A stretch of 64,000 nucleotides of DNA from Cellulomonas sp. KRMCY2 (GTDB taxonomy: Bacteria; Actinomycetota; Actinomycetes; Actinomycetales; Cellulomonadaceae): contig NZ_JAGF01000001.1 of NCBI RefSeq assembly GCF_000526515.1, positions 1,488,001-1,552,000 of the forward strand, written 5' to 3'. The number at the start of each line of letters is the position of its first letter. Positions within the stretch are counted from its first letter, which is position 1. Both the position numbers and the translations under genes were made by a program. Shown here in pieces: positions 1 through 64,000 of the stretch. A model generated the notes under the pieces. That model was not told the DNA's origin. It did not search any database and saw only the letters and a list, made by a program, of their open reading frames with translations.

Positions 1-778
1 CCAGCTCGCCGCGACGCTGCGCTCGGGCGGGGCCGACCTGCGCCGTCGCCGGGCGGGCGGCACCGGCCGGGTCGTCCTGGTCGGCGGCGGACCGGGCGAC
101 GTCGACCTGCTGACCCTGCGCGGCCGCCGAGCGCTCGCCGAGGCCGACGTCGTGGTCACGGACCGCCTCGGGCCGACCGACGTGCTGGCAGAGCTCGGCC
201 CGGACGTCGAGATCGTGCACGTCGGCAAGAGCCCGGGGAACCACCCGGTCCCGCAGCACGAGATCGGCCAGATCCTGGTCGAGCGCGCCCAGCGGGGCCA
301 GACGGTCGTGCGGCTCAAGGGCGGCGACCCCTTCGTCTTCGGCCGTGGTGGCGAAGAGGTGCTCGCCTGCCGCGAGGCGGGCGTCCCGGTGGAGGTCGTG
401 CCCGGGGTCAGCAGCGCACTGTCCGTCCCGGCGCTCGCCGGCATCCCGTTGACCCACCGCGGCGTCACGACGTCGTTCCACGTCCTCAGCGGTCACGACG
501 GCCTGACCGCCGCCGCGCGGCAGGCGCTGCACGACGGCTCGACCCTCGTCGTGCTGATGGGGGTCGCGATGCTCGCCGCCCTGGTCGAGGACGCCCTGCG
601 GGCCGGTGTCGACCCCGCCCTTCCGGTGGCCGTCGTCGAGAGCGGCGCGACCGCGCGGCAGCGGGTCACCCGGGCACGCCTCGACGGCGTCGTGCGACGA
701 GCCGCGGAGGTCGGCGTCCGGGCGCCGGCGGTGATCGTGCTGGGCCGGGTCGCGGCCGAGGGGCTCCTGGATGGCTGA
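1..778 (+). CDS. cobA: Uroporphyrinogen-III C-methyltransferase (SUMT), 5'-truncated by window edge
   Basis: Methylates uroporphyrinogen III at C2 and C7 to give precorrin-2, the first step toward sirohaem or cobalamin. The frame is open from base 2, and the family's N-terminal glycine loop (GRVVLVGGGPGD) lies at about 74-110, upstream of the first internal start codon. The true start is therefore outside the window. Further family motifs are VVRLKGGDPFVFGRGGEE and the VVPGVSSA block. The residues before the glycine loop look like a linker, so a CysG-type fusion with an upstream dehydrogenase/ferrochelatase domain is possible. It overlaps the next gene by 8 nt and forms a sirohaem-type operon with the HemD-HTH and CbiX genes. 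That setting favours sirohaem for nitrite or sulfite reductase over cobalamin. Confidence 0.93.
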   Translation, partial: QLAATLRSGGADLRRRRAGGTGRVVLVGGGPGDVDLLTLRGRRALAEADVVVTDRLGPTDVLAELGPDVEIVHVGKSPGNHPVPQHEIGQILVERAQRGQTVVRLKGGDPFVFGRGGEEVLACREAGVPVEVVPGVSSALSVPALAGIPLTHRGVTTSFHVLSGHDGLTAAARQALHDGSTLVVLMGVAMLAALVEDALRAGVDPALPVAVVESGATARQRVTRARLDGVVRRAAEVGVRAPAVIVLGRVAAEGLLDG

Positions 779-1889
779 GCCGATCAGCCAGACCATGGCC
801 GGCTGCGTCGTCCTGGTGACGGCGGACCGACGCTCCGCCGAGCTGGGCACCGCCCTGGCGCGGCGTGGCGCGGTCGTGCGGCACGCCGCGGCGATGAGCA
901 TCGCGGGGCACATCGACGACGCCGCGCTCGCGGAGGGCACGCGCGCCGTGATCGCCCGTCCGCCGGAGATCGTCGTCGTCACCACCGGCATCGGCTTCCG
1001 CGGGTGGACCGAGGCGGCCGATGCCGTCGGGCTGCTCGACCCGTTGCTCGCGGTGCTCGGCAGCGCCCGGATCGTCGCGCGCGGCCCCAAGGCCCGGGGC
1101 GCCATCCAGGCCGCCGGTCTGCACGCGGACTGGGTCGCCGAGTCCGAGACGTCCGCCGAGATCGCCGAGGTCCTGCTGGACGAGGGTGTCGCCGGACGGC
1201 GGATCGCCGTGCAGCACCACGGGGCCGGCGCCGACGGGCTCGACGAGGCCTTCGCCGCGGCCGGGGCCGTGGTGCAGAGCCTCGTGGTCTACCGCTGGGG
1301 TCCGCCGCCGGACCCCGCCGCCCTCGAGGCCTCGGTCCGTGCCGCGGCCGGCGGCGAGATCGACGTCGTGGTGTTCACCTCCGCGCCGGGCGCGGCAGCC
1401 TGGCTCGCGGCGGCGGCCGAGGCCGGGGTCCAGGCCGCCCTGCGCCGGCGGTTCGCCGGCGGCGGGCTGCTGGCCGCTGTCGTCGGCCCGGTGACCGCAC
1501 GGCCGCTGCTGGAGGCCGGGATCACCCCGCTGATGCCCGACCGCGGTCGGCTCGGGTCGTTGGTCCGGACCCTCGTCGCGCACTTCGACGACCGACGGAC
1601 CAAGGCGCTGGCCACCGTCGCCGGACCGCTGCAGGTGCACCGGGGCGCCGCGGTGCTCGACGGCCGGGTGCTCGCTCTCTCGCCGTCGAGCCTCGAGGTG
1701 CTCCGGCTGCTCGCGGCGGCGGCCGGCGGCGTCGTCGGGCGGTCCGAGGTGCTCGCGGCCCTCCCGGGGACCTCGCTGGACCCGCACGCGGCCGAGGTCG
1801 CGGTGGCCCGGCTGCGCGATGCCACCTCGCGTGACCTCATCCGCACGGTGGTCAAACGTGGCTACCGGCTCCAGACGGTGCCATCGTGA
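771..1889 (+). CDS. nnaR: HemD-like domain fused to OmpR-type winged helix (NnaR-like regulator)
   Basis: The 372-aa protein has a uroporphyrinogen-III synthase-like domain (about residues 1-265) followed by a winged-helix DNA-binding domain (about 285-370) ending in the typical VKRGYRL wing. This is the architecture of NnaR, a regulator of nitrate/nitrite assimilation in actinobacteria. A second, plain HemD is encoded in the haem cluster at 11969-12793, so this copy is probably regulatory, perhaps sensing a tetrapyrrole. It lies between SUMT and CbiX genes, which supply sirohaem. That is consistent with nirBD-type genes upstream of the window. The role is inferred from architecture and context; a bifunctional synthase/regulator cannot be excluded. 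Confidence 0.8.
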   Translation: MAEPISQTMAGCVVLVTADRRSAELGTALARRGAVVRHAAAMSIAGHIDDAALAEGTRAVIARPPEIVVVTTGIGFRGWTEAADAVGLLDPLLAVLGSARIVARGPKARGAIQAAGLHADWVAESETSAEIAEVLLDEGVAGRRIAVQHHGAGADGLDEAFAAAGAVVQSLVVYRWGPPPDPAALEASVRAAAGGEIDVVVFTSAPGAAAWLAAAAEAGVQAALRRRFAGGGLLAAVVGPVTARPLLEAGITPLMPDRGRLGSLVRTLVAHFDDRRTKALATVAGPLQVHRGAAVLDGRVLALSPSSLEVLRLLAAAAGGVVGRSEVLAALPGTSLDPHAAEVAVARLRDATSRDLIRTVVKRGYRLQTVPS

Positions 1890-1945
1890 CCAGGACGGGC
1901 CCGGTGCCCACCCGCACGGCTGCCCACCCGAACGGCGGTGACCCG

Positions 1946-2668
1946 ATGGCTGACGGCGCCCTCGCCCGACCGGTCCTGATCGGCTGCTCGCACGGCACGA
2001 GCGACCCGGCCGGTCGCCGGACGATCCGTGCGCTGCTCGACGCCATCGCCGCCGCCCGACCGGAGCTCGACGTGCGCGAGGCCTTCGTCGACGTCCAGCA
2101 GCCGGAGGTGGCGGCCGTCGTCGCCGAGGCGCAGACCGACGCACCTGCCGGGCCGCCGGTGGTGGTCGTCCCGCTGCTCCTGTCGGGCGGCTACCACGTG
2201 CACGTCGACATCGCCGCGGCGGTCGCCGGCGGACGCGCGCTGGCTGCCGCACCGCTCGGGCCGGACCCACGCCTGGCCGCGCTGCTGGACGAGCGGCTGA
2301 CGGAGGCCGGTGCCCGGGTCGACGATGCGGTCGTGCTCGCGGCGGCCGGCTCCAGCGACCGACGGGCCGCCGACGACGTCGAGCACGTTGCGCGCGAGCT
2401 GCAGTCGCAGCGGCGGGGTCCGGTCACCGTCGGCTACGGGGCAGGCTGCGACCCGTCCGTACCGCAGGCCGTGGCCGCGGCGCGCCGCGGTGGCGCGCAG
2501 CGCGTCGTCGTTGCCGCGTACCTGCTGGCCCCGGGGTTCTTCCACGACCGGCTGCAGGCAGCCGGCGCCGACCTCGTCACCGCCCCGTTGGCTCCCCATC
2601 CGACCCTCGTCGCGATGGCGCTGGATCGGTACGCAGCAGCACGTCGTTCCGCCGTCGCCGGTTCTTGA
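1946..2668 (+). CDS. Sirohydrochlorin ferrochelatase, CbiX/SirB family
   Basis: Inserts Fe(II) (or Co) into sirohydrochlorin. The N-terminal VLIGCSHGT strand with its metal-binding His is followed by the VPLLLSGGYHVHVDI block. A second repeat-like half contains YLLAPGFFHDRL, so this is the long two-domain CbiX. I chose the ATG at 1946, which starts just before the conserved strand. A GTG at 1886 overlaps the nnaR stop as GTGA and would add 20 residues, so translational coupling from there is a real alternative. The 3' end overlaps the convergent diguanylate cyclase gene by 92 nt. With SUMT and an NnaR-like regulator upstream, a sirohaem role is most likely. Confidence 0.88.
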   Translation: MADGALARPVLIGCSHGTSDPAGRRTIRALLDAIAAARPELDVREAFVDVQQPEVAAVVAEAQTDAPAGPPVVVVPLLLSGGYHVHVDIAAAVAGGRALAAAPLGPDPRLAALLDERLTEAGARVDDAVVLAAAGSSDRRAADDVEHVARELQSQRRGPVTVGYGAGCDPSVPQAVAAARRGGAQRVVVAAYLLAPGFFHDRLQAAGADLVTAPLAPHPTLVAMALDRYAAARRSAVAGS

Positions 2669-4091
2669 CCTGGTACATCGCCGCGTCGGACGCCGCGAAG
2701 AGCGCAGCCGGGTCGCACCGACCGTCGGTCGCCAACGCCGCGCCGACGCTCACGCCCACCTGCACCGTCCCGGTCCGCAGCACCACCGGCTGCTGGACCG
2801 CTGCGGCCAGACGGTTCACGATCGTGGTGACCTCCGCGCCGTCGTTGACCTCGGTGAGGATCGCGCAGAACTCGTCGCCACCCAGCCGGGCGAGGTGGTC
2901 GTGCGCGCGCAGACAGCCCTTGAGGCGCTCGGAGATCACTGTCAGGAGGCTGTCGCCCGCCGCGTGGCCGTAGGTGTCGTTGACCTCCTTGAACCGGTCG
3001 AGGTCGATGAAGAGCACTGCCACCCCGGCCCCCGGGGTGGCCTCGGGCAGGCAGGCGGCGAGGCGACGCATCAGCTCACCGCGGTTGGCCAGGCCGGTGA
3101 GGTCGTCGTGCGCGGCGGCGTGCGCCAGGGCCTCGGAGTGCAGCAGCCGCTCGGTCACGTCCCGCTGGTCCACGACGAAGCCCTCGACCAACGGGTCGTG
3201 CAGCAGGTTGTGGACCGTCCACTCGTACCACCGGCGCTCGAGGCTCGCGTGCACGACGAGCACGTCGAGCCGGGCCCGCGCCCCGGTGCCCTGGCGGATG
3301 ACGTCGGCCAGGATGTTCTGGACGTCGGTGCGGTAGTCGGCGTCCACGAGGTTGAGCAGCGGTGAGCCGACCAGCGCATCGGGTGCGTACCCCATCGCCC
3401 GTTCCACTGCGGGGCTGACGTAGGTGAGCAGCCCGAGCGAGTTGCTGACCGTCAGGACGTCCGTCGAGCTCTCCATCAGCGCACGCAGCCGGGCCTCGGC
3501 CCGGGCGAGGGCGTTCTGGGAGCGTTCCCGCTCAGCGACGCTCGTGCCGACGCTCGCGATCCCCAGCCACGCCAGGCCGAGCATCACCAGCGCCGCGATG
3601 TGGCTGTGCTCCGGCGCCACGACGGTGGGCAGCAGGCCGAGCGCGACGCCGAGCTCGCCGAGCACCGCGAAGGTCGTCACGACGCCGCCGACGATCGGCC
3701 AGATCCAGCTGCCGGATCGCTGGATGTGGATGACGCCGACGAGCACCGCCGTCGCCGGCAGGAAGGCCGACCACCCGGCCGTCCAGCAGAGGGCGGCGAG
3801 CACGCCCGAGGCGACGACCAGCCGCAGCAGTGGCCGGTTGCCGATCCGACCGCCGCCGAGCATGGTCTGCACGGTCTCGCCCGAGCAGACGAAGATCAGG
3901 AGCAGCAGCAGGGCGAGCGTCACGGGTGGGCCCACGACGAGGCCGGCGTCCTTCAGCCAGCTGAAGGCCGGGATCGCCGCCCCGGCAGCCGCGACCGCGC
4001 CGATCGCCTTCGGGATGCGCGGCAGGACCGGTGACAGGTCGAGGTCAGGGGTCAGCAAGGTTCTGGCGCGGGAGCCCCGCTCTCCTGGCAT
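2577..4091 (-). CDS. Membrane-anchored PAS-GGDEF diguanylate cyclase
   Basis: Predicted to make cyclic di-GMP from two GTP. Five or so hydrophobic segments fill residues 25-185, followed by a short coiled linker, a PAS domain (about 205-315) and a GGDEF domain (about 330-485). The catalytic motif is intact (GGDEF at 404-408), and an inhibitory I-site RxxD (RAHD, 395-398) sits exactly five residues before it. No EAL or HD-GYP domain is present. The C-terminus runs about 25 residues beyond the usual end, coded in the stretch shared with cbiX on the other strand. The membrane sensor part was not assigned to a known MASE family. The start is ATG at 4091. Confidence 0.92.
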   Translation of the reverse strand: MPGERGSRARTLLTPDLDLSPVLPRIPKAIGAVAAAGAAIPAFSWLKDAGLVVGPPVTLALLLLLIFVCSGETVQTMLGGGRIGNRPLLRLVVASGVLAALCWTAGWSAFLPATAVLVGVIHIQRSGSWIWPIVGGVVTTFAVLGELGVALGLLPTVVAPEHSHIAALVMLGLAWLGIASVGTSVAERERSQNALARAEARLRALMESSTDVLTVSNSLGLLTYVSPAVERAMGYAPDALVGSPLLNLVDADYRTDVQNILADVIRQGTGARARLDVLVVHASLERRWYEWTVHNLLHDPLVEGFVVDQRDVTERLLHSEALAHAAAHDDLTGLANRGELMRRLAACLPEATPGAGVAVLFIDLDRFKEVNDTYGHAAGDSLLTVISERLKGCLRAHDHLARLGGDEFCAILTEVNDGAEVTTIVNRLAAAVQQPVVLRTGTVQVGVSVGAALATDGRCDPAALFAASDAAMYQVKNRRRRNDVLLRTDPAPSRRGSDGEPTGR

Positions 4092-4205
4092 ACCGTCTCA
4101 GCCCCTGTGCTGCCGTCCGTGCCCGCCTCGACGGGTCGATCATGTGTCCGCCCTGTCGGCACGGATCACGCCATCATGACCCAACGGCGACCCTGCCGGG
4201 GGCGT

Positions 4206-5009
4206 TCATGCCACCCCGAGGCCCTGGAGCCACCCGTCCGGCAGCAGGGAGTACCCGACGAAGGCCACGACGTCGAGCGTCGTGTGCGCCACGACGAGCG
4301 GCATCACGCGCCGCCGCCGGAGGTAGTACCAGCCGAGCAGGAGGCCCATCACGACGTTCCCGGCCGCCATCCCCGGGCCCTGGTAGAGGTGGTAGGAGCC
4401 GCGGAGCAGAGCGCTCGCCGCGACCATCGCCGGTGCCGACCAGCGCATCTCGCCGAGCCGCTCGACCAGGTAGGCGACGGCGACGACCTCCTCGAGCAAC
4501 GCGTTCTGCAGTGCGGAGAACACGAGCACGGGCACCGTCCACCAGTAGGCGTCGAGCCCCGAGGCGTTGATCTGGACGTTGAGCCCGAGCGTGCGGCCGA
4601 CGAGGTAGAGCCCGATCCCCGGCAGCCCGATCAGCGCTGCGAGACCGAGGCCGACGCCGAGGTCCCGGGCCGGACGCGCGCCGTCGAGCCCGATCCGGCG
4701 GACGGCGCTGCGGCCGTTCGCCGACAGCAGGTAGAGCGCGAGCGCGACCGGGACCAGGGCGAAGCCGATCGCCAGGAGCTGGTAGGTCAGGTCGAGGTAC
4801 GGGCGCTCGGCGCGCGTGGGGTTGAGCGTCGCGGTCTGCTGAGCGAGCGGGACCTCCGCGGTCAGCCGCACGTAGAGGCGGACCAGGGCGTAGACGGCGG
4901 ACTGCCCGAGGGACAGGCCCAGGATGATCCACACCTCCGCGCTCAGCCGGCGCCGGACGGGGTCGGCGGCGACGGGCGGGGCGGCGGCGCCATCGTGGTC
5001 ATCGTGCAC
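4206..5009 (-). CDS. CPBP-family intramembrane metalloprotease (CAAX-like)
   Basis: Polytopic membrane protein of 267 aa with about eight hydrophobic segments. Three motifs of the CPBP/Abi family are visible: LLEEVVAVAYL (Glu-Glu), RGSYHLYQG (His) and AHTTLD (His/Asp). The canonical Arg of EExxxR is absent, as in a common actinobacterial subtype. Substrates are unknown. The first in-frame start is GTG at 5015, but a TACCTT hexamer ends directly before it. A leaderless transcript would then begin at the third codon, GTG 5009, which I chose. The gene stands alone between the diguanylate cyclase and copA, all on the minus strand. Confidence 0.85.
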   Translation of the reverse strand: MHDDHDGAAAPPVAADPVRRRLSAEVWIILGLSLGQSAVYALVRLYVRLTAEVPLAQQTATLNPTRAERPYLDLTYQLLAIGFALVPVALALYLLSANGRSAVRRIGLDGARPARDLGVGLGLAALIGLPGIGLYLVGRTLGLNVQINASGLDAYWWTVPVLVFSALQNALLEEVVAVAYLVERLGEMRWSAPAMVAASALLRGSYHLYQGPGMAAGNVVMGLLLGWYYLRRRRVMPLVVAHTTLDVVAFVGYSLLPDGWLQGLGVA

Positions 5010-5015
5010 CAGCAC

Positions 5016-5021
5016 AAGGTA
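5016..5021 (-). promoter_or_regulatory. Candidate -10 box (TACCTT) for the CPBP protease
   Basis: On the minus strand TACCTT is followed by exactly six bases and then GTG (5009). This is the spacing of a leaderless actinobacterial transcript, seen at several other starts in this window. Confidence 0.4.
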
Positions 5022-5119
5022 CGGGAGACGCCTGGGTGGTCGACGTCCGCGAGCGCACCCGTCAGGCCGCTGCGGCTCCCGACCCGGTGCCGGGGACGGG
5101 AGCCGCTCGGCGCACCCGC

Positions 5120-7573
5120 TCAGGCGAAGCGGCGCAGGCGCAGCGAGTTGGTCACGACCAGCACCGAGCTGAACGCCATCGCGGCACCGGCGATCATCGG
5201 GTTGAGCAGCCCGAGGGCCGCGAGCGGGATCGCCGCGACGTTGTAGGCGAAGGCCCAGAACAGGTTCTGCTTGATGATCCGCAGCGTCCTGCGGGAGAGC
5301 CGGATCGACTGGCCGGCCGACCGCAGGTCACCGCGCACCAGGGTGATGTCGGCCGCCTGCATGGCCACGTCGGTCCCGGTGCCCATCGCCAGTCCGAGGT
5401 CGGCCTGGGCGAGCGCCGCCGCGTCGTTGACGCCGTCGCCGACCATCGCCACGACGCGGCCCTGGTCCTGGAGGCGACGCACGACGTCGACCTTGTCCGC
5501 GGGCAGGACCTGGGCGACGACCTCGTCGATGCCCACCTGGGCGGCCGCAGCGCGGGCGGCGCCGGGGTTGTCGCCGGTCAGGAGGACCGGGTTCAGGCCG
5601 AGCCGTCGCAGCTCGTCGACGGCGGCGGCGGAGGTCGCCTTGACCGGGTCGCGGAGCACCAGGACGCCGCGCGCCGAGCCGTTCCAGGCTGCCATCACGG
5701 CTGTCGCGCCGTCGGCCTCGGCAGTGTCGAACCGGGCGTCGAGCGGAGCGGTGTCGATGCCCTGCCCGCGCAGCCAGCCCGGCCGGCCGACCAGGACGCG
5801 CCGCCCGAGATCGAGCCCGCTGTGCGCGGTGCGCACGACGCCCGTCACCCCGCGGCCCGGGTCGTTGACGAACTCGGTGACCTGCGCGGAGCCGATCACC
5901 ACGCCGTCGGACCCGACTTCGGTGCCCGCCCTGGGCCCGATCTCGGCGGCGGTGCCGGCGATGGCGCGGGCGATCGGGTGCTCGCTGAGCGCCTCGACCG
6001 CACCGGCCAGCCGCAGCACCTCGTCGACGGAGGTGCTCTCGTCGGCGCCGGTCAGCCCCTCGGCGACCAGGACGTCGACGAGCGCCATCCGGCCCTCGGT
6101 CACGGTGCCGGTCTTGTCGAGCACGACGGTGTCGACGCGGCGGGTGGACTCGAGGATCTCCGGCCCCTTGATCAGGATGCCGAGCTGCGCGCCGCGGCCG
6201 GTGCCGACCAGCAGCGCCGTCGGTGTGGCGAGCCCCAGCGCGCACGGGCACGCGATGATCAGGACGGCGACCGCAGCGGTGAACGCGGCCTGCACGCCAC
6301 CGCCGGTCAGCAGCCACACCGTGAGCGTGCCGAGCGCGAGCACGATGACGACCGGCACGAAGACCGCCGAGATCCGGTCGGCGAGTCGCTGCACGGGCGC
6401 CTTGCCGGTCTGCGCCTGGGTCACCAGCCGGCCGATCTGCGCGAGCATCGTCTCCTCGCCGATCCGCGTCGCGCGGACCACGAGGTAGCCGGAGGTGTTG
6501 ACCGTCGCGCCGGTGACCTGCGAGCCGGGGCCCACGTCGACCGGGACGGGCTCGCCGGTGAGCAGCGAGGTGTCGACGGCGCTCTGGCCCTCGACCACGA
6601 CGCCGTCGGTGGCGACCTTCTCACCCGGCCGGACGGCGAAGAGGCTGCCGACCGCCAGTGCCTCGACCGGCACCCGGGACTCGGTGCGGCGGCCGTCGTC
6701 GCCGGTGGTCAGCAGCGCGACGTCGGTCGCGCCGAGTGACAGCAGGGCACGCAGCGCGTCCCCGGCCCGACGGCGGGAGCGGTGCTCCGCGTAGCGACCG
6801 GCGAGCAGGAAGGTGGTCACGACCGCGGCGACCTCGAAGTACAGCTCGGGCGGGGTCGCGCCCATCCCCATCGCGTCGCCGGCGCCGGCCCGCGGGAAGA
6901 GCGTGGGCTCCATCCGCAGGCCCAGCTCGCCGGCGCCGCCGATCAGCACCGCCCAGAGCGACCAGCCGGTCGCGGCGATGATGCCGAGGGAGACCAGGGT
7001 GTCCATCGTCGACGCCGCGTGCCGGGCGGCGCGCGCAGCGGCCCGGTGGAACGGCCAGGCGGACCACGTGACGACTGGCAGCGCGAGTGCTGTGACCACC
7101 CACTGCCAGCCGCGGAACTGCAGCGCGGGGATCATCGAGAGCAGCACGACCGGGACGGCCAGCGCGGCCGCGACGACGAGTCGACGGCGCAGGTCGGCGC
7201 CGCGGTCACGCTCGGGTGCGCTGGTGTCCTCGACGGCGTCCATCGCGTGGCCCTCGCCCATCGAGTGGCCCGACAGGGCGTGCTCGACGGCGCTGCTGCG
7301 CATCACTGTCGCGGTGTAGCCGGCGCTCTCGACGGCCTTGATGAGAGCCGCGGTGTCGACGTCCTCGGTCAGCTCGACCCGGGCTCGTTCGGTCGCGAGG
7401 TTGACCGTCGCGGTAGCGCCCGGGACCTTGTTGATCTTCTTCTCGACGCGCGCCACGCAGGAGGCGCAGGTCATCCCGCCGACGGCGAGGTCGACGAAGC
7501 CGACCGGCGTGACCGGTGCTGCGACCGGTGCGGCCGGCGGCGCCGACGTCGGCACCGGGTTCGGGCCGGCCAC
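5120..7573 (-). CDS. copA: Copper-exporting P1B-type ATPase CopA
   Basis: Pumps Cu(I) out of the cytoplasm at the cost of ATP. The 817-aa protein has an Ala/Pro-rich N-terminus and one HMA domain with GMTCASC (Cys36, Cys39). A His-rich linker (about 101-112) precedes the P1B transmembrane helices. TGEP (339-342), the membrane CPC motif (442-444), the phosphorylated Asp in DKTGT (486-490) and the [11 protein letters not shown] hinge are all present. It begins with GTG immediately after the copZ TGA, with no spacer, so the two are translationally coupled. With csoR upstream it forms a copper-inducible csoR-copZ-copA operon. Confidence 0.97.
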
Positions 7574-7795
7574 TCAGCCCACCACCTGGTAGCCGGCCTC
7601 GTCGATGGCGGCGCGGACGGCGTCGTCGTCGAGGGGCTCGGTCGAGGTGATCGTGACCGTCGAGGTGGCCCCCGAGACGAGGTCCACGTGCACGTCGGTC
7701 ACACCGGGCAGGGCCCGCAGCTCCTCCTGGACGGAACGGACGCAGTGCCCGCAGGTCATGCCGGTGACGTCGACGGCCACGGTCTGGGTGCTCAT
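7574..7795 (-). CDS. copZ: Copper chaperone CopZ (HMA domain)
   Basis: A 73-aa single HMA domain with the Cu(I)-binding motif GMTCGHC near residue 12. It carries Cu(I) to CopA and probably to CsoR. The length is the usual one for CopZ. It lies 74 nt downstream of csoR and abuts copA directly (TGA followed at once by GTG), so all three genes should be co-transcribed. Confidence 0.96.
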   Translation of the reverse strand: MSTQTVAVDVTGMTCGHCVRSVQEELRALPGVTDVHVDLVSGATSTVTITSTEPLDDDAVRAAIDEAGYQVVG

Positions 7796-7869
7796 GGTGG
7801 TGCCTCTCTCAAGGGTCGTGGTCCGGGTCGGGACGAGGGCTCGGACCGGGGTGCGGACGATGGGCCGGG

Positions 7870-8151
7870 TCAGGAGCGGACCAGCCGTGCGATGGCGTCG
7901 GCGGCCTCGCGGACCTTCAGGTCACCCGCCTCGTGGGACTCCCGGGCGGCGTCGACGACGCAGTGCCCCAGGTGGTCCTCGACGAGGCCGAGACTCACGG
8001 CCTGCAGCGCCTTGGTGACGGCCGCGACCTGGGTCAGGATGTCGATGCAGTACACGTCCTCGTCGACCATCCGCGCGATCCCGCGCACCTGGCCCTCGAC
8101 GCGACGCAGCCGTTTGAGGTAGTCGTCCTTGCTCCCGCTGTACCCGGCCAC
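7870..8151 (-). CDS. csoR: Copper-sensing repressor CsoR
   Basis: A 93-aa DUF156/CsoR protein that binds its operator in the apo form and releases it on binding Cu(I). The three copper ligands of the family are conserved as Cys35, His60 and Cys64 (motif HLGHC). The N-terminal helix contains the LKRLRRVEGQVRGI signature. The start is GTG at 8151, preceded by a strong AGGAGG Shine-Dalgarno on the minus strand. A matching operator lies 34 nt upstream at 8185-8201, implying autoregulation of csoR-copZ-copA. Confidence 0.96.
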   Translation of the reverse strand: MAGYSGSKDDYLKRLRRVEGQVRGIARMVDEDVYCIDILTQVAAVTKALQAVSLGLVEDHLGHCVVDAARESHEAGDLKVREAADAIARLVRS

Positions 8152-8184
8152 TGCGTCCTCCTGGTTCGTCCCGACGTCAACACC

Positions 8185-8201
8185 ATACCCCCATGGGGTA
8201 T
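8185..8201. promoter_or_regulatory. CsoR operator
   Basis: ATACCCCCATGGGGTAT is a near-perfect inverted repeat. It has the TACCCC/GGGGTA halves typical of actinobacterial CsoR operators and lies 34 nt upstream of csoR. It also faces the divergent GH13 gene at 8250, so copper could affect that gene too. Confidence 0.85.
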
Positions 8202-8237
8202 TTCCGTCGCGCCGCGCCGACCCTGCGTCGCGGACCG

Positions 8238-8243
8238 TAGGCT
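8238..8243 (+). promoter_or_regulatory. Candidate -10 box (TAGGCT) for the GH13 gene
   Basis: TAGGCT is followed by six bases and then the ATG at 8250. There is no Shine-Dalgarno sequence in that gap, so a leaderless mRNA is likely. Confidence 0.45.
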
Positions 8244-8249
8244 CGTGCC

Positions 8250-9623
8250 ATGCCGGACTGGGTCGAGCACGTCATGTGGTGGCACGTGTACCCGCTGGGA
8301 TTCGTCGGCGCACCGCACGACGGCCTGCCGGCCGGCAGCGAGCCCGTGCACCGCCTCGGGCACCTCGAGGCATGGCTGGACCACGTCGTCGGGCTGGGCC
8401 TGTCCGGACTGATGCTCGGACCGGTCTTCGCCTCCCAGACCCATGGGTACGACACCGTCGACCATCTCCGCGTCGACCCGCGCCTCGGCGACGAGGACGA
8501 CCTGCGCGCGCTCGTCGGTGCCGCCCACGCGCGCGGCGTGCGCATCGTGCTCGACGGCGTGTTCAACCACGTCGGGCGTGGCTTCGGCGCCTTCCAGCAG
8601 GTTCTCGCGGACGGACCGGGCGGCCCGACCGAGGACTGGTTCCGGCTGACCTGGCCGCCCGGGGCCGGACCGGGCACCGAGCCGGACTACGTCGACTTCG
8701 AGGGGCACCACGCCCTGGTGGCCCTCGACCACAGCAGCCCGGCCGTCGTCGACCACGTCGTGACGGTGATGAACCACTGGCTCGACCTCGGGGTCGACGG
8801 CTGGCGCCTCGACGCGGCCTACGCCGTCCCGCCCGAGTTCTGGGCTGCGGTGCTGCCGAGGGTCCGGGCCGCGCACCCGGACGCGTACATCTTCGGCGAG
8901 GTGCTGCACGGCGACTACGTCGCGGCCGTCGTGGACGCCGGCTTCGACGCCGTGACCCAGTACGAGCTGTGGAAGGCGATCTGGTCCTCGATCGACGACC
9001 GCAACTTCTTCGAGCTCGCCTGGGCGCTGGAGCGGCACAACGACTTCCTCGCGGCCTTCGTCCCGCTGACCTTCATCGGCAACCACGACGTCACGCGCAT
9101 CGCGAGCCGGCTGACCGACCGCCGCGACCTGTCGCACGCCGTCGTGCTGCTGATGACCCTCGGCGGCACCCCGACCGTGTACGCGGGCGACGAGCACGGG
9201 ATGCAGGGCGTCAAGGAGGAGCGTGCCGGTGGGGACGACGCGGTCCGGCCGACCTTCCCGCCGTCGCCGACCGAGCTCGCCCCGGGCGGCTGGGACCTGC
9301 ACCACCTGTACCAGGAGCTCATCGCCCTGCGCCGCCGTCACCCGTGGCTGCACCGCGCCACGACCACGGTGCTGACCTGCACGAACGGCACCCTGGTCTA
9401 CCGGGTGGCGGTCGACGGCCACGGTGACGGTCCCGGTGACGGTCCCGCTCTGCTCGTCGCGCTCAACCTGCAGGACGACGGGGTGCGCCTCGGCGTCCCC
9501 GGTGCGACCTCGGTGCTCGCCGGGCGCGGCGCGCAGGCGGACACCGGCGTGCACCTGCACGACGCCGGCCCGTCCGCCCAGGTCGAGATCCCACCGCACG
9601 GCTGGGCCGTCCTGAGGCCCTGA
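8250..9623 (+). CDS. GH13 alpha-amylase-family glycosidase
   Basis: A 457-aa cytoplasmic protein (no signal peptide) with a full GH13 barrel. The conserved regions are LDGVFNHVG (101-109), GWRLDAAYA with nucleophile Asp188, FGEVLH with acid/base Glu217, and FIGNHD with Asp280. A beta-sandwich C-terminus follows. Its moderate length and lack of a secretion signal suggest an intracellular maltodextrin- or cyclodextrin-acting enzyme, but exact specificity cannot be read from sequence. It is divergent from csoR and convergent with hemL, with only 7 nt between the two stop codons. Confidence 0.9.
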   Translation: MPDWVEHVMWWHVYPLGFVGAPHDGLPAGSEPVHRLGHLEAWLDHVVGLGLSGLMLGPVFASQTHGYDTVDHLRVDPRLGDEDDLRALVGAAHARGVRIVLDGVFNHVGRGFGAFQQVLADGPGGPTEDWFRLTWPPGAGPGTEPDYVDFEGHHALVALDHSSPAVVDHVVTVMNHWLDLGVDGWRLDAAYAVPPEFWAAVLPRVRAAHPDAYIFGEVLHGDYVAAVVDAGFDAVTQYELWKAIWSSIDDRNFFELAWALERHNDFLAAFVPLTFIGNHDVTRIASRLTDRRDLSHAVVLLMTLGGTPTVYAGDEHGMQGVKEERAGGDDAVRPTFPPSPTELAPGGWDLHHLYQELIALRRRHPWLHRATTTVLTCTNGTLVYRVAVDGHGDGPGDGPALLVALNLQDDGVRLGVPGATSVLAGRGAQADTGVHLHDAGPSAQVEIPPHGWAVLRP

Positions 9624-9635
9624 CGACCCGTCAGG
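9619..9635. terminator. Hairpin shared by two convergent stop codons
   Basis: CCTGACG-ACC-CGTCAGG is a perfect 7-bp stem with a 3-nt loop. It contains both the GH13 stop (9621-9623) and the hemL stop (9631-9633). There is no U-tract. It could act as a compact bidirectional terminator or an mRNA 3'-end stabiliser. Confidence 0.5.
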
Positions 9636-10965
9636 CGGGACGGCGGGCGGAGGCCGCCGCGCGTGCGGCGCCGGGCAGTGCGTCGAGGATGCGGTTGACG
9701 GCCCGGTCGTCGTGCGCCGCCGAGACGAACCACGCCTCGAAGACGCTCGGCGGCGGGTGAACGCCTGCCTCGAGCAGGGCGTGGAAGAAGGGCGGATAGC
9801 GGAAGGTGTCCTGCGACCGGGCGCGGGCGTAGTCCGTCACGGGCCCGTCGGCCGGGTCGACGAACGCGGCGCTGAACAGGGTCCCGGCCCGCTGGATCGA
9901 GTGGGCGACGCCGGCGGCCGCGAGCGCCGCCGACAGACCGGCGGCCACCGTCTGGGCCACGACCGCGACCCGCTCGTGCACGCCCGCGTCGCAGGCGCGC
10001 AGCGTGGCCAGGCCGGCTGCCGTCGCCACCGGGTTCCCGGACAGGGTGCCTGCCTGGTAGACCGGGCCGAGCGGGGCCAGGTGCTCCATCACGGTGCGCC
10101 GACCGCCGACGGCGGCGACCGGCAGCCCGCCGCCGATGACCTTGCCGAACGTGAACAGGTCCGGCACCCAGCCCTCGACGGCCCCCTCGAGGCCCCACCA
10201 GCCGGACGGACCGGCGCGGAAGCCGGTCAGCACCTCGTCGAGCACCAGCAGGGCGCCGTGCGCAGCGGTGATCTCGCGCAGGCCCTGGTTGAAGCCGGGC
10301 AGCGGTGGGACGACGCCCATGTTCGCCGGCGCCGCCTCGGTGATCACGGCCGCGATCCGGTCGCCGTGCGCCGCGAACGCCGCCCGGACCGCGGCCAGGT
10401 CGTTGTAGGGCAGCACGAGCGTCTCGGCCGCTGTCGCCGCGGTGACGCCGGCGGACCCGGGCAGTGCGAGGGTCGCCACGCCGGAGCCCGCCTGGGCGAG
10501 CAGGGCGTCGAGGTGCCCGTGGTAGCAGCCGGCGAACTTCACCACGAGCGGTCGCCCGGTCACACCCCTGGCCAGCCGGATCGCCGTCATGGTGGCCTCG
10601 GTGCCGGTGGACACCAGCCGCAGCCGCTCGACGGCCGGGACCCGGCGACGGATCTCGAGCGCGAGCTCGGTCTCGCGCTCGGTCGGTGCCCCGAACGACA
10701 AGCCCTGCGCAGCGGCGTCGCGCACGGCAAGCACGACACCGGGGTGCGCGTGACCGAGGATCGCCGGCCCCCACGAGCACACCAGGTCGACGTAGTCGTT
10801 GCCGTCGACGTCGGTCAGGTACGGGCCGTTGGCCGAGGCCATGAACCGCGGCGTGCCGCCGACCGAGCCGAAGCCGCGCACCGGCGAGCTCACCCCGCCC
10901 GGCATGACCTCCTGGGCTGCGGCGAACGCCGCCTGGGACCGCGGGACGTCGGGCAGCCAGACCAT
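9631..10965 (-). CDS. hemL: Glutamate-1-semialdehyde 2,1-aminomutase
   Basis: PLP enzyme converting glutamate-1-semialdehyde to 5-aminolevulinate. The 444-aa protein has the expected length, with [10 protein letters not shown] and the PLP-lysine motif TFGKVIGGG. The start ATG at 10965 shares one base with the hemB stop (TGATG). An in-frame upstream extension to 11142 lies inside hemB and was ignored. It is the last gene of the hemQ-H-C-D-B-L run. Confidence 0.97.
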
Positions 10966-11972
10966 CAGCGGACCTCCCGCAGCCAGCCGGCGAGCTCGAG
11001 GGCCCAGTAGGTCAGGACCGCATCGGCCCCGGCCCGCCGGATCCCGAGCACCGACTCCTCGATCGCCGGGCGCCGCTCGATCCAGCCGTTGGCGGCCGCC
11101 GCCTCGACCATCGAGTACTCCCCCGACACCTGGTAGGCCCACACCGGGACCTCGCTGACCGCTGCCACGGCGGCCAGCACGTCCAGGTAGCCGGAGGCGG
11201 GCTTGACCATCACGACGTCCGCGCCTTCCGCGATGTCGAGCCGCGCCTCGCGCACGCCGTCGCGCCGGTTGGCCGGGTCGAGCTGATAGCTGCGGCGGTT
11301 CCCGACGAGGGTCGATGCGACGGCCTCACGGAACGGGCCGTAGAACGCGGAGGCGTACTTGGCCGCGTAGGCGAGCACCGCGACGTCGTCGCGCCCGGCC
11401 GCGTCCAGCGCCTGACGGACGGCGCCGACCTGGCCGTCCATCATCCCGCTGAGGCCCAGCAGGTGGGCGCCCGCCTCGGCCTGGGCGAGCGCCATCGTGC
11501 GGTAGCGGTCGAGGGTCGCGTCGTTGTCGACCCGGCCCGCGCCGTCGAGGACCCCGCAGTGCCCGTGGTCGGTGAACTCGTCGAGGCACAGGTCCGCCTG
11601 GACCACGAGCGCATCGCCGACCTCGGCGACGACGTCGCGCAGAGCCGTGTTCAGGACGCCGTCCGGGTCGGTCGCACCGGAGCCCTCGGCGTCGCGGCGC
11701 AGCGGGACGCCGAAGAGCATGACGCCGCCGAGCCCGGTCGCGGCCGCCTGGGCGACAGTCGCGCGCAGGCTGTCCCGGGTGTGCTGGACCTGACCGGGCA
11801 TGGCGGCGATCGGGGTGGGCTCGCGCGCGCCCTCGAGCACGAAGAGCGGGAGCACGAGCTGTGCCGGGCTCACCTGGGTCTCGGCGACGAGGCGGCGCAT
11901 CGCGGGCGTGCTGCGCAGCCGTCGCGGCCGCACCTGCGGGAACTGCGCGGATCCTGCCTGGGCGTCGGTCAC
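10965..11972 (-). CDS. hemB: Porphobilinogen synthase (5-aminolevulinate dehydratase)
   Basis: Condenses two 5-aminolevulinate molecules to porphobilinogen. The 335-aa protein carries the active-site lysines in the [16 protein letters not shown] and VMVKPAS blocks. It also has the metal-site segment [14 protein letters not shown], which has fewer cysteines than the Zn-rich type. The start is GTG at 11972, overlapping the hemD stop as GTGA. The longer open frame upstream is a shadow of hemD. Confidence 0.97.
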
Positions 11973-12793
11973 AGCTGTCGGGCCTCCTCGACGTGTCGGA
12001 CCAGACCGCCGACGAGGCCCTCGGCGGAGGCCTCCGACGGGACGACGTGCACGCTCAGACCGTGGTCGATCGCGGCCCGCTGGGTGCGCGGGCCGATGCA
12101 GCAGACCACTGTCCCGGCCGGTGGCGTGCCGACCAGCTCGACCAGGTTGGCCACGGTGCTCGCCGAGCTCAGCAGCACCGCACCGAACTCCCCGGCGCGC
12201 ACCTGGGCGCGCAACTCCTCGCCGGGGACGGGTCCGCTCAGGGTCCGGTAGGCGACGACCGCGTCGACGTGCCAGCCCGCCGCGCGCAGACCGTCGGCCA
12301 GGGTCGGTTCGGCGAGGTCGGAGTGCGGCACCAGGACCCGCCCGGTCCGGGCGTCCTCGAGCGGTGGGAACTCGGCGAGCAGGCCCCGTGCGGACCGTTC
12401 GCCGAGGGGCACCAGGTCCGGCACGACCCCGATCCGCTCGAGGGCGGCAGCGGTGCCGGGCCCGACGGCGGCCACCCGGGCCGTGCGGAGCAGTGCGGCG
12501 AGGGCTGCGCCCGACGAGAGCGCGGCGGCGGAGTGCGGGTCGGCCTGCAGCAGTGCGCGTGCCGCGAGGTAGGGCACCGTCGTGCCGCTGGTGATCGTCA
12601 CCCAGTCGTAGATGCCGCGCGCCAGGCCGGCGAGGCCGGAGTCGAGGCAGGTGAGCTCCGTCGGCGGCGCGAACTCGATCAGGGGCACGACGACGGCCTC
12701 GGCGGCCTGCTCCGCGAGCAGCTCGGTCACCCGCTCGCCCCACTCGCCGCCACGCGTGACGAGCACGCGCCAGCCGGCGAGCGCGCCGCTCAC
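11969..12793 (-). CDS. hemD: Uroporphyrinogen-III synthase
   Basis: Cyclises hydroxymethylbilane to uroporphyrinogen III. The 274-aa protein begins with the RVLVTRGGEWGERV strand and contains VTITSGTTV, AVGPGTAAAL and VLLSSASTVANLVE, the typical weakly conserved HemD signatures. The start is GTG at 12793, overlapping the hemC stop by 4 nt; the longer frame is a shadow of hemC. Unlike the NnaR-like protein at 771-1889 it has no DNA-binding domain, so this is the likely biosynthetic copy. Confidence 0.95.
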   Translation of the reverse strand: MSGALAGWRVLVTRGGEWGERVTELLAEQAAEAVVVPLIEFAPPTELTCLDSGLAGLARGIYDWVTITSGTTVPYLAARALLQADPHSAAALSSGAALAALLRTARVAAVGPGTAAALERIGVVPDLVPLGERSARGLLAEFPPLEDARTGRVLVPHSDLAEPTLADGLRAAGWHVDAVVAYRTLSGPVPGEELRAQVRAGEFGAVLLSSASTVANLVELVGTPPAGTVVCCIGPRTQRAAIDHGLSVHVVPSEASAEGLVGGLVRHVEEARQL

Positions 12794-13770
12794 TGCTCGC
12801 CGCCCAGCGGTGCGAGGTCTGCGGCGCCGTCCAGGAGCATCCGGCGGGCGACCTCTGCGCCGAGCTCGCCGGCCGCCCGGAGCGCGTCGTTGCGGCCGTC
12901 GGGCAGCGGGACCGACGCCGAGGTCCGCAGCTGGGTGCCGCCGTCGGGGCGCGAGACGACGGCGTCGAGGATCAGGTGACCGCGGACGAGCCTGCCGTGC
13001 GCGCCCACCGGTGCGGCGCAGCCCGCCTCGAGGCCGGCCAGCAGCGCACGTTCGGCGGTGACGGCGAGCCGGGACGGCAGGTGGTCGAGCGCAGCGAGCG
13101 CACGGCCGAGCGCGGTGGCGGTCGCGTCGGCCGTACCGGCGCGGCACTCGACGGCCAGGGCACCCTGACCGGCGGCGGGGCACAGCTCGTCGAGGAGCTC
13201 GGTGACCGCGTCGAGCCGGTCGAGCCGGGTGAGCCCCGCGGCCGCCAGGACGACGGCGTCGAGGTCGCCGGGACCCTGCGCCGAGCCGGCGACGCGCCCG
13301 AGACGGGTGTCGACGTTCCCGCGGATGTCGCAGATCACGAGGTCCGGGCGGAGCGCGAGCAGCTGTGCGGCGCGGCGCGGTGAGCCGGTGCCGACGCGCG
13401 CACCGTCCGGCAGCTCGGCCAGGGTGAGCTCGTCGCGGGCGCACAGGGCGTCGCGGGCGTCCGCGCGGTCCGGGACCGCCGCCACGACGAGGCCCGGTGC
13501 CTGCACGGTCGGCAGGTCCTTGTACGAGTGCACCGCGAGGTCGCAGCGGCCGTCGAGGACGGCCTCGCGCAGGGCGGTGACGAAGACGCCGGTGCCGCCG
13601 ATCACGGCGAGGGGGCCGGTGAGCCGGTCCCCTTCGGTGCTGATCGTGACGAGCTCGACGCCGTCGGCAGGCAGGTCGGCGAGCCGGGCGATCTCGGCCG
13701 CGACGAGGCCGGTCTGGGCGAGCGCGAGGGCGCTGGCCCGGGTGCCGACCCGTACGGTCGCGACGGTCAC
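12790..13770 (-). CDS. hemC: Hydroxymethylbilane synthase (porphobilinogen deaminase)
   Basis: Polymerises four porphobilinogens on a dipyrromethane cofactor. The 326-aa protein opens with RVGTRASALALAQT and contains HSYKDLPT and GSPRRAAQLLALRPDL. The cofactor-anchoring Cys lies in LEAGCAAPVGA. The start is GTG at 13770, overlapping the hemH stop as GTGA. The apparent N-terminal extension to 14040 belongs to the hemH coding strand and was discarded. Confidence 0.97.
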   Translation of the reverse strand: MTVATVRVGTRASALALAQTGLVAAEIARLADLPADGVELVTISTEGDRLTGPLAVIGGTGVFVTALREAVLDGRCDLAVHSYKDLPTVQAPGLVVAAVPDRADARDALCARDELTLAELPDGARVGTGSPRRAAQLLALRPDLVICDIRGNVDTRLGRVAGSAQGPGDLDAVVLAAAGLTRLDRLDAVTELLDELCPAAGQGALAVECRAGTADATATALGRALAALDHLPSRLAVTAERALLAGLEAGCAAPVGAHGRLVRGHLILDAVVSRPDGGTQLRTSASVPLPDGRNDALRAAGELGAEVARRMLLDGAADLAPLGGEQ

Positions 13771-15029
13771 GGGGCGATGCCTGCCACGGCGGGTCGGGTC
13801 GCGCGGGGGTTCGCGCAGCAGCCGGGGCGGCACACGTCGTACCAGGGTCCCAGCGGGGTCAGCGCCGGCCTCGTGCGCGGGCTGGTCAGGTTCGCCATGG
13901 CACCAGTCTGACTCACGCGCTCGGCCACGAGGTCGACGAGCCCGGCGACGAAGTCCGGGTGCACGCCCGGGGTCGGCACCCGCTCGGCGTGCAGACCCGC
14001 GTCCCGTGCCGTGCTCAGCGCCTCCTCGTCGAGGTCCCACAGGACCTCCATGTGGTCCGAGACGAAGCCGAGCGGCACGATCACCACGGCCCGCACACCC
14101 CGTGCGGCAAGGGCCGCGATGGCGTCGTTGATGTCGGGCTCGAGCCAGGGCGTGCTGGGCGCGCCGCTGCGGGACTGGAAGACGAGCGACCAGGGCACGC
14201 CGTCCAGGGCCGCCCCGCCGGCCTTGACCGCGTCGCTGCTGCCGACGCTCGCCATGATGACGTCGGCCACCGCGTGGTGCTGCGCACCGTAGGCGCCGTC
14301 CGGCCCGAGCCGGGCCTCCGGCGGGCCCGAGGCGACAGCCGTCGAGGTGGGGATGGAGTGGGTCGCGAAGAGCACGTGGGCCTCGCGTGCCAGGTCCGCG
14401 CCGTCGCCGAGCGCCGCGCGCGTGCGCACCAGCGCATCGCGCAGCCCCTGCACGAACGGGGACACGAAGCCCGGGTGGTCGAAGTACTGGCGCACCTTGT
14501 CGATCACGAGCTCACCGGTCAGGCCGGTCTCCTCGAGCGCTGCCGCGAGGTCCTCGCGGTACTGCCGGCAGCCCGAGTAGGAGGAGTAGGCGCTGGTGAC
14601 GACGGCGAGCAGCCGCCGGTGGCCGGCAGCGTGCGCCTCGCGCAGGGCGTCGGCCAGGTACGGGTCCCAGTTGCGGTTGCCCCAGAGCACCGGCAGGCCG
14701 AGGCCACGGGTGTCGAGCTCGGTACGCAGGGCTGCGGCCAGCGCGCGGTTCTGGGCGTTGATCGGGCTGACCCCGCCGAACGCCCGGTAGTGGTGGGACA
14801 CCTGCTCGAGCCGCTCGTCCGGGATGCCCCGGCCGCGCGTGACGTTCCGCAGGAAGGGCAGGACGTCGTCCTGGCCCTCCGGTCCGCCGAAGGACACCAG
14901 CAGGACGGCGTCGTACGGCGCCGGTGGTTGCGGGTCCCGGTCGGGCAGCGTGCTCGGGTCGATCGCCGGCTCCACGGTCGGCTCGATCGCCGGCTCGATC
15001 GCCGGCTCGATCGCCGGGTCGATCGTCAT
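13767..15029 (-). CDS. hemH: Coproporphyrin ferrochelatase (HemH/CpfC)
   Basis: Inserts Fe(II) into coproporphyrin III in the actinobacterial coproporphyrin-dependent route. The 420-aa protein has the LLVSFGGPEG start of the fold, the His of FATHSIPTST and the acidic FVSDHMEVLWDLDEE segment. Cys154 (SGCRQY) and the C-terminal CRPGCC cluster (400-405) match the [2Fe-2S] cysteines of actinobacterial ferrochelatases. The first 35 residues are an odd low-complexity stretch of IEPA-type repeats coded by a 12-nt tandem repeat at about 14955-15017. ATG at 15029 overlaps the hemQ stop as ATGA. Confidence 0.96.
   Translation of the reverse strand: MTIDPAIEPAIEPAIEPTVEPAIDPSTLPDRDPQPPAPYDAVLLVSFGGPEGQDDVLPFLRNVTRGRGIPDERLEQVSHHYRAFGGVSPINAQNRALAAALRTELDTRGLGLPVLWGNRNWDPYLADALREAHAAGHRRLLAVVTSAYSSYSGCRQYREDLAAALEETGLTGELVIDKVRQYFDHPGFVSPFVQGLRDALVRTRAALGDGADLAREAHVLFATHSIPTSTAVASGPPEARLGPDGAYGAQHHAVADVIMASVGSSDAVKAGGAALDGVPWSLVFQSRSGAPSTPWLEPDINDAIAALAARGVRAVVIVPLGFVSDHMEVLWDLDEEALSTARDAGLHAERVPTPGVHPDFVAGLVDLVAERVSQTGAMANLTSPRTRPALTPLGPWYDVCRPGCCANPRATRPAVAGIAP
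14955..15017. repeat. 12-nt tandem repeat inside hemH 5' end
   Basis: About five imperfect copies of a 12-nt unit read as I-E-P-A on the coding strand. The repeat lengthens the disordered N-terminus of ferrochelatase ahead of the conserved fold and may vary in copy number between strains. Confidence 0.7.
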
Positions 15030-15790
15030 CGCAGCACCTCCGCGACCTCGTCGACGGTGATCAGTCGACCGGTGAAGAACGGGATCTCCTCACGCACGTG
15101 CCGACGCGCCTGGGTGTCGCGCAGGTCGCGCATGAGGTCGACCAGGTCGGTGAGGTCGTCGGCCTCCAGGCCGAGCAGCCACTCGTAGTCGCCCAGCGCG
15201 AACGCGGCGACGGTGTTGGCGAGCACCGTGGTGAAGGCGCGGCCCTTGCGCCCGTGCTCGCCGAGCATCGCGCGTCGCTCGTCGGCCGGCAGCAGGTACC
15301 ACTCGTAGGAGCGGACGAAGGGGTAGACGGTCAGCCACCGGCGCGGTGCGGTGCTCCGCATGTAGGCCGGGGCGTGGTCGGCGCTGAACTCGGCCGGCCG
15401 GTGCACGCCCATGGCCGACCAGGTCGGGTGCAGCCCGGCGAGCTCGGTGCTGCGGCGCAGGGTCCTGGCCGCCGCCTGGAGGTCCTCCGCCGACCCGCCG
15501 TGCAGCCAGAGCATCAGGTCGGCGTCGCTGCGCAGGCCGGAGACGTCGTAGATGCCGCGCAGGACGACGCCGTCGGGCAGGTCCGCGGCGGCCGCGGACA
15601 GTGCCGGACCGACGGTGCGTGCGGTCGGCGCGGTCGGTGGCGTCGGCCCGCTCGGGCTCGTCGGCGCGGTCGTGGTCGTCGGCACCGTCGGGGTGCGGCG
15701 CAGCACGGTCCACAGGGTCCAGGCGCCGGTGTCGGACGCCGGGGCGGCGGACGTCGCGTCGTGGCTCGCGGGGGCGGTCGGGGCGGTCAT
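15026..15790 (-). CDS. hemQ: Coproheme decarboxylase (HemQ/ChdC)
   Basis: Oxidatively decarboxylates coproheme to haem b with H2O2, the last step of the coproporphyrin-dependent pathway. The 254-aa chlorite-dismutase-family protein has the core blocks WLHGGSAEDLQ, YPFVRSYEWYLL (with the expected catalytic Tyr region) and EIPFFTGR. Between the first beta-strand (WTLWTVLRR) and the next conserved strand (VVLRGIYDVSG) lies a Thr/Pro-rich insertion of about 30 residues (roughly 33-62) not expected in the family core. Start ATG 15790; 87 nt separate it from hemY. Confidence 0.95.
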   Translation of the reverse strand: MTAPTAPASHDATSAAPASDTGAWTLWTVLRRTPTVPTTTTAPTSPSGPTPPTAPTARTVGPALSAAAADLPDGVVLRGIYDVSGLRSDADLMLWLHGGSAEDLQAAARTLRRSTELAGLHPTWSAMGVHRPAEFSADHAPAYMRSTAPRRWLTVYPFVRSYEWYLLPADERRAMLGEHGRKGRAFTTVLANTVAAFALGDYEWLLGLEADDLTDLVDLMRDLRDTQARRHVREEIPFFTGRLITVDEVAEVLR

Positions 15791-15877
15791 GAACCGCAGT
15801 CTGAACGAGAACGGGAGAATGCGGAAATCGTCGGACGTCGCCGGTCGGCGGTGCGCGTCGGACGTTCCGACCCCGGC

Positions 15878-17356
15878 TCAGGACGGTGCTCGGCCGCCGC
15901 TCTGCCCGGCGTGCGGCGCGGTGGTCGCCAGGATCTGCGCGGCGGTGCTGCGGGCGTCCTCGACGACCGCGACCAGGCCCGTCCCGGCGAGCCAGGCGCC
16001 GCACGCGTGCAGGCCCGGTCGGCCCGCCAGGGCGGTGCGGACCGCGCCGACCAGCGCGCGGTGGCCCGGCCGTGCATGCGGCACACCGCCGAGCCACGAC
16101 GTCCGCGTGAAGTCGACGACCTGCTCGGCGACGAGCGGGACGCCGAGCAGGGCGGCGGCATCGGCCAGGGCGACGGCCCCGAGGTTCGCTGGCGCACCCT
16201 TCGGCAGGACGTCCGCCCGGCCGTAGGACAGACGCAGCACGTGCCGGCCCGGGCCGGCCGCCTCGGCGAGCCAGGCCCACTTGGCCGTCGCGTGGGTCAG
16301 CGCCTTGGCCCGGACCCCCGGGACGCCGTCGGTCACCAGCACGCCGGTCCCGCGGGGGGCACCGTCCAGCGCGGGCGCGTCGACCACGAGCGTCGCGAGC
16401 ACGACGCCGGTCGTGGCGAGCGCGTCGAGCGGTGCGGCCTGCGGCACGAGGTCGGCGAGCAGGGTCGCGGCGACCGGCCCCGGTACCGCGAGCACCACCG
16501 CCCCGGCCACGAGCGTCCCGTCGGCGGTCCGCACCTGCCACCCGCCGCTGTCCGCCGCGATCGCGTCGACCCGGGTGTCCGTCCGGATCTCCACCCGCAG
16601 CCTGGTCGCGTCCTCGGCGAGCGCCGTCACCAGGCGGTTCATCCCGCCGATCAGGCTCGCGACAGCCGAACCGGCCGGCGACGCGGCGCGCAGGCGGGAC
16701 ACCGCGACCCCGAGCGAGCCGTGCTCGGCGATCAGCCCGCGGACCGTCGGGAGCAGCGCATCGAGGTCCAGGTCGTCGGGGTGCGCCGAGTGCACGCCGA
16801 CCACGACGGGTGCGACCAGGCGGTCGAGCACCCGGTGGCCGAGGCGGACCCGCACCAGCCGACCGAGACTCACTGCCGGTGCGGCGGCCACTGCCGGTCC
16901 GGCCCCGCCGCGCACCGGGCCGAGCCCGAACCGGGCCGGGAGCAGCCGGTCCGCCGTGGCGCGCAGCGCGCCGAGCAGGCCGATCGAGCGGCGCACGTCC
17001 GGCGCCCACGGTGACACCGGGATGCCGAGCATCCCGGCGCTCGGCAGCGGATGGGCGCTACCGGGCATCTGGACCCAGGCGCTGCCCGCCGCCGGTACGA
17101 CGACGTCGCCCGCCAGCCCCAGCTCGGTGATCAGGTCGGTCACGGCGGGCGAGCGGGTCGCGAAGGACTCCGCACCGGCGTCGACCCGCAGGCCGGCGAC
17201 CTGCTGCGCACTGACGCAGCCACCGAGCCGGTCCGCCGCCTCCAGGACCAGCACGTCGAGCCCACCGAGTGCGAGGTCACGGGCGGTGACGAGACCGGCC
17301 ACGCCGCCCCCGACGACGACGACGTCGTACCGCTGGTCCTGCCGGTCGCCGGTCAC
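15878..17356 (-). CDS. hemY: Coproporphyrinogen III oxidase, FAD-dependent (HemY/CgoX)
   Basis: Six-electron oxidation of coproporphyrinogen III to coproporphyrin III. The 492-aa flavoprotein has the N-terminal dinucleotide-binding motif [11 protein letters not shown] and the EAADRLGG continuation. Its C-terminal [14 protein letters not shown] block matches the family FAD contact. The start is GTG at 17356, overlapping the hemE stop as GTGA. The presence of HemQ shows that the coproporphyrin-dependent rather than the protoporphyrin route is used, so the CgoX activity is the relevant one. Confidence 0.95.
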
Positions 17357-18441
17357 AGCGCACCGTGGGCGAGCGCGACGATCCTGGTCAGCACGTCGGG
17401 GTCGGTGCCCGGCGGGACCCCGTGGCCGAGGTTGAGCACGTGGGCCGGTGCCGCGCGCCCGCGGACCAGGACGTCGCGCACGTGCTCGGCGAGCACCGGC
17501 CACGGCGCACCCAGGAGCGCGGGGTCGATGTTGCCCTGCACGACGGTGCGCCCGCCGAGGCGACGGTTCGCCTCGTCGAGGCCGATCCGGTGGTCGACGC
17601 CGACGACGTCCGCGCCCACGTCCCGCATCGCCGCGAGCAGCTCGCCGGTGCCGGTGCCGAAGTGCACGATCGGGACGCCGAGGTCGGCGACGTACGACAG
17701 GGCCCGGCACGTGGCCGGGGCGACGTGCGCCTGGTAGTCGGCGAGGGACAGCGACCCGGCCCAGGAGTCGAAGAGCTGCGCGGCGCTGGCCCCGGCGAGC
17801 ACCTGGGCCCGCAGGAACGCCCCGGTGACGTCCGCCGCCCAGTCCATCAGGGCCTGCCAGGTCTCCGGCTCGGCGTGCATGAGGGTCCGTGCCGAGAGCT
17901 GGTCCTTGGAGGGCCCGCCCTCGACGAGGTAGCTCGCGAGCGTGAACGGAGCGCCGGCGAAGCCGATCAACGGGGTGCCGTCGAGCTCGGCGACGGCCCG
18001 GTCGACCCCGTCGGTGACCGGTGCGAGGGCGGCCGGGTCGAGCGGTGCGAGGCGTGCGACGTCGTCGGCGGTGCGCACGGGCTCGGCGAAGACCGGACCC
18101 CTGCCGGGCACGATGTCGACGTCCACCCCGGCCAGCAGCAGCGGGACGACGATGTCGCTGAAGAAGATGCCCGCGTCGACCCCGTGCCGGCGCACCGGCT
18201 GCAGGGTGATCTCGCTGGACAGCTCGGGGTCGAGGCACGCGGCGAGCATGGTCACGCCACGGCGCAGCTCCCGGTACTCCGGCAGGGAGCGGCCGGCCTG
18301 CCGCATGAACCAGACCGGGATCGGCGCGAGGGTGTGAGCCTCGTCACCCGCGTGACCCGCTCGATGGCCGCGGTACGCACGGATCAGGGGGGAGCCCGAC
18401 GTCCGACCGTCGGCGAGGGGATGGTTCGGGGGGAGATCCAC
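17353..18441 (-). CDS. hemE: Uroporphyrinogen decarboxylase
   Basis: Removes four carboxylates from uroporphyrinogen III to give coproporphyrinogen III. The 362-aa protein carries the signature [15 protein letters not shown], the [12 protein letters not shown] block and [14 protein letters not shown]. The start is GTG at 18441. On the minus strand a CACAAT box ends six bases before it, so the transcript may be leaderless. It is first in the run hemE-hemY and is divergent from hemA, with 47 bp between the two starts. Confidence 0.97.
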
Positions 18442-18447
18442 CCTGCG

Positions 18448-18462
18448 ATTGTGCCGAACAAT
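18448..18462. promoter_or_regulatory. Inverted repeat in the hemE-hemA divergent promoter
   Basis: ATTGT-GCCGA-ACAAT is a perfect 5-bp inverted repeat centred in the 47-bp gap. Its minus-strand half supplies the CACAAT -10-like box of hemE. It could be an operator controlling both directions. It lacks the spacing of a standard Rex site, so no regulator is assigned. Confidence 0.4.
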
Positions 18463-18488
18463 CCGGCGACTGGTTCAATCGGCGGGTT

Positions 18489-19862
18489 GTGGCACTCATG
18501 ACCCTGACGGCGAGTCACCGCGACCTGGACCTCGACGTCCTGGAGCAGCTGAGCTCCGGGGCGCACTCGGTGGGGTCCACGGTCGTGTCGGACAGCCAAG
18601 CGATCACCGGTTGCGTCGTCCTGGCGACGTGCAACCGGTTCGAGGTGTACCTCGACACCGGCGCGGCCGCGGATCGTCCCGACGGGGTCGACGACGAGGT
18701 CGTCGCGGCGGCGATCGCGGCGATCGCCAAGGCCAGCGGGCTGCGCACCGCGGACGTCGCGGCAGCCCTGCAGGCCGGCTCGGGTCCGGCCGTCGCACGG
18801 CACCTGTTCGCCGTCGCGTCCGGGCTGGACTCGATGGTCGTCGGCGAGCGTGAGGTGGCCGGCCAGGTGCGCAGGGCGCTGCAGGCGGCGCGCGCCCAGG
18901 GCACGACGTCGCCGCGCCTCGAGCGGCTGTTCCAGACCGCCTCGCGGACCTCGCGCGCCGTCGGGTCCCGCACCGGCCTGGCCGGCACCGGGCGCTCGGT
19001 CGTCGGTGTCGCCCTCGACCTGGCCACCCACGAGCTGGCCCGTCACGACCTGGACCTCGTCCATGCCCGCGTGCTCCTGGTCGGCACCGGCTCGTACGCC
19101 GGCGCGAGCCTGACGGCGCTGCGCGCGCGGGGTGCGCAGGACCTCGTCGTGCACTCCCCGTCCGGCCGGGCCGCGGAGTTCGCCGCCGACCGTGGACTGG
19201 CGGCCGTCGTCCCCGGAACCCTGCCCGACGAGCTGGCCCGGGCCGACGTCGTCGTGTCCTGCAGCGGGGCGCTCGGGCCGGTGATCGACACCGCGATGGT
19301 CGCCGCGGCACGCGAGCGGTCCACCGGCGCCGACGGGCGCGCCCGGCCGGTCGTCCTGGTCGACCTCGCGCTGCGGCACGACATCGACCCGCGCGTCGTG
19401 GGCCTCCCCGGTGTGCGGCTGATCGACCTGGCGGCCGTGCAGCGGCACTCGCCCGCGACGGTGACCCCGGCGGTCGAGGCCGGGCGGCTGATCGTCGCCG
19501 AGCGTGCCGCCGACTTCGAGCGTGAGCTGGACGAGCAGCTGCTCGTCCCGGCGGTCGTCGCCCTGCGCGGTCACGTCGACCAGGTGCTCGAGGCGGAGGT
19601 CGAGCGCGTCCGGCTGCTCGCCCGGGCCAAGGGCGCCGACCCGGCATCCGTCGAGCAGGTCGAGCGGTCCCTGCGACGGTTCGCCGCCGCCGTCCTGCAC
19701 ACACCGTCCGTCCGGGCCCGCGAGCACGCCCGCGCCGGGCGCCACGCCGAGTACCGGGCCGGCCTCGAGGCGCTGTTCGGCATCGACGTCCCACTGCCCG
19801 GCGACTCCGGCTCCGGCACGGACGGAGACCCGCGCCCGACCCCCCGCCACCGCGCCGACTGA
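18489..19862 (+). CDS. hemA: Glutamyl-tRNA reductase
   Basis: Reduces glutamyl-tRNA to glutamate-1-semialdehyde with NADPH, the committing step of C5 haem synthesis. The 457-aa protein has TASHRDLDLDVLEQL at the N-terminus and the catalytic Cys48 in ATCNRFEVY. The VVGEREVAGQVRRAL helix, Rossmann domain (VLLVGTGSYAG) and C-terminal dimerisation helices follow. GTG at 18489 is chosen because homologues begin a few residues before the TLTASH strand; ATG at 18498 is an alternative. It is divergent from the rest of the pathway. Confidence 0.96.
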   Translation: MALMTLTASHRDLDLDVLEQLSSGAHSVGSTVVSDSQAITGCVVLATCNRFEVYLDTGAAADRPDGVDDEVVAAAIAAIAKASGLRTADVAAALQAGSGPAVARHLFAVASGLDSMVVGEREVAGQVRRALQAARAQGTTSPRLERLFQTASRTSRAVGSRTGLAGTGRSVVGVALDLATHELARHDLDLVHARVLLVGTGSYAGASLTALRARGAQDLVVHSPSGRAAEFAADRGLAAVVPGTLPDELARADVVVSCSGALGPVIDTAMVAAARERSTGADGRARPVVLVDLALRHDIDPRVVGLPGVRLIDLAAVQRHSPATVTPAVEAGRLIVAERAADFERELDEQLLVPAVVALRGHVDQVLEAEVERVRLLARAKGADPASVEQVERSLRRFAAAVLHTPSVRAREHARAGRHAEYRAGLEALFGIDVPLPGDSGSGTDGDPRPTPRHRAD

Positions 19863-19913
19863 CCCCCGGGTGCCCGCAACCCCCGGGTGCCCGCAACCCC
19901 CGGGTGCCCGCAA
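19863..19913. repeat. Triplicate 17-nt tandem repeat after hemA
   Basis: Three exact copies of CCCCCGGGTGCCCGCAA (19863-19879, 19880-19896, 19897-19913) begin on the base after the hemA stop codon. No coding role is visible. Confidence 0.9.
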
Positions 19914-20053
19914 CCCCCGCCGCCCCTCTCGCGCGGACGACCGGTCGAGGACGGTCTGTGGATGACCGGCCACGGGGTGGTCAGGCCTGGCAGGGTGGCT
20001 GCCGGCGGCGCGCCATCTGGTGCGGCCGCGAGCGTGACGATGCGGGGGGAACC

Positions 20054-20623
20054 ATGAGTGACGGTCACCAGTCCTACCCGAGCCCCGCCGCACCGGTTGC
20101 CCCGGCGCGGTACCCCGCGGCCGGCCCGGTGCCGTACCCCGCGGCCGGCCCGGTGCAGTACCCGTACGCTTCCGCGCCGCCGCCCGCGCCCCTGCCGCCC
20201 TTGGCCTCGTGGATCCGGCGGGTCGCCGCGTTCGGGATCGACGCCGGTGTGCCCTTCCTGTTCGTCGCGCTCGTCGTCGGCATCGCGACCAGCGTGGAAG
20301 GCGAGAGGTACGGGCGCGACACCGCGGACCTGATCGTCGCGTCGGCGATCGTCGGCGCCTACGTCGTCGCGGGCGGCTTCTCGATCTGGAACCGGTGGTC
20401 CCGGCAGGGTCGGACCGGCCAGACGGTCGGGAAGAGGGCCATGGGGATCCGGCTGGTCGGCCAGCGCACCCTCACCCCCGTGGGGACGGGCCGTGCGTTC
20501 TGTCGGGATCTCGCCCACAACCTCGACGTCTACACGGTCGTCGGCTGCTTCTGGCCGCTGTGGGATGCGCGGCGGCAGAGCTTCGCCGACATGCTCTGCT
20601 CGACCGTGGTCGTCCGGGCCTGA
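20054..20623 (+). CDS. RDD-family membrane protein
   Basis: A 189-aa protein of unknown function. A Pro/Ala/Tyr-rich cytoplasmic N-terminus contains two near-identical YPAAGPV repeats. The RDD domain follows, with Arg-Arg at SWIRRVAAFGIDA and an Asp in the first membrane helix. A second helix pair and the GQTVGKRAMGIRLV motif complete it. The ATG at 20054 has a strong GGGGGGA ribosome site; longer frames upstream are not supported. It stands alone, followed by a large repeat/hairpin region before the convergent mmsA. Confidence 0.88.
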   Translation: MSDGHQSYPSPAAPVAPARYPAAGPVPYPAAGPVQYPYASAPPPAPLPPLASWIRRVAAFGIDAGVPFLFVALVVGIATSVEGERYGRDTADLIVASAIVGAYVVAGGFSIWNRWSRQGRTGQTVGKRAMGIRLVGQRTLTPVGTGRAFCRDLAHNLDVYTVVGCFWPLWDARRQSFADMLCSTVVVRA

Positions 20624-20686
20624 CCGGAGCGGGGTCTGGCCGACGGTCTCCCATCCACCCCATCCACCCCATCCGGCCCGGCCCGC

Positions 20687-20748
20687 CGCGAGTGGAGCGT
20701 CTCGTACTCGACACGCTGGCGTGTCAGGGGTCGAACGCTCCACTCGCG
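20687..20748. terminator. Long nested stem-loop between convergent genes
   Basis: CGCGAGTGGAGCGT (20687-20700) pairs perfectly with ACGCTCCACTCGCG (20735-20748), giving a 14-bp stem. Its loop holds a second hairpin, GACACG-CTGG-CGTGTC (20710-20725). The position between the RDD gene and mmsA fits a bidirectional terminator, although there is no T-tract. Confidence 0.5.
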
Positions 20749-20847
20749 GGTCGAACGCTCCACTCGAGCACGGAGCGCTCCACTCGTGGGACCGAGCGCT
20801 CCACTCGAGCACGCAACGCTCCACTCGCGGGTCGAACGCTCCACACG
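20689..20847. repeat. Array of CGCTCCACTCG elements with 20-21-bp period
   Basis: One inverted copy (20689-20699) is followed by six direct copies at 20736, 20756, 20776, 20797, 20817 and 20837 (the last has one mismatch). Start-to-start distances are 20, 20, 21, 20 and 20 bp. The spacers alternate between CGGGTCGAA- and AGCACG-type sequences. No open reading frame of quality covers it. Confidence 0.9.
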
Positions 20848-20884
20848 AGCAGGCGCGGGCGTGAGCCGGGGCCGGACGCCCGGA

Positions 20885-22375
20885 TCAGGTGTGGGTCGGG
20901 AACCCGAGGTCGACGCCGCCGTGGCTGGGGTCGAGCCACCGGGTCGTGACGACCTTCCCGCGCGTGAAGAAGTGCACCCCTTCGGCGCCGTGCGCATGGG
21001 TGTCGCCGAACAGCGACTGCTTCCACCCGCCGAACGAGTAGTAGGCCATCGGCACCGGGACGGGCACGTTGATCCCGACCATACCGACCTCGACCTCGTA
21101 CTCGAAGCGCCGGGCCGCACCCCCGTCGTTCGTGAAGATCGCCGTGCCGTTGCCGTACGGGCTCGCGTTGACCAGGGCGAGGCCCTCGTCGTAGGTCGCC
21201 ACACGAAGGACGGACAGCACCGGCCCGAAGATCTCCTCGCGGTAGATCGACATGTCGGTGGTGACGCGGTCGAAGAGGGTCGGGCCGAGCCAGAAGCCGC
21301 CGGCGTCCCCGTCGGGCTCGACCAGCCGCCCGTCGACCACGAGGTCCGCGCCTCCGTCGACGCCCGCGCCGACCAGCCCGACGACGCGGTCCCGGTGCTC
21401 GGCGGTGACCAGCGGCCCCATGTCGCAGCCCCGTCGGCCGTCCCCGGTGCGCAGCCGGCCGATCCGGTCCGCGATCCGCTGCACCAGCGCGTCGCCCACC
21501 GGGTCGACGGCGACCACGGCGGAGATCGCCATGCACCGCTCGCCCGCCGAGCCGAACCCCGCGTTGACCGCTGCGTCGGCGGCCAGGTCGAGGTCGGCGT
21601 CCGGCAGCACGAGCATGTGGTTCTTCGCCCCGCCCAGGGCCTGCACACGCTTGCCGTGCGCCGTGGCCGTCTCGTAGACGTGCCGGGCGACCGGGGTGGA
21701 CCCGACGAACGACACGGCACGGACCGCCGGGTGGGTGAGCAGGGCGTCGACGGTGACCCGGTCGCCGTGCAGCACCGTCAGGACGCCGTCGGGCAGGCCC
21801 GCCTGCTGCCAGAGCCGAGCCATGACCATCGACGCTGACGGGTCCTTCTCGCTGGGCTTGAGCACCACGGCGTTCCCGGCGGCGATCGCGACCGGCACGA
21901 ACCACAGCGGCACCATCGCCGGGAAGTTGAACGGGCTGATCACGGCGACGACGCCGAGCGGCTGCCGCACCGAGTGCACGTCGACCCCGGTGGACACCCC
22001 CTCGGAGTACCCGCCCTTGAGCTGGTGCGGGATCCCGCAGGCGAACTCGACGACCTCGAGGCCCCGGGTCACCTCGCCGAGGGCGTCGGAGAGCACCTTG
22101 CCGTGCTCGGCGGTGATCGCGGCGGCGACCTCCTGCGCGTGCGCGGCGAGCAGCTCGCGGAAGGCGAACAGCACCCGGGTCCGCTGGGACAGCGACGAGC
22201 GGCGCCACTCGGCTGCGGCCTCGACGGCCGTGCGGACCGCGTGGTCGACGACGTCGGGGTCGGCGAGGTCGACGCGGGCCGTCACCCGGCCGACGGCCGG
22301 GTCGTGGACCGGACCGGTGCGGTCCGTCGGTCCGGTCCACGGCTGACCGCTGATCCAGTGGGTGATGTGTTCCAT
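20885..22375 (-). CDS. mmsA: Methylmalonate-semialdehyde dehydrogenase (CoA-acylating)
   Basis: NAD- and CoA-dependent oxidation of (methyl)malonate semialdehyde to propionyl- or acetyl-CoA, in valine, beta-alanine or inositol breakdown. The 496-aa aldehyde dehydrogenase fold has the ISPFNFPAMVPLW block typical of MmsA/IolA and the NAD loop SFVGSTPVARHVY. The catalytic Cys lies in FGSAGERCMAIS, and PVPMAYYSFGGWK is near the end. The gene stands alone and starts at ATG 22375. A GATACT box 7 nt upstream suggests a leaderless transcript. No valine or inositol genes are adjacent. Confidence 0.95.
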   Translation of the reverse strand: MEHITHWISGQPWTGPTDRTGPVHDPAVGRVTARVDLADPDVVDHAVRTAVEAAAEWRRSSLSQRTRVLFAFRELLAAHAQEVAAAITAEHGKVLSDALGEVTRGLEVVEFACGIPHQLKGGYSEGVSTGVDVHSVRQPLGVVAVISPFNFPAMVPLWFVPVAIAAGNAVVLKPSEKDPSASMVMARLWQQAGLPDGVLTVLHGDRVTVDALLTHPAVRAVSFVGSTPVARHVYETATAHGKRVQALGGAKNHMLVLPDADLDLAADAAVNAGFGSAGERCMAISAVVAVDPVGDALVQRIADRIGRLRTGDGRRGCDMGPLVTAEHRDRVVGLVGAGVDGGADLVVDGRLVEPDGDAGGFWLGPTLFDRVTTDMSIYREEIFGPVLSVLRVATYDEGLALVNASPYGNGTAIFTNDGGAARRFEYEVEVGMVGINVPVPVPMAYYSFGGWKQSLFGDTHAHGAEGVHFFTRGKVVTTRWLDPSHGGVDLGFPTHT

Positions 22376-22382
22376 GACGACG

Positions 22383-22388
22383 AGTATC
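22383..22388 (-). promoter_or_regulatory. Candidate -10 box (GATACT) of mmsA
   Basis: GATACT on the minus strand lies seven bases before the mmsA ATG at 22375, with no ribosome-binding site between them. Confidence 0.4.
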
Positions 22389-22546
22389 GACGGTCAGAGG
22401 CCGGTTTGGCGACGGTTTCCGCGCGACCGGTGGAGATCGGGTGCGCGGCGCCGCGCTCGGGTACTAGTGCCAACGTCCGATGGTGCGGCGTACCGCGCGG
22501 GCGGGAGAAAGGACACGTCAGAACACCCGTCGTCCGAGGAGTCGTC

Positions 22547-23014
22547 ATGAAGCGCATGCTCGTGTTCACCGCAGCAGCAGTGTTGGTTGCCACCCCCGCC
22601 GTGGCGGGCCTGGTCGGCAACAGCAGCCTCAGCCCGTCGGTCCCCGTCGTCCGTCCCGCTCAGGCGGTCGTCATCGACGATCACGGGGGGCTCACCGATC
22701 GGGACGACCGGACCGAGGTCGGGGACGACCGTGCAGTGCAGGGAGCCGCGAGCAGCCCGTCCGCGACGCCCACCCCGACACGTTCGCCGGAGGTCGGGGA
22801 TGATCACGGGGGGCTCGCCGATCGGGACGACCGGACCGAGGTCGGGGACGACCGGGACGTGAACGGTGGTGCCACGGCGCCGGTGCCCGGCCCCGTCGCG
22901 ACGTCGTCGGCGGACGACTCCGGTCACCACGGCGGAACGTCCGGCGGCGGTGCGGACGACGGTTCGGGTCACGACGTCGGCGACGATCACGGTGGTCATG
23001 GCACCGACGACTGA
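22547..23014 (+). CDS. Small secreted Asp/Gly/His-rich protein with internal duplication
   Basis: A 155-aa protein with a clear signal peptide (Lys-Arg followed by a hydrophobic stretch and an Ala-rich cleavage region near residues 18-22). The mature part is very acidic. It contains two copies of a segment beginning DDHGGL and ending EVGDDR (about residues 45-62 and 86-103) and a His/Gly/Asp-rich C-terminus. Such composition suggests binding of divalent metal ions, but no known family was recognised. The ATG has a GAGGAG-like site upstream. The 3' end overlaps the histidine kinase gene, so it may belong to the same sensory operon. Confidence 0.75.
   Translation: MKRMLVFTAAAVLVATPAVAGLVGNSSLSPSVPVVRPAQAVVIDDHGGLTDRDDRTEVGDDRAVQGAASSPSATPTPTRSPEVGDDHGGLADRDDRTEVGDDRDVNGGATAPVPGPVATSSADDSGHHGGTSGGGADDGSGHDVGDDHGGHGTDD
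22679..22854. repeat. 53-bp direct repeat within the secreted-protein gene
   Basis: Bases 22679-22731 recur at 22802-22854 with a single difference, 123 bp apart and in frame. They code the duplicated Asp-rich segment. The very high nucleotide identity suggests a recent duplication. Confidence 0.88.
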
Positions 23015-24467
23015 CCCGGCAGGCTCGGGCGGCGCGGACGTCGGGGCGGACACCCCTAGGGTGAGCGACGTGCGCGCCGTCGATGAGCCTGCCGACGTCC
23101 GGTGGATCACGCTGGGCCGGGGCGGCGAGAGCGGTGTCCCGAGCGAGCAGCGCCCGGTCCGGACGTGGCGCGTCTTCGGCCAGCTGATCGCCGCCGCCGG
23201 GGTCGTGCTGGTGGTCGTCGCCCTGCTCGGCCTGACGGCCAGCCGCCGGATCGCCGAGCAGGAGTCGGTCAACGACGCCGCCCGACGGACCGACCTGATG
23301 GCCGACGCCGTCGTCCAGCCGGCCCTGCTCGACGGGGTCGTCGACGGGGAACCTGCCGCGCTCGCGGCGCTGGATGCCGTGGTGCGCGACGGTGTGCTCG
23401 GCGGCGGGATCGTCCGCGTCAAGGTGTGGGACGGCGACGGCCGGATCGTCTACTCCGACGACGACCGGCTGGTGGGCCGGGTGTTCCCGCTCGGCGACGA
23501 CGAGGCTGAGGTCCTGGTCCGCCCCGCCACAGAGGCCGAGGTCAGCGACCTCGACAAGCCGGAGAACGTCTATGAGCGGGGGCAGGGCAAGCTCCTGGAG
23601 GTGTACCGCCCCGTGTGGACGCCGGACGGGACGCCCCTGCTGTTCGAGACGTACAGCCGCTACGACGTCGTCACCGACCGGGCCACCGCACTGTGGCGAG
23701 GGTTCGCCGGGATCACCGTGACGAGCCTCCTGCTGCTCATGGCGCTGATGCTGCCCGTGCTCTGGACGCTGCTCGACCGGCTGCGGCGCGGTCAGCAGCA
23801 GCGCGAGGTCCTGCTGCGACGCGCGGTCGAGGCGTCTGACGACGAGCGCCGACGCATCGCCGCGACCCTGCACGACGGGGTGGTCCAGGAGCTCGCCGCA
23901 TCGTCGTTCGCCTTGGCGGGTGCAGCGGAACGAGCGGAGAGGTCTCGCGCACCGGAGCTCGCCGAGCCGCTGCGTGGCACTGCGGAGACGGTGCGCGCGA
24001 GCATCAAGGGGCTGCGCTCGTTGCTCGTCGAGATCTACCCGCCCAGCCTGCAGACCTCCGGGCTCGCCACTGCACTGGCCGACCTGGTCGGGGGCCTGGC
24101 GGCCCGGGGCACCGAGGTGCGTCTCGACCTGGCGGAGGACGCGACCGGCGGGCTGCCGGCCGAGCGCGAGCAGGTGATCTACCGCGTCGCACAGGAGACC
24201 GTGCGCAATGCCGTCGTCCACGCCAGTGCCGACGAGGTGCTCGTCCGGCTGTCGCGGGACGGCGGCGACGTGGTCCTCGAGGTGGCCGACGACGGAGTTG
24301 GCTTCGATGTCCCTGCGATCCTCTCGGCTCCGTCCGAGGGACACTTCGGTGTGCGTCTGCTCAGCGATGTGGCGACGTCGGCCGGCGCGCTGCTCGAGGT
24401 GCGGTCGGCGCCCGGCCACGGGTGCCGGTGGCGGCTGACGGTGCCAGCCGAGGGGAGGGACGCATGA
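22998..24467 (+). CDS. NarL-type sensor histidine kinase (HisKA_3)
   Basis: Sensor kinase of about 489 aa. A first membrane helix (about residues 55-80) is followed by an extracytoplasmic domain of some 150 residues and a second helix. The HisKA_3 dimerisation domain follows with the phosphorylatable His in ERRRIAATLHDGVVQEL. The HATPase domain ends it (N-box ETVRNAVVHA, G-box DDGVGF). The start is uncertain: ATG at 22998 overlaps the preceding gene by 17 nt, and GTG at 23061 is a plausible alternative. It is coupled to the response regulator by an ATGA overlap. Its proximity to the acidic secreted protein suggests that protein as an accessory or target. Confidence 0.9.
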   Translation: MAPTTDPAGSGGADVGADTPRVSDVRAVDEPADVRWITLGRGGESGVPSEQRPVRTWRVFGQLIAAAGVVLVVVALLGLTASRRIAEQESVNDAARRTDLMADAVVQPALLDGVVDGEPAALAALDAVVRDGVLGGGIVRVKVWDGDGRIVYSDDDRLVGRVFPLGDDEAEVLVRPATEAEVSDLDKPENVYERGQGKLLEVYRPVWTPDGTPLLFETYSRYDVVTDRATALWRGFAGITVTSLLLLMALMLPVLWTLLDRLRRGQQQREVLLRRAVEASDDERRRIAATLHDGVVQELAASSFALAGAAERAERSRAPELAEPLRGTAETVRASIKGLRSLLVEIYPPSLQTSGLATALADLVGGLAARGTEVRLDLAEDATGGLPAEREQVIYRVAQETVRNAVVHASADEVLVRLSRDGGDVVLEVADDGVGFDVPAILSAPSEGHFGVRLLSDVATSAGALLEVRSAPGHGCRWRLTVPAEGRDA

Positions 24468-25096
24468 GCGACCACGACGTGACGGTGCTGCTCGCGGACG
24501 ACCACCACCTTGTCCGCTCCGGGCTGGCTGGGCTGGTGGACAGCGTCGACGGGATGCGTGTCGTCGGCCAGGCGGCCGATGGCGCGGAGGCGGTGTCCCT
24601 GGCGGCCGAGCTGCTGCCTGCGGTCGTGCTCATGGACCTGTCCATGCCGGTGCTGGACGGCGTCGAGGCCACGCGCCGCATCGTCGCCGCGCAACCTGAC
24701 GCGCACGTCGTGGTCCTCACGTCGTTCTCGGACACCACCCGGGTCGGTGACGCCCTCGCCGCGGGTGCCGTCGGCTATCTGCTCAAGGACTGCGACCCGC
24801 GCGACCTGATCGCAGCGGTGCGGTCCGCCGCACAGGGCTACGCGCCGCTGGACCCCCGGGTCGCCCGGGCGCTCCTGCCGACCACGACCGTGTCGCCCGC
24901 TGACCGGCTCAGTGTGCGCGAGCTGCAGGTGCTGCGGCTCATCGGCAAGGGCATGGCGAACAAGCAGATCGGACGAGCGCTCGGGATCAGTGAACGCACG
25001 GTCAAGGTGCACGTGGGCCACGTCTTCCGCCAGATCGGCGTGACCGATCGGACGAGCGCCGCTCTGTGGGGGAAGCAGTACCTCCCCGACGAATGA
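24464..25096 (+). CDS. NarL/LuxR-type response regulator
   Basis: A 210-aa regulator. The receiver domain (about 1-120) has the acidic pair in LLADDHH, the phospho-acceptor Asp in [13 protein letters not shown] and the Lys of YLLKD. A C-terminal LuxR helix-turn-helix ([21 protein letters not shown]) follows. ATG at 24464 overlaps the kinase stop as ATGA and has a strong GGGGAGGGA site within the kinase gene. It is the cognate partner of the upstream kinase; its regulon is unknown. Confidence 0.96.
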
Positions 25097-25141
25097 CGAC
25101 TTCCTGTCACGACCAGGACCTGCACCGACAGGCCGCCACGC

Positions 25142-25198
25142 GTGCTGGTGCCGGGAGCCTGTGCTGGTGCCGGGAGCCTGTGCTGGTGCCGGGAGCCT
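25142..25198. repeat. Triplicate 19-nt tandem repeat
   Basis: Three copies of GTGCTGGTGCCGGGAGCCT (25142, 25161, 25180) lie between the convergent response-regulator and purB genes. They have no coding role. Confidence 0.9.
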
Positions 25199-25206
25199 GA
25201 GCGGGG

Positions 25207-26724
25207 TCAGACGTCCAGGAACCGCACCAGCTGCGCGGCCGCACCGGTGTAGGACGCTGGCGTCATCGCGCCCAGGCGCGCCGCGACGTCGTCCGGCAGG
25301 CCGAGACCGGCCACGAACCGCCGCATGTCGTCCCCGGTGATCCGGCGGCCGCGGGTCAGCTCCTTGAGCCGTTCGTACGGGTCGGCCATCCCGGGTACCC
25401 CGGCGACCCCGGCCGCGCGCATCGCGGACTGCACGGCCTCGCCGAGGACCTCCCAGTTGGCGTCCAGGTCGCGCGCCATGGCCGCGGCGTCGACGTCGAG
25501 CCCGGCCAGGCCGCGACGCACGTTGTCGATGGCCAGCAGCGAGTGTCCGACGGCGGGGCCGATGTTGCGCTGGGTCGTGGAGTCGGTCAGGTCCCGCTGC
25601 ATGCGTGAGGTGACCAGGGTCGAGCCGAGGGTGTCGAGCAGGGCGCTGGACAGCTCGAGGTTGGCCTCGGCGTTCTCGAACCGGATCGGGTTGACCTTGT
25701 GCGGCATCGTCGAGGAGCCGACGGTGCCCTGGCCGCGCACCTGCGCGAAGTAGCCGAGCGAGATGTACGTCCACATGTCGGTGGCGAGGTTGTGCAGGAT
25801 CCGGTTGAACCGCGCCATGTCGGCGTAGAGCTCGGCCTGCCAGTCGTGCGACTCGATCTGGGTCGTCAGGGGGTTCCAGGTGAGCCCGAGGTGCTCGACG
25901 AAGGTCCGCGAGATCGTCACCCAGTCGGCACCCGGCACGGCGGCCAGGTGCGCGCCGTACGTCCCGGTCGCGCCGTTGATCTTGCCGAGGTACTCGGCGG
26001 CCTCGATCCTGCGCAGCTGACGGGTGAGCCGGTGGGCCAGGACGGCGAGCTCCTTGCCGATCGTCGTCGGTGTGGCCGGCTGGCCGTGCGTGCGGGCGAG
26101 CATCGGCACGGCGGCGTGCTCGCGAGCCAGTGCGGCGACGTCCGCCACCAGGAGCTTGGCGGCCGGCAGCCACACCCGCCGGACGGCGCCCTGGACCATC
26201 AGCGCGTAGGCCAGGTTGTTCACGTCCTCGCTCGTGCAGGCGAAGTGCACCAGCTCGGTGACCCGCGGCAGGACGGTGTCCTCGCCGAGCGTCCTCGGTG
26301 CCACCGCGAGGCGGTCCTTGAGCAGGTACTCCACGGCCTTGACGTCGTGGACCGTGATCTTCTCGGTCGCGGCGAGCTCGGCGACGGTGTCGGCGTCGAA
26401 GCCCGCGACGACGTCGCGCAGGTAGTCGCGCTCCTCGCTGGACAGGGTGGGCGCACCGGGTACGACGTGGTGCGAGGTCAGCAGGATCAGCCACTCGACC
26501 TCGACGTGCAGGCGCTCGCGGTTGAGCGCGGCCTCGGACAGGTGGTCGACCAGCGGCGCGACGGTGCTGCGGTACCGCCCGTCGAGCGGGCCGAGGGCGA
26601 TCGGCGGGCTGATCCGGGCCAGGCTGTGCCGGACGCGGGGCTGCACTGTCTGGTCGACGCCCTCGGCGCTGCCGGCATCGTCGGCGCCGGTTCCGGCGGG
26701 AGCGTCGGGCGGGTTCTGCGACAT
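25207..26724 (-). CDS. purB: Adenylosuccinate lyase
   Basis: Cleaves SAICAR and adenylosuccinate in purine synthesis. The 505-aa protein carries the fumarase-superfamily signature SSTMPHKVNPIRFENAEAN, the FACTSEDVNNLAYAL block and the substrate loop ARTHGQPATPTT. Its length and sequence resemble the long bacterial type. ATG at 26724 follows a GGAAGG ribosome site; the frame extending to 26859 is not supported. An acidic N-terminal stretch of about 30 residues precedes the fold. It is divergent from the lacI-type gene. Confidence 0.96.
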   Translation of the reverse strand: MSQNPPDAPAGTGADDAGSAEGVDQTVQPRVRHSLARISPPIALGPLDGRYRSTVAPLVDHLSEAALNRERLHVEVEWLILLTSHHVVPGAPTLSSEERDYLRDVVAGFDADTVAELAATEKITVHDVKAVEYLLKDRLAVAPRTLGEDTVLPRVTELVHFACTSEDVNNLAYALMVQGAVRRVWLPAAKLLVADVAALAREHAAVPMLARTHGQPATPTTIGKELAVLAHRLTRQLRRIEAAEYLGKINGATGTYGAHLAAVPGADWVTISRTFVEHLGLTWNPLTTQIESHDWQAELYADMARFNRILHNLATDMWTYISLGYFAQVRGQGTVGSSTMPHKVNPIRFENAEANLELSSALLDTLGSTLVTSRMQRDLTDSTTQRNIGPAVGHSLLAIDNVRRGLAGLDVDAAAMARDLDANWEVLGEAVQSAMRAAGVAGVPGMADPYERLKELTRGRRITGDDMRRFVAGLGLPDDVAARLGAMTPASYTGAAAQLVRFLDV

Positions 26725-26819
26725 GTGGCAATCCTTCCACGCGGCCCCGTGAGCGGCGGCGGGTGTCCACCCACAGGTGTCCGGCCCGACGGCACCGGGC
26801 CGTGTGGAACCATCGGCCT

Positions 26820-27836
26820 GTGACAGCGAGCCGGACCGTGACGATCCTGGACGTCGCACGCGAGGCGGGCGTGTCGGCGGCGACGGTCTCCCGGGTGCTC
26901 AACGGCTCGAGCACCGTCGATCCGGAACTGGCCCGCCGCGTCCGAGCGGCTGCCGCGGCGACCGCCTACGTGCCGAACAGCACCGGGCGTGCCCTGCGCC
27001 GGCAGGTGTCGGACACCTGGGCCGCGATCGTGACCGACGTGCAGAACCCGTTCTTCACGGCCATGGTCGCCGCGCTCGAGTCGGTCGCCGTGAAGCAGGG
27101 CTACTCGGTGATGCTCTGCAACTCCGACGAGCAGCTGGGCCGTGAGCGCACGTACCTCGAGGCGGCGGTCTCGCAGCGGATGGCGGGTGTCGTGGTGGCG
27201 GTGACCTCGGAGTCGGCCTCCGACCTCGGACCGATCAGGGCGGCACGGATCCCGACTGTCGTGGTCGACCGCCGTCTGCGGGACTACCTGGGCGACACGA
27301 TCCTGGTCGACAACGTCCGGGCCGGCGAGCTGGCCGCCGAGCACCTGATCCAGCACGGCTACCGCCGGATCGCCTGCATCGCCGGCCCGCCCGACGTGAG
27401 CACCACCGAGGACCGGCTCACCGGCTTCCGCGCGGCGCTCGAGCGTGCCGGGCACCCGATCCCCGACCGCTGGGTGTGCCGGGCCAACCTCCGGGCTGAG
27501 GGTGGCGAGGTGGCCATGCGGTCGTTGTTCAACCAGACCGAGCCGCCCGACGCCGTCTTCACCACGAACGGTCCGCTGACGGTCGGTGCATACCGCGCCA
27601 TCCAAGCGGTCGGCAGGTCCATCCCGGCAGACGTCGCGCTGCTCGGCGTCGACGACGACCAGTGGACCCGGATGGTCTCGCCGATGGTCAGTGTCATCCA
27701 GCAGCCGGTCGGCAAGATGGGTCGGCTCGCGGGGGAGCTGCTCCTGGCCCGGTCGCAGGGCGTCGCCTCCGAGCCGCAGCACATCGTCCTGCGCCCCGAG
27801 CTGCTCGTCCGGGCATCCACCGGCCCCCGCACCTGA
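26820..27836 (+). CDS. LacI-family repressor of the D-arabinan locus
   Basis: A 338-aa regulator. The N-terminal LacI helix-turn-helix is TILDVAREAGVSAATVSRVL, followed by the hinge helix region and a periplasmic-binding-protein-like effector domain (about 65-335). GTG at 26820 is chosen since it places the helix-turn-helix at the usual distance from the N-terminus. It lies just upstream of, and in the same direction as, two transcription units that both carry an AGTAATCGATTTCTCA element across the start of transcription. It is therefore the obvious candidate repressor. The inducer is probably D-arabinose, a phosphate of it, or an arabinan oligosaccharide (inference). Confidence 0.9.
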   Translation: MTASRTVTILDVAREAGVSAATVSRVLNGSSTVDPELARRVRAAAAATAYVPNSTGRALRRQVSDTWAAIVTDVQNPFFTAMVAALESVAVKQGYSVMLCNSDEQLGRERTYLEAAVSQRMAGVVVAVTSESASDLGPIRAARIPTVVVDRRLRDYLGDTILVDNVRAGELAAEHLIQHGYRRIACIAGPPDVSTTEDRLTGFRAALERAGHPIPDRWVCRANLRAEGGEVAMRSLFNQTEPPDAVFTTNGPLTVGAYRAIQAVGRSIPADVALLGVDDDQWTRMVSPMVSVIQQPVGKMGRLAGELLLARSQGVASEPQHIVLRPELLVRASTGPRT

Positions 27837-27875
27837 GGACCCCGGACCTGAGGACCCCGGACCTGAGGACCCCGC
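27831..27875. repeat. Triplicate 15-nt tandem repeat over the lacI stop
   Basis: Three copies of ACCTGAGGACCCCGG (the last ends in C) start inside the final codons of the regulator; the first copy supplies its TGA stop. Confidence 0.88.
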
Positions 27876-28077
27876 ACCTCTGCCCCGCCCCTCCTGGCGC
27901 CCGCGGTACCAGGTGCCCGAGCGCGGTACCCGGTGCCCGAGCCCGAGCGCGGGTCCGAACCCCGGCCCTTGCCCCGGCGACCGCCGACCCCACGGTGGCT
28001 TCGAGGTGGGCCACGAACGGGCAGACGTGGGCTACGCGCAGGGGTGGAGTCGCTCGGACCGTGTCTCAAGGGATTGC

Positions 28078-28106
28078 TTGACATCTCCGAGCTGGTTGCC
28101 TACGGT
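28078..28106 (+). promoter_or_regulatory. Sigma-70-type promoter of the D-arabinose catabolic operon
   Basis: TTGACA (28078-28083), a 17-nt spacer and TACGGT (28101-28106) form a near-consensus promoter. The operator begins three bases after the -10 box. Confidence 0.75.
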
Positions 28107-28108
28107 GC

Positions 28109-28125
28109 GAGTAATCGATTTCTCA
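28109..28125. promoter_or_regulatory. LacI-type operator 1
   Basis: The element AGTAATCGATTTCTCA (28110-28125) is identical over 16 nt to operator 2. It is centred on the CG of AATCGATT, the usual LacI-family core, and GAG/CTC flanks extend the palindrome. It covers the expected transcription start. Confidence 0.82.
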
Positions 28126-28152
28126 CCGCCGAGAGATCACAAGGAGACTCCG

Positions 28153-28563
28153 TTGTTGACCGGTATCCACCCCCTGCTCACCGGCACCCTGCTGCGTCAT
28201 CTGGACGCCATGGGGCACGGGGACGCCGTCCTGGTCGCCGATGCGCACTTCCCCGCCGAGCGGCTCGGTCGCCGGGTCGTGGACCTGCCCGGCGTGACCG
28301 CTCCGGAGCTGACGGCGGCGATCTGCACCGTCCTTCCGCTCGACAGCCCGTTGGCCGCCCGCCTCATGGCCACCGACGGTTCCGTCGACGCCGAGGCACT
28401 GGCCGGTGAGCTGCTCGCGGCCTGTGCGGCGCCTGCCGGCGGCTGGGATCACCTGGCCCGCGAGGACTTCTACGCCGCCGGGGCCGACGCCTTCGTCCTG
28501 GTCCGGACCGGTGAGGTACGTCCCTACGGCAACCTCCTGCTGCACAAGGGCCTCGTCCGATGA
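28153..28563 (+). CDS. fucU: RbsD/FucU-family sugar mutarotase, TTG start
   Basis: A 136-aa protein of the RbsD/FucU family, which interconverts anomers or ring forms of free sugars. The N-terminus (LTGIHPLLTGTLL), the MGHGD motif with the catalytic-type His22, ADAHFPAE and the C-terminal YGNLLLHKG all fit. No ATG or GTG exists at the right place. TTG at 28153, six bases after AAGGAG, gives the standard family N-terminus. It is first in the operon, followed by the SIS isomerase (ATGA overlap) and the kinase. In this setting it probably turns released D-arabinose into the ring form used by the kinase rather than acting on L-fucose. Confidence 0.85.
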   Translation: MLTGIHPLLTGTLLRHLDAMGHGDAVLVADAHFPAERLGRRVVDLPGVTAPELTAAICTVLPLDSPLAARLMATDGSVDAEALAGELLAACAAPAGGWDHLAREDFYAAGADAFVLVRTGEVRPYGNLLLHKGLVR

Positions 28564-29267
28564 CCAGCGCGGCGACCTCGCCGACCTACTCGACACGCAC
28601 AGGAGCCTCCGTGAGCCCACCGTTGTCCGACGCCGATCTCGCGCGGGGCCTCGAGGCGGCCTACGCCGCGATGGCGATCGAGTCCGAGGCCATCACGCGT
28701 ACCCGGGAGGCGGTGCGCGAGGCGCTGCCCGAGGCGATCCGCCTGATCAGCCAGGTTCGGGGCCGGGTCATCGTCTCGGGTCTCGGCAAGTCCGGGCACA
28801 TCGGCGCGAAGATGGCCGCGACGCTGGCCAGCACCGGCACGCCGGCTCAGTTCGTGCATGCGGCCGAGGCGCTGCACGGCGACTCCGGGATGGCCACCTC
28901 GCAGGACGCCGCGATCCTCATCTCCTACTCGGGGGAGACCGCGGAGGTCTGCCAGTTCGCACATATGCTCGCTGTCGGCCACGTCCCGGTCATCTCGATG
29001 ACGGGCCGACCGGGGTCCACGCTCGCACGGCGGTCGGACGTCCACCTGTCCATCGCCGTCGAGCGGGAGGCCGACCCGTTGAACCTGGCGCCCACGGCAT
29101 CCACGGCGAGCACCCTGGCGCTCGGCGACGCCCTGGCGGCGGCCCTCATGCAGATCTCGGGCTTCGGCCCGGCGGACTTCGCACTGCGACACCCCGGTGG
29201 CTCCCTCGGCGCTCAGCTCGCCGCCGAACCCCGGACCCGCACCGACGACGAGGCGGCACGGGCATGA
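28560..29267 (+). CDS. D-arabinose-5-phosphate isomerase-like SIS protein (KdsD/GutQ type, no CBS)
   Basis: Predicted to interconvert D-arabinose 5-phosphate and D-ribulose 5-phosphate. The 235-aa SIS domain shows the KdsD/GutQ signatures: GLGKSGHIGAKMAATLASTG (74-93), HGDSGM (106-111), SYSGETAE (122-129) and RHPGGSLG with the conserved His211. The two C-terminal CBS domains of most KdsD/GutQ proteins are absent. ATG 28560 overlaps the fucU stop by 4 nt; GTG 28611 would remove a poorly conserved leader. Actinobacteria of this kind make no Kdo-lipopolysaccharide, so a catabolic role with the adjacent kinase is the natural reading. Confidence 0.85.
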   Translation: MTSAATSPTYSTRTGASVSPPLSDADLARGLEAAYAAMAIESEAITRTREAVREALPEAIRLISQVRGRVIVSGLGKSGHIGAKMAATLASTGTPAQFVHAAEALHGDSGMATSQDAAILISYSGETAEVCQFAHMLAVGHVPVISMTGRPGSTLARRSDVHLSIAVEREADPLNLAPTASTASTLALGDALAAALMQISGFGPADFALRHPGGSLGAQLAAEPRTRTDDEAARA

Positions 29268-30316
29268 GCGGCGGGGTCTGCGTCGTCGGCTCGTTCATGA
29301 TGGACCTCGTGGCGAGCGCCCCACGGCGCCCGCTGCCGGGTGAGACGTTGGTCGGGACCGACTTCGGGACATACCTCGGCGGCAAAGGCTTCAACCAGGC
29401 GGTCGCGGCGGTGCGTGCCGGCGCGACGACGTACCTGGTCGGCCGGCTGGGCAGCGACGAGTTCGGCACCTCGTTCCGCGAGGCCATGCGCATCGAGAAC
29501 GTCCAGTTCGACGGGGTCGTGGTCGACGCCGAAGTGGGGACGGGAGTCGGTCTGCCGGTCGTCGAGCCCGACGGCCAGAACTCGATCATCATCGTTCCGC
29601 GGGCCAACCTGCGTGTCGACGTCCAGCAGATCGAGTCGGCCAGACAGACGCTGACCGATGCCGCGGTGCTGCTGCTCCAGCTCGAACTGCCGGTCGGTAC
29701 GGCTCTGGCCGCGGCCCGGACGGCGCACGGTGCGGGTACGGTCGTCGTGCTCAACCCGGCGCCGTCTGCTCCGCTGCCGGGCGCCCTGCTGGACCACGTC
29801 GACGTCGTCGTGCCCAACGAGGTCGAGCTGCTCGACCTGGCCGGACTGCCGGGGGCCGACGTAGGACGGGCCGCGATGGCCCTGCACCGGCAATGGGGCA
29901 CCGACGTCGTCGTGACCCTCGGCTCGCGCGGAGTGCTGGTCCTGACCGGCGGCGACGAGCCGCGACACGTGCCGGCCCATCACGTGACGGCCCTCGACAC
30001 CGTCGGCGCAGGCGACACCTTCTGCGGCTACCTCGGCGCAGGCCTGGCGGACGGGCGTCCACTGCTCGATGCCGTCGTCACCGCCAACGCGGCCGCGGCG
30101 ATCGCCGTGACGCGGCGGGGCGGGGCCGAGGCGGCTCCCCGTCGGCACGAGGTCCAGGCCTTCCTCGAGGTGACCTGGCGCCGGGTCGACGGGCGGCTCC
30201 CGGTCGCGGACGGAGGCGGCTCCGACGCCTACGGCACTGCCGCGACGGGTCACGGTTCGGTCCCGACGGGTCACAGTTCGGCAACGTCCTTGACGATCGA
30301 CCATCAGCGCCTCTAG
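29264..30316 (+). CDS. Ribokinase-family (PfkB) sugar kinase, candidate D-arabinose 5-kinase
   Basis: A 350-aa PfkB kinase closest in pattern to ribokinase. It has the sugar-binding GGKGFNQA (39-46), the VVPNEVELLDLAG block and the catalytic anion-hole motif GAGD with Asp251 (248-251). The last 35 residues are a low-complexity tail, partly coded by a 21-nt repeat (GACGGGTCAC- units at about 30244 and 30265). ATG 29264 overlaps the isomerase stop by 4 nt. Ribokinases phosphorylate O5 of a furanose. Paired with a D-arabinose-5-phosphate isomerase and D-arabinan hydrolases, D-arabinose is the likely substrate; D-ribose cannot be excluded from sequence. Confidence 0.9.
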   Translation: MSGGVCVVGSFMMDLVASAPRRPLPGETLVGTDFGTYLGGKGFNQAVAAVRAGATTYLVGRLGSDEFGTSFREAMRIENVQFDGVVVDAEVGTGVGLPVVEPDGQNSIIIVPRANLRVDVQQIESARQTLTDAAVLLLQLELPVGTALAAARTAHGAGTVVVLNPAPSAPLPGALLDHVDVVVPNEVELLDLAGLPGADVGRAAMALHRQWGTDVVVTLGSRGVLVLTGGDEPRHVPAHHVTALDTVGAGDTFCGYLGAGLADGRPLLDAVVTANAAAAIAVTRRGGAEAAPRRHEVQAFLEVTWRRVDGRLPVADGGGSDAYGTAATGHGSVPTGHSSATSLTIDHQRL

Positions 30317-30319
30317 CGT
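30290..30319 (+). promoter_or_regulatory. Promoter of the D-arabinan hydrolase/transport operon
   Basis: TTGACG (30290-30295), an 18-nt spacer and TAGCGT (30314-30319) lie in the 3' end of the kinase gene. The second operator begins two bases after the -10 box. Confidence 0.65.
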
Positions 30320-30320
30320 C

Positions 30321-30336
30321 AGTAATCGATTTCTCA
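30321..30336. promoter_or_regulatory. LacI-type operator 2
   Basis: AGTAATCGATTTCTCA is an exact copy of the core of operator 1 and sits in the same position relative to its -10 box. It is followed by the AGGAGGAAG ribosome site of the GH172 gene. Confidence 0.82.
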
Positions 30337-30351
30337 ACGAGGAGGAAGACC

Positions 30352-31434
30352 ATGGCATCCGGCTACGGAAGCTTCGGGAGCAGCCTGCGGGACCTGCCAC
30401 GCCTGCGCGACCACCGTCGCCTGCGCGAGTCCAGCTGGGACCGCGCGGGCGGGAACGCCGACTTCGTCACGGTCCACCCCGGCGAGACGATCACCCTGGC
30501 GGACATCCGGGGGGCCGGCTCCGTCAACCACATCTGGATGACCGTCGCGTCGATGACCGGTGGTCAACCCGAGAGCCGCGACAACGACTACCTGCGCAAG
30601 CTGGTGCTCCGGATCTTCTGGGACGGAGCCGACCAGCCCAGCGTGCTCGTCCCGCTCGGTGACTTCTTCGGGGTCGGCCACGCGCGCAGCACGAACTTCG
30701 CCTCCGCGCCGCTGCAGATGAGCCCCCAGGACGGCAAGGGCTTCAACTCCTTCTTCCACATGCCCTTCGCCGCCGGGGCGCGCTTCGAGCTGACCAGCGA
30801 GTGCGTCGAGGAGGACATGCGCTTCTACTTCTACATCGACTACGACGCCTTCCCCGCGCTCGAGGACGGGCTCGGCCGGTTCCACGCCTCGTGGAACCGC
30901 CAGGTCCCGACCGACGGCATCCCGCAGGGGGCGGAGACGAACCCCGAGTACCTCTTCGGCGGCCTCAACCTCGACGGGGCCGGCAACTACACCATCCTCG
31001 AGACCCAGGGCCGGGGCCACTACGTCGGCTGCGTGCTGAACATCACCAACCTTCGCGAGACCGCCGACTGGAACTGGTACGGCGAGGGCGACGACATGAT
31101 CTTCGTCGACGGCGAGGCCTTCCCGCCGAGTCTGCACGGGACCGGGACCGAGGACTACTTCAACACCGCGTGGTGCCCGAGCGAGAGCTACCACGCCCCG
31201 TACCACGGCATCACGTTGCCAGGCGGCCCCAACTGGAGCGGTCAGATCTCCACCTACCGCTTCCACATCGAGGACCCGGTCACGTTCACCACCTCGATCC
31301 GGGTGTCGATCGAGCACGGTCACGCCAACAAGCGCAACGACGACCTGTCGTCGGTCGCGTACTGGTACCAGGAGACCCCCGCCGCCGGCCTGACGCTGCT
31401 TCCCGCAGCCCAGCGCCTACCGAGGCTGGGATGA
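30352..31434 (+). CDS. GH172 (DUF2961) glycosidase, candidate exo-alpha-D-arabinofuranosidase
   Basis: A 360-aa DUF2961 protein. This family is GH172, which includes exo-alpha-D-arabinofuranosidases active on mycobacterial arabinan and difructose-anhydride enzymes. Conserved features are GSVNHIWMTV (56-65), PLGDFFGVGHA (101-111), an N-G-F-F-x-M-P-type stretch at 131-138, and the acidic block HGTGTEDYFNTAW (262-274) whose Glu267 is a likely catalytic residue. There is no signal peptide, so it acts in the cytoplasm on imported oligosaccharides. ATG 30352 follows a perfect AGGAGG site. It is coupled by ATGA to the GH183 gene. Fructan activity is the main alternative, but the neighbouring GH183 and GH116 genes favour D-arabinan. 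Confidence 0.88.
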   Translation: MASGYGSFGSSLRDLPRLRDHRRLRESSWDRAGGNADFVTVHPGETITLADIRGAGSVNHIWMTVASMTGGQPESRDNDYLRKLVLRIFWDGADQPSVLVPLGDFFGVGHARSTNFASAPLQMSPQDGKGFNSFFHMPFAAGARFELTSECVEEDMRFYFYIDYDAFPALEDGLGRFHASWNRQVPTDGIPQGAETNPEYLFGGLNLDGAGNYTILETQGRGHYVGCVLNITNLRETADWNWYGEGDDMIFVDGEAFPPSLHGTGTEDYFNTAWCPSESYHAPYHGITLPGGPNWSGQISTYRFHIEDPVTFTTSIRVSIEHGHANKRNDDLSSVAYWYQETPAAGLTLLPAAQRLPRLG

Positions 31435-32564
31435 GGCGCGCGCTCATGGTGATCGGAGCCACCGCGGCAGCCGCGGCACTGGGCGCCTGCTCGCAGGCGG
31501 GTACCGGCGACGTCGACACCGACCAGAACAAGCCGTTCGTCCTGACCGGTGTCAGCAACCTCACTGAGGTCGCTCAGCTCACGGGTCCCGGCTCGGCGTT
31601 GAACGACACCGACGCCGTGGGGGTGGCCGGCACGGACCTCGGCTCGATGTTCAACGTCGGCGACCGGACCTACTTTGTCTTCGGGGACACGTTCGGCACC
31701 CGCGACCCGGACTCGTACGGCGGGCAGGGCGGCAACTGGCGCTCCAACGTCCTCGCGCACACGACCGACGACGACCCGACCGACGGCATCACCTTCGACG
31801 GCTGGATCGTAGACGACATCGGCCTGGCCCTCGAAGCCGTCCCCGGCCTGCACGAGGCCGACGGGACCGGTGAGGTCACCAAGATCCCCACGGGCGGGTT
31901 CGCCGTCGGGGACACGATGTACCTCGCGTTCATGTCCGTGCACCACTGGGGCGACCCGGGACAGTGGGACGCCAACTACTCGTCGCTGGCCAGGAGCGTC
32001 GACGGCGGTCAGACGTGGCAGGTGCTCGACGACGTCCGCTGGCCGGGGGACTCGAACTTCGTCCAGGTGACCACCGCCGAGGTCCGCGAGTCCGGCGAGG
32101 ACGTCCTCTACTTCTGGTCCATCCCCGCCGGCAGGTTCGGCGGGGTCCAGCTGATGAAGGTGCCGGCCGACACCGCGTCGGTCGAGGACCTCGGCGCGTA
32201 CCGGTACTTCACCGGGACGGCCGACGACGGGACGCCGCAGTGGTCCTCGGCGATCGACGAGGCGGCCACCGTCGTCGACGGCACGGTGGGCGAGCTCTCC
32301 GTGATGTACAGCGACCATCTCGAACGCTGGCTCATGACCTACTCCACCGGCGGTGATGCGGTCATCGCGGAGGGCATCACCCCGTGGGGCCCGTGGTCGG
32401 AGCCGCACGTCATCACGACCCAGGCCGAGCACCCGGGCCTGTACGCCCCCTACCTCAACCCCCGGTACGTCGCCGATGACGGTCGAACCGTCTACTTCTC
32501 GATGTCCCTCTGGGGTCCCTACAACGTCTTCTGGTTCAGCGTCGATCTCGACGCAGACTTCTGA
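31431..32564 (+). CDS. DUF4185/GH183 lipoprotein, candidate endo-D-arabinanase
   Basis: A 377-aa lipoprotein: Arg-Arg, a hydrophobic stretch and lipobox LGAC with Cys20. The mature part is a DUF4185 beta-propeller with GTDLGSMF (67-74), YFVFGDTFG (81-89), NWRSNVLAHT (102-111), SSLARSVDGGQTWQ and LYAPYLNPRY. DUF4185 is the founding domain of GH183, endo-acting D-arabinanases that cut the alpha-D-arabinan of arabinogalactan and lipoarabinomannan. As the only exported hydrolase of the locus it should produce the oligosaccharides taken up by the following ABC importer. The start overlaps the GH172 stop as ATGA. Family assignment is by motif pattern; cleavage specificity is inferred. Confidence 0.87.
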   Translation: MRRALMVIGATAAAAALGACSQAGTGDVDTDQNKPFVLTGVSNLTEVAQLTGPGSALNDTDAVGVAGTDLGSMFNVGDRTYFVFGDTFGTRDPDSYGGQGGNWRSNVLAHTTDDDPTDGITFDGWIVDDIGLALEAVPGLHEADGTGEVTKIPTGGFAVGDTMYLAFMSVHHWGDPGQWDANYSSLARSVDGGQTWQVLDDVRWPGDSNFVQVTTAEVRESGEDVLYFWSIPAGRFGGVQLMKVPADTASVEDLGAYRYFTGTADDGTPQWSSAIDEAATVVDGTVGELSVMYSDHLERWLMTYSTGGDAVIAEGITPWGPWSEPHVITTQAEHPGLYAPYLNPRYVADDGRTVYFSMSLWGPYNVFWFSVDLDADF

Positions 32565-32610
32565 GTCACCCCACCGGCTCGTCAGCGAGTCATCATCTAG
32601 GAGGATGGGC

Positions 32611-33966
32611 ATGCGCTCCACACGAATGCGATTCGTCGGCATCGGTGCCGTCGTCGCGACCGGGCTGCTCCTGGCAGCCTGCAGCGGTACCCCTGCCGGG
32701 CCGAGCGATTCGGACGACGGCGAGACCTCGAGCGAGGCGACCGCGTCGGGCGCGACCGAGGTGACGGTCTGGCAGCAGTCGTTCACCGACGAGGAGAACG
32801 CCTGGTACAAGGACGTCGTCGACGGGTACAACGCCTCGCAGAACGACGTCGTCGTCAAGCTCCAGGTCGTCCCCGGTGACGCGTGGGAGCAGCGGATGAC
32901 CGCGGCCCAGGCGGCCGGCAACGCCCCGGACGTCTATACGGCCAACTACGGCGACATCGCGGACGCCGCCCGCACCTCGCAGATCGCCTCGCTCACCGAC
33001 CTCATCAGCGACGCCGCATGGGACGACCTCCAGGAGAACGTCCGTGACTTCGTCACGGTCGACGGCGAGGAGTACGCCTACCCGATCCTCGTCGAGCCGT
33101 CCGCGGTCCTCTACTACCGGACCGACCTCTTCGAGGCCGCCGGCATCGATGGCCCGCCCACGACGTGGGAGGAGCTCATCGCGGATGCGGAGAAGCTCTC
33201 GACGCCGGAGGTCTTCGGCGTCCGGCTCGCGCAGAACGCGACAGACATGGCGTGGTCGACGTGGGGCTACCAGCTCAACGCCGCCGGGCAGTACCCGGTC
33301 AGCGCCGACTGGTCCGAGGCGTCCGCGACCGAGGCCTACGCGCCCCTGCTCCAGGCCTTCCAGGATCTCTTCGCGTCGGGTGCGCTGCCCCCGGCCGACA
33401 GCGTGGGCTACGCCGACGCGACGACCTTCATCGACGGCAAGTACGCGATGATGGCGAACGGCTCGTGGGCCGCGAGCCAGATCCTCGCGAGTGACTCCGG
33501 GATCGCGGAGAACGTCGCCGTCGCGGCGATGCCGTCTTTCGACGGCGAGGCCGGGAGGACGACGGCCACCCTCGGTGGCTGGACGCTCGTCGTCGACGCC
33601 AAGTCGGACGCCCCAGCGGACGCCGCCGCCTTCATCGAGTGGGCGCTCGGCGGTGACCCGGAGAACGTCATCTCGTTCTTCGAGGCGACGGCGTTCTCCA
33701 AGGTGACCGCTCGGGTCTCCGTCGGCGAGGCGATCAATGCGGTCCCCGACATCGACTCGATCAACCCGTGGAACGCCACGATCCAGTCCGACATCGTCCC
33801 TTTCGCGCAGGCCGAACCCACCTACCCGTGGAACATCAGCCTCGCGATGGGTGAGGCGATCGAGGCCGCCATGCAGGGCACCCCGGTCGCGGAGGCCCTG
33901 GCCGCGGCCGATGCGAAGATCCAGACCGAGATCGAGAACTCCGGCCTCGCCGGAATGGGCTCCTGA
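32611..33966 (+). CDS. Sugar ABC transporter substrate-binding lipoprotein
   Basis: A 451-aa family-1 (MalE-like) solute-binding protein with lipobox LAAC (Cys24) and a Ser/Thr/acidic linker. A sugar-binding fold follows (EVTVWQQSF at the start, DGKYAMMANGSW and GGWTLVV later). ATG 32611 is six bases after AGGAGG; the ATG two codons earlier is too close. It is predicted to capture the oligosaccharides released by the GH183 lipoprotein. It is followed by a very strong hairpin before the permease genes. The ligand is inferred from the operon only. Confidence 0.94.
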   Translation: MRSTRMRFVGIGAVVATGLLLAACSGTPAGPSDSDDGETSSEATASGATEVTVWQQSFTDEENAWYKDVVDGYNASQNDVVVKLQVVPGDAWEQRMTAAQAAGNAPDVYTANYGDIADAARTSQIASLTDLISDAAWDDLQENVRDFVTVDGEEYAYPILVEPSAVLYYRTDLFEAAGIDGPPTTWEELIADAEKLSTPEVFGVRLAQNATDMAWSTWGYQLNAAGQYPVSADWSEASATEAYAPLLQAFQDLFASGALPPADSVGYADATTFIDGKYAMMANGSWAASQILASDSGIAENVAVAAMPSFDGEAGRTTATLGGWTLVVDAKSDAPADAAAFIEWALGGDPENVISFFEATAFSKVTARVSVGEAINAVPDIDSINPWNATIQSDIVPFAQAEPTYPWNISLAMGEAIEAAMQGTPVAEALAAADAKIQTEIENSGLAGMGS

Positions 33967-33972
33967 TCCGAC

Positions 33973-34009
33973 CCGGTGGCGGGTGCGCAGCGCGCGCGCC
34001 CGCCACCGG
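33973..34009 (+). promoter_or_regulatory. 11-bp GC hairpin between binding protein and permeases
   Basis: CCGGTGGCGGG (33973-33983) pairs perfectly with CCCGCCACCGG (33999-34009). The 15-nt loop can fold on itself (GCGC/GCGC). It starts six bases after the binding-protein stop and has no T-tract. Such intercistronic stems often stabilise the upstream mRNA and reduce read-through, giving excess binding protein over permease. Confidence 0.7.
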
Positions 34010-34030
34010 CCCTGCGTCGAAGGCGAAGTG

Positions 34031-34966
34031 ATGAGCAGCGCACCGATGATGTTGATGCACTCGAAGGGCCGTACGGAACCGCGCCGGCGGACGAAGCACC
34101 CCGACACCAAGGTTGCGCTCCTCATGCTGGCGCCGGCCATGATCCTCTTGTCGATCTTCGTGCTCTGGCCGTTGGTCTACGCCTGGATCGTCAGTTTCTA
34201 CACCTGGAGCTTCTACGAGGAGTCCGCGTTCGTCGGGCTCGGCAACTTCCGGATGGTCCTCAAGGATCCGGTGTTCTGGGCCTCGCTCAGGCGGGGACTG
34301 ACGTTCTCGGTCGTCGTCGTCCCGTCGATCCTCGTGCTGGCGTTCCTCTTCGCCAACCTCGTCAAGACGATGGGGACCCGAATGGCGACGGTGCTCAAGG
34401 CCGCGATCTACATCCCGACCGTGATCTCCGGTGTCATCGCCTCGATCGTCTTCGTCCTCATCTACGAGTACCGCCAGGGTGTCCTCAACTGGGTCCTCAG
34501 CCTCGTCGGCGTAGCCGACACCGCTTGGTTGGGCAGTGCGCAGACGGCGCTGTACGCGCTGACGCTGCCCGCCGTCTGGCTGGGGCTCGGTCTCGCCTCG
34601 CTCATCATGCTCGCGGGCCTGCTCGACATCCCGGAGAGCTACTACGAGGCGGCCGAGCTCGAGGGCGCGGGGTGGTGGCAGCGGACGATCCACATCACGC
34701 TCCCGCTGATGAAGAACATCCTGCTGTACCTGCTGGTCACCGGCTTCGTCGGGGCGATCCAGCAGTACGAGCTCCCGCTCGTCATGACGGCCGGTGGACC
34801 CACGCAGTCGACGCTGCTGCCCAATCTGCTGATCTTCCAGCACTTCAACAACGACCTCTACGTCGGGTACTCCATCGCGGCCGCGCTCCTCCTCTTCCTC
34901 GTGCTCGGCGGCCTGTCCGCAGTGATCTTCCGGCTCATCAACTCGGAGAAGGCGGTGGACGGCTGA
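34031..34966 (+). CDS. Sugar ABC transporter permease (MalF/UgpA type)
   Basis: A 311-aa membrane protein with about six helices and the cytoplasmic EAA loop YYEAAELEGAGWWQRTIHI, where the ATPase docks. ATG at 34031 is chosen; GTG directly before it (34028) is equivalent. It shares one base with the next permease gene (TGATG). With the binding protein and second permease it forms an importer of the carbohydrate uptake 1 class. No ATPase gene is present in the locus. Confidence 0.95.
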   Translation: MSSAPMMLMHSKGRTEPRRRTKHPDTKVALLMLAPAMILLSIFVLWPLVYAWIVSFYTWSFYEESAFVGLGNFRMVLKDPVFWASLRRGLTFSVVVVPSILVLAFLFANLVKTMGTRMATVLKAAIYIPTVISGVIASIVFVLIYEYRQGVLNWVLSLVGVADTAWLGSAQTALYALTLPAVWLGLGLASLIMLAGLLDIPESYYEAAELEGAGWWQRTIHITLPLMKNILLYLLVTGFVGAIQQYELPLVMTAGGPTQSTLLPNLLIFQHFNNDLYVGYSIAAALLLFLVLGGLSAVIFRLINSEKAVDG

Positions 34967-35889
34967 TGACTGTCGACGCACCCCATGCAGACCCGGCCCG
35001 CCTCGTGACCCGCTTGACGCCGCCGCCGACCACGGTCAGGGAACGCAGGACGCGGTCGGCCCGGACGACCAGCCCCGGCTGGTCCGCCGTCCGGTATGCC
35101 TTCGCGGCCGTCGTCGTCCTAGCGGCGCTCTTCCCGCTCGCATGGATGGCCATCGCCGGCTTCAAGGCCCGCGACGAGGTCGTCACGTCCCCGTTCCAGT
35201 TCTTCCCGGATGTGTGGCAGCCGGAGAACTACCGGGCGATCCTCGCCGACCCCATGTTCGTGCGGGCCCTCGGCGTGACGTTCCTCGGAGCCCTGCTCTT
35301 CGCGGCCCTCAGCCTCACGGTGAACTCGATGGCGGCATACGCGTTCGCCCGGCTCGACTTCGCCTTCAAGCGCACGCTCTGGGTCGTGACGATCGGCACG
35401 ATGTTCATCCCCGGCATGGCGATCCTCCTGACGTCGTACATCGTCGTCACGCGGATGGGCATGCTCAACACGATGGCGGTCCTCGTCGTTCCCGGGGCTA
35501 CAGCCGGCGTGCACATCTTCTTCATCCGGCAGTTCTACCTGGGCATCCCGACCGCGATCGAGGAGGCCGCCCTCATCGACGGCGCCGGGCGCTGGACGAT
35601 CTTCACGCGGATCTTCCTGCCGATGTCCAAGCCGGTCTTCGTCGTCGTCGGCATCACGTCGTTCCTCGCGTTCTGGAACGCCTACGTGTGGCCGATCATG
35701 ACGATCACCGACCCGGAGAGCTCGCTCGTCCAGATCCAGCAGTACCTCGCGACCTTCCGCTCGGACCGCCGGGTGGAGTACGGCATGCTCATGGCCGGGT
35801 CGACCCTTGCCGCGACGCCGGTCATCGCGATCTTCCTCGTCTTCCAGCGCTACATCATCAGCGGTATCCGGATCTCGGGCATCAAGTGA
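34966..35889 (+). CDS. Sugar ABC transporter permease (MalG/UgpE type)
   Basis: A 307-aa permease with six helices and the EAA loop IEEAALIDGAGRWTIFTRI. A basic N-terminal tail of about 45 residues precedes the first helix. ATG 34966 overlaps the stop of the preceding permease by one base. It is the second half of the importer channel, probably energised by a shared MsiK-like ATPase encoded elsewhere, as is usual in actinobacteria. Confidence 0.95.
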   Translation: MTVDAPHADPARLVTRLTPPPTTVRERRTRSARTTSPGWSAVRYAFAAVVVLAALFPLAWMAIAGFKARDEVVTSPFQFFPDVWQPENYRAILADPMFVRALGVTFLGALLFAALSLTVNSMAAYAFARLDFAFKRTLWVVTIGTMFIPGMAILLTSYIVVTRMGMLNTMAVLVVPGATAGVHIFFIRQFYLGIPTAIEEAALIDGAGRWTIFTRIFLPMSKPVFVVVGITSFLAFWNAYVWPIMTITDPESSLVQIQQYLATFRSDRRVEYGMLMAGSTLAATPVIAIFLVFQRYIISGIRISGIK

Positions 35890-35921
35890 GGCCCACCCAG
35901 TCCCGAGGCTCGGAGAGCACG

Positions 35922-38522
35922 ATGGCAGGACGCCGCATCCCGCACGCCGACGGCCGGCACGTCGCGATGCCGCTCGGCGGGATCGGGACCGGCACGGTCG
36001 CGGTCGGCGCCGACGGGGGGCTGCGCCAGTGGCAGTTCCACCACATCGGCAACCACCACGGTGACCTGCCCGGTTCCTTCTTCGCCGTGCGGGCGACCCA
36101 GTGGGAGCCGGCGGTCGACGAGCTGCGGGTCCTGCAGGCCCGACCTGTCGACGGTCCGCCGACGCCCATGGTCGACGACGATGCGGTGCCGGACTGGCAG
36201 CGACGGCTCGCCGGACGGTACGGCGTGGACGGTGCCACCTTCAGTGCGGTCTACCCGCGGGCCAGCGTCGAGCTGCACGACACCACCTTGCCCGTGCGGG
36301 TCACGATGGACCTGCAGAACCCGCTGGTCCCGCTGGACACAGACGCGTCGTCGCTGCCGGTCGTGATGGCGACCTTCACGCTGCACAACCCGACCGCTGT
36401 CCCGGTGCACGGGCTGCTCGGCGGTGCCCTGCAGAACGCCGTGGGCTACGACGGCGTGACGCCCGTCGACGGCGTCCGTGCCTCCTGCTACGGCGGCAAC
36501 ACGAACCGCGTGCTGCGCTCGGGCGGCTGGACGCACGTCCTGCTCGAGAACCACACCCTGCCCGCGGAGCATCCCGGGGCCGGCCAGATGGTGCTGGCGG
36601 CCGACGACCCGAACGCGACCGTGCACCTGCAGTGGCGTGACCCCGAGGAGTTCTTCGCGTTCCTGCGCGGGCGCGCCATGGGGGCGGACGTCGAGCGGCT
36701 CACGATGACACCGACGGTGGCGGACCACCAGGTCGGTGGCCCGACGTCGCTGCACCGGCCGAGCGCACCCGGCGAGACCTGGAACGCCGGCGTCGCGGTC
36801 CCGTTCTTCCTCGAGCCCGGGGCGACGACGACGGTCCGGCTGCTCCTCACCTGGCACTTCGCGAACCGGTACGTGGACTTCCCGCAGTTCGGTCCCGGCC
36901 ACCCGCAGTGGGGACCCACCCGGTTCTGGCTGGGCAACCACTACGCACTTGCCCACGAGGACGCGCTCGCCGTGGCCCGGGACGTCGAGGCCCGGTGGAC
37001 CGGGCTGACCGGGGCCACTAAGGCCTGGACCGAGCTCCTGGCCGATGGCGCGCTCGACGCGACGGCCGTCGAGCACCTCGCGGCGCAGGCGGCGATCATC
37101 CGCAGCCCGACCTGCTTCCGGACGGCCGACGGGGCCTTCTTCGGCTTCGAGGGGGTCAACGGCGCCTCGACCCGGGGGCACGCCGGTGATGTCGGCGGCT
37201 CCTGCCCGCTGAACTGCACGCACGTGTGGAACTACGCGCAAGGGGTGGCACGTCTCTTCCCCGAGCTCGAGCGAAGCATGCGGACGACCGAGCTCGGGAT
37301 CATGCAGGCGCCGAGCGGGACGCTCCCGCACCGGGTCGTCGTGCCGACGTACCTGCCCCAGCTCTGGGACGTCCCGATCGGTGGTCCCGACGCACCGGCC
37401 CTCGACGGGATGCTCGGCACGGTCCTCAAGACCTACCGCGAGGTGCGCAACGGAGCCGGGCTCGACTGGCTGAGGCGTTGCTGGCCTGGGGTCCGTCGAC
37501 TGCTGAGTCATGTTCGGTCGACGTGGGATCCCGCGGCGACGGGCGTCCTGCGTGGGGTCCAGCCGTCGACACACGACATCGACCTGCGCGGCGTCAACAG
37601 CTTCATGGGCAGCTTGTGGCTCGCTGCGCTGCGCGCCGCCCAGGAGATGGCCTTGCTCGTCGACGGGTCGGGGGACGCAGAGCTCGCAGCCGAGCTGTCC
37701 GCGCTGTTCGAGCGGGGCAGCGACGCGTACGACACCTTGCTGTTCAGTGGTGAGTACTACGTCCAGGTGCTCGATCCCGGCGAGGTCCGGGAGTTCCAGT
37801 GGGAGCAGGGCTGCCTCGCCGACCAGCTCATCGGCCAGTGGTGGGCGCACCAGCTCGGCCTCGGCTACGTCCTGCCCCGCGAGCACGTGGTCAGCGCGCT
37901 GCGCGCGGTCGTGCGGCACAACCTCCGGACCGGCTTCGACGACCTCGTGCATCCGTTCCGGGTCTTCGCCGACGGCGACGACACCGGGCTGCTCATGTGC
38001 ACCTGGCCGACCGGCGGCCGCCCCGAGGTGCCGACCCGGTACTGCGACGAGGTCTGGACGGGCAGCGAGTACCAGGTCGCCGCGCACTGCCTGCACGAGG
38101 GGCTGATCGACGAGGCCACGGCGATCCTCGACGGCGTGTGGGCGCGCTATGACGGTCGGCGGCGCAACCCCTACAACGAGATCGAGTGCGGCGACCACTA
38201 CGTCCGGGCGCTCGCCGGCTGGAGCGTGGTCGACGCGATGACTGGGCAGCAGTGGGACGCCGTGCGGCGGGACCTGACCGTCAAGCTGCCCGACGACGAT
38301 ACATGGTTGCCGGTGGTGCTCGACACCGGATGGGGACGCGTCGGCCGACGTGGCGGGGAGATCGTCGTCGAGTGCCTGCACGGCTCGATGGCGATCGAGG
38401 GCCTCACGGTCACCCTGGAGGCTGCGGGCGGTGCCTCCACCGAGTCCCGTCGTCGGCTCGACGTAGGCGACGGCATCGTCGTCACGCCGGGTGCCCCGGC
38501 GACGACCGACCTCGATCGGTGA
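35922..38522 (+). CDS. GH116 glycosidase, candidate exo-beta-D-arabinofuranosidase
   Basis: An 866-aa protein with the GH116 two-domain layout. The N-terminal beta-domain opens with MPLGGIGTGTVAVGADGGL (16-34). The (alpha/alpha)6 domain contains the NCTHVWNYAQGVARLFPELE signature (about 430-450) and the catalytic-Asp region THDIDLRGVNSFMGSLWLAA (about 550-570). There is no signal peptide, so it is cytoplasmic. GH116 is best known for beta-glucosidases and glucosylceramidases, but it also contains an exo-beta-D-arabinofuranosidase that removes the beta-linked terminal residues of mycobacterial arabinan. Placement beside GH172 and GH183 genes makes that the preferred reading. A GGAGAG site precedes ATG 35922. 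Confidence 0.87.
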   Translation: MAGRRIPHADGRHVAMPLGGIGTGTVAVGADGGLRQWQFHHIGNHHGDLPGSFFAVRATQWEPAVDELRVLQARPVDGPPTPMVDDDAVPDWQRRLAGRYGVDGATFSAVYPRASVELHDTTLPVRVTMDLQNPLVPLDTDASSLPVVMATFTLHNPTAVPVHGLLGGALQNAVGYDGVTPVDGVRASCYGGNTNRVLRSGGWTHVLLENHTLPAEHPGAGQMVLAADDPNATVHLQWRDPEEFFAFLRGRAMGADVERLTMTPTVADHQVGGPTSLHRPSAPGETWNAGVAVPFFLEPGATTTVRLLLTWHFANRYVDFPQFGPGHPQWGPTRFWLGNHYALAHEDALAVARDVEARWTGLTGATKAWTELLADGALDATAVEHLAAQAAIIRSPTCFRTADGAFFGFEGVNGASTRGHAGDVGGSCPLNCTHVWNYAQGVARLFPELERSMRTTELGIMQAPSGTLPHRVVVPTYLPQLWDVPIGGPDAPALDGMLGTVLKTYREVRNGAGLDWLRRCWPGVRRLLSHVRSTWDPAATGVLRGVQPSTHDIDLRGVNSFMGSLWLAALRAAQEMALLVDGSGDAELAAELSALFERGSDAYDTLLFSGEYYVQVLDPGEVREFQWEQGCLADQLIGQWWAHQLGLGYVLPREHVVSALRAVVRHNLRTGFDDLVHPFRVFADGDDTGLLMCTWPTGGRPEVPTRYCDEVWTGSEYQVAAHCLHEGLIDEATAILDGVWARYDGRRRNPYNEIECGDHYVRALAGWSVVDAMTGQQWDAVRRDLTVKLPDDDTWLPVVLDTGWGRVGRRGGEIVVECLHGSMAIEGLTVTLEAAGGASTESRRRLDVGDGIVVTPGAPATTDLDR

Positions 38523-38586
38523 CCGGGTGTCAGCTGTCCGCGAGACCTCCGACTTCGGTGAGATGCTGCGCTGAGCGGGAGATCTC

Positions 38587-39576
38587 GTGGGAGAACGGCG
38601 ATCCGGGGGCCGGGTGGCCGATGATGGGGCGGTGGACCGGTCGACGACGGCGGGCGCCCCGGCTGCGCGGGGTCGTGGCCCGGGCCTGCCCGGGGCAGCG
38701 ACGATCGGTGGCCCACCCGGACGCCGCAGCGCAGGGGTCGTCGTGCTGCTCGGGGTCGCGGTCGTGGCGAGCGCCCTCGCGGGTCCGTGGGACCCGCAGA
38801 CCCGCACGGCGCTCGAGTCCGGGTCCGCCGAGGAACCATTCGTCCCCCCTGAGCCGGTGCCGACCACCGATCCCCTGATCGAGGCGCTCGAGCAGATGGA
38901 CGTCGAGCCGTGGGACCTGAGCTGGCTCTGGCTGGGCCTTGCCGGGCTCGTCGCCTGCGCCCTGCTCTACTTCCTGGTGCGCTGGCTGCGGTACCTCCGG
39001 CCGCCGCACGTCGACGGGCCGCCGGACTCCGCCGGGATCCTGTCCGGTGGCCTGGTCCTCCGGGACGACGTCGTGCCCGACCTCCCGACCCTGCGCGAAG
39101 GGCTCGAGGGTGCCGACGAGCACCTGCGCTCGGCGCAGCGGCCGGCGGACGCGATCATCGCCGCCTGGGTCGCGCTCGAGGACGCCGCCGAGCGGTCGGG
39201 CATCGCGCGGGAACCGGCCTCGACACCCACCGAGTTCACCGTCGAGGTGCTCGACCGCGCGCCGGTCGACCCGGCGGCCACCCGGACGCTGCTGGCCCTG
39301 TACCTGCGGGCCCGCTTCAGCGAGGAGCAGATGGTCCCGGGCGACGTCGCGGTGGCCACCTCGGCGGTGCGCGCGCTCGCGGACGCCCTCGCGCGCGAGC
39401 CGGACGAGCCGGCTGAGCCGGACGGGCAGGCTGGGCCCGATGGGCCGGACGGGCAGGCTGGGCCGGATGGGCCGGACGGGCAGGCTGGGCCGGATGGGCC
39501 GGATGGGCCGGACGGGCAGGCTGGGCCGGATGGGCCGGATGGGTCCGACGAGCCCGGTCGGCCGGAGCCGACATGA
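38587..39576 (+). CDS. DUF4129-type membrane protein with collagen-like tail
   Basis: A protein of 329 aa with two membrane helices (about 48-66 and 112-132). A soluble DUF4129-type domain (about 165-275, with DAIIAAWVALEDAAERSGI) and a C-terminal tail of GPDGPDGQA repeats follow. DUF4129 proteins are commonly found beside transglutaminase, MoxR and DUF58 genes; their function is unclear. GTG 38587 has a GGAG site. GTG 38632 is an alternative, with a GATGAT box six bases upstream, and would remove 15 residues. It is coupled by ATGA to the next gene and heads a five-gene membrane operon. Confidence 0.8.
   Translation: MGERRSGGRVADDGAVDRSTTAGAPAARGRGPGLPGAATIGGPPGRRSAGVVVLLGVAVVASALAGPWDPQTRTALESGSAEEPFVPPEPVPTTDPLIEALEQMDVEPWDLSWLWLGLAGLVACALLYFLVRWLRYLRPPHVDGPPDSAGILSGGLVLRDDVVPDLPTLREGLEGADEHLRSAQRPADAIIAAWVALEDAAERSGIAREPASTPTEFTVEVLDRAPVDPAATRTLLALYLRARFSEEQMVPGDVAVATSAVRALADALAREPDEPAEPDGQAGPDGPDGQAGPDGPDGQAGPDGPDGPDGQAGPDGPDGSDEPGRPEPT
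39421..39546. repeat. 27/36-nt minisatellite coding the collagen-like tail
   Basis: Two 27-nt units (39421, 39448) and two 36-nt units (39475, 39511), all beginning GACGGGCAGGCTGGGCC, encode the Gly-Pro-Asp tail. Copy-number change in multiples of 9 nt keeps the frame. Confidence 0.88.
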
Positions 39577-40163
39577 CCCGGCCGCGGATCGACTACCGCC
39601 CGTTCGTCTTCGGCCCGGTCGCGGGGCTCGCCCTGTGGGCACTGGGCCTCCGTCCGCCCGACGCCCTGATCGCCGGCCTCGTCGTGCTCGTGCTGACCAT
39701 CGTCCTGGTCTCGCTCGACGTCGGCGAGGACGACGACTGGGTCGAGGGCCGGGTCGAGGAGTCGGACGGCACGCGCCGTGAGATCTCGGCTCTGACCTGG
39801 TCGTTCGTAGGTCGGGACGGGCGGGTCTCCGAGATGGCCGTCCGCCGCCTGCGTGCGGTGGCGGGCCGGCGCCTGGCCCGGGTGGGCGTCGTCGTCCCTG
39901 GTGGGCTGCGGCCGGTCAGCTCGAGCACCGCGGCCCCGGCGGACCCGGACGGCCAGCGTCAGCGCGCCCGTGCGCTGCTCGGCGACCGGGCGTGGCACCT
40001 GCTGACCGGCCCCGGCGGTCTGCTGCCCTCGCTCGCCGACGTGGCGCACTGCATCGATGCCATCGAACGTCTTCGACCGGCCCAGCCCGCACCTGCAGTC
40101 CAGCCCGCACCGGCAGCCCAGCCCGCACCCGCAGCCCAGCCCAGTGAGAGGCCCGACCCGTGA
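39573..40163 (+). CDS. Uncharacterised membrane protein of the MoxR-DUF58 operon
   Basis: A 196-aa protein with two closely spaced hydrophobic helices (about 15-50). A basic soluble part and a C-terminal tail of PAPAAQ repeats follow. No known domain was recognised. It overlaps the DUF4129 gene by ATGA and the moxR gene by GTGA, so it should be made with them. Its position suggests a role in the same envelope-associated complex. Confidence 0.75.
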   Translation: MTRPRIDYRPFVFGPVAGLALWALGLRPPDALIAGLVVLVLTIVLVSLDVGEDDDWVEGRVEESDGTRREISALTWSFVGRDGRVSEMAVRRLRAVAGRRLARVGVVVPGGLRPVSSSTAAPADPDGQRQRARALLGDRAWHLLTGPGGLLPSLADVAHCIDAIERLRPAQPAPAVQPAPAAQPAPAAQPSERPDP

Positions 40164-41173
40164 CCGTCCCGCCCGCATCCTCCGGCGCCAACCCCACCCC
40201 CGACGCGGTGCCGAGCCCGGGCGACGTCGCCCGGCTCTGCCATGCCGTCCTGACCGAGGTGGGCACGGCCGTCGTCGGCATGCACGAGACGCTGCGGACG
40301 GCCCTGGCCGCGATCCTCGCCGGCGGCCACGTGCTGTTCGAGGACGTGCCCGGTCTGGGCAAGACCTTGGCCGCGCGCAGTCTCGCGACGGCGCTGGGGC
40401 TGGAGTTCCGTCGCATCCAGTGCACGCCCGACCTGCTGCCGTCCGACATCACCGGATCGGCGGTGTGGGACCCGGAGCGGTCGGCGTTCCGGTTCCGGCC
40501 GGGACCGGTCTTCGCCGGGCTGCTGCTCGCGGACGAGATCAACCGGACCGCACCCAAGACGCAGTCCGCGCTGCTCGAGGCGATGGCCGAGCGGCAGGTC
40601 ACCGTCGACGGCACGACCTACCCGATGGCTCGCCCGTTCCACGTCATGGCGACCTCCAACCCCGTCGAGTACGAGGGCACCTACCCGCTGCCCGAGGCGC
40701 AGCTGGACCGGTTCATGGTGCGGCTGGCCGTCGGCTACCCGACCCGGGAGGCCGAGACGGACGTCCTGGCCCGGCGCCTGGAGCGCCGGCACGAGGAGGC
40801 GCCGGTGCGTCGGGTCGTCGACGCGCGGACGCTGCTCGCGATGCAGGCCGGTGTCGAGGCGGTCCGGGTGGACCCCGACATCCTGACGTACTGCGTCGAC
40901 ATCGCCGCAGCCACCCGCAGGCACGAGGCGGTCGAGGTCGGTGCCTCGCCGCGCGGTTCGCAGGCCCTGGTGCTGGTCGCCCGGGGGATCGCCGTCCAGG
41001 CCGGACGACGGTTCGTCGCACCGGAGGACGTCAAGGCGGTCGCTGTGCCCGCGCTGGCGCACCGGATCACGCTGACACCGGCCACCTGGGCGGCCGGTGT
41101 CGCACCGGAGGACGTCGTGCGCGAGGTGCTGGGCCGGGTCGCGGGCCCGACGACCGTGCCGGTGACCGGATGA
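40160..41173 (+). CDS. MoxR-family AAA ATPase (locus A)
   Basis: A 337-aa AAA+ ATPase, a chaperone-like partner of VWA/DUF58 proteins. It has Walker A (EDVPGLGKT), Walker B (LLLADEINR), sensor ATSNPVEYEGTYPLPEAQLDRF and the C-terminal lid. GTG 40160 overlaps the previous stop. It is followed by DUF58, the usual MoxR partner. A second moxR-DUF58 pair lies at 57528-59440 on the other strand. Confidence 0.95.
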   Translation: MTVPPASSGANPTPDAVPSPGDVARLCHAVLTEVGTAVVGMHETLRTALAAILAGGHVLFEDVPGLGKTLAARSLATALGLEFRRIQCTPDLLPSDITGSAVWDPERSAFRFRPGPVFAGLLLADEINRTAPKTQSALLEAMAERQVTVDGTTYPMARPFHVMATSNPVEYEGTYPLPEAQLDRFMVRLAVGYPTREAETDVLARRLERRHEEAPVRRVVDARTLLAMQAGVEAVRVDPDILTYCVDIAAATRRHEAVEVGASPRGSQALVLVARGIAVQAGRRFVAPEDVKAVAVPALAHRITLTPATWAAGVAPEDVVREVLGRVAGPTTVPVTG

Positions 41174-42624
41174 CAGCTCCCGCGCAGCCTGGCCACCCCG
41201 AACGGTCGTGGGTCGTGGGCCAGCCGCTGGCCTGGACGCTCGGCACCGGCCTGACCCTGGTCGTGCTCGGCGCGATGGCCGGCCGGCCCGACGTCGCCGT
41301 CGTCGGCGTCGCGCCCGTCATCGCCTCCTTGTGGGCTGTGTGGGTGCGCCCGCGCGGTCGGGTGTGGGTGGACGTCCAGCGACCCGATCTCTGGGCCGAG
41401 CTCGACGGTGCGGTCGCCGGCGCGGCCGAGCGCGCCGCCGGCGGCGTCCGAGGCGTCGGTGCCCACGTGCCGACCCTGCACGCGCCGGGTGTCGAGCGGG
41501 GTCCCGCGCCGGGCACCGACCGGGCGCCGGGCGGTCCGCTGGTCGCGCGCATCGTCCTGGCAGCGCCGCCGGGCACCGAGAGCGTGCGGATCCGGGTGAG
41601 CAGATCGGGTCACGCCCCGACCGAGGCGCTGGTCGACGTCCCGCTCACGCGGGAGATCGGCGTCTCGGCGTCCTCGGTGCGCACCGGGTCGCAGGAGCTC
41701 TTCCGGGTCGAGCACCAGGGTCTCGGCCCCGGGGCGCAGCTGACCGGACCGTCGAGCACCACACCCCCGCAGCGCGTGCTCGTTCTGCCGCGCCCGCGGA
41801 CGATGCCTGCGCTGCCCCTTCCGCTGCGGCTGCGCGGACTGAGCGGCCAGCACGAGTCCCGGCGTCCGGGTGAGGGCGGCGGGCTGCGCGACATCCACCC
41901 GTTCATGCCGGGCGATGCGCCGCGCCGGATCGACTGGAAGGTCACCGCGCGGCGCTCGCCGGGCCTCGAGCAGCTGTACGTGCGACGCACCATGGCCCTG
42001 GCCGAGGCGATGGTCGTGCTCGTCGTCGACTCCCGGGACGACGTCGGGCCCGACCCGGCGACGTGGAGCGGGCTGCGCCTGATCCGGCCCGACGACGCGA
42101 CGTCGCTCGACCTGGCCCGGCAGGCGGCGGCGACCGTCGCGCAGGGCTACCTGACCGTCGGTGACCGGGTGGGCGTGGAGGATCTCGGGGTGCGCCGGCG
42201 CGCCCTGCGGCCGGGGACCGGCCGGCGCCAGCTCGATCGCGTGATCCAGCAGCTCGCCCTGCTGCGCCCCGAGGGCGACCCGCCACGACGGCTCCGCCCA
42301 CCACGGCTGTCACCGGGCGCCCTGGTGTACCTCTTCTCGACGTTCCTCGACCAGGAGGCCGCCGACCTGGCCCAGGTGTGGCGACGCTCGGGTCACCGCG
42401 TGGTCGCCGTCGACGTGCTGCCACGGTTCCGCGAGCAGGGGCTGGACGTCCGTGAGTGGCTCGCCCTGCGGATCGTGCGGATCGAGCGCGAGGACCGGCT
42501 CGCCGAGGTGGTCGGGGCCGGTGCGGAGCTGCTGCACTGGGCGGACGCCGACGCTTCCGCGCTCCACCTGCAGCAGCTCGCCCGGCAGTCCCACCACCGA
42601 CCCGGTCTGAGGTTCCGGCGATGA
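41170..42624 (+). CDS. DUF58 protein with N-terminal membrane segments (locus A)
   Basis: A 484-aa protein with two N-terminal hydrophobic helices (about 20-58) and a central beta-rich region. The DUF58 signature IHPFMPGDAPRRIDWKVTARR (near residue 245) leads into a VWA-like fold (VVLVVDSRDDVG). The MIDAS motif is not the classic DxSxS. It overlaps moxR by ATGA. MoxR-DUF58 pairs are linked to envelope and stress functions but remain poorly understood. Confidence 0.9.
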   Translation: MTAPAQPGHPERSWVVGQPLAWTLGTGLTLVVLGAMAGRPDVAVVGVAPVIASLWAVWVRPRGRVWVDVQRPDLWAELDGAVAGAAERAAGGVRGVGAHVPTLHAPGVERGPAPGTDRAPGGPLVARIVLAAPPGTESVRIRVSRSGHAPTEALVDVPLTREIGVSASSVRTGSQELFRVEHQGLGPGAQLTGPSSTTPPQRVLVLPRPRTMPALPLPLRLRGLSGQHESRRPGEGGGLRDIHPFMPGDAPRRIDWKVTARRSPGLEQLYVRRTMALAEAMVVLVVDSRDDVGPDPATWSGLRLIRPDDATSLDLARQAAATVAQGYLTVGDRVGVEDLGVRRRALRPGTGRRQLDRVIQQLALLRPEGDPPRRLRPPRLSPGALVYLFSTFLDQEAADLAQVWRRSGHRVVAVDVLPRFREQGLDVREWLALRIVRIEREDRLAEVVGAGAELLHWADADASALHLQQLARQSHHRPGLRFRR

Positions 42625-43310
42625 GCCGCTGGGAGCTGCGAGCCCGCGTGCGCGAGCTGGCCGGCCTGCCGCCGGCACCACCGCGTGACGGGCTGCCGGC
42701 CGTGCCGCCACCGCCGCGCATCGAGCTGGACCTCCGCGGCGCGGTGCCCGGCTCGGTCATCCGCGCGCTGCCGCCGTTCCTGGTCTTCGTGTGCGGCGGG
42801 CTGGCCGGTGGCGGGCCGTTGGTGTGGGTGCTCGCCGTGGTCGCGGCCGTGCTCGTCGCGTGGCGCCCGGTGTGGCCCGCGGCTCCGCTCTTCGCGCTCT
42901 ACGTCGGCATCTGCGTGTACGTCGGCCCGGACCTGCTCGGGGCCGGGCGCGGCGGTGCGGCCGCTGCCGGCGGTCTGATGCAGGTGGCCGGCCTCGTGCT
43001 GTGCGTGCACCTCCTGCTGCGGCTCACGGCCCTGTCCGCGCACGTCGGCTGGCGGACGCTGGTCGAGGTGCCGGTGATCGTGCGCGTCGCGCGGTCGGTG
43101 CTGGGCATCCAGGTCATCGCCCAGTCCTTGGTGCTCGCCGTCGTCTGGCTGCGCTCGGGGGTGGGTGGCACGGTGGCCGGTCAGGAGTGGTTGCGGCTGC
43201 TCGCCGTCGTGGCCGTGGTCGTCGGCGTGTTCCTGGTCGTCCCGCGCACCTGGCTGGTCCGCCGGGACGCCACGCGAGGTGGCGGTTCGTCGCCCGACCG
43301 GGTCGGCTGA
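42621..43310 (+). CDS. Uncharacterised polytopic membrane protein
   Basis: A 229-aa protein with about six hydrophobic helices after a Pro-rich cytoplasmic N-terminus. The last gene of the locus A operon, coupled to the DUF58 gene by ATGA. No family recognised; functional link by operon only. Confidence 0.75.
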   Translation: MSRWELRARVRELAGLPPAPPRDGLPAVPPPPRIELDLRGAVPGSVIRALPPFLVFVCGGLAGGGPLVWVLAVVAAVLVAWRPVWPAAPLFALYVGICVYVGPDLLGAGRGGAAAAGGLMQVAGLVLCVHLLLRLTALSAHVGWRTLVEVPVIVRVARSVLGIQVIAQSLVLAVVWLRSGVGGTVAGQEWLRLLAVVAVVVGVFLVVPRTWLVRRDATRGGGSSPDRVG

Positions 43311-43325
43311 CCGCGGACCCGTCGG

Positions 43326-44309
43326 TCAGTGGCTCACGAGGGCATCCGGTGCGGGGGTCACCGCGGGGCGGCGTCGGGCGGTCTCGGCGAGCGCGACGCC
43401 GGCCAGGACCACCAGCCCGCCGGCCAGCTGAACCGCCGTCATCGACTCGTCGAGCACGAGCCACGCGGCCGCCGATGCGGCGACCGGCTCGAGCATCCCG
43501 ATCACCCCGGTCCGCGCAGCACCGAGCCGCGCCACCCCGACCAGCACCAGCACGTAGGGCACGACGGTGCCGAGCAGCACGATGTACGCGACGAGCACCC
43601 AGAGCGGCAGGTGCGTGCCGTCCAGGGCCCCGGGCAGGGCGACGTCGTCGGCCAGCGAGCCCCGGTCGAAGGTCCACAGCGGCTGCAGGACGACCCAGAA
43701 CGCCGCGGCGAACGCCATCGACCAGGCCTGGGTCGTCAGCGGGTCCCGGTTGCGCACCAGGTGGTCGCCGAGCAGGTAGTACGTCCCCAGGGCGATCGCG
43801 GCGCCGCCCGCGGCAACCAGGCCGACGACGTCGAGGGTGATCCCGTCACCGACCTGGGCGACCAGCGTCAACCCGGTCAGGCAGGCGACCAGCGCCCACC
43901 ACACCCGGGCCCGGACCTGCTCGCGGAGCACGAACCGCGCCCACAGCGCCACCAGCACCGGGGCGGTGTACTCGATCAGGAGCGCGAGGCCGACGGGCAG
44001 CCGGGAGATCGCCACGAAGTACAGCCACTGCACCATGGCCATGCCGACGATGCCGAGCACGGCCAGGCCGACGAGCTCGCGACCCCGCGGGAGCCGGCTG
44101 CCGCGGGCCAGGACCAGGACGGCGGCGACGAGCACGACGGCCGAGCCGAGGGACCGCAGCTCGACCAGCCGGCTCGGGCTCAGCCCGGACTGCATGGCGA
44201 TCTTCGACACGGTGCCGTTGACCGCGAAGAGCAGCGAGGCGACGACCACGGCGAGCACGCCGAGGGGTACCCGGGCCGAGGCGTCGGTCGTGGGCTCGAC
44301 TGCAGTCAT
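43326..44309 (-). CDS. EamA-family (DMT superfamily) exporter
   Basis: A 327-aa inner-membrane transporter with about ten helices arranged as two EamA repeats (first with GTVSKIAM and YTAPVLVALWA, second with YYLLGDHLV and GMLEPVAASAAAWLVL). It resembles RhtA-type exporters of amino acids or metabolites; the substrate is unknown. ATG 44309 has no Shine-Dalgarno. A TAGGCT box ends exactly six bases upstream, pointing to a leaderless transcript. That box overlaps the stop codon of the upstream transposase remnant. Confidence 0.92.
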   Translation of the reverse strand: MTAVEPTTDASARVPLGVLAVVVASLLFAVNGTVSKIAMQSGLSPSRLVELRSLGSAVVLVAAVLVLARGSRLPRGRELVGLAVLGIVGMAMVQWLYFVAISRLPVGLALLIEYTAPVLVALWARFVLREQVRARVWWALVACLTGLTLVAQVGDGITLDVVGLVAAGGAAIALGTYYLLGDHLVRNRDPLTTQAWSMAFAAAFWVVLQPLWTFDRGSLADDVALPGALDGTHLPLWVLVAYIVLLGTVVPYVLVLVGVARLGAARTGVIGMLEPVAASAAAWLVLDESMTAVQLAGGLVVLAGVALAETARRRPAVTPAPDALVSH

Positions 44310-44315
44310 CGCGCG

Positions 44316-44321
44316 AGCCTA
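44316..44321 (-). promoter_or_regulatory. Candidate -10 box (TAGGCT) of the EamA gene
   Basis: TAGGCT on the minus strand, then six bases, then the ATG at 44309. Its first three bases are the TAG stop of the IS481 remnant. Confidence 0.45.
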
Positions 44322-44490
44322 GGCGTACTGACCCGCTGGGTTGTTGACGCGGTCGATGGGCCTGAGGCCGCCGATGCCGAGGTGGGGTCGTTCTAGGTTG
44401 TAGTGCTGGAGCCAGGTGGGCAAGAGGGCGGCGCGTCCGGCGTTGGTGGTGAACACCTGGGAGTAGGCCCGCTCGGTGGCCAGGGTGGGA
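44319..44490 (-). pseudogene. C-terminal remnant of an IS481-family transposase
   Basis: About 55 residues ending in a stop at 44319 match the C-terminus of IS481 DDE transposases. They include LPTWLQHYNLERPHLGIGG and the terminal RVNNPAGQY. Everything upstream (the catalytic core and left end) is missing. The similarity stops where an opposite-strand alpha-galactosidase fragment begins. It marks an old insertion/deletion event and cannot transpose by itself. Confidence 0.85.
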
Positions 44491-44958
44491 CCACAACCGC
44501 GATCTGGTCGACGCCGGCTCCACCCGGACCGGGGCGGCCGGCGTGCACGCCCAGACCCTCGCGGTCTACCGGCTGCTGGACGAGATCCGCGGGCAGGCGC
44601 CCTGGCTCGAGATCGAGTCGTGCTCCTCGGGCGGCGCCCGGGTCGACCTCGAGATCCTCGAGCGGACCGACCGGGTCTGGGCCAGCGACTGCATCGACGC
44701 GCTCGAGCGTCAGACGATCCAGCGGTGGACCGCTCGGCCACCTGGCCGCCCGGTCGGGTGCGCCTGCCCGGCCTCGACCCGGACCGCACCTACCGCGTGC
44801 TGCCGACCGGACCCGGTGCCGACCTGCCCGAGCTGCCGTCGCACCCGGCCTGGCGGGCGGCGGGCTGCGAGCTGACCGGGCGGGTGCTCGCCGAGGTCGG
44901 GGTGCAGGTGCCGCCGCTGCGGCCGGAGACGCTGGCCCTGCTGCACGTCGTCGGCTGA
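44486..44958 (+). pseudogene. Remnant of a GH36 alpha-galactosidase
   Basis: From 44486 one frame reads WDHNRDLVDAGS, GVHAQTLAVYRLLDEIR and LEIESCSSGGARVDLEILER, up to IQRWT (about 44730). This is the catalytic barrel end of GH36 alpha-galactosidases including the conserved CSSGG block. The text then continues in another frame as RVRLPGLDPDRTYRVLP through to a stop at 44958, the family's C-terminal beta-domain. The N-terminal two thirds and about 100 or more residues between the two parts are gone. It is a dead gene, broken by the IS481 remnant on its left and an internal deletion. Confidence 0.82.
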
Positions 44959-45196
44959 GTGCCCCGCGGCCGGCCGCGTCCGGCCTCGCCGCCCGGCCCT
45001 GCCGCCCGGCTCTGCGGTCCGGCCATGGACGACCGACGTGCCGCCGGGTTGTCCGTCGCGGTCCGTGCGTCCTCCCCAGCGCATCTGATCGCGGGATCGT
45101 CCACAGGCCCGCCGTCCCTCGCGTGCGTCGCCCCGCGCGGCCGACCTAGCGTCGGCGGAACGGGACGAGGGTCGTCCGGAGGGGGAGGAGGGCGCG

Positions 45197-45559
45197 ATGT
45201 CGGGGTTCTGGCCCGAGACACCGGTCGGGCCGCGGACGACAGGGCGCGCCCAGGTCGCGCTGTCCGGGGCCCAGGAGGCGCTGACGGCCGCTCGTCGTGA
45301 GCTCGTCGTGGCGGCCGAGGTCGGCTGGGTGTCGGCCGCCGCCGACCGTTACCGCGGCCTGCTGTCCGACGCGATCGGCGACGTCGCCCAGCTCGGCATC
45401 GCCCTGGGCGAGGCCTACGCGCCCGTCCTGCGGCACACCCGGGCGTCGGACGAGGCGCGCGCCGTGGACGAGGCCGAGCGGGCCGCCTGGTGGGTGCTTC
45501 CGGGCCGGACGGTCGGTCGCGACGCCGACGCCACCAGGACGCCGGACGGTGCCAGGTGA
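45197..45559 (+). CDS. Small helical WXG100-like protein
   Basis: A 120-aa protein predicted to be mostly alpha-helical. The segment VGWVSAAADRYRGLL resembles the W-x-G/S...AAxxYxxxL turn of WXG100/ESX-type proteins, with helices on both sides. It has no signal peptide. A strong GGAGG site precedes the ATG, and the stop overlaps the next gene as GTGA, so the two products are made together. No ESX secretion genes lie in the window. The family assignment is tentative. Confidence 0.65.
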   Translation: MSGFWPETPVGPRTTGRAQVALSGAQEALTAARRELVVAAEVGWVSAAADRYRGLLSDAIGDVAQLGIALGEAYAPVLRHTRASDEARAVDEAERAAWWVLPGRTVGRDADATRTPDGAR

Positions 45560-47217
45560 CAGCGACTCCCGCCTGGGCGCCGGTCGGCACGGACGGCGAC
45601 CTGCCGCCCGGGCTCGACGTGGTCGGTGGCGCCGGCGGCACCCGGGCGCACATCTGCGACCTCGAGGCCGCAGCAGCCGCGCTGGACCGGGCCGCCGTTT
45701 CGCTCGAGGCGGCCGCGGCGCATGCCGAGACCGTCATGAACCTGGTCGGCGAGGCGGCACGGTGGTCGGCCGGGACGACACCCGGCGCGCGGGCGTCGAT
45801 GGTCCGCCTCGTCTCGCGCCGGCAGGGCCTGCGGATGCGCGCCGATCTGGCCCGCGGCACGGCGTCGTCCCTGCGTGGCACGGCCGAGCTCTACGCGCGG
45901 ACCGACCTGGACGTCGCGAGCTTGCTGAGCGGGGGCGGCGTCGTCGCCGGCGGCGTGGTCGGGGAGCTCGGCCCGCTCGGCTGGGCGGCTGCCGGAGCGC
46001 TGACCCTCGCCGGCGGGATCGCGTTGGTCGGCAACCTCGTCGGCCTTCGCCTGCTGCGGTACGCACCGAGCCCGCTCGGAGCCGTCCTGCGGACCGCTGA
46101 CGCGCCGGCGGCGCAGGCCGCGGACGGTCCGCTCGGCTTCACGGCACGGATGCTGGGCGGGCCCGGGCTCCTGCCGGCCTCGCTCGGGCTGCCCGGCGCG
46201 CGGACCGTCGAGCCGTTGGTGCCCGGGATGGCGAGCTTCCTGCTGGCGGCCGGTCCGGGGCGCCGGGCCCTGCTGGGTGACCCGGTGCCGACGGCAGCGC
46301 GGACGCTGAGCAGGGCCACCAGCGGCGCGAGCCTGCTGATCGGGACACCGACCAACGGTCTCGTGGTCGCCCCGGTCGTCACCTCGGACGCCCCGCGCGG
46401 CCCGAGCGCCGCATCGCCGTTGCCGCGCACCACCGCCGACCTGCTCCGCCAGGTCGAGCGGCTCTACCCGAACCCGCCCGGCACCCGCGACCAGGACGGT
46501 GACCCGGATCCCGGTGGCACGCCCGGCACCGTCAGTGTCCAGCGCCTCGACCACGGCGACGGCACGCGGTCCTGGGTCGTGGCGATCCCCGGGCAGGAGA
46601 CCGCGGCCCTCGGTGGGCCCGACCCCAGGGACATGACGTCCAACCTGCAGCTCATGGCCGGGCTGCCCGACGACGCGACCGAGCTCGTGACCCGGGCGAT
46701 GACCTTGGCCGGCATCGAGCCGGGGGAGCCGGTGGTCCTGGCCGGGCACAGTCAGGGCGGCATGGTGGCGATGAACATCGCGAGCGACCCGGTCCTGATG
46801 GAGCGCTTCACCGTCGCGGCGGTGGTGACGGCGGGCTCACCCGTCGCCGACGTCGGCCTTCAGGACGGCACGCAGTCCCTGCACGTCGAGCACCTGCAGG
46901 ACCTCGTCCCCGTGCTGGACGGGTTGCCCAACCCGGACGACCCGCAGCGGACGACCGTCATCCGGGACCTGGGCTCGGCCCCGACGGCGAGCAACCGGCA
47001 GGCGGCCGGCTCGCCGGGGGGCGCGCACGGCATCGGGGCCTACGTCCGGACCGCCGAGGAGCTCGACGGTCTCGACGCCCCGTCGGTCACGACGTTCGAC
47101 GCGGCGCTCGCCGGGGTGCTCGGGGACGGTTCGGCGACGGCCACGACGCAGCGCTACGTCGGTGTGCGGGTGCCCGAGCCGGTGGGCGTCGCGGCACCCG
47201 GTGGCGGGACCTGGTGA
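45556..47217 (+). CDS. Helical N-terminus plus alpha/beta-hydrolase, possible secreted effector
   Basis: A 553-aa protein. The N-terminal 120 residues form an Ala-rich helical hairpin like WXG/LXG effector leaders, with a hydrophobic Gly/Ala segment at about 130-175. A long linker leads to an alpha/beta-hydrolase domain (about 340-530) with SWVVAIPGQE and the nucleophile elbow GHSQGGMVA. An HGIGAYV segment is a likely source of the catalytic His. It has no classical signal peptide. Coupled by GTGA to the WXG100-like gene. It may be a lipase or esterase exported by an ESX-like route, or a structural membrane-associated hydrolase. Confidence 0.7.
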   Translation: MTATPAWAPVGTDGDLPPGLDVVGGAGGTRAHICDLEAAAAALDRAAVSLEAAAAHAETVMNLVGEAARWSAGTTPGARASMVRLVSRRQGLRMRADLARGTASSLRGTAELYARTDLDVASLLSGGGVVAGGVVGELGPLGWAAAGALTLAGGIALVGNLVGLRLLRYAPSPLGAVLRTADAPAAQAADGPLGFTARMLGGPGLLPASLGLPGARTVEPLVPGMASFLLAAGPGRRALLGDPVPTAARTLSRATSGASLLIGTPTNGLVVAPVVTSDAPRGPSAASPLPRTTADLLRQVERLYPNPPGTRDQDGDPDPGGTPGTVSVQRLDHGDGTRSWVVAIPGQETAALGGPDPRDMTSNLQLMAGLPDDATELVTRAMTLAGIEPGEPVVLAGHSQGGMVAMNIASDPVLMERFTVAAVVTAGSPVADVGLQDGTQSLHVEHLQDLVPVLDGLPNPDDPQRTTVIRDLGSAPTASNRQAAGSPGGAHGIGAYVRTAEELDGLDAPSVTTFDAALAGVLGDGSATATTQRYVGVRVPEPVGVAAPGGGTW

Positions 47218-47220
47218 GGC

Positions 47221-47604
47221 TCAATGCTTCTTGTTGGCACCCGTCGCGACGCTCAGCACGAAGCTGACGATCGAGATGATCAGCGCGCCGAGCACGGCGG
47301 TGCCGAAGTTGTCGATCCGCAGGCCGTAGTCGCTCTGCTCCGACAGCCAGCCGGTGAGCATGAGCATCAAGGCGTTCACCACGAGGGTGAACAGGCCGAG
47401 GGTCAGCAGGTAGACCGGGAACGCGAACACCTTGACGATGGGCTTGACGACGGCATTGACCAGGCCGAAGACGAGGCCGACGACGAGGAAGACGATCACG
47501 GTGGTCGCGGTGTCGTCGCCGCCGACCACCTCGAGCCCGGTGAGGATGCGGGTGGCGAGCCAGATGGCGACGGCATTGATGATCACGCGGAGGACGAAGC
47601 TCAT
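47221..47604 (-). CDS. Small membrane protein, phage-holin-4_2 family
   Basis: A 127-aa protein with four hydrophobic helices (the first VIINAVAIWLATRI) and the conserved LVNAVVKPIVKVFAFPVYLLTLG segment of the Phage_holin_4_2/YvlD family. Despite the name these are chromosomal membrane proteins of unknown function. ATG 47604 has a GGAAG site upstream; ATG 47625 is an alternative. It is convergent with the hydrolase gene (3 nt apart) and divergent from hisC. Confidence 0.85.
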   Translation of the reverse strand: MSFVLRVIINAVAIWLATRILTGLEVVGGDDTATTVIVFLVVGLVFGLVNAVVKPIVKVFAFPVYLLTLGLFTLVVNALMLMLTGWLSEQSDYGLRIDNFGTAVLGALIISIVSFVLSVATGANKKH

Positions 47605-47651
47605 GGCGACATGCTTCCACGTCATCGACCCGTCACGCAGGTGGCCGGTGG

Positions 47652-47657
47652 CATGCT
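47652..47657 (+). promoter_or_regulatory. Candidate -10 box (CATGCT) of the hisC-type gene
   Basis: CATGCT, six bases, then GTG 47664; no ribosome site in the gap. Confidence 0.35.
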
Positions 47658-47663
47658 GACGCG

Positions 47664-48731
47664 GTGACCTCCCCGAAGGTGCCCCTGCGGGCCGCCGTCC
47701 AGTCGCTGCCCGCGTACGTCCCCGGTGCACGCGCCGGTGCGGACCTCACCGCGCACAAGCTCTCGTCCAACGAGAACCCGTACCCGCCGCTCGAGCAGGT
47801 CCGGGCAGCGGTCGCACGCGCGGCGTCCCAGCTCAACCGGTACCCGGACATGTTCGCGACCGACCTCGTCGCGGCGCTCGCGGTCAAGCACGGCGTCGAC
47901 CCGGCCGGGATCGTGGCGGGCTGCGGCTCGGTCGCGGTCCTCGGGCACGTGCTGCAGGCCTTCTGCGACCCGGGCGACGAGGTGGTCCATGCGTGGCGCT
48001 CGTTCGAGGCGTACCCGATCCTGGTCCGGCTGCAGGGCGCGCGCTCCGTCCAGGTCCCGCTGGACCGCGAGGGCCGGCACGACCTGCCGGCGATGGCCGC
48101 CGCGGTGACCGACCGGACCCGCGTGATCCTGGTCTGCTCGCCCAACAACCCCACCGGTCCGGCGGTCCGGCACGACGAGCTGCTCGCCTTGCTCGCCGTC
48201 GTACCGCAGGACGTGCTGGTCGTCCTGGACGAGGCGTACGTGGAGTTCGTGCGGCAGCCCAGCGCGATCGACAGCGCCGCCGTGCTCGCCGCGCACCCGA
48301 ACGTCGTGCTCCTGCGGACCTTCTCGAAGGCCTACGGGCTGGCCGCTCTGCGGGTCGGGTACGCGGTGACCCATCAGGACCTGGCCCGCGGGGTGCGCAC
48401 CGCCTCGACGCCGTTCGGGGTGAACCACCTGGCTCAGGTCGCCGCCCTGGCATCGCTCGAGGCGGAGGCCGCCCTGCTCGAGCGGGTGGACGCCGTCGTC
48501 GCCGAACGCGAACGGCTCGTGGCCGGGTTGCGCGGCCAGGGCTGGACGGTGCCGGAGACCCAGGCGAACTTCGTCTGGCTGGCGACGGGTGCCCGCACCC
48601 TCGAGATCGCGGCCGACGCCGCAGACGACGGCCTGCTGGTGCGGCCGTTCGCCGGTGAGGGTGTGCGGATCAGCGTGGGCGAGCCCACCGCCAACGACCG
48701 GGTCCTCGAGGTCGCCGCCGGCTGGCTCTGA
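47664..48731 (+). CDS. hisC: Histidinol-phosphate/aromatic aminotransferase
   Basis: A 355-aa class II PLP aminotransferase. It has KLSSNENPYPPL at the N-terminus, CSPNNPTGP, VLDEAYVEF and the PLP-lysine motif RTFSKAYGLAALRVGY. The family includes HisC and the actinobacterial aromatic aminotransferase Pat, which are hard to separate by eye. No other his genes are nearby, which slightly favours Pat. It starts with GTG 47664. Confidence 0.9.
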   Translation: MTSPKVPLRAAVQSLPAYVPGARAGADLTAHKLSSNENPYPPLEQVRAAVARAASQLNRYPDMFATDLVAALAVKHGVDPAGIVAGCGSVAVLGHVLQAFCDPGDEVVHAWRSFEAYPILVRLQGARSVQVPLDREGRHDLPAMAAAVTDRTRVILVCSPNNPTGPAVRHDELLALLAVVPQDVLVVLDEAYVEFVRQPSAIDSAAVLAAHPNVVLLRTFSKAYGLAALRVGYAVTHQDLARGVRTASTPFGVNHLAQVAALASLEAEAALLERVDAVVAERERLVAGLRGQGWTVPETQANFVWLATGARTLEIAADAADDGLLVRPFAGEGVRISVGEPTANDRVLEVAAGWL

Positions 48732-48829
48732 CCGGGCCGGTGGGACGAGCGGGCCGGCCGGCTCCGACCGGGCCGGCGGACGGGCCGGACCCTGGCGCCG
48801 GTGCGCCGGACCGGGCCATGATCGGCCCT

Positions 48830-49162
48830 ATGGATCCTGACCTGTACGACTGGTCTGAGAGCTTCGACCTCACCGGGGCCGCGGCCTGGGTCTTCTTCGG
48901 GGTGATGGCCGTCGTGTGGGTGATCGGGATCGCCGCCTACGTGGCGATCCTCCGCAAGGCGGGCTACTCCGGCTGGTGGATCCTGATCATGCTGGTGCCG
49001 GTGGTCAACATCGTGATGTTCCTGGTCTTCGCCTTCGCGGAGTGGCCCGTCCAGCGGGCGCTGCGGGCGGCGCAGGGCGCCGGCCAGGGCTATCCCGGCG
49101 GCTATCCGGCGATCCCCGGTCCTCCCCGGCCAGGTGGCCCGCCACCCCCGGGCTGGCGCTGA
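48830..49162 (+). CDS. Small two-helix membrane protein with Pro-rich tail
   Basis: A 110-aa protein with two membrane helices (about 15-38 and 50-72). The turn LRKAGYSGWWILIMLVPVVN resembles DUF5684/DUF805-type proteins. A Gly/Pro-rich C-terminus follows. ATG 48830 is preceded at 7 nt by CATGAT; ATG 48818 lies inside that box and would add four residues. Function unknown. Confidence 0.7.
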   Translation: MDPDLYDWSESFDLTGAAAWVFFGVMAVVWVIGIAAYVAILRKAGYSGWWILIMLVPVVNIVMFLVFAFAEWPVQRALRAAQGAGQGYPGGYPAIPGPPRPGGPPPPGWR

Positions 49163-49226
49163 GACCCCACCGGCCGGACACCCGGACGGTCCAGACGTCC
49201 GGACACCCGGACACCCGGACGAGCCG

Positions 49227-49427
49227 TCAGCGGACCTGCGTGGGGACCCTTCCAAGGAACTCGCACACCTCGGCCTCGACGCCCCGGCGAAGGCCGTCGA
49301 GCGTCAGCGCCGACGCGGTCCTGCCGGTGGTCGCCCACCGGGTCACTGTCGCGCGGTCGACCCGGAACGGGTTCGCCACCTGTCCCGGCGTCACGCGAGA
49401 GGGTGCGGCTGAGGCGGTGTCCCGCAT
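49227..49427 (-). CDS. Divergent BldC-like (MerR-type) DNA-binding protein
   Basis: A 66-aa protein matching the developmental regulator BldC almost end to end. VTPGQVANPFRVDRATVTRWATTGR corresponds to the BldC helix-turn-helix, and the C-terminal EAEVCEFLGRVPTQ to its last helix. The wing region differs: the nearly invariant GGHRR of BldC is DGLRR here, and the basic residue after TTG is replaced. This is probably a paralogue with altered DNA recognition rather than the main BldC. ATG 49427 follows a GGGGAGA site. Confidence 0.75.
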   Translation of the reverse strand: MRDTASAAPSRVTPGQVANPFRVDRATVTRWATTGRTASALTLDGLRRGVEAEVCEFLGRVPTQVR

Positions 49428-49605
49428 GGCGGTCTCCCCATCGTTCGGTAGCTGGGCTGCCCGTCTGGGCCCCTGGCTTTGCGTCCCCGCATTCCGGCGG
49501 GTTTGCCCTTGTCGCTGATGTGAGGAACGACCCGACTCGTCACGGTCCGGGTGTGCCTCATTCCCGTCATCGACGACATACCGGACATCCTTGAGGAGCT
49601 CCGTG

Positions 49606-49621
49606 TGTGATCTAGGTCACA
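49606..49621. promoter_or_regulatory. Crp/GlxR-type binding site
   Basis: TGTGATCTAGGTCACA matches the TGTGA-N6-TCACA consensus exactly. The palindrome extends three more bases on each side (49603-49624). It lies 179 bp upstream of the BldC-like start and 212 bp upstream of the E1alpha start, so either could be its target. Confidence 0.75.
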
Positions 49622-49763
49622 CACGACCGCGCCGTGCGGTCCGTGGCCACGATCGCCGAGCAGGATCCGCCGGTCGTCGTCGACGAGGCTCCCCCGCGCT
49701 CGGGCGGGCGCCTTTGGAGGATCGCCACAACGCTGTCCTGCGCGGCTTTGTGGTGCCTGACCA

Positions 49764-49793
49764 CCGACAACCTACGGTTCCGTAGCCTACGCT
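49764..49793 (+). promoter_or_regulatory. Promoter with internal operator upstream of the dehydrogenase operon
   Basis: A weak -35 (CCGACA, 49764) and -10 (TACGCT, 49788) are 18 nt apart. The inverted repeat CTACGG-TT-CCGTAG (49772-49785) fills the spacer, the place where a TetR-type repressor would block polymerase. Confidence 0.5.
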
Positions 49794-49832
49794 GACGTAA
49801 GTTAGCCGGCCGTCCACCCGGAAGGACCCTGC

Positions 49833-50957
49833 GTGAACGAGCCCGACCTCGTCCAGCTGCTGACCCACACCGGGGAGCGCGTCGACCACCCGGACTACTC
49901 GCCCCGGGTCGCCCACCTCGATCCCGAGGCCCTGCGCGGCCTGTACCGGGACATGGTGCTCGTCCGACGCTTCGACACCGAGGCCACCGCCCTGCAGCGG
50001 CAGGGTGAGCTCGGCCTCTTCCCGCCCGCCCTCGGGCAGGAGGCCGCCCAGGTCGGCTCCGGCCGGGCCCTGGCCGCGCAGGACTACGTCTTCCCCTCCT
50101 ACCGCGAGCACGGCGTCGCGCACACCCGCGGTGTGGACCTCGTCGACGTGCTGCGTCAGTTCCGGGGCGTCGACCACGGTGGCTGGGATCCGCGCGAGCA
50201 CAACTTCCACCTGTACACGCTGGTCATCGGCTCGCACACGCTGCACGCCACGGGCTACGCGATGGGTCTGCAGCGCGACGGTCTGGTCGGCTCCGGGGAC
50301 CCGACCCGGGACGCCGCCGTCGTCGCCTACTTCGGCGACGGCGCGACCTCCCAGGGGGACACCAACGAGGCGTTCGTCTTCGCCGCCGTGAACAACGCCC
50401 CAGTCGTCCTGTTCTGCCAGAACAACCAGTGGGCGATCTCCGAGCCCACCGAACGCCAGTCGCGCGTGCCGCTGGTCGAACGGGGCAAGGGCTTCGGGGT
50501 GCCCAGCGTGCGGGTCGACGGCAACGACGTCCTCGCCTGCTACGCCGTCACGGCCGAGGCCCTCGAACGGGCCCGCTCCGGTGGCGGTCCCACGTTCATC
50601 GAGGCGTACACCTACCGGATGGGCGCCCACACCACCTCGGACGACCCGACGCGCTACCGGTCGGCCGCCGAGGAGGAGCACTGGCGTCGTCGTGACCCGA
50701 TCGACCGGCTGCGCACCCACCTGACCGCGATCGGCGAGCTGTCCCAGCAGGTCGAGGACGAGATCGCGGCCGACGCCGAGGCGCTCGGCGTGCGGGTGCG
50801 TGCCGAGGTGCACGCCATGGCCACGCCGTCGACCAGGGTCATGTTCGAGCACGTGTACGCGGGCCCGAACGCCGTGGTCGATGCCGAGCGCGCCTGGTTC
50901 GAGCAGTACGAGGAGTCGTTCACCGACGTCCCGGCCGGCACGGAGGTGCCTCGATGA
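49833..50957 (+). CDS. bkdA: 2-oxoacid dehydrogenase E1 alpha (branched-chain/pyruvate)
   Basis: A 374-aa thiamine-diphosphate-binding subunit that decarboxylates the 2-oxoacid. It shows the conserved FPPALGQEAAQVG entry, the VFPSYREHG block and the ThDP motif GDGATSQGDTNEAF. GTG 49833 follows a GGAAGGA site. It overlaps E1beta by ATGA. Branched-chain substrates are favoured by the heterodimeric E1 plus a dedicated E2, but a pyruvate role cannot be excluded. Confidence 0.93.
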   Translation: MNEPDLVQLLTHTGERVDHPDYSPRVAHLDPEALRGLYRDMVLVRRFDTEATALQRQGELGLFPPALGQEAAQVGSGRALAAQDYVFPSYREHGVAHTRGVDLVDVLRQFRGVDHGGWDPREHNFHLYTLVIGSHTLHATGYAMGLQRDGLVGSGDPTRDAAVVAYFGDGATSQGDTNEAFVFAAVNNAPVVLFCQNNQWAISEPTERQSRVPLVERGKGFGVPSVRVDGNDVLACYAVTAEALERARSGGGPTFIEAYTYRMGAHTTSDDPTRYRSAAEEEHWRRRDPIDRLRTHLTAIGELSQQVEDEIAADAEALGVRVRAEVHAMATPSTRVMFEHVYAGPNAVVDAERAWFEQYEESFTDVPAGTEVPR

Positions 50958-51955
50958 GCGAGTCGAGCGCCCCGACGACCCAGCGGATCACGCTGGCCAA
51001 GGCGATCAACCTCGGCCTCCGGGCCGCCCTCGAGGGTGACCCGAAGGTCATGCTCATGGGCGAGGACATCGGCATGCTCGGCGGGGTGTTCCGGGTGACA
51101 GACGGGCTGCAGAAGGACTTCGGTCCGGACCGCGTCGTCGACACGCCCCTGGCGGAGTCCGGCATCGTCGGCACCGCCATCGGGCTCGCGCTGCGCGGCT
51201 ACCGGCCGGTCTGCGAGATCCAGTTCGACGGCTTCATCTTCCCGGCCTTCGACCAGATCACGACCCAGCTGGCCAAGATGCGCTACCGCTCGCGCGGGCG
51301 GCTCTCGCTGCCCGTGGTGATCCGGGTCCCGTTCGGTGGCGGCATCGGTGCGGTCGAGCACCACAGCGAGTCGCCCGAGGTGCTCTTCGCGCACACCGCG
51401 GGCCTGCGGGTGGTGTCCCCGGCGACGCCGTCCGACGCGTTCACGATGATCCAGGAGGCGATCGCCTCCCCCGACCCGGTGCTCTTCTTCGAGCCCAAGG
51501 GGCGGTACTGGGACAAGGCCGAGGTGGACCTGACCGCGACGAGCGGGGCAGGCCTGGACGCGGCCCGGGTCGCCCGGGTCGGCACGGACGTGACGGTCGT
51601 CGCGCACGGGCCCACCGTGGCGACGGCGTTGCGCGCCGCCGCGGCCGCGGCGACGCAGGGCACGAGCATCGAGGTCGTCGACCTGCGCACGATCTCGCCG
51701 TTGGACACCGCGACCATCGCGGCGTCCGTGCGCAAGACGGGTCGCTGCGTCGTGGTGCACGAGGCCCCGGTGCTCTACGGGACCGGCGCCGAGGTCGCCG
51801 CCCGGATCACCGAGGAGTGCTTCTTCAGCCTCGAGGCACCCGTGCTGCGGGTGGGCGGCTTCCACAGCCCGTACCCCGTCGCGCGGCTGGAGCACGAGTA
51901 CCTGCCGAGCCTGGACCGCGTGCTCGACGCCGTGGACCGGGCGATGGCGATGTGA
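50954..51955 (+). CDS. bkdB: 2-oxoacid dehydrogenase E1 beta
   Basis: A 333-aa transketolase-like subunit pairing with E1alpha to form the alpha2beta2 decarboxylase. It has the conserved LMGEDIG, DTPLAESGIVGTAIGLA, QFDGFIFPAFDQ and VRVPFGGGIGAVEHHSES blocks. It overlaps E1alpha by 4 nt. A 147-nt repeat-rich gap separates it from the E2 gene. Confidence 0.95.
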   Translation: MSESSAPTTQRITLAKAINLGLRAALEGDPKVMLMGEDIGMLGGVFRVTDGLQKDFGPDRVVDTPLAESGIVGTAIGLALRGYRPVCEIQFDGFIFPAFDQITTQLAKMRYRSRGRLSLPVVIRVPFGGGIGAVEHHSESPEVLFAHTAGLRVVSPATPSDAFTMIQEAIASPDPVLFFEPKGRYWDKAEVDLTATSGAGLDAARVARVGTDVTVVAHGPTVATALRAAAAAATQGTSIEVVDLRTISPLDTATIAASVRKTGRCVVVHEAPVLYGTGAEVAARITEECFFSLEAPVLRVGGFHSPYPVARLEHEYLPSLDRVLDAVDRAMAM

Positions 51956-51968
51956 CCCGGCCCGACGA

Positions 51969-52022
51969 CCGGCCGCCCCGCCTGCGCCGGCCGCCCCGCC
52001 TGCGCCGTCCGCCCCGCCTGCG
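51969..52022. repeat. Triplicate 18-nt tandem repeat after E1 beta
   Basis: Three copies of an 18-nt unit (CCGGCCGCCCCGCCTGCG; 51969, 51987, 52005) with one substitution in the third, beginning 14 nt after the stop codon. Confidence 0.9.
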
Positions 52023-52058
52023 CCGTCCGGCGTGACCTGACCGACCTGCCTGCCCGCT

Positions 52059-52089
52059 GACCGACCGACCGACCGACCGACCGACCGAC
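52059..52089. repeat. Tetranucleotide tract (GACC)7.75 upstream of E2
   Basis: An uninterrupted GACC tract ends one base before the GAGGAG ribosome site of the E2 gene. Slippage would change the distance between upstream mRNA and the E2 start. Confidence 0.92.
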
Positions 52090-52102
52090 TGAGGAGCATC
52101 CC

Positions 52103-53566
52103 GTGCCCAGGTACGAGCAGTTCCGCCTTCCCGACGCCGGTGAGGGCCTGACCGAGGCGGAGATCGTCGAGTGGCACGTCGCTGTCGGCGACCGCGTGCA
52201 GATCAACCAGACGATCGTGGAGATCGAGACGGCCAAGTCGCTCGTCGAGCTGCCGAGCCCCTTCGCAGGCGTCGTCACGGCGCTGCTCGCCGAGCCGGGC
52301 ACCACGGTCGAGGTCGGCACCCCGATCATCACCATCGACACCACCCCCGACGCCCCGCCCGAGCCGTCCGCCCCCGCCGACCTGTCCGCCTCCCCCGAGG
52401 CGTCAGCCCTCGGGGCGGTGCCGGGCGCTCCCGCCTCCGACAGCTCTGCGGGTGCCGGGGAGGGGTCGACGGTCGGCGGGGCCGTCCTCGTCGGGTACGG
52501 GGTCACCGGTCACAGCGCCACCCGCCGTCCGCGCCGCGCCGCCGACACCCCCGTCGAACCGTCGAACCCGCAGCCGGCCCCACAGCCGGCACCGCACCCG
52601 GCCCCGCGGGGTCACGGCGCCGACAACGGCGTGGGGGCGACGGGGATGCCGCACACGTCGAACCCGGTGCTGGCCAAGCCGCCGATCCGCAAGCTCGCCA
52701 AGGACCTCGGTGTCGACCTGGAGACCGTCCGTCCCACCGGTCCGGGCGGCATCGTGACCCGCGAGGACGTGCTGGCCCGGTCGCAGGGCAACCAGCCGCA
52801 GAGCCTGGCGACGTACGTGGGCGACGACCAGCCGTGGCTCGCCTCCGGGCGGGTGGCCGACGACGGCCGGACGACGCGCGTCCCGGTCAAGTCCGTGCGC
52901 AAGCGGACCGCCGAGGCGATGGTCAGCAGCGCGTTCAGCGCGCCGCACGTCTCGGTCTTCCACACCGTGGACGTGACCAAGACGATGCGCCTGGTCGCCC
53001 GCCTCCGCGAGGACCGTGAGTTCGCCGACGTGCGGGTCACGCCGCTGCTGATCGCGATGAAGGCGCTGCTGCTCGCCGTCCGCCGCCACCCGGAGATCAA
53101 CGCGAGCTGGCAGGACGAGACGCAGGAGATCGTCTACAAGCACTACGTGAACCTCGGCATCGCGGCCCAGACCCCGCGCGGCCTGATCGTGCCGAACATC
53201 AAGGATGCGCACCGCCTCGGCCTGCACGACCTCGCCGTCGCCCTCGCCGAGCTGACTGCGACGGCACGGGCCGGCCGCACCGCTCCGGCGGACATGACCG
53301 ACGGGACCATCACGGTCACCAACGTCGGCGTCTTCGGCATCGACACCGGCACCCCGATCCTCAACCCGGGGGAGTCCGCGATCCTGGCCTTCGGGGCGAT
53401 CCGCGAGCAGCCGTGGGTGCACAAGGGCAAGATCCGGGTGCGGCACGTGACCCAGCTCGCACTGTCCTTCGACCACCGGCTGGTCGACGGCGGTCTCGGG
53501 TCACGGTTCCTGTCCGACGTCGCCTCGGTGCTCGAGGAGCCCGGGCAAGGCCTGGTCTGGGGCTGA
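52103..53566 (+). CDS. bkdC: Dihydrolipoamide acyltransferase E2
   Basis: A 487-aa E2 core subunit. The lipoyl domain carries the modified Lys45 in IETAKSLVEL. An Ala/Pro-rich linker and E3-binding domain (about 190-225, PPIRKLAKDLGVDL) follow. The catalytic domain ends with the acyltransferase motif SFDHRLVDGG. GTG 52103 follows GAGGAG. No lipoamide dehydrogenase (E3) is encoded nearby, so a shared E3 is expected. Confidence 0.95.
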   Translation: MPRYEQFRLPDAGEGLTEAEIVEWHVAVGDRVQINQTIVEIETAKSLVELPSPFAGVVTALLAEPGTTVEVGTPIITIDTTPDAPPEPSAPADLSASPEASALGAVPGAPASDSSAGAGEGSTVGGAVLVGYGVTGHSATRRPRRAADTPVEPSNPQPAPQPAPHPAPRGHGADNGVGATGMPHTSNPVLAKPPIRKLAKDLGVDLETVRPTGPGGIVTREDVLARSQGNQPQSLATYVGDDQPWLASGRVADDGRTTRVPVKSVRKRTAEAMVSSAFSAPHVSVFHTVDVTKTMRLVARLREDREFADVRVTPLLIAMKALLLAVRRHPEINASWQDETQEIVYKHYVNLGIAAQTPRGLIVPNIKDAHRLGLHDLAVALAELTATARAGRTAPADMTDGTITVTNVGVFGIDTGTPILNPGESAILAFGAIREQPWVHKGKIRVRHVTQLALSFDHRLVDGGLGSRFLSDVASVLEEPGQGLVWG

Positions 53567-53615
53567 GGCACCCGACGTCGCCCCGCGTGGAACGGCTCGG
53601 CCGGGGCGGTCGGGA

Positions 53616-54080
53616 TCAGCCCGCGCGACGCCCCGCCAGCAGGAGATCCCTGGTGATCTCCATCTGCCCGTGGTGCTGAGCGAGCTCCTCGACGACGTGC
53701 AGCAGCGCTGCGCCCTGCGTCCTGATCCCGTGGTCGAGGGCGTGCGGCGTGCTCGCCCGGAGCGGTGCATCGGGCTCGGCGGCCAGCGCGTCCCGGTGGA
53801 GCCGGGAGCGGACGGTCGAGGCCCGCTCGAGGAGGGGACCGACCGGTCCGGCGGCGCGGAACTCGGCGTCCCGGTCCCGATCGAGCGGACGACCGGCGAC
53901 CCGGTGACCGGCCCATGCCTCGATCACGCCGAGGCAGTGGGTCAGGATCGCGAAGGGGGTGTTGGCGCCGTCGATCGTCGGGGCCTGGTTCGCCAGCTCG
54001 TCCCCGAGGTCCTTGACGATCGTCACCATGCCGGAGAGGGCCCGATCGGTGACGTACAGGTACTCCTCAGCCGTGATCAT
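53616..54080 (-). CDS. DinB/DUF664-family protein
   Basis: A 154-aa four-helix bundle protein of the DinB superfamily. His residues at HCLGV (48), HALDHG (113) and ELAQHHGQM (136-137) are placed as in the metal-binding triad. Members act as thiol-dependent transferases or are uncharacterised. ATG 54080 is preceded by TATCGT at exactly six bases. Monocistronic, between E2 and the Bat-like operon. Confidence 0.87.
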   Translation of the reverse strand: MITAEEYLYVTDRALSGMVTIVKDLGDELANQAPTIDGANTPFAILTHCLGVIEAWAGHRVAGRPLDRDRDAEFRAAGPVGPLLERASTVRSRLHRDALAAEPDAPLRASTPHALDHGIRTQGAALLHVVEELAQHHGQMEITRDLLLAGRRAG

Positions 54081-54086
54081 GCGGAG

Positions 54087-54092
54087 ACGATA
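54087..54092 (-). promoter_or_regulatory. Candidate -10 box (TATCGT) of the DinB gene
   Basis: Minus-strand TATCGT, six bases, then ATG 54080; no Shine-Dalgarno present. Confidence 0.45.
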
Positions 54093-54124
54093 CCGAGGTC
54101 GTGCGTCCTCGGAACCGCGCCTGC

Positions 54125-54958
54125 TCACCAGTCCCGCGTCCCGCTCCCGCCGCCCTGCCCGTTCTCCTCCTGGCGCTGGGCCTCCGCGTCGGCCTCCGCC
54201 TCGGCGTTGCGCTGGGCGAGCTCCTCCTGCCGCTGCTCCTCCTGCTCCCGCGGGGTCTGGTCGCCGTCGGCCGGCTCCTCGGTCTGCTCGGGCTGCGACG
54301 CCTGCTCGGCCTGGTCCGCCTTGTCCCCGAGGCGGTCCTGGGACTCCTCGTTCTGCTGCTGCTGCTCCGGCGGCATCTGGTCCTCGTCCTGGCACGTCTC
54401 GTCGGCGCGCGCCGCCTGCGCGGCCGTGTAGTCGGACTCCGCCCACGCGGCGTACTCCTGGGACTCCTCGCGCAGCTCCTGGGGTGTCCGTGGTGCCAGC
54501 AGCGCGACGCCCGGGTCCTGCGCGATGTCGGCCTCGAGCTGGTCGGCCTCGGCCGCGATCCCGGTGGCCTGCTCCATCTCGTCGTCGCCCCAGGCCTCGA
54601 GGACGAGCGCACGGTTGATCTGCACCATGCACCTGCTCGGGTCCGGGACCAGCTCGAGCGCGTGGTCGAGCTCGTCGAGCGCGTCCCACAGGTCCCCCTG
54701 CTGGTAGCGCGCCGTGCCGGTGTTGAACGGTGCCTTCCATCGCTCGACCAGGTTGGCGACGCCCACCGCCTCGAACGTCCGGGCGGCGGCGGCGTGGTCG
54801 CCGTCCTCGAAGCTCGCGATGCCGGAGGCGTTGAGACCGACCTTGACCGACAGGATCACCCCGAGCACGACAGCGGTCAGCCAGGCCGGGGACGTCCCCC
54901 ACAGGAGCCAGGCACGCCGTCGACGACGCCGCTGCTGCTCGGCGGTCCGGTACGTCAT
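54125..54958 (-). CDS. TPR-type membrane protein with Glu/Gln-rich tail (BatC-like)
   Basis: A 277-aa protein with an Arg-rich cytoplasmic start and one membrane helix (about 20-42). A helical TPR-like region follows (NTGTARYQQGDLWDALDELD and related). A long acidic, Gln/Glu-rich C-terminus (about 195-265) is probably coiled or disordered. It is the last gene of the minus-strand MoxR operon, overlapping the VWA gene by ATGA. It takes the place of BatC in Bat operons. Confidence 0.8.
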   Translation of the reverse strand: MTYRTAEQQRRRRRRAWLLWGTSPAWLTAVVLGVILSVKVGLNASGIASFEDGDHAAAARTFEAVGVANLVERWKAPFNTGTARYQQGDLWDALDELDHALELVPDPSRCMVQINRALVLEAWGDDEMEQATGIAAEADQLEADIAQDPGVALLAPRTPQELREESQEYAAWAESDYTAAQAARADETCQDEDQMPPEQQQQNEESQDRLGDKADQAEQASQPEQTEEPADGDQTPREQEEQRQEELAQRNAEAEADAEAQRQEENGQGGGSGTRDW

Positions 54959-56034
54959 GGCGCGCCCCCGTCCGGCGCCGCGCGGTCGTTCGGTGCGCTG
55001 CCGGTCGCCGCGTTGCCGGTCGCCGATCTCCGGGCCGCACGGCGTCGCACGGGAGTCCACGAGCCGGCGACCGACCAGGCCTCGGCGGCCAGCAGGGCCA
55101 CCAGCACGAGGGCGATCGGCCAGGTCACCGCCGACCACAGGGTCTGCTCGCGCCGGCCGTCGGTGGCGATCTCCTCGGGGTCGAGCCCGGCGACGAGGGA
55201 CGTGACCTCGTCCGGGCCGGTCCGGTGCACGTACGGCACGCCGAGCTGGTCCGCCACCGTGCGCAGCGTGTCCTCGTCGATCCGCGAGATGGCCTGCGGG
55301 GCGTCGGCGCCGTCGCCGTCGAGGATGTACGCCGCGTCCGGGTCGGGGTCGAGGGAGCCGTCGTAGGAGCGCATCGGGCCGCCCTGCGCCGTGCCGTAGC
55401 CGAGCACCGCGCCGCCGTCGACGAGCGGGTCGAGGGCCGCGAAGGAGGCCGGCTCGCCGGGCGTCGTCTGCTCGCCGTCGGACAGGAAGAACACCAGCCG
55501 CACGTGCGAGGGGTTGCGGTCGGCCGCGCCCTCGAGAGCGCTGGTGAGGGCCGCCAGTGGACGGTCGACGAGCGAGCCGGAGGAGTACGCGGTGATCTCC
55601 TGCTGGACCGTCTGGGTCCAGGCGCCGACGGCGCGACCGTCGGTGGTCAGCGGCAGCTGGCGGGTGGCCTGGCTGTCCCAGCCGATGATCGAGTAGCGGG
55701 CGCCGGGCACCGCGGCGACCAGGGCCGGCAGGTCGTGCCGCACACCGTCCAGGCGCGGGGTGCCCTGACCCCAGTCCTCGGCCGCCATCGAGCCGGTGCG
55801 GTCCACGACGAAGAAGATCTCGACGGCGACGCCCATCTCCTGGTCGGTGGTGGTCGGCACCGACGGCCCGAGACCCAGGCCGAGGGCGGCGAGCAGTGCT
55901 GCGGAGCGCAGCCACCACCGGCCGCGCAGGGGCGCCGACCTGCCGGGGCGCAGCGCCTCGCGGACCGCGAGGACGAGCGGCGGGCCCAGCAGCAGGAGCA
56001 GCCAGCCGGCACCGATCAGTGGACGGAGGGTCAT
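54955..56034 (-). CDS. VWA-domain membrane protein (BatB-like)
   Basis: A 359-aa protein with N-terminal helices, a VWA domain with a MIDAS-like VDRTGSM (DxxGS rather than strict DxSxS) and LSDGEQTTPGE. A C-terminal membrane helix (about 310-330) follows. ATG 56034 overlaps the neighbouring VWA gene's stop as ATGA. It may be a metal-binding scaffold acted on by MoxR. Confidence 0.88.
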   Translation of the reverse strand: MTLRPLIGAGWLLLLLGPPLVLAVREALRPGRSAPLRGRWWLRSAALLAALGLGLGPSVPTTTDQEMGVAVEIFFVVDRTGSMAAEDWGQGTPRLDGVRHDLPALVAAVPGARYSIIGWDSQATRQLPLTTDGRAVGAWTQTVQQEITAYSSGSLVDRPLAALTSALEGAADRNPSHVRLVFFLSDGEQTTPGEPASFAALDPLVDGGAVLGYGTAQGGPMRSYDGSLDPDPDAAYILDGDGADAPQAISRIDEDTLRTVADQLGVPYVHRTGPDEVTSLVAGLDPEEIATDGRREQTLWSAVTWPIALVLVALLAAEAWSVAGSWTPVRRRAARRSATGNAATGSAPNDRAAPDGGAP

Positions 56035-57056
56035 TCGCGCGCCCTCCATCGCAGGGCGACGAGCCCGACGAGCCCGATGACGAGCAGGGCGAACCACGGC
56101 CCGGGCCGATCGATGAGCAGCACCTGGGGGTCGTCGTCGAGCGCGACGGCCTGCTGGGCCGTGACGTCGTCGATCACGGACCGGACGGCTGTCGGGTCCT
56201 CGGCGAACCAGGTCATCCCGCCCGACTCCTCGACGGCCGTGGTGAACTCGAGGTTCTGCGCCGAGCCGCGCAGCGACTCGTCACCGCCGTACAGGCCGTA
56301 CAGCTGGACGTCACGGCCGCTGACCAGGTCGACCGCCTGCGGCAGGGTGTAGATCGGCTCGCCGAGGACGTCGTTGTCGGTGGCCAGGATGATCGACCGG
56401 GACCGGTCGGTGGCCTGCTCGTCGAAGAGCAGCGCACACGTCGCCAGGCCGTCGCCGATCAGCGAGGACTCGCCGACCACCCCCTCGGTGCCGCTGATGA
56501 ACCCGAGGATCTCCTCCAGGCCGTCCCAGGTCAGCGGGTCCTCGGGGTCGAAGCCCTCGATGTCGAAGGACAGCGCACGCCGTGCCGTCTCGAGCTCCTC
56601 GAGGACGAGGGTGTAGTCGTCGGTGAGCGGGAAGACCGTGCGCGAGGTGGAGTTGAACACCGACAGGGCGATGCGCTCGCCCGAGAAGCTGTCGACCAGG
56701 TCGGCGAACGTCGCGGTGATCGCCGAGTCGAACGGGACCATCGAGCCGGACACGTCGAGGCACAGCACGATGTCGCGGGTCCCGAGCCGTTCGGTGACGA
56801 CCTCGCGCTGCACCGGCCGGGCCGCGAGCACCCCGGCCCCGACGACCGCGAGGACCAGGGCGACGACCCCCGCCACCCGGACCAGCTGGTACCTGCGCAT
56901 CGCACGCTGCACCTGCGGGAGCTGCTCGAGGTACTCGGTGTGCGCGACCCAGCGCGCATCGCCGGACGGTTCGCCACGCCGGCGCCAGGCGACCGCCGCC
57001 ACACCTGCGACGACGACCAGGCAACCGCCCAGCAGCCACGGCCACACCAGGCTCAC
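56031..57056 (-). CDS. VWA-domain membrane protein (BatA-like)
   Basis: A 341-aa protein: N-terminal helix, an Arg-rich segment and a second helix. A VWA domain with canonical MIDAS DVSGSM and an ILATDN strand follows, then a C-terminal helix. GTG 57056 overlaps the preceding gene as GTGA; a GTG one codon upstream is also possible. Together with the second VWA protein it forms the BatA/BatB pair. Confidence 0.9.
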   Translation of the reverse strand: MSLVWPWLLGGCLVVVAGVAAVAWRRRGEPSGDARWVAHTEYLEQLPQVQRAMRRYQLVRVAGVVALVLAVVGAGVLAARPVQREVVTERLGTRDIVLCLDVSGSMVPFDSAITATFADLVDSFSGERIALSVFNSTSRTVFPLTDDYTLVLEELETARRALSFDIEGFDPEDPLTWDGLEEILGFISGTEGVVGESSLIGDGLATCALLFDEQATDRSRSIILATDNDVLGEPIYTLPQAVDLVSGRDVQLYGLYGGDESLRGSAQNLEFTTAVEESGGMTWFAEDPTAVRSVIDDVTAQQAVALDDDPQVLLIDRPGPWFALLVIGLVGLVALRWRARE

Positions 57057-57541
57057 CACTGGCTGATCACCCGCCGGGCGCCCTGGAGGGCGTTCTCGGT
57101 CGACGCGCCGACCGTCCCGAACCGGGCGAACGACGGCCGGTAGTAGCTCTCGATCAGCGTCGCGAGCCGCTTGGCGCCGTCGATCCGCCGCAGCTCGCTG
57201 AGCGTCAGGACGCGCGCGTCGACCCCACGGCGGATGGTGGCGAAGTCCCGCACGACGGCGCTGAGCTCGAGGTGCACGCCTCGGGCATCGAGCTCGCCGG
57301 CGTCGAAGCGCCGCTCGACCTCGTCGACCCGTGCGAGGTAGAGCGGTCGCACCGTCGCGAACCGGTCTCCGTGGCGCGCGTGCACGGCCGGTGGTGGCGG
57401 CGGCGGACCCGGCTCGGCCCGGCGGCGCGTGGTGACCAGGACCGCCACGACCCAGCCGACCGCGAGGAGCAGGAGGGCGAGGCCGAGCGGGAGCACCCAC
57501 CAGGCGAACGCCACCGGGCCGTTGAGCTCATCGACGGGCAC
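57053..57541 (-). CDS. Small membrane protein of the MoxR-VWA operon (DUF4381-like)
   Basis: A 162-aa protein with one membrane helix (about 10-36), a Pro-rich turn and a helical soluble domain. Position between DUF58 and VWA genes is typical of DUF4381 proteins. GTG 57541 overlaps the DUF58 stop region by 14 nt. Family membership is tentative. Confidence 0.75.
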   Translation of the reverse strand: MPVDELNGPVAFAWWVLPLGLALLLLAVGWVVAVLVTTRRRAEPGPPPPPPAVHARHGDRFATVRPLYLARVDEVERRFDAGELDARGVHLELSAVVRDFATIRRGVDARVLTLSELRRIDGAKRLATLIESYYRPSFARFGTVGASTENALQGARRVISQW

Positions 57542-58433
57542 GGCGGCTCCGCGTGAGCAGGTCGACCATGGCCGGGACGACGTCGTCGCTGCTGCGGACC
57601 ACGACGTCGTGCACCCTCAGCCGGCGCAGCATCGCGGCGCGTTCGGCTGCCTGCTCGGCCCGTCGCGCGGCGGCTGCTGCCTGCAGCTCCGCACGGCCCT
57701 GCAACCAGGCGGGGACCGTCCAGCCGTCGCCGACGTCGCGCGTGCGCGGCGCACCCGCCGCGAAACCGGACGGGACGCTCAGCGGGTCGGCGTCGGCCAC
57801 CGAGAGCACCAGCAGCTCGTGCCGCGTGCAGACGTTGCGCAGCGCCTGGGCGTGGGCGGACGTCGGGTTGGCCTCGTCGGTCAGCAGCACGACGAGCGCC
57901 CGACGCGTGAAGCCGCCGGCGACGCGGTCCAGGACCCGGTCGAGGTCCGACGGCGGAGCGTCCAGCGTGATGGCGCGCTCGATGAGCCGCAGCACGACCT
58001 CGAGGTGCGCCGTGCCGCCGCGCGGCGGCAGCTGGCGAAGGCGCCCGGAGTCGGCGGCGACCAGCGCGACCCGGTCGCCGCGGTCCCGCGCGAGGTAGGC
58101 GATCAGCGTCGCGGCGTTCGTCACGACGTCGCCCTTGGGCTCACCGCCTGCGCTCGCTGCTGCCATCGTCCGGCCGGTGTCGACAGCCAGCACGAGCGTG
58201 AGGTTGCTCTGCCGCACGAACCGCTTGATGACCGGGATGCCGGTCCGCGCGCTCGACTTCCAGTCGATGTCCCCGACGTCGTCGCCAGGGGTGTAGAGCG
58301 AGAGGTCGTCGAAGTCCTGCCCGTGGCCCTGCAGCACCGAGCGGTGCCGCCCGTCGAGCAGACCGGTGGCTCGGCGGGTGACCGGAAGCTCGAGCCGGGC
58401 CCGCAGGTGCGCGAGGCGGGAGGCGTTCGGCAC
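57528..58433 (-). CDS. DUF58 protein (locus B)
   Basis: A 301-aa soluble DUF58 protein with the signature YTPGDDVGDIDWKSSARTG and a VWA-like fold (LVLAVDTGRTM). Unlike the locus A copy it lacks N-terminal membrane helices. It follows the moxR gene by 14 nt. Confidence 0.92.
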   Translation of the reverse strand: MPNASRLAHLRARLELPVTRRATGLLDGRHRSVLQGHGQDFDDLSLYTPGDDVGDIDWKSSARTGIPVIKRFVRQSNLTLVLAVDTGRTMAAASAGGEPKGDVVTNAATLIAYLARDRGDRVALVAADSGRLRQLPPRGGTAHLEVVLRLIERAITLDAPPSDLDRVLDRVAGGFTRRALVVLLTDEANPTSAHAQALRNVCTRHELLVLSVADADPLSVPSGFAAGAPRTRDVGDGWTVPAWLQGRAELQAAAAARRAEQAAERAAMLRRLRVHDVVVRSSDDVVPAMVDLLTRSRRARR

Positions 58434-58447
58434 GGTGCCCGTGGTCC

Positions 58448-59440
58448 TCAGGGGGTCGGCACGGCGTCGAACACCGCGTCGACGAGCTGCTCCGGGGGGA
58501 CGTTGTCCGCGAGGGCGTCGAACGTGCGCACGAGGCGGTGCCGCAGCACCGGGTGGCGCATCGCCTTGATGTCCTCCGGGGTCACGTACGAGCGGCCGGC
58601 CTGCAGTGCCAGGGCCTGGCCGATCCGCATCAGGGCGATGCTGCCGCGCGGGCTGGCGCCGACCCTGATCATCGAGGTGATGCCCGGGATGGGCCGCGGG
58701 CCGTCACCCCGTGTCGTGGCGACCAGGTCGACGGCGTACCGCTTGATCGCGGCGTCGACGTAGACCCGGTCGACAGTCGCCTGCAGGGCCTCGAGGTCCG
58801 CCAGGGTGATCGGCTCGCCGGTGATCGGCGCGCTCTGGCGGCCGCTCGAGATGCGCTCGAGGACCTCGACCTCCTCGGCGGCGTCCGGGTAGCCGAGCAC
58901 CTCCTTGACCAGGAACCGGTCCATCTGGGCCTCGGGCAGCACGTAGGTGCCCTCCTCCTCGATAGGGTTCTGGGTCGCGAGCACCATGAACGGGTGCGGC
59001 AGGCGGTAGACCTCCCCGCCGATCGAGGTCTGCTTCTCCTGCATCGCCTCGAGCATCGCCGACTGCGTCTTGGCGCTCGACCGGTTGATCTCGTCGAGCA
59101 GCACGAGGTTGGCGTGCACCGGACCGAGCTGGGTGGTGAACGAGCCGGTCGCGTAGTTGAAGATCTGGGTGCCGACGATGTCGTTGGGCATCAGGTCGGG
59201 CGTGCACTGGATGCGTCGGAAGGAGCCGGAGACCGCCGCGGCCAGCGTCTGCGCGGCGGTCGTCTTGGCCAGCCCCGGCACGCTCTCGAGCAGGATGTGG
59301 CCGCCCGCCAGGAGGGTGCTGACCAGGGCCACCCGCAGGTTGTCCTGCCCGACGACGCGCTGGGCGAACACCGCGTCGATGCGGGCCAGCAGGCTCGTGA
59401 CCCTGCGGTGGTCCGCGTCGCTGATCGGCTCAGTCACCAT
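58448..59440 (-). CDS. MoxR-family AAA ATPase (locus B)
   Basis: A 330-aa ATPase with Walker A (SVPGLAKTT), Walker B (LVLLDEINR) and the ATQNPIEEEGTYVLPEAQMDRF sensor. ATG 59440 follows a GAAGGA site. It leads the operon moxR-DUF58-DUF4381-like-VWA-VWA-TPR and is a paralogue of the locus A ATPase at 40160-41173. Confidence 0.96.
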   Translation of the reverse strand: MVTEPISDADHRRVTSLLARIDAVFAQRVVGQDNLRVALVSTLLAGGHILLESVPGLAKTTAAQTLAAAVSGSFRRIQCTPDLMPNDIVGTQIFNYATGSFTTQLGPVHANLVLLDEINRSSAKTQSAMLEAMQEKQTSIGGEVYRLPHPFMVLATQNPIEEEGTYVLPEAQMDRFLVKEVLGYPDAAEEVEVLERISSGRQSAPITGEPITLADLEALQATVDRVYVDAAIKRYAVDLVATTRGDGPRPIPGITSMIRVGASPRGSIALMRIGQALALQAGRSYVTPEDIKAMRHPVLRHRLVRTFDALADNVPPEQLVDAVFDAVPTP

Positions 59441-59535
59441 GCGTCCTTCGACCTCCCTGCCGTCGCCGTCGGCCGTCGGCCGTGCGGTGCCCCGGCCCTG
59501 ACGGGCCGCTGGTGAGTATGCCAGCCACCCGGCGG

Positions 59536-61302
59536 TCAGCCCGTCGGGTCCTCGCGGGGCGGGACACCGGTGAGGGGCTGGTCGTCGGCCGCCCGTTCCT
59601 CAGCGGCCAGCAGATCGGCGTCGATCCGGCTCTGGATCCCGGAGACCTGCCGCAGCGGGACGCTGGGCAGCAGGAAGGACGTCGCGAAGCCGACGGCGAG
59701 GATCACCGCCGCGACCAGGATGACCAGGGAGGTGCTCTGCGCGAAACCGTCGAGGAAGGGTGCGGCGAGGCGTGGGTCGAGGCCGCCGATGAACGACGAG
59801 TCGTCGAGGGACGGCACCGCGCCGGTGCCGTCGAGCATCCCGAGCACCGGGGCGTTGGCCGGGTTGTCGAGCACCGCCGGGTCCTCGAGGGCCGCCTGGA
59901 AGGACGGGGTGCGGGCCGCCGCCGCGAACGCCTCGCTGATCTTCTGCCCGACGGTGGAGAACAGGATCGAGAGGAACACCGCGGTGCCGAGGGTGCCGCC
60001 CATCTGCCGGAAGAACAGTGACGACGCCGTCGCGACACCCATGTCCTTGGGTGGTACGGCGTTCTGCACCGCGAGCACGAGCGGCTGGAAGCAGCAGCCG
60101 AGGCCCATCCCGAAGACGACCGACCGCCAGCTGACCTCGACCAGGGACGACGACGCGGTCAGCTGGCTGAGCAGCAGCGCCCCGACGGTCAGCAGGAACG
60201 TGCCGATGATCGGGAACGCCCGGTACCGGCCGGTGCGCGACGTCGTCTGCCCCGAGACCACCGAGGCGATCATGATCCCGACGGTGAGCGGGATCAGGGC
60301 GAGGCCGGCGGCGGTCGGCGTCAGGCCCTTGGCGATCTGCAGGTACAGCGGCAGCGTGGCGAAGCCACCGAACATGCCCATCCCGATGATCGTGTTGATC
60401 AGCGCACCGGCGGAGAACGTCCGGTTGCCGAACAGGTGCAGCGGGAGCAGGGCGTCGTCGCCCGCGCGCCGCTCCGCCAGGAGGAAGAGCACCAGCCCGA
60501 GCGCACCGGCGCCGTAGCAGGCCAGGGACGTCGTCGAGCCCCAGCCCCAGAAGCGGCCCTGCTCCGCGACGACGAGCAGCGGCACCAGACCGCCGGCGAG
60601 CGCAAGGGCGCCGGGCCAGTCGATGCGGTGCAGGTGGCGGGCCAGCGGCGGCAGGTGCAGCACCTTGGTGATCACCGCGAGGCCGGCGATGCCGAACGGC
60701 ACGTTGACCAGGAAGATCCAGCGCCAGCCGGTGATGCCGAGCACCGAGCCCGAGTCCGCGAAGAAGCCGCCGATGATCGGGCCGAGCACGGACGACGTGC
60801 CGAAGACCGCGAGGATGTACGCCTGGTACTTGGCCCGCTCCCGTGGGCTGAGGATGTCGCCGAGGATCGTGATCGCCAGCGACATCAGGCCGCCGCCACC
60901 GAGACCCTGGACCGCGCGGTAGCCGGCCAGCTGGTACATCGAGTCGGCGGTGCCGCACAGCAGCGAGCCGATCAGGAACAACGCGATCGAGATCAGGTAC
61001 AGCGGCTTGCGGCCGTAGATGTCGGAGAGCTTGCCGTACAGCGGCGTGGCGATCGTCGAGGTGATCAGGTAGGCGGTGGTGACCCACGCCTGCAGGGACA
61101 GCCCGTGCAGGTCGTCGCCGATGGTGCGGATCGCGGTGGCGACGATCGTCTGGTCCAGGGCGCCCAGGAACATCCCGATCATCAGACCGCCGAGGATCGT
61201 CAGGATCTGGCGGTGGCTGAGCGGCGTGAAGGCGCCGTGCTCGGTGGTGGGTGGGGCCGGCACCGCGGGAGCCCCGGGCGTAGCTGGTCTCGTCTGGTTC
61301 AC
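59536..61302 (-). CDS. MFS drug exporter, DHA2 (14-helix) family
   Basis: A 588-aa proton-coupled exporter with about 14 helices. Motif A is YGKLSDIYGRKPLY, and the start (GGLMIGMFLGALDQTIVATA) and GLGGGGLMSLA are characteristic of EmrB/QacA-type pumps. Substrates are unknown. It starts with GTG 61302, preceded by TACCGT at six bases. No regulator is adjacent. Confidence 0.94.
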   Translation of the reverse strand: MNQTRPATPGAPAVPAPPTTEHGAFTPLSHRQILTILGGLMIGMFLGALDQTIVATAIRTIGDDLHGLSLQAWVTTAYLITSTIATPLYGKLSDIYGRKPLYLISIALFLIGSLLCGTADSMYQLAGYRAVQGLGGGGLMSLAITILGDILSPRERAKYQAYILAVFGTSSVLGPIIGGFFADSGSVLGITGWRWIFLVNVPFGIAGLAVITKVLHLPPLARHLHRIDWPGALALAGGLVPLLVVAEQGRFWGWGSTTSLACYGAGALGLVLFLLAERRAGDDALLPLHLFGNRTFSAGALINTIIGMGMFGGFATLPLYLQIAKGLTPTAAGLALIPLTVGIMIASVVSGQTTSRTGRYRAFPIIGTFLLTVGALLLSQLTASSSLVEVSWRSVVFGMGLGCCFQPLVLAVQNAVPPKDMGVATASSLFFRQMGGTLGTAVFLSILFSTVGQKISEAFAAAARTPSFQAALEDPAVLDNPANAPVLGMLDGTGAVPSLDDSSFIGGLDPRLAAPFLDGFAQSTSLVILVAAVILAVGFATSFLLPSVPLRQVSGIQSRIDADLLAAEERAADDQPLTGVPPREDPTG

Positions 61303-61308
61303 CGGCGA

Positions 61309-61314
61309 ACGGTA
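61309..61314 (-). promoter_or_regulatory. Candidate -10 box (TACCGT) of the MFS gene
   Basis: Minus-strand TACCGT, six bases, then GTG 61302. Confidence 0.45.
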
Positions 61315-61347
61315 CGTCGCAATTCCGACATCCGCACCGTCGTCTCG

Positions 61348-62160
61348 TCAGCCCGGCGGCCCCGCTGCTGCGCGCTCGACCATCTCGGCGTGGCTCCCCC
61401 GCAGACCGAACAGGGACTCGAACCACCAGGTCGCACCGGCCTCGGCGTACTCGACGCTGCGGCCCGCCTCGCCTGCGACAGTGGTGCCGTCGACCGCGAC
61501 GTCGAACGGTGCGTCCGTCCGGCGCTGTGCGCTCAGGTACGCCACGTCGGCGGCGAGCTGCTCGGGCGTCAGCGTCACGTCCTGGTTCTCGTCGATCGCG
61601 GGGACGATCCAGCCGTCCCACCGGGCCGCCCTGCGCAGCGCCGCTCGGCTCAGGCCGCCGATCCAGACCGGCAGGCGCGGCAGCTGCACCCCGGGGGGCG
61701 AGACCTGGACCGCGTCGGCCCGGTAGTGCGTGCCGGTGTGCGTCACGGTCTCACCGGCGTACCACCGGCCGATGAGGTCGAGCGCCTCGTCGGCCATCGC
61801 GGCGCGGGTGCGGTCGTCGGCGCCGTCGCCCGTCGAGTCCAGGTCCCACGGCACACCGAGGCCCGCGCCGAGCGTCACGCGTCCTGCGCTGAGGGTGTCG
61901 AGCGCGCACAGCGTGCGGGCGAGCAGGTGCGGTCGGTACCGGGGCACCGGCGACACCGCGGTGACCAGACGCAGTCGGCTCGTCGCCGTGGCCACGGCGG
62001 TCAACGTCACCCACGGGTCGCCCACGCCACCGAAGAAGTTGGCGTGGTCCCACACGGAGATCGCGTCCCATCCCGCGTGTTCCGCGGCGACGGCGATCTC
62101 GACCACGTTCCGCGGATCGGTGTACGGCCCGAACGGCACGATCTCGATGCCGAACCTCAT
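61348..62160 (-). CDS. LLM-class flavin-dependent oxidoreductase
   Basis: A 270-aa luciferase-like monooxygenase fold: AEHAGWDAISVWDH near the N-terminus, ATSRLRLVTAVSPVPRYRPHLLA and LGAGLGVPWDLDSTG. It could use FMN or F420; the substrate is unknown. ATG 62160 follows a GAGAGAAG site. Longer upstream frames are not supported. Confidence 0.9.
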   Translation of the reverse strand: MRFGIEIVPFGPYTDPRNVVEIAVAAEHAGWDAISVWDHANFFGGVGDPWVTLTAVATATSRLRLVTAVSPVPRYRPHLLARTLCALDTLSAGRVTLGAGLGVPWDLDSTGDGADDRTRAAMADEALDLIGRWYAGETVTHTGTHYRADAVQVSPPGVQLPRLPVWIGGLSRAALRRAARWDGWIVPAIDENQDVTLTPEQLAADVAYLSAQRRTDAPFDVAVDGTTVAGEAGRSVEYAEAGATWWFESLFGLRGSHAEMVERAAAGPPG

Positions 62161-62478
62161 GGCGCGCTTCTCTCGCGATCGGTACGAGGACGACGCTACG
62201 ACCGGGCACCGACATCCCCGAGACCCGACGAGCCCCCAGGCCCGGCATCGCCCACGACCCGACGGCGACCCGCCCGGGACCCGACGGCCACCCGCCCGGG
62301 GCCCGCCCGGGACCCGACCGCGACCCACCTCGGCGCGGCCGACGGGCGCGCTCACGACCGGGACCTTGGTCCCTTCCTTGATCAGGGGTCCGCGGAGAGC
62401 CTCGAGAGAACGGGGTCCTGACGAAGGGGCCCCGCGCGTACGGCCCAGGTCAGGTCGGCGCGAGCCGGAGGCGGCGCG
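62161..62478. other. 318-bp repeat-containing divergent intergenic region
   Basis: No gene found between the LLM oxidoreductase and the flavodoxin-like gene. It contains two 22-nt repeat units (62257-62300, ACCCGACGGC-type) followed by partial copies to about 62326. A GGAGGCGGCG ribosome site ends the interval. No clear promoter or operator was identified. Confidence 0.65.
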
Positions 62479-63027
62479 ATGGCAGCCAGAGTCCTCGTAG
62501 CGTTCGCGAGCAAGCACGGCTCGACCAAGGGGATCGCGCACTCGATCGGCGGGGCCCTGTACTCCCATGGGCTCCAGGTGCGAGTCCTGCCTGCCGCGAT
62601 CGTCCACACCGTGGCCGACTACGACGCGGTCGTGCTGGGCAGCGCCGTCTACCACGACCACTGGCTGTGGGACGGGTGCAGGTTCCTGCGTCGGATGAAC
62701 GGTGAGCTGCGCGACCGGCCGGTCTGGCTGTTCAGCAGCGGACCCGTCGGCGGGACGCCCGACGACGACCTGCGCCTGGTGGCCGTGTGCGGTCCGGACA
62801 CCGCGGTCCCGCCCTGCATCGAGCGCTCGCTGCGCGGGCTGGACGTGCTGGGCCATGCCACGTTCGCCGGCAAGGTGAGCGACCGCGCGCTCGGGATGCT
62901 CGAGCGCGACATCCCCCGCGGCGACTGGCGGGACTTCCGTCAGGTGGGCCGATGGGGCCGGCGGGTCGGGGAGCATGCGGCGGCCAACGCGCACGTCACC
63001 AGGCCGTCCGTGACCAGGCCTCGGTGA
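62479..63027 (+). CDS. Flavodoxin-domain protein
   Basis: A 182-aa protein with the FMN phosphate loop AFASKHGSTKGIA, the YDAVVLGSAVYHDHW strand and a third FMN-contact region (FSSGPVGG). It resembles HemG/flavodoxin-type proteins. Since haem is made by HemY and HemQ in this organism, a protoporphyrinogen oxidase role is unlikely. The C-terminus is basic with a short TRPSVTRP repeat. ATG 62479 follows GGAGG. Confidence 0.87.
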   Translation: MAARVLVAFASKHGSTKGIAHSIGGALYSHGLQVRVLPAAIVHTVADYDAVVLGSAVYHDHWLWDGCRFLRRMNGELRDRPVWLFSSGPVGGTPDDDLRLVAVCGPDTAVPPCIERSLRGLDVLGHATFAGKVSDRALGMLERDIPRGDWRDFRQVGRWGRRVGEHAAANAHVTRPSVTRPR

Positions 63028-63041
63028 CCACGCCGTCGCCG

Positions 63042-63047
63042 TAGGGT
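63042..63047 (+). promoter_or_regulatory. Candidate -10 box (TAGGGT) of the CopD-type gene
   Basis: TAGGGT, six bases, then GTG 63054; no ribosome site. Confidence 0.4.
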
Positions 63048-63053
63048 TGACGG

Positions 63054-64000
63054 GTGACCCTGGACCTGCCCGCGGTGCCGCGTCGCCTGCCCCCCGCGGG
63101 CGTCGTCGTCGGCGCGGCGGTCGCCCTGGTCGCGGTCGCCGTGGGTGTCGCCTGGTCGGGTGCCGCGTCGCCGGCCGTGCTGGCCGATCCGGGCGCGCTG
63201 GTCCGGTGGGGGCTGCCGCTCACCACGGTGCTCACCGAGCTCGCCGCCGCCGTGACGCTCGGCGCTCTGGTGCTGGCGGCCTTCGTGCTCCCGCGCGGGA
63301 CGGGTCGCACGCCGTCGGACGGACGTGCGTGGGCGGCCATGCCGGTCGTCGCCGCCTGGGCCGCAGGCACCTGGACGGTCGCGAACGTCGCGCTCCTCGT
63401 CCTGACGTATGCGAACGTCGCCGGACGGCCGCTGGACGCCCCGACGTTCGGCTCCGAGCTCGCCCTCTTCGTCTCGGCCGTGTCGCTGGGCCGGTCCCTG
63501 CTGGTCGTGACCCTCGTGGCCGCTGTGACCTGCGTCGTCGCCCTGCTGGTCACCGGCCCGCGCACCGCCCTCGTCGCTGCGCTGCTCGCCGCGTCGGGCC
63601 TGGCGGTGCTGGCCGGGACCGGGCACACCGCCGGCAGCACCAACCACGAGCTCGCCCTGTCCTCGCTGTTCGTGCACCTGACCGGGGTGGCCGTGTGGGT
63701 CGGCGCGCTGGCCGCGCTCGCCCTGGTGGCGCACCGGCTGGGCCGCGACCTGGCGCCGTCGGTCGCGCGGTACTCGACGATCGCCGGCTGGTGCTTCGTG
63801 GCCGTTGCGGTCTCCGGGCTGGTCAACGCCGCGATCCGGCTCGGTGGGATCGACGGGCTCGGCACCCGGTACGGCGCGCTCGTCGTCGTGAAGGTCGCCC
63901 TCTTCGGCGCGCTCGGGGTGTTCGGCGCGACGCATCGGCGCGCCGTCCTGCCGGCCCTGGTGGCTCACGGTGCGGCGCGACGGGTGGGTGACGGCGCGCG
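63054..64000 (+). CDS. CopD-type copper/cytochrome-oxidase assembly membrane protein, 3'-truncated
   Basis: An open frame of 315 codons runs off the window end. It encodes at least seven hydrophobic helices, with GHTAGSTNHELALSSLFVH followed by VAVWVGALAAL, the His- and Trp-containing helix pair of CopD/PcoD proteins. Many actinobacterial members continue into a CtaG-like domain, which would lie beyond 64000. Probably involved in copper movement across the membrane for cytochrome oxidase assembly. GTG 63054 starts 26 nt after the flavodoxin stop. Confidence 0.85.
   Translation, partial: MTLDLPAVPRRLPPAGVVVGAAVALVAVAVGVAWSGAASPAVLADPGALVRWGLPLTTVLTELAAAVTLGALVLAAFVLPRGTGRTPSDGRAWAAMPVVAAWAAGTWTVANVALLVLTYANVAGRPLDAPTFGSELALFVSAVSLGRSLLVVTLVAAVTCVVALLVTGPRTALVAALLAASGLAVLAGTGHTAGSTNHELALSSLFVHLTGVAVWVGALAALALVAHRLGRDLAPSVARYSTIAGWCFVAVAVSGLVNAAIRLGGIDGLGTRYGALVVVKVALFGALGVFGATHRRAVLPALVAHGAARRVGDGA

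Follow-up and report, generated by a model that had tools for sequence, protein, structure and literature searches.

A locus of Cellulomonas sp. KRMCY2 that is probably under LacI control and serves for feeding on D-arabinan, with a predicted kinase-first route for D-arabinose

The window analysed here, a stretch of 64,000 nucleotides, contains a locus that, judging from its sequence, is very probably controlled by LacI and used to feed on D-arabinan from mycolic-acid bacteria. D-arabinan as the predicted substrate is well supported by the nearest solved structures, the active-site residues, the lack of an Emb match in the genome, and the conserved operon and operator. We also consider it likely that the FucU-type mutarotase, kinase, and isomerase make up a kinase-first pathway dedicated to D-arabinose in actinomycetes. 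A fucose isomerase with an FGGY kinase would be able to take the place of this set, while the D-arabinan apparatus and a LacI operator of wide occurrence stay the same, and the kinase gene would encode D-arabinokinase (EC 2.7.1.54), for which a gene has been missing.

The locus, its operators and the proposed pathway

Gene calls, translations, and Pfam searches showed that every gene named in the preliminary description is present and that all of them are collinear on the plus strand (26838-38522). The features are as follows.

26838..27836, +, LacI-family regulator (Pfam LacI and Peripla_BP), proposed dedicated repressor of the locus
28109..28124, no strand, operator 1, GAGTAATCGATTTCTC, ahead of the FucU gene
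28156..28563, +, RbsD/FucU-type sugar mutarotase (PF05025, E 9e-27)
28611..29267, +, single-domain SIS D-arabinose-5-phosphate isomerase, KdsD/GutQ-like (TIGR00393, nearest structure, residues)
29264..30316, +, PfkB kinase, ribokinase relative, proposed D-arabinose 5-kinase (TIGR02152 below cut-off; sugar-site residues)
30320..30335, no strand, operator 2, CAGTAATCGATTTCTC, ahead of the GH172 gene
30352..31434, +, GH172 (DUF2961), proposed intracellular exo-alpha-D-arabinofuranosidase (Pfam, E 4e-84)
31431..32564, +, GH183 (DUF4185) endo-D-arabinanase, proposed cell-surface enzyme (Pfam, E 2e-84)
32611..33966, +, solute-binding lipoprotein of a sugar ABC importer (Pfam; LAAC signal by eye)
34031..34966, +, ABC permease 1 (Pfam)
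34966..35889, +, ABC permease 2 (Pfam)
35922..38522, +, GH116, proposed intracellular exo-beta-D-arabinofuranosidase (two Pfam domains, E 7e-44 and 3e-42)

Thus, GH183, GH172, GH116, an ABC importer, an isomerase, and a kinase occur together, which is the gene combination of a Gram-positive-type D-arabinan locus. The start codon of the mutarotase gene may be the TTG at 28153.

We infer the activities, cell locations, effector, step directions, and growth phenotype. The GH183 lipoprotein would cut D-arabinan within the chain at the cell surface, and the ABC importer would take in the oligosaccharides using an ATPase encoded elsewhere. In the cytoplasm, GH172 and GH116 would remove alpha- and beta-linked D-arabinofuranose, respectively. 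The FucU-type mutarotase, whose best solved relative is L-fucose mutarotase 2wcv, would interconvert the forms of the freed D-arabinose, the PfkB kinase would convert it to D-arabinose 5-phosphate, and the KdsD-like isomerase would turn the latter into D-ribulose 5-phosphate, which enters the pentose-phosphate pathway. LacI would sense a product and let go of the two palindromic operators, one ahead of the catabolic genes and one ahead of the hydrolases.

The shared operators that had been proposed are indeed present, as AGTAATCGATTTCTCA lies ahead of both the FucU gene and GH172. With up to two mismatches, the 14-mer GTAATCGATTTCTC has only these two sites in the 4.5-Mb genome, not counting the first site read on the opposite strand, and the same 14-mer read backwards as a control has 0 sites. 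Among the matches listed in a scan of 25000-39500 for palindromes of 14-20 bp centred on CG, only the AATCGATT type recurs ahead of locus genes. A GAGAAATCGATTTCTC-like palindrome stands ahead of locus genes in several actinomycete families, though it is missing from some clusters. In 80 loci, 81 sites of the operator core are intergenic and 1 is genic; the core precedes the isomerase or its operon in 13/13 isomerase loci, six of which share genomes with other loci sampled. The LacI protein is 54-64% identical in the related clusters of family f13 other than L075, and its best NCBIfam model is RbsR, below the RbsR cut-off. The operator was not found in three related clusters (L076, L078, L079) despite LacI proteins that are 59-60% identical.

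The locus is sporadic, being found in one of 35 genomes of the family, and a congener carries other genes in the slot that it occupies here.

Hydrolases and importer

Pfam profiles place all three hydrolases in the families to which they had been assigned, and a comparison with solved structures showed that they are nearest to D-arabinan or related hydrolases. GH183 scored 284 bits with PF13810 (cut-off 39.5), and its nearest solved structure is EndoMA1 (8hhv). All eight active-site residues named for EndoMA1 (D33, D51, E243, R198, W138, P141, L292, and Y293; positions from section 8 of PMC10509167) are identical in GH183 when the alignment is read by eye. A lipoprotein signal, LGAC, was also spotted by eye, and the C-terminal module of EndoMA1 is absent.

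By far the closest solved structure to GH116 is ExoMA2 (8ic6, E 4e-117), followed by glucosylceramidases (1e-25). As expected of an exo-beta-D-arabinofuranosidase of subfamily 4, Asp552, His434, and Arg471 of GH116 align with the acid/base D557, H446, and R483 of ExoMA2, and these aligned residues gave the offset of 4 in the ExoMA2 chain numbering. The ExoMA2 nucleophile E431 lies in a low-similarity stretch, where phmmer pairs the Glu with an Arg; the nucleophile is likely to be Glu410, in a nearby [FY]EG motif invariant in 24/24 sequences. Together with Asp552, His434, and Arg471, Glu410 is invariant in all 24 rows above 700 bits, the window's included; more distant rows below 700 bits were omitted from this count.

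GH172 scored 282 bits with PF11175, and no signal peptide was found by eye. It was expected to resemble ExoMA1, which proved not to be the case: the nearest solved structures are 4kq7, 7v1v, and 8ah3, with ExoMA1 (8ic8) only after these, and GH172 is closer to the fructan-type alphaFFase1. At the position relevant to fructose binding (the fructose-blocking Asn253 in ExoMA1, Gly299 in alphaFFase1), GH172 has Cys275. All 10 closely aligned rows, among them the window's, have Cys there, as do 4kq7 and 8ah3. The latter is D. gadei DG02479, which we take to be DgGH172c. When plasmids were searched with GH172, 131 records came up, none of them reaching 60% identity; 51 are from Sinorhizobium and 42 from Klebsiella.

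The ABC importer that had been described is present as a solute-binding protein (nearest solved structure 7bvt) and two permeases, but the locus has no ATPase gene; a MalK-like ATPase with 50% identity is encoded elsewhere in the genome.

Isomerase, kinase and the route of D-arabinose

The SIS isomerase scored 211.0 bits with TIGR00393, above the curated cut-off of 203.7; several related locus isomerases fall below this cut-off, and 5/396 genomes are above it. Its best solved relative is the arabinose 5-phosphate isomerase 2xhz, and no CBS domain was matched by Pfam. Residues K59, H88, E111, E152, and H193 of E. coli KdsD, which are positions of importance in that enzyme, are conserved in 23/23 isomerase rows, the window's included. 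For the isomerase and kinase residue counts, six duplicate genomes (L104, L106-L110), isomerase rows below 150 bits, and PfkB rows below 200 bits were dropped. A tree of the isomerases puts E. coli KdsD, on a long branch, among those of the loci, so the locus isomerases may have more than one origin. The genome has a second SIS gene (985654-986103), which we weighed as an alternative isomerase; in the tree it belongs to a separate group (100/98), and three of the members of this group (L192-L194) adjoin distant FGGY and dehydrogenase-like genes. Another SIS gene (G212, 139 bits) joins the other side of the tree on a long branch.

The PfkB kinase scored 274 bits with TIGR02152, below the curated cut-off of 299.65, which no kinase of eight genomes reaches. 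Together with the M and F that replace N14 and A45 of RbsK, this sets it apart from ribokinase. N14 is Met and A45 a bulkier residue in all 22 kinase rows, the window's included; D16, K43, N46, E143, and D255 of RbsK are retained in the locus kinases. Ten ribokinase paralogues from eight genomes have N14 and A45 in 10/10 cases, and M and F stand at these positions in the locus kinases from six of the same genomes (6/6). In the paralogue and GH116 alignments, eight genomes (L104-L111) were dropped as duplicates, and kinase paralogues below 225 bits were left unaligned. A KdsD-like single-domain isomerase next to a ribokinase relative with a changed sugar site thus implies the route from D-arabinose through D-arabinose 5-phosphate to D-ribulose 5-phosphate. 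The kinase is a candidate for the orphan activity D-arabinokinase, which a 2007 survey of orphan enzymes tabulates by its EC number in the class 'difficult' (PMC1940265). In one locus (L069), DhaK/DhaL is found where PfkB is expected.

The distribution of these genes was counted in 396 sampled genomes of the order, with thresholds of 180 bits for the isomerase and 100 bits for GH183 that were picked once the lists had been seen. The isomerase match reaches 180 bits in 14/396 genomes, 12 of which have GH183 at 100 bits or more, as against 25/382 of the others, and in 10/14 it lies within 10 kb of GH183. FucI-family genes are present in 2/12 of the GH183 genomes with the isomerase and in 23/25 of those without it, 37 genomes altogether; 2 of the 25 genomes counted as FucI-positive lie under the Pfam cut-off, and the counts ignore kinship (7 genera with the isomerase and 7 without). 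Within the stretch covered, GH183 is visible in 7/13 and GH116 in 6/13 isomerase loci. Locus L118 of A. timonense has isomerase, kinase, GH172, importer, and LacI genes in a row; GH183 and GH116 were not found there within 21 kb. As three genomes of family f44 carry the isomerase-kinase pair with no D-arabinan hydrolases in 20 kb, the pair is not tied to D-arabinan.

Searches of the whole genome for signs that the organism remodels its own arabinan, makes KDO, or uses a fucose isomerase gave no match: the genome has no Emb arabinosyltransferase domain (only Corynebacterium glutamicum matched among 14 control genomes), no KDO-8-P synthase (TIGR01362), and no fucose-isomerase domain of the FucI family. 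With neither Emb transferase nor KDO-8-P synthase, the locus is best explained by feeding on D-arabinan from other organisms. That the organism remodels D-arabinan of its own, as proposed for mycobacterial GH183 enzymes, agrees with the occurrence of GH183 in mycolic-acid bacteria reported in PMC10509167 and PMC10115798; given the lack of Emb, and with the hydrolases sharing one unit with importer and catabolic genes, we hold it to be extremely improbable. KdsD and KpsF are known to make D-arabinose 5-phosphate for KDO, and the isomerase here might supply it for KDO or a similar surface sugar; the missing synthase, the lack of a CBS match, and the operon context leave this reading, too, with hardly any probability.

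The remaining alternatives concern the sugar itself and the order of the steps. In a fructan or difructose-anhydride locus, GH172 would be an alphaFFase1-type alpha-D-fructofuranosidase, in line with its higher score to alphaFFase1 than to ExoMA1, and the kinase a fructokinase. This is very unlikely, since Cys275 replaces the Gly299 that makes room for fructose in alphaFFase1, the GH183 and GH116 active sites are of the D-arabinan type, and D-arabinose-5-phosphate isomerase is not known to take part in fructose use. Alternatively, the SIS and PfkB proteins could act in the reverse order, from D-arabinose to D-ribulose and then by a ribulokinase. KdsD-type SIS isomerases use phosphorylated sugars as substrates, the genome has no FucI domain, and the isomerase and FucI sets are nearly complementary among GH183 genomes; we regard an isomerase-first order as very unlikely, even with the support it draws from what PMC10115798 describes for D. 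gadei on D-arabinan.

If the kinase-first D-arabinan reading is true, several actinomycete families have a defined regulon for eating the uncommon sugar of mycobacterial cell walls, KdsD-type isomerases gain a role in bacteria without KDO, and a gene is proposed for the orphan D-arabinokinase. The operator would be a handle for finding more D-arabinan enzymes, tools to map mycobacterial glycans.

Comparison with known systems

The joining of depolymerisation, uptake, and catabolism in one regulon had been thought little described; this does not hold, because a locus of this kind is already known from Microbacterium arabinogalactanolyticum (PMC10509167). There, D-arabinose and mycobacterial cell-wall extract induce it, and the same paper names clusters of other Actinobacteria, one of them in Cellulomonas sp. 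73-145. As here, that locus is reported to encode the same three hydrolase families, an ABC importer, and 'a putative isomerase and kinase', with signal sequences on the endo-enzymes and none on the exo-enzymes, and 7BVT is named for its solute-binding protein too; it has four GH183 genes, against one here. The types of its isomerase and kinase do not appear to be stated in the text of PMC10509167, though figures or supplements may show them, and the words LacI, regulator, operator, and repressor are absent from the main text. The kind of locus is thus already published; the sugar-burning branch, namely the identity of the isomerase and kinase, which the preliminary description had not picked out, and the conserved operator look new. 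A kinase-first route (D-arabinose kinase, or arabinose-5-phosphate isomerase with D-arabinan) was not found in the literature, mostly that outside subscription journals; it may already be in print elsewhere or in the figures or supplements of PMC10509167. D-arabinokinase is mentioned in a paper on Leishmania.

PUL42 of Dysgonomonas gadei, a Bacteroidota locus, likewise uses GH172 and GH183 on D-arabinan but, unlike the present locus, has a predicted fucose isomerase according to PMC10115798, and so its route is probably isomerase-first. The main text of that paper contains none of the words LacI, operator, repressor, and GH116; a GH116 gene in the D. gadei cluster is pointed out in PMC10509167.

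The locus isomerase and E. coli KdsD share the SIS family and the five positions, whereas KdsD has 328 aa against 197-236 aa in the 23 isomerase rows, and the isomerase here stands in a sugar-use operon of a genome without KDO-8-P synthase. The E. coli rbs operon (ribose pyranase, ribokinase, and RbsR) matches the present locus in the types of mutarotase, kinase, and LacI-family regulator that it encodes; here, the N14/A45 kinase positions are changed, an isomerase is added, and the importer is of another type. Finally, Volk reportedly described, in about 1959-1962, a D-arabinokinase (EC 2.7.1.54) and a phosphoarabinoisomerase of Propionibacterium pentosaceum, which would be the same two reactions as those proposed here. 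This species is the present-day Acidipropionibacterium acidipropionici, of the same genus as A. timonense with its locus L118.

Gene Set and Hydrolases

The window has a GC content of 73% and lies on a chromosome assembled as one 4.5-Mb contig. The gene calls, together with Pfam and NCBIfam, delimited the following feature:

26838–38522, + strand, putative D-arabinan gene set

The order of the genes is LacI, RbsD/FucU, SIS, PfkB, DUF2961 (GH172), DUF4185 (GH183), SBP, two permeases, and GH116. The families of the three hydrolases come from Pfam, as NCBIfam holds no family for them, and the assignments in the preliminary description (DUF4185 to GH183, DUF2961 to GH172, and GH116) were confirmed. 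Lipoprotein signals were recognized by eye at the N-termini of the GH183 and SBP proteins, and none was seen by eye on GH172 or GH116. GH183 is present in one copy genome-wide. No ATPase gene for the importer was found in the locus; a MalK-like ATPase (50% identity) is encoded elsewhere in the genome.

The proposed comparison with the structures of D-arabinan enzymes held for two hydrolases. The closest solved relative of GH183 is EndoMA1 (E 1e-53), and that of GH116 is ExoMA2 (E 4e-117; runners-up, glucosylceramidases, 1e-25). For GH172 it held in part: the solved relatives include ExoMA1, but 4kq7, the fructan-type enzyme alphaFFase1, and 8ah3 rank ahead of it, in that order. The active-site positions were taken from the accessible sections of PMC10509167. 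All eight EndoMA1 active-site residues are conserved in GH183. The GH116 equivalents of the ExoMA2 acid/base, His446, and Arg483 are conserved and invariant in an alignment of 24 rows, the window's included, each above 700 bits. Glu410, invariant in the same 24/24 rows and left unaligned to the ExoMA2 nucleophile by phmmer, is probably the nucleophile.

Cys275 of GH172 occupies the position of alphaFFase1 Gly299, which gives space for fructose, and of ExoMA1 Asn253. It is kept in 10/10 rows of the close GH172 alignment, the window's included, and Cys is also found there in 8ah3 and 4kq7. We take 8ah3 (D. gadei DG02479) to be DgGH172c, which is termed highly similar to alphaFFase1 in PMC10509167. 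Exo-D-arabinofuranosidase activity is reported for D. gadei GH172 enzymes in the available part of PMC10115798. The Cys275 pattern, this activity, and the likeness of DgGH172c to alphaFFase1 make D-arabinofuranosidase specificity of GH172 likely, although the least certain among the three hydrolases.

The same GH172 type occurs in 13 Saccharopolyspora loci (L132–L137, L144, L146, L149, L150, L159, L175, L178) with shared but different surroundings, where no GH183 or GH116 matches were found nearby. In another compared locus, L064, a divergent DUF4185 protein of ~600 aa (13390–15204) scores 40.5 bits, barely above the cut-off of 39.5. Its homologues occur in L061, L065–L067, L084, L087, and L130, and an operator copy lies upstream of this type of gene in several loci. 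Judged by sequence, these proteins are a putative uncharacterised GH183-like branch within the same regulon.

Proposed Catabolic Branch and Operator

The SIS protein exceeds the cut-off of the NCBIfam KpsF/GutQ isomerase model, and its closest solved structure is the arabinose 5-phosphate isomerase 2xhz. Five KdsD positions are conserved in 23/23 isomerase rows, the window's included, and the genome contains no KDO-8-P synthase match. The kinase is a ribokinase relative. All 22 isomerase-adjacent kinases retain RbsK D16, K43, N46, E143, and D255; in all of them, the window's included, Asn14 is replaced by Met and Ala45 by Phe, Leu, Val, or Tyr. Both positions fall in the sugar-binding stretches of ribokinase. 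Eight genomes yielded ten ribokinase paralogues above 225 bits, and all ten keep Asn14 and Ala45; a locus kinase is present in six of the eight genomes and carries Met and Phe in each (6/6), whereas the other two genomes have none. The mutarotase, kinase, and isomerase are read as a set that would convert D-arabinose via D-arabinose 5-phosphate to D-ribulose 5-phosphate. A FucU-type mutarotase suits this pathway because D-arabinose and L-fucose share the same ring configuration.

A second, distant SIS gene (33% identity) lies in the same genome at 985654–986103 (L096 9589–10242); in its group, the three members examined have distant FGGY and dehydrogenase-like genes as neighbours.

For the named genomes, we scanned with the GH172 alignment and took the best 80 of 371 relatives as 80 loci. 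Within the stretches examined in these best 80, isomerase and PfkB occurred in 13 loci, a fucose-isomerase-family gene and/or FGGY kinase in 25, neither branch in 42, and both in none. The two sets are read as interchangeable branches. Six of the 13 isomerase loci are from the same genomes as loci of the order-level sample; within the stretches examined, GH183 is seen in 7/13 and GH116 in 6/13. Five representative fucose-isomerase-family proteins were tested by Pfam: the 470-aa type matched all three fucose-isomerase domains (3/3), and the 545-aa type matched fucose-isomerase domains below the cut-off (2/2). Among 37 GH183 genomes, Fucose_iso_C was found genome-wide in 2/12 with the isomerase versus 23/25 without it (p 1e-5; among the 25 genomes with a match, 2 fall under Pfam's cut-off), and two had neither. 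It had no match in two extra isomerase genomes lacking a strong GH183 (39 genomes searched in all). By genus, seven have the isomerase and seven do not, with no mixed genus in the 37 genomes. For the D. gadei locus, a fucose isomerase is predicted in the available part of PMC10115798.

In a genome-wide search allowing up to two mismatches, the 14-mer GTAATCGATTTCTC had two sites, both in the locus. Its palindromic core AATCGATT is intergenic upstream of the isomerase or its operon in all eight clusters L061–L068, and lies upstream likewise in 13/13 named isomerase loci, whose families include Streptosporangiaceae, Micromonosporaceae, Kribbellaceae, and Propionibacteriaceae. In compared locus L155, the copy GAGAAATCGATTTCTC is a perfect palindrome. 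In the 80 named loci (best 80 of 371), the core occurred 81 times in intergenic and once in genic sequence by our own gene calls, and eleven control palindromes of the same composition gave 0–5 intergenic matches each. It was present in 11/25 fucose-isomerase/FGGY loci versus 7/42 other loci of this set. The core was not found in L069, L070, L072, L073, L076, L078, or L079; the LacI proteins of L076, L078, and L079 are 59–60% identical to the window's.

Distribution and Origin

In an order-level sample of 396 genomes (isomerase at least 180 bits, GH183 at least 100 bits), the isomerase was found in 14, GH183 in 37, and both in 12 (Fisher p 6e-12, in a test that ignores relatedness). The isomerase lies within 10 kb of GH183 in 10/14 genomes. 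The other four genes are all on draft contigs: three (G305, G206, G084) near distant GH116- or GH172-type genes (33–34% identity), and one (G194) with FucU on a 3.4-kb contig. PfkB adjoins the isomerase in 12/14, the exceptions being this short contig and L069. In this D-arabinan cluster (L069 13409–15751), the isomerase is followed not by PfkB but by genes for kinases of the DhaK and DhaL types (Pfam Dak1 and Dak2); they may provide an alternative route to D-arabinose 5-phosphate or act on another sugar.

A class-wide sample of 394 genomes added three isomerase genes, all from family f44 (L187, L188, L189; genomes of 1.3–2.2 Mb). PfkB adjoins the isomerase in all three, and no D-arabinan hydrolase match was found in the surrounding 20 kb (0/3). 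A FucU-type gene (28% identity) is directly downstream in L188 and L189, and an RbsD-like gene was seen by eye two genes further along in L187, where ABC genes of the ribose type and a LacI gene, likewise recognized by eye, also adjoin the pair.

GH183 is present in 1/35 sampled genomes of the source organism's family. A congener, G263, has syntenic flanks (left, 83% identity; right, 71–80% over the four nearest pieces) around a slot of about 2.9 kb with four other small genes, compared with 12 kb in the window. As the congener slot is filled by different genes, the slot itself seems variable. The GC content of the locus is 70.0% versus 74.2% for the remaining window. In a tree rooted at the midpoint, the window isomerase nests (support 85/93) within the isomerases of family f13, to which records of Pseudactinotalea, Occultella, and Actinotalea caeni belong; the tree has long branches and places E. 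coli KdsD among the locus isomerases. Horizontal gain of the locus is likely, with loss in the congener as the less likely alternative. Some of the four small genes (L190 8434–10774) look WXG-like by eye, and a short fragment resembling an IS-type transposase end was seen by eye past the right flank of the locus (44319–44456).

Relation to Known Systems

The view that joining these functions in one regulon is little described was not borne out, since this kind of locus is already known (PMC10509167). The searchable literature yielded no description of a kinase-first branch that uses a KdsD-like isomerase, of the complementarity between this branch and FucI, or of the operator, and the words LacI and operator are absent from the main texts of both D-arabinan papers (PMC10509167, PMC10115798). 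The locus isomerases have 197–236 aa (23 rows), whereas E. coli KdsD has 328 aa.

EC 2.7.1.54 is the D-arabinokinase of Propionibacterium pentosaceum, the present-day Acidipropionibacterium acidipropionici. In A. timonense of the same genus (L118), isomerase, PfkB, GH172, importer, and LacI genes are consecutive, and the 21 kb examined show neither GH183 nor GH116. With the activity and the isomerase–PfkB set in one genus, the locus kinase is a good candidate, on sequence grounds, for the gene of this orphan enzyme. The accessible part of PMC1940265, which surveyed orphan activities in 2007, has EC 2.7.1.54 in a table, and its assignment to the locus kinase is amenable to a simple assay.
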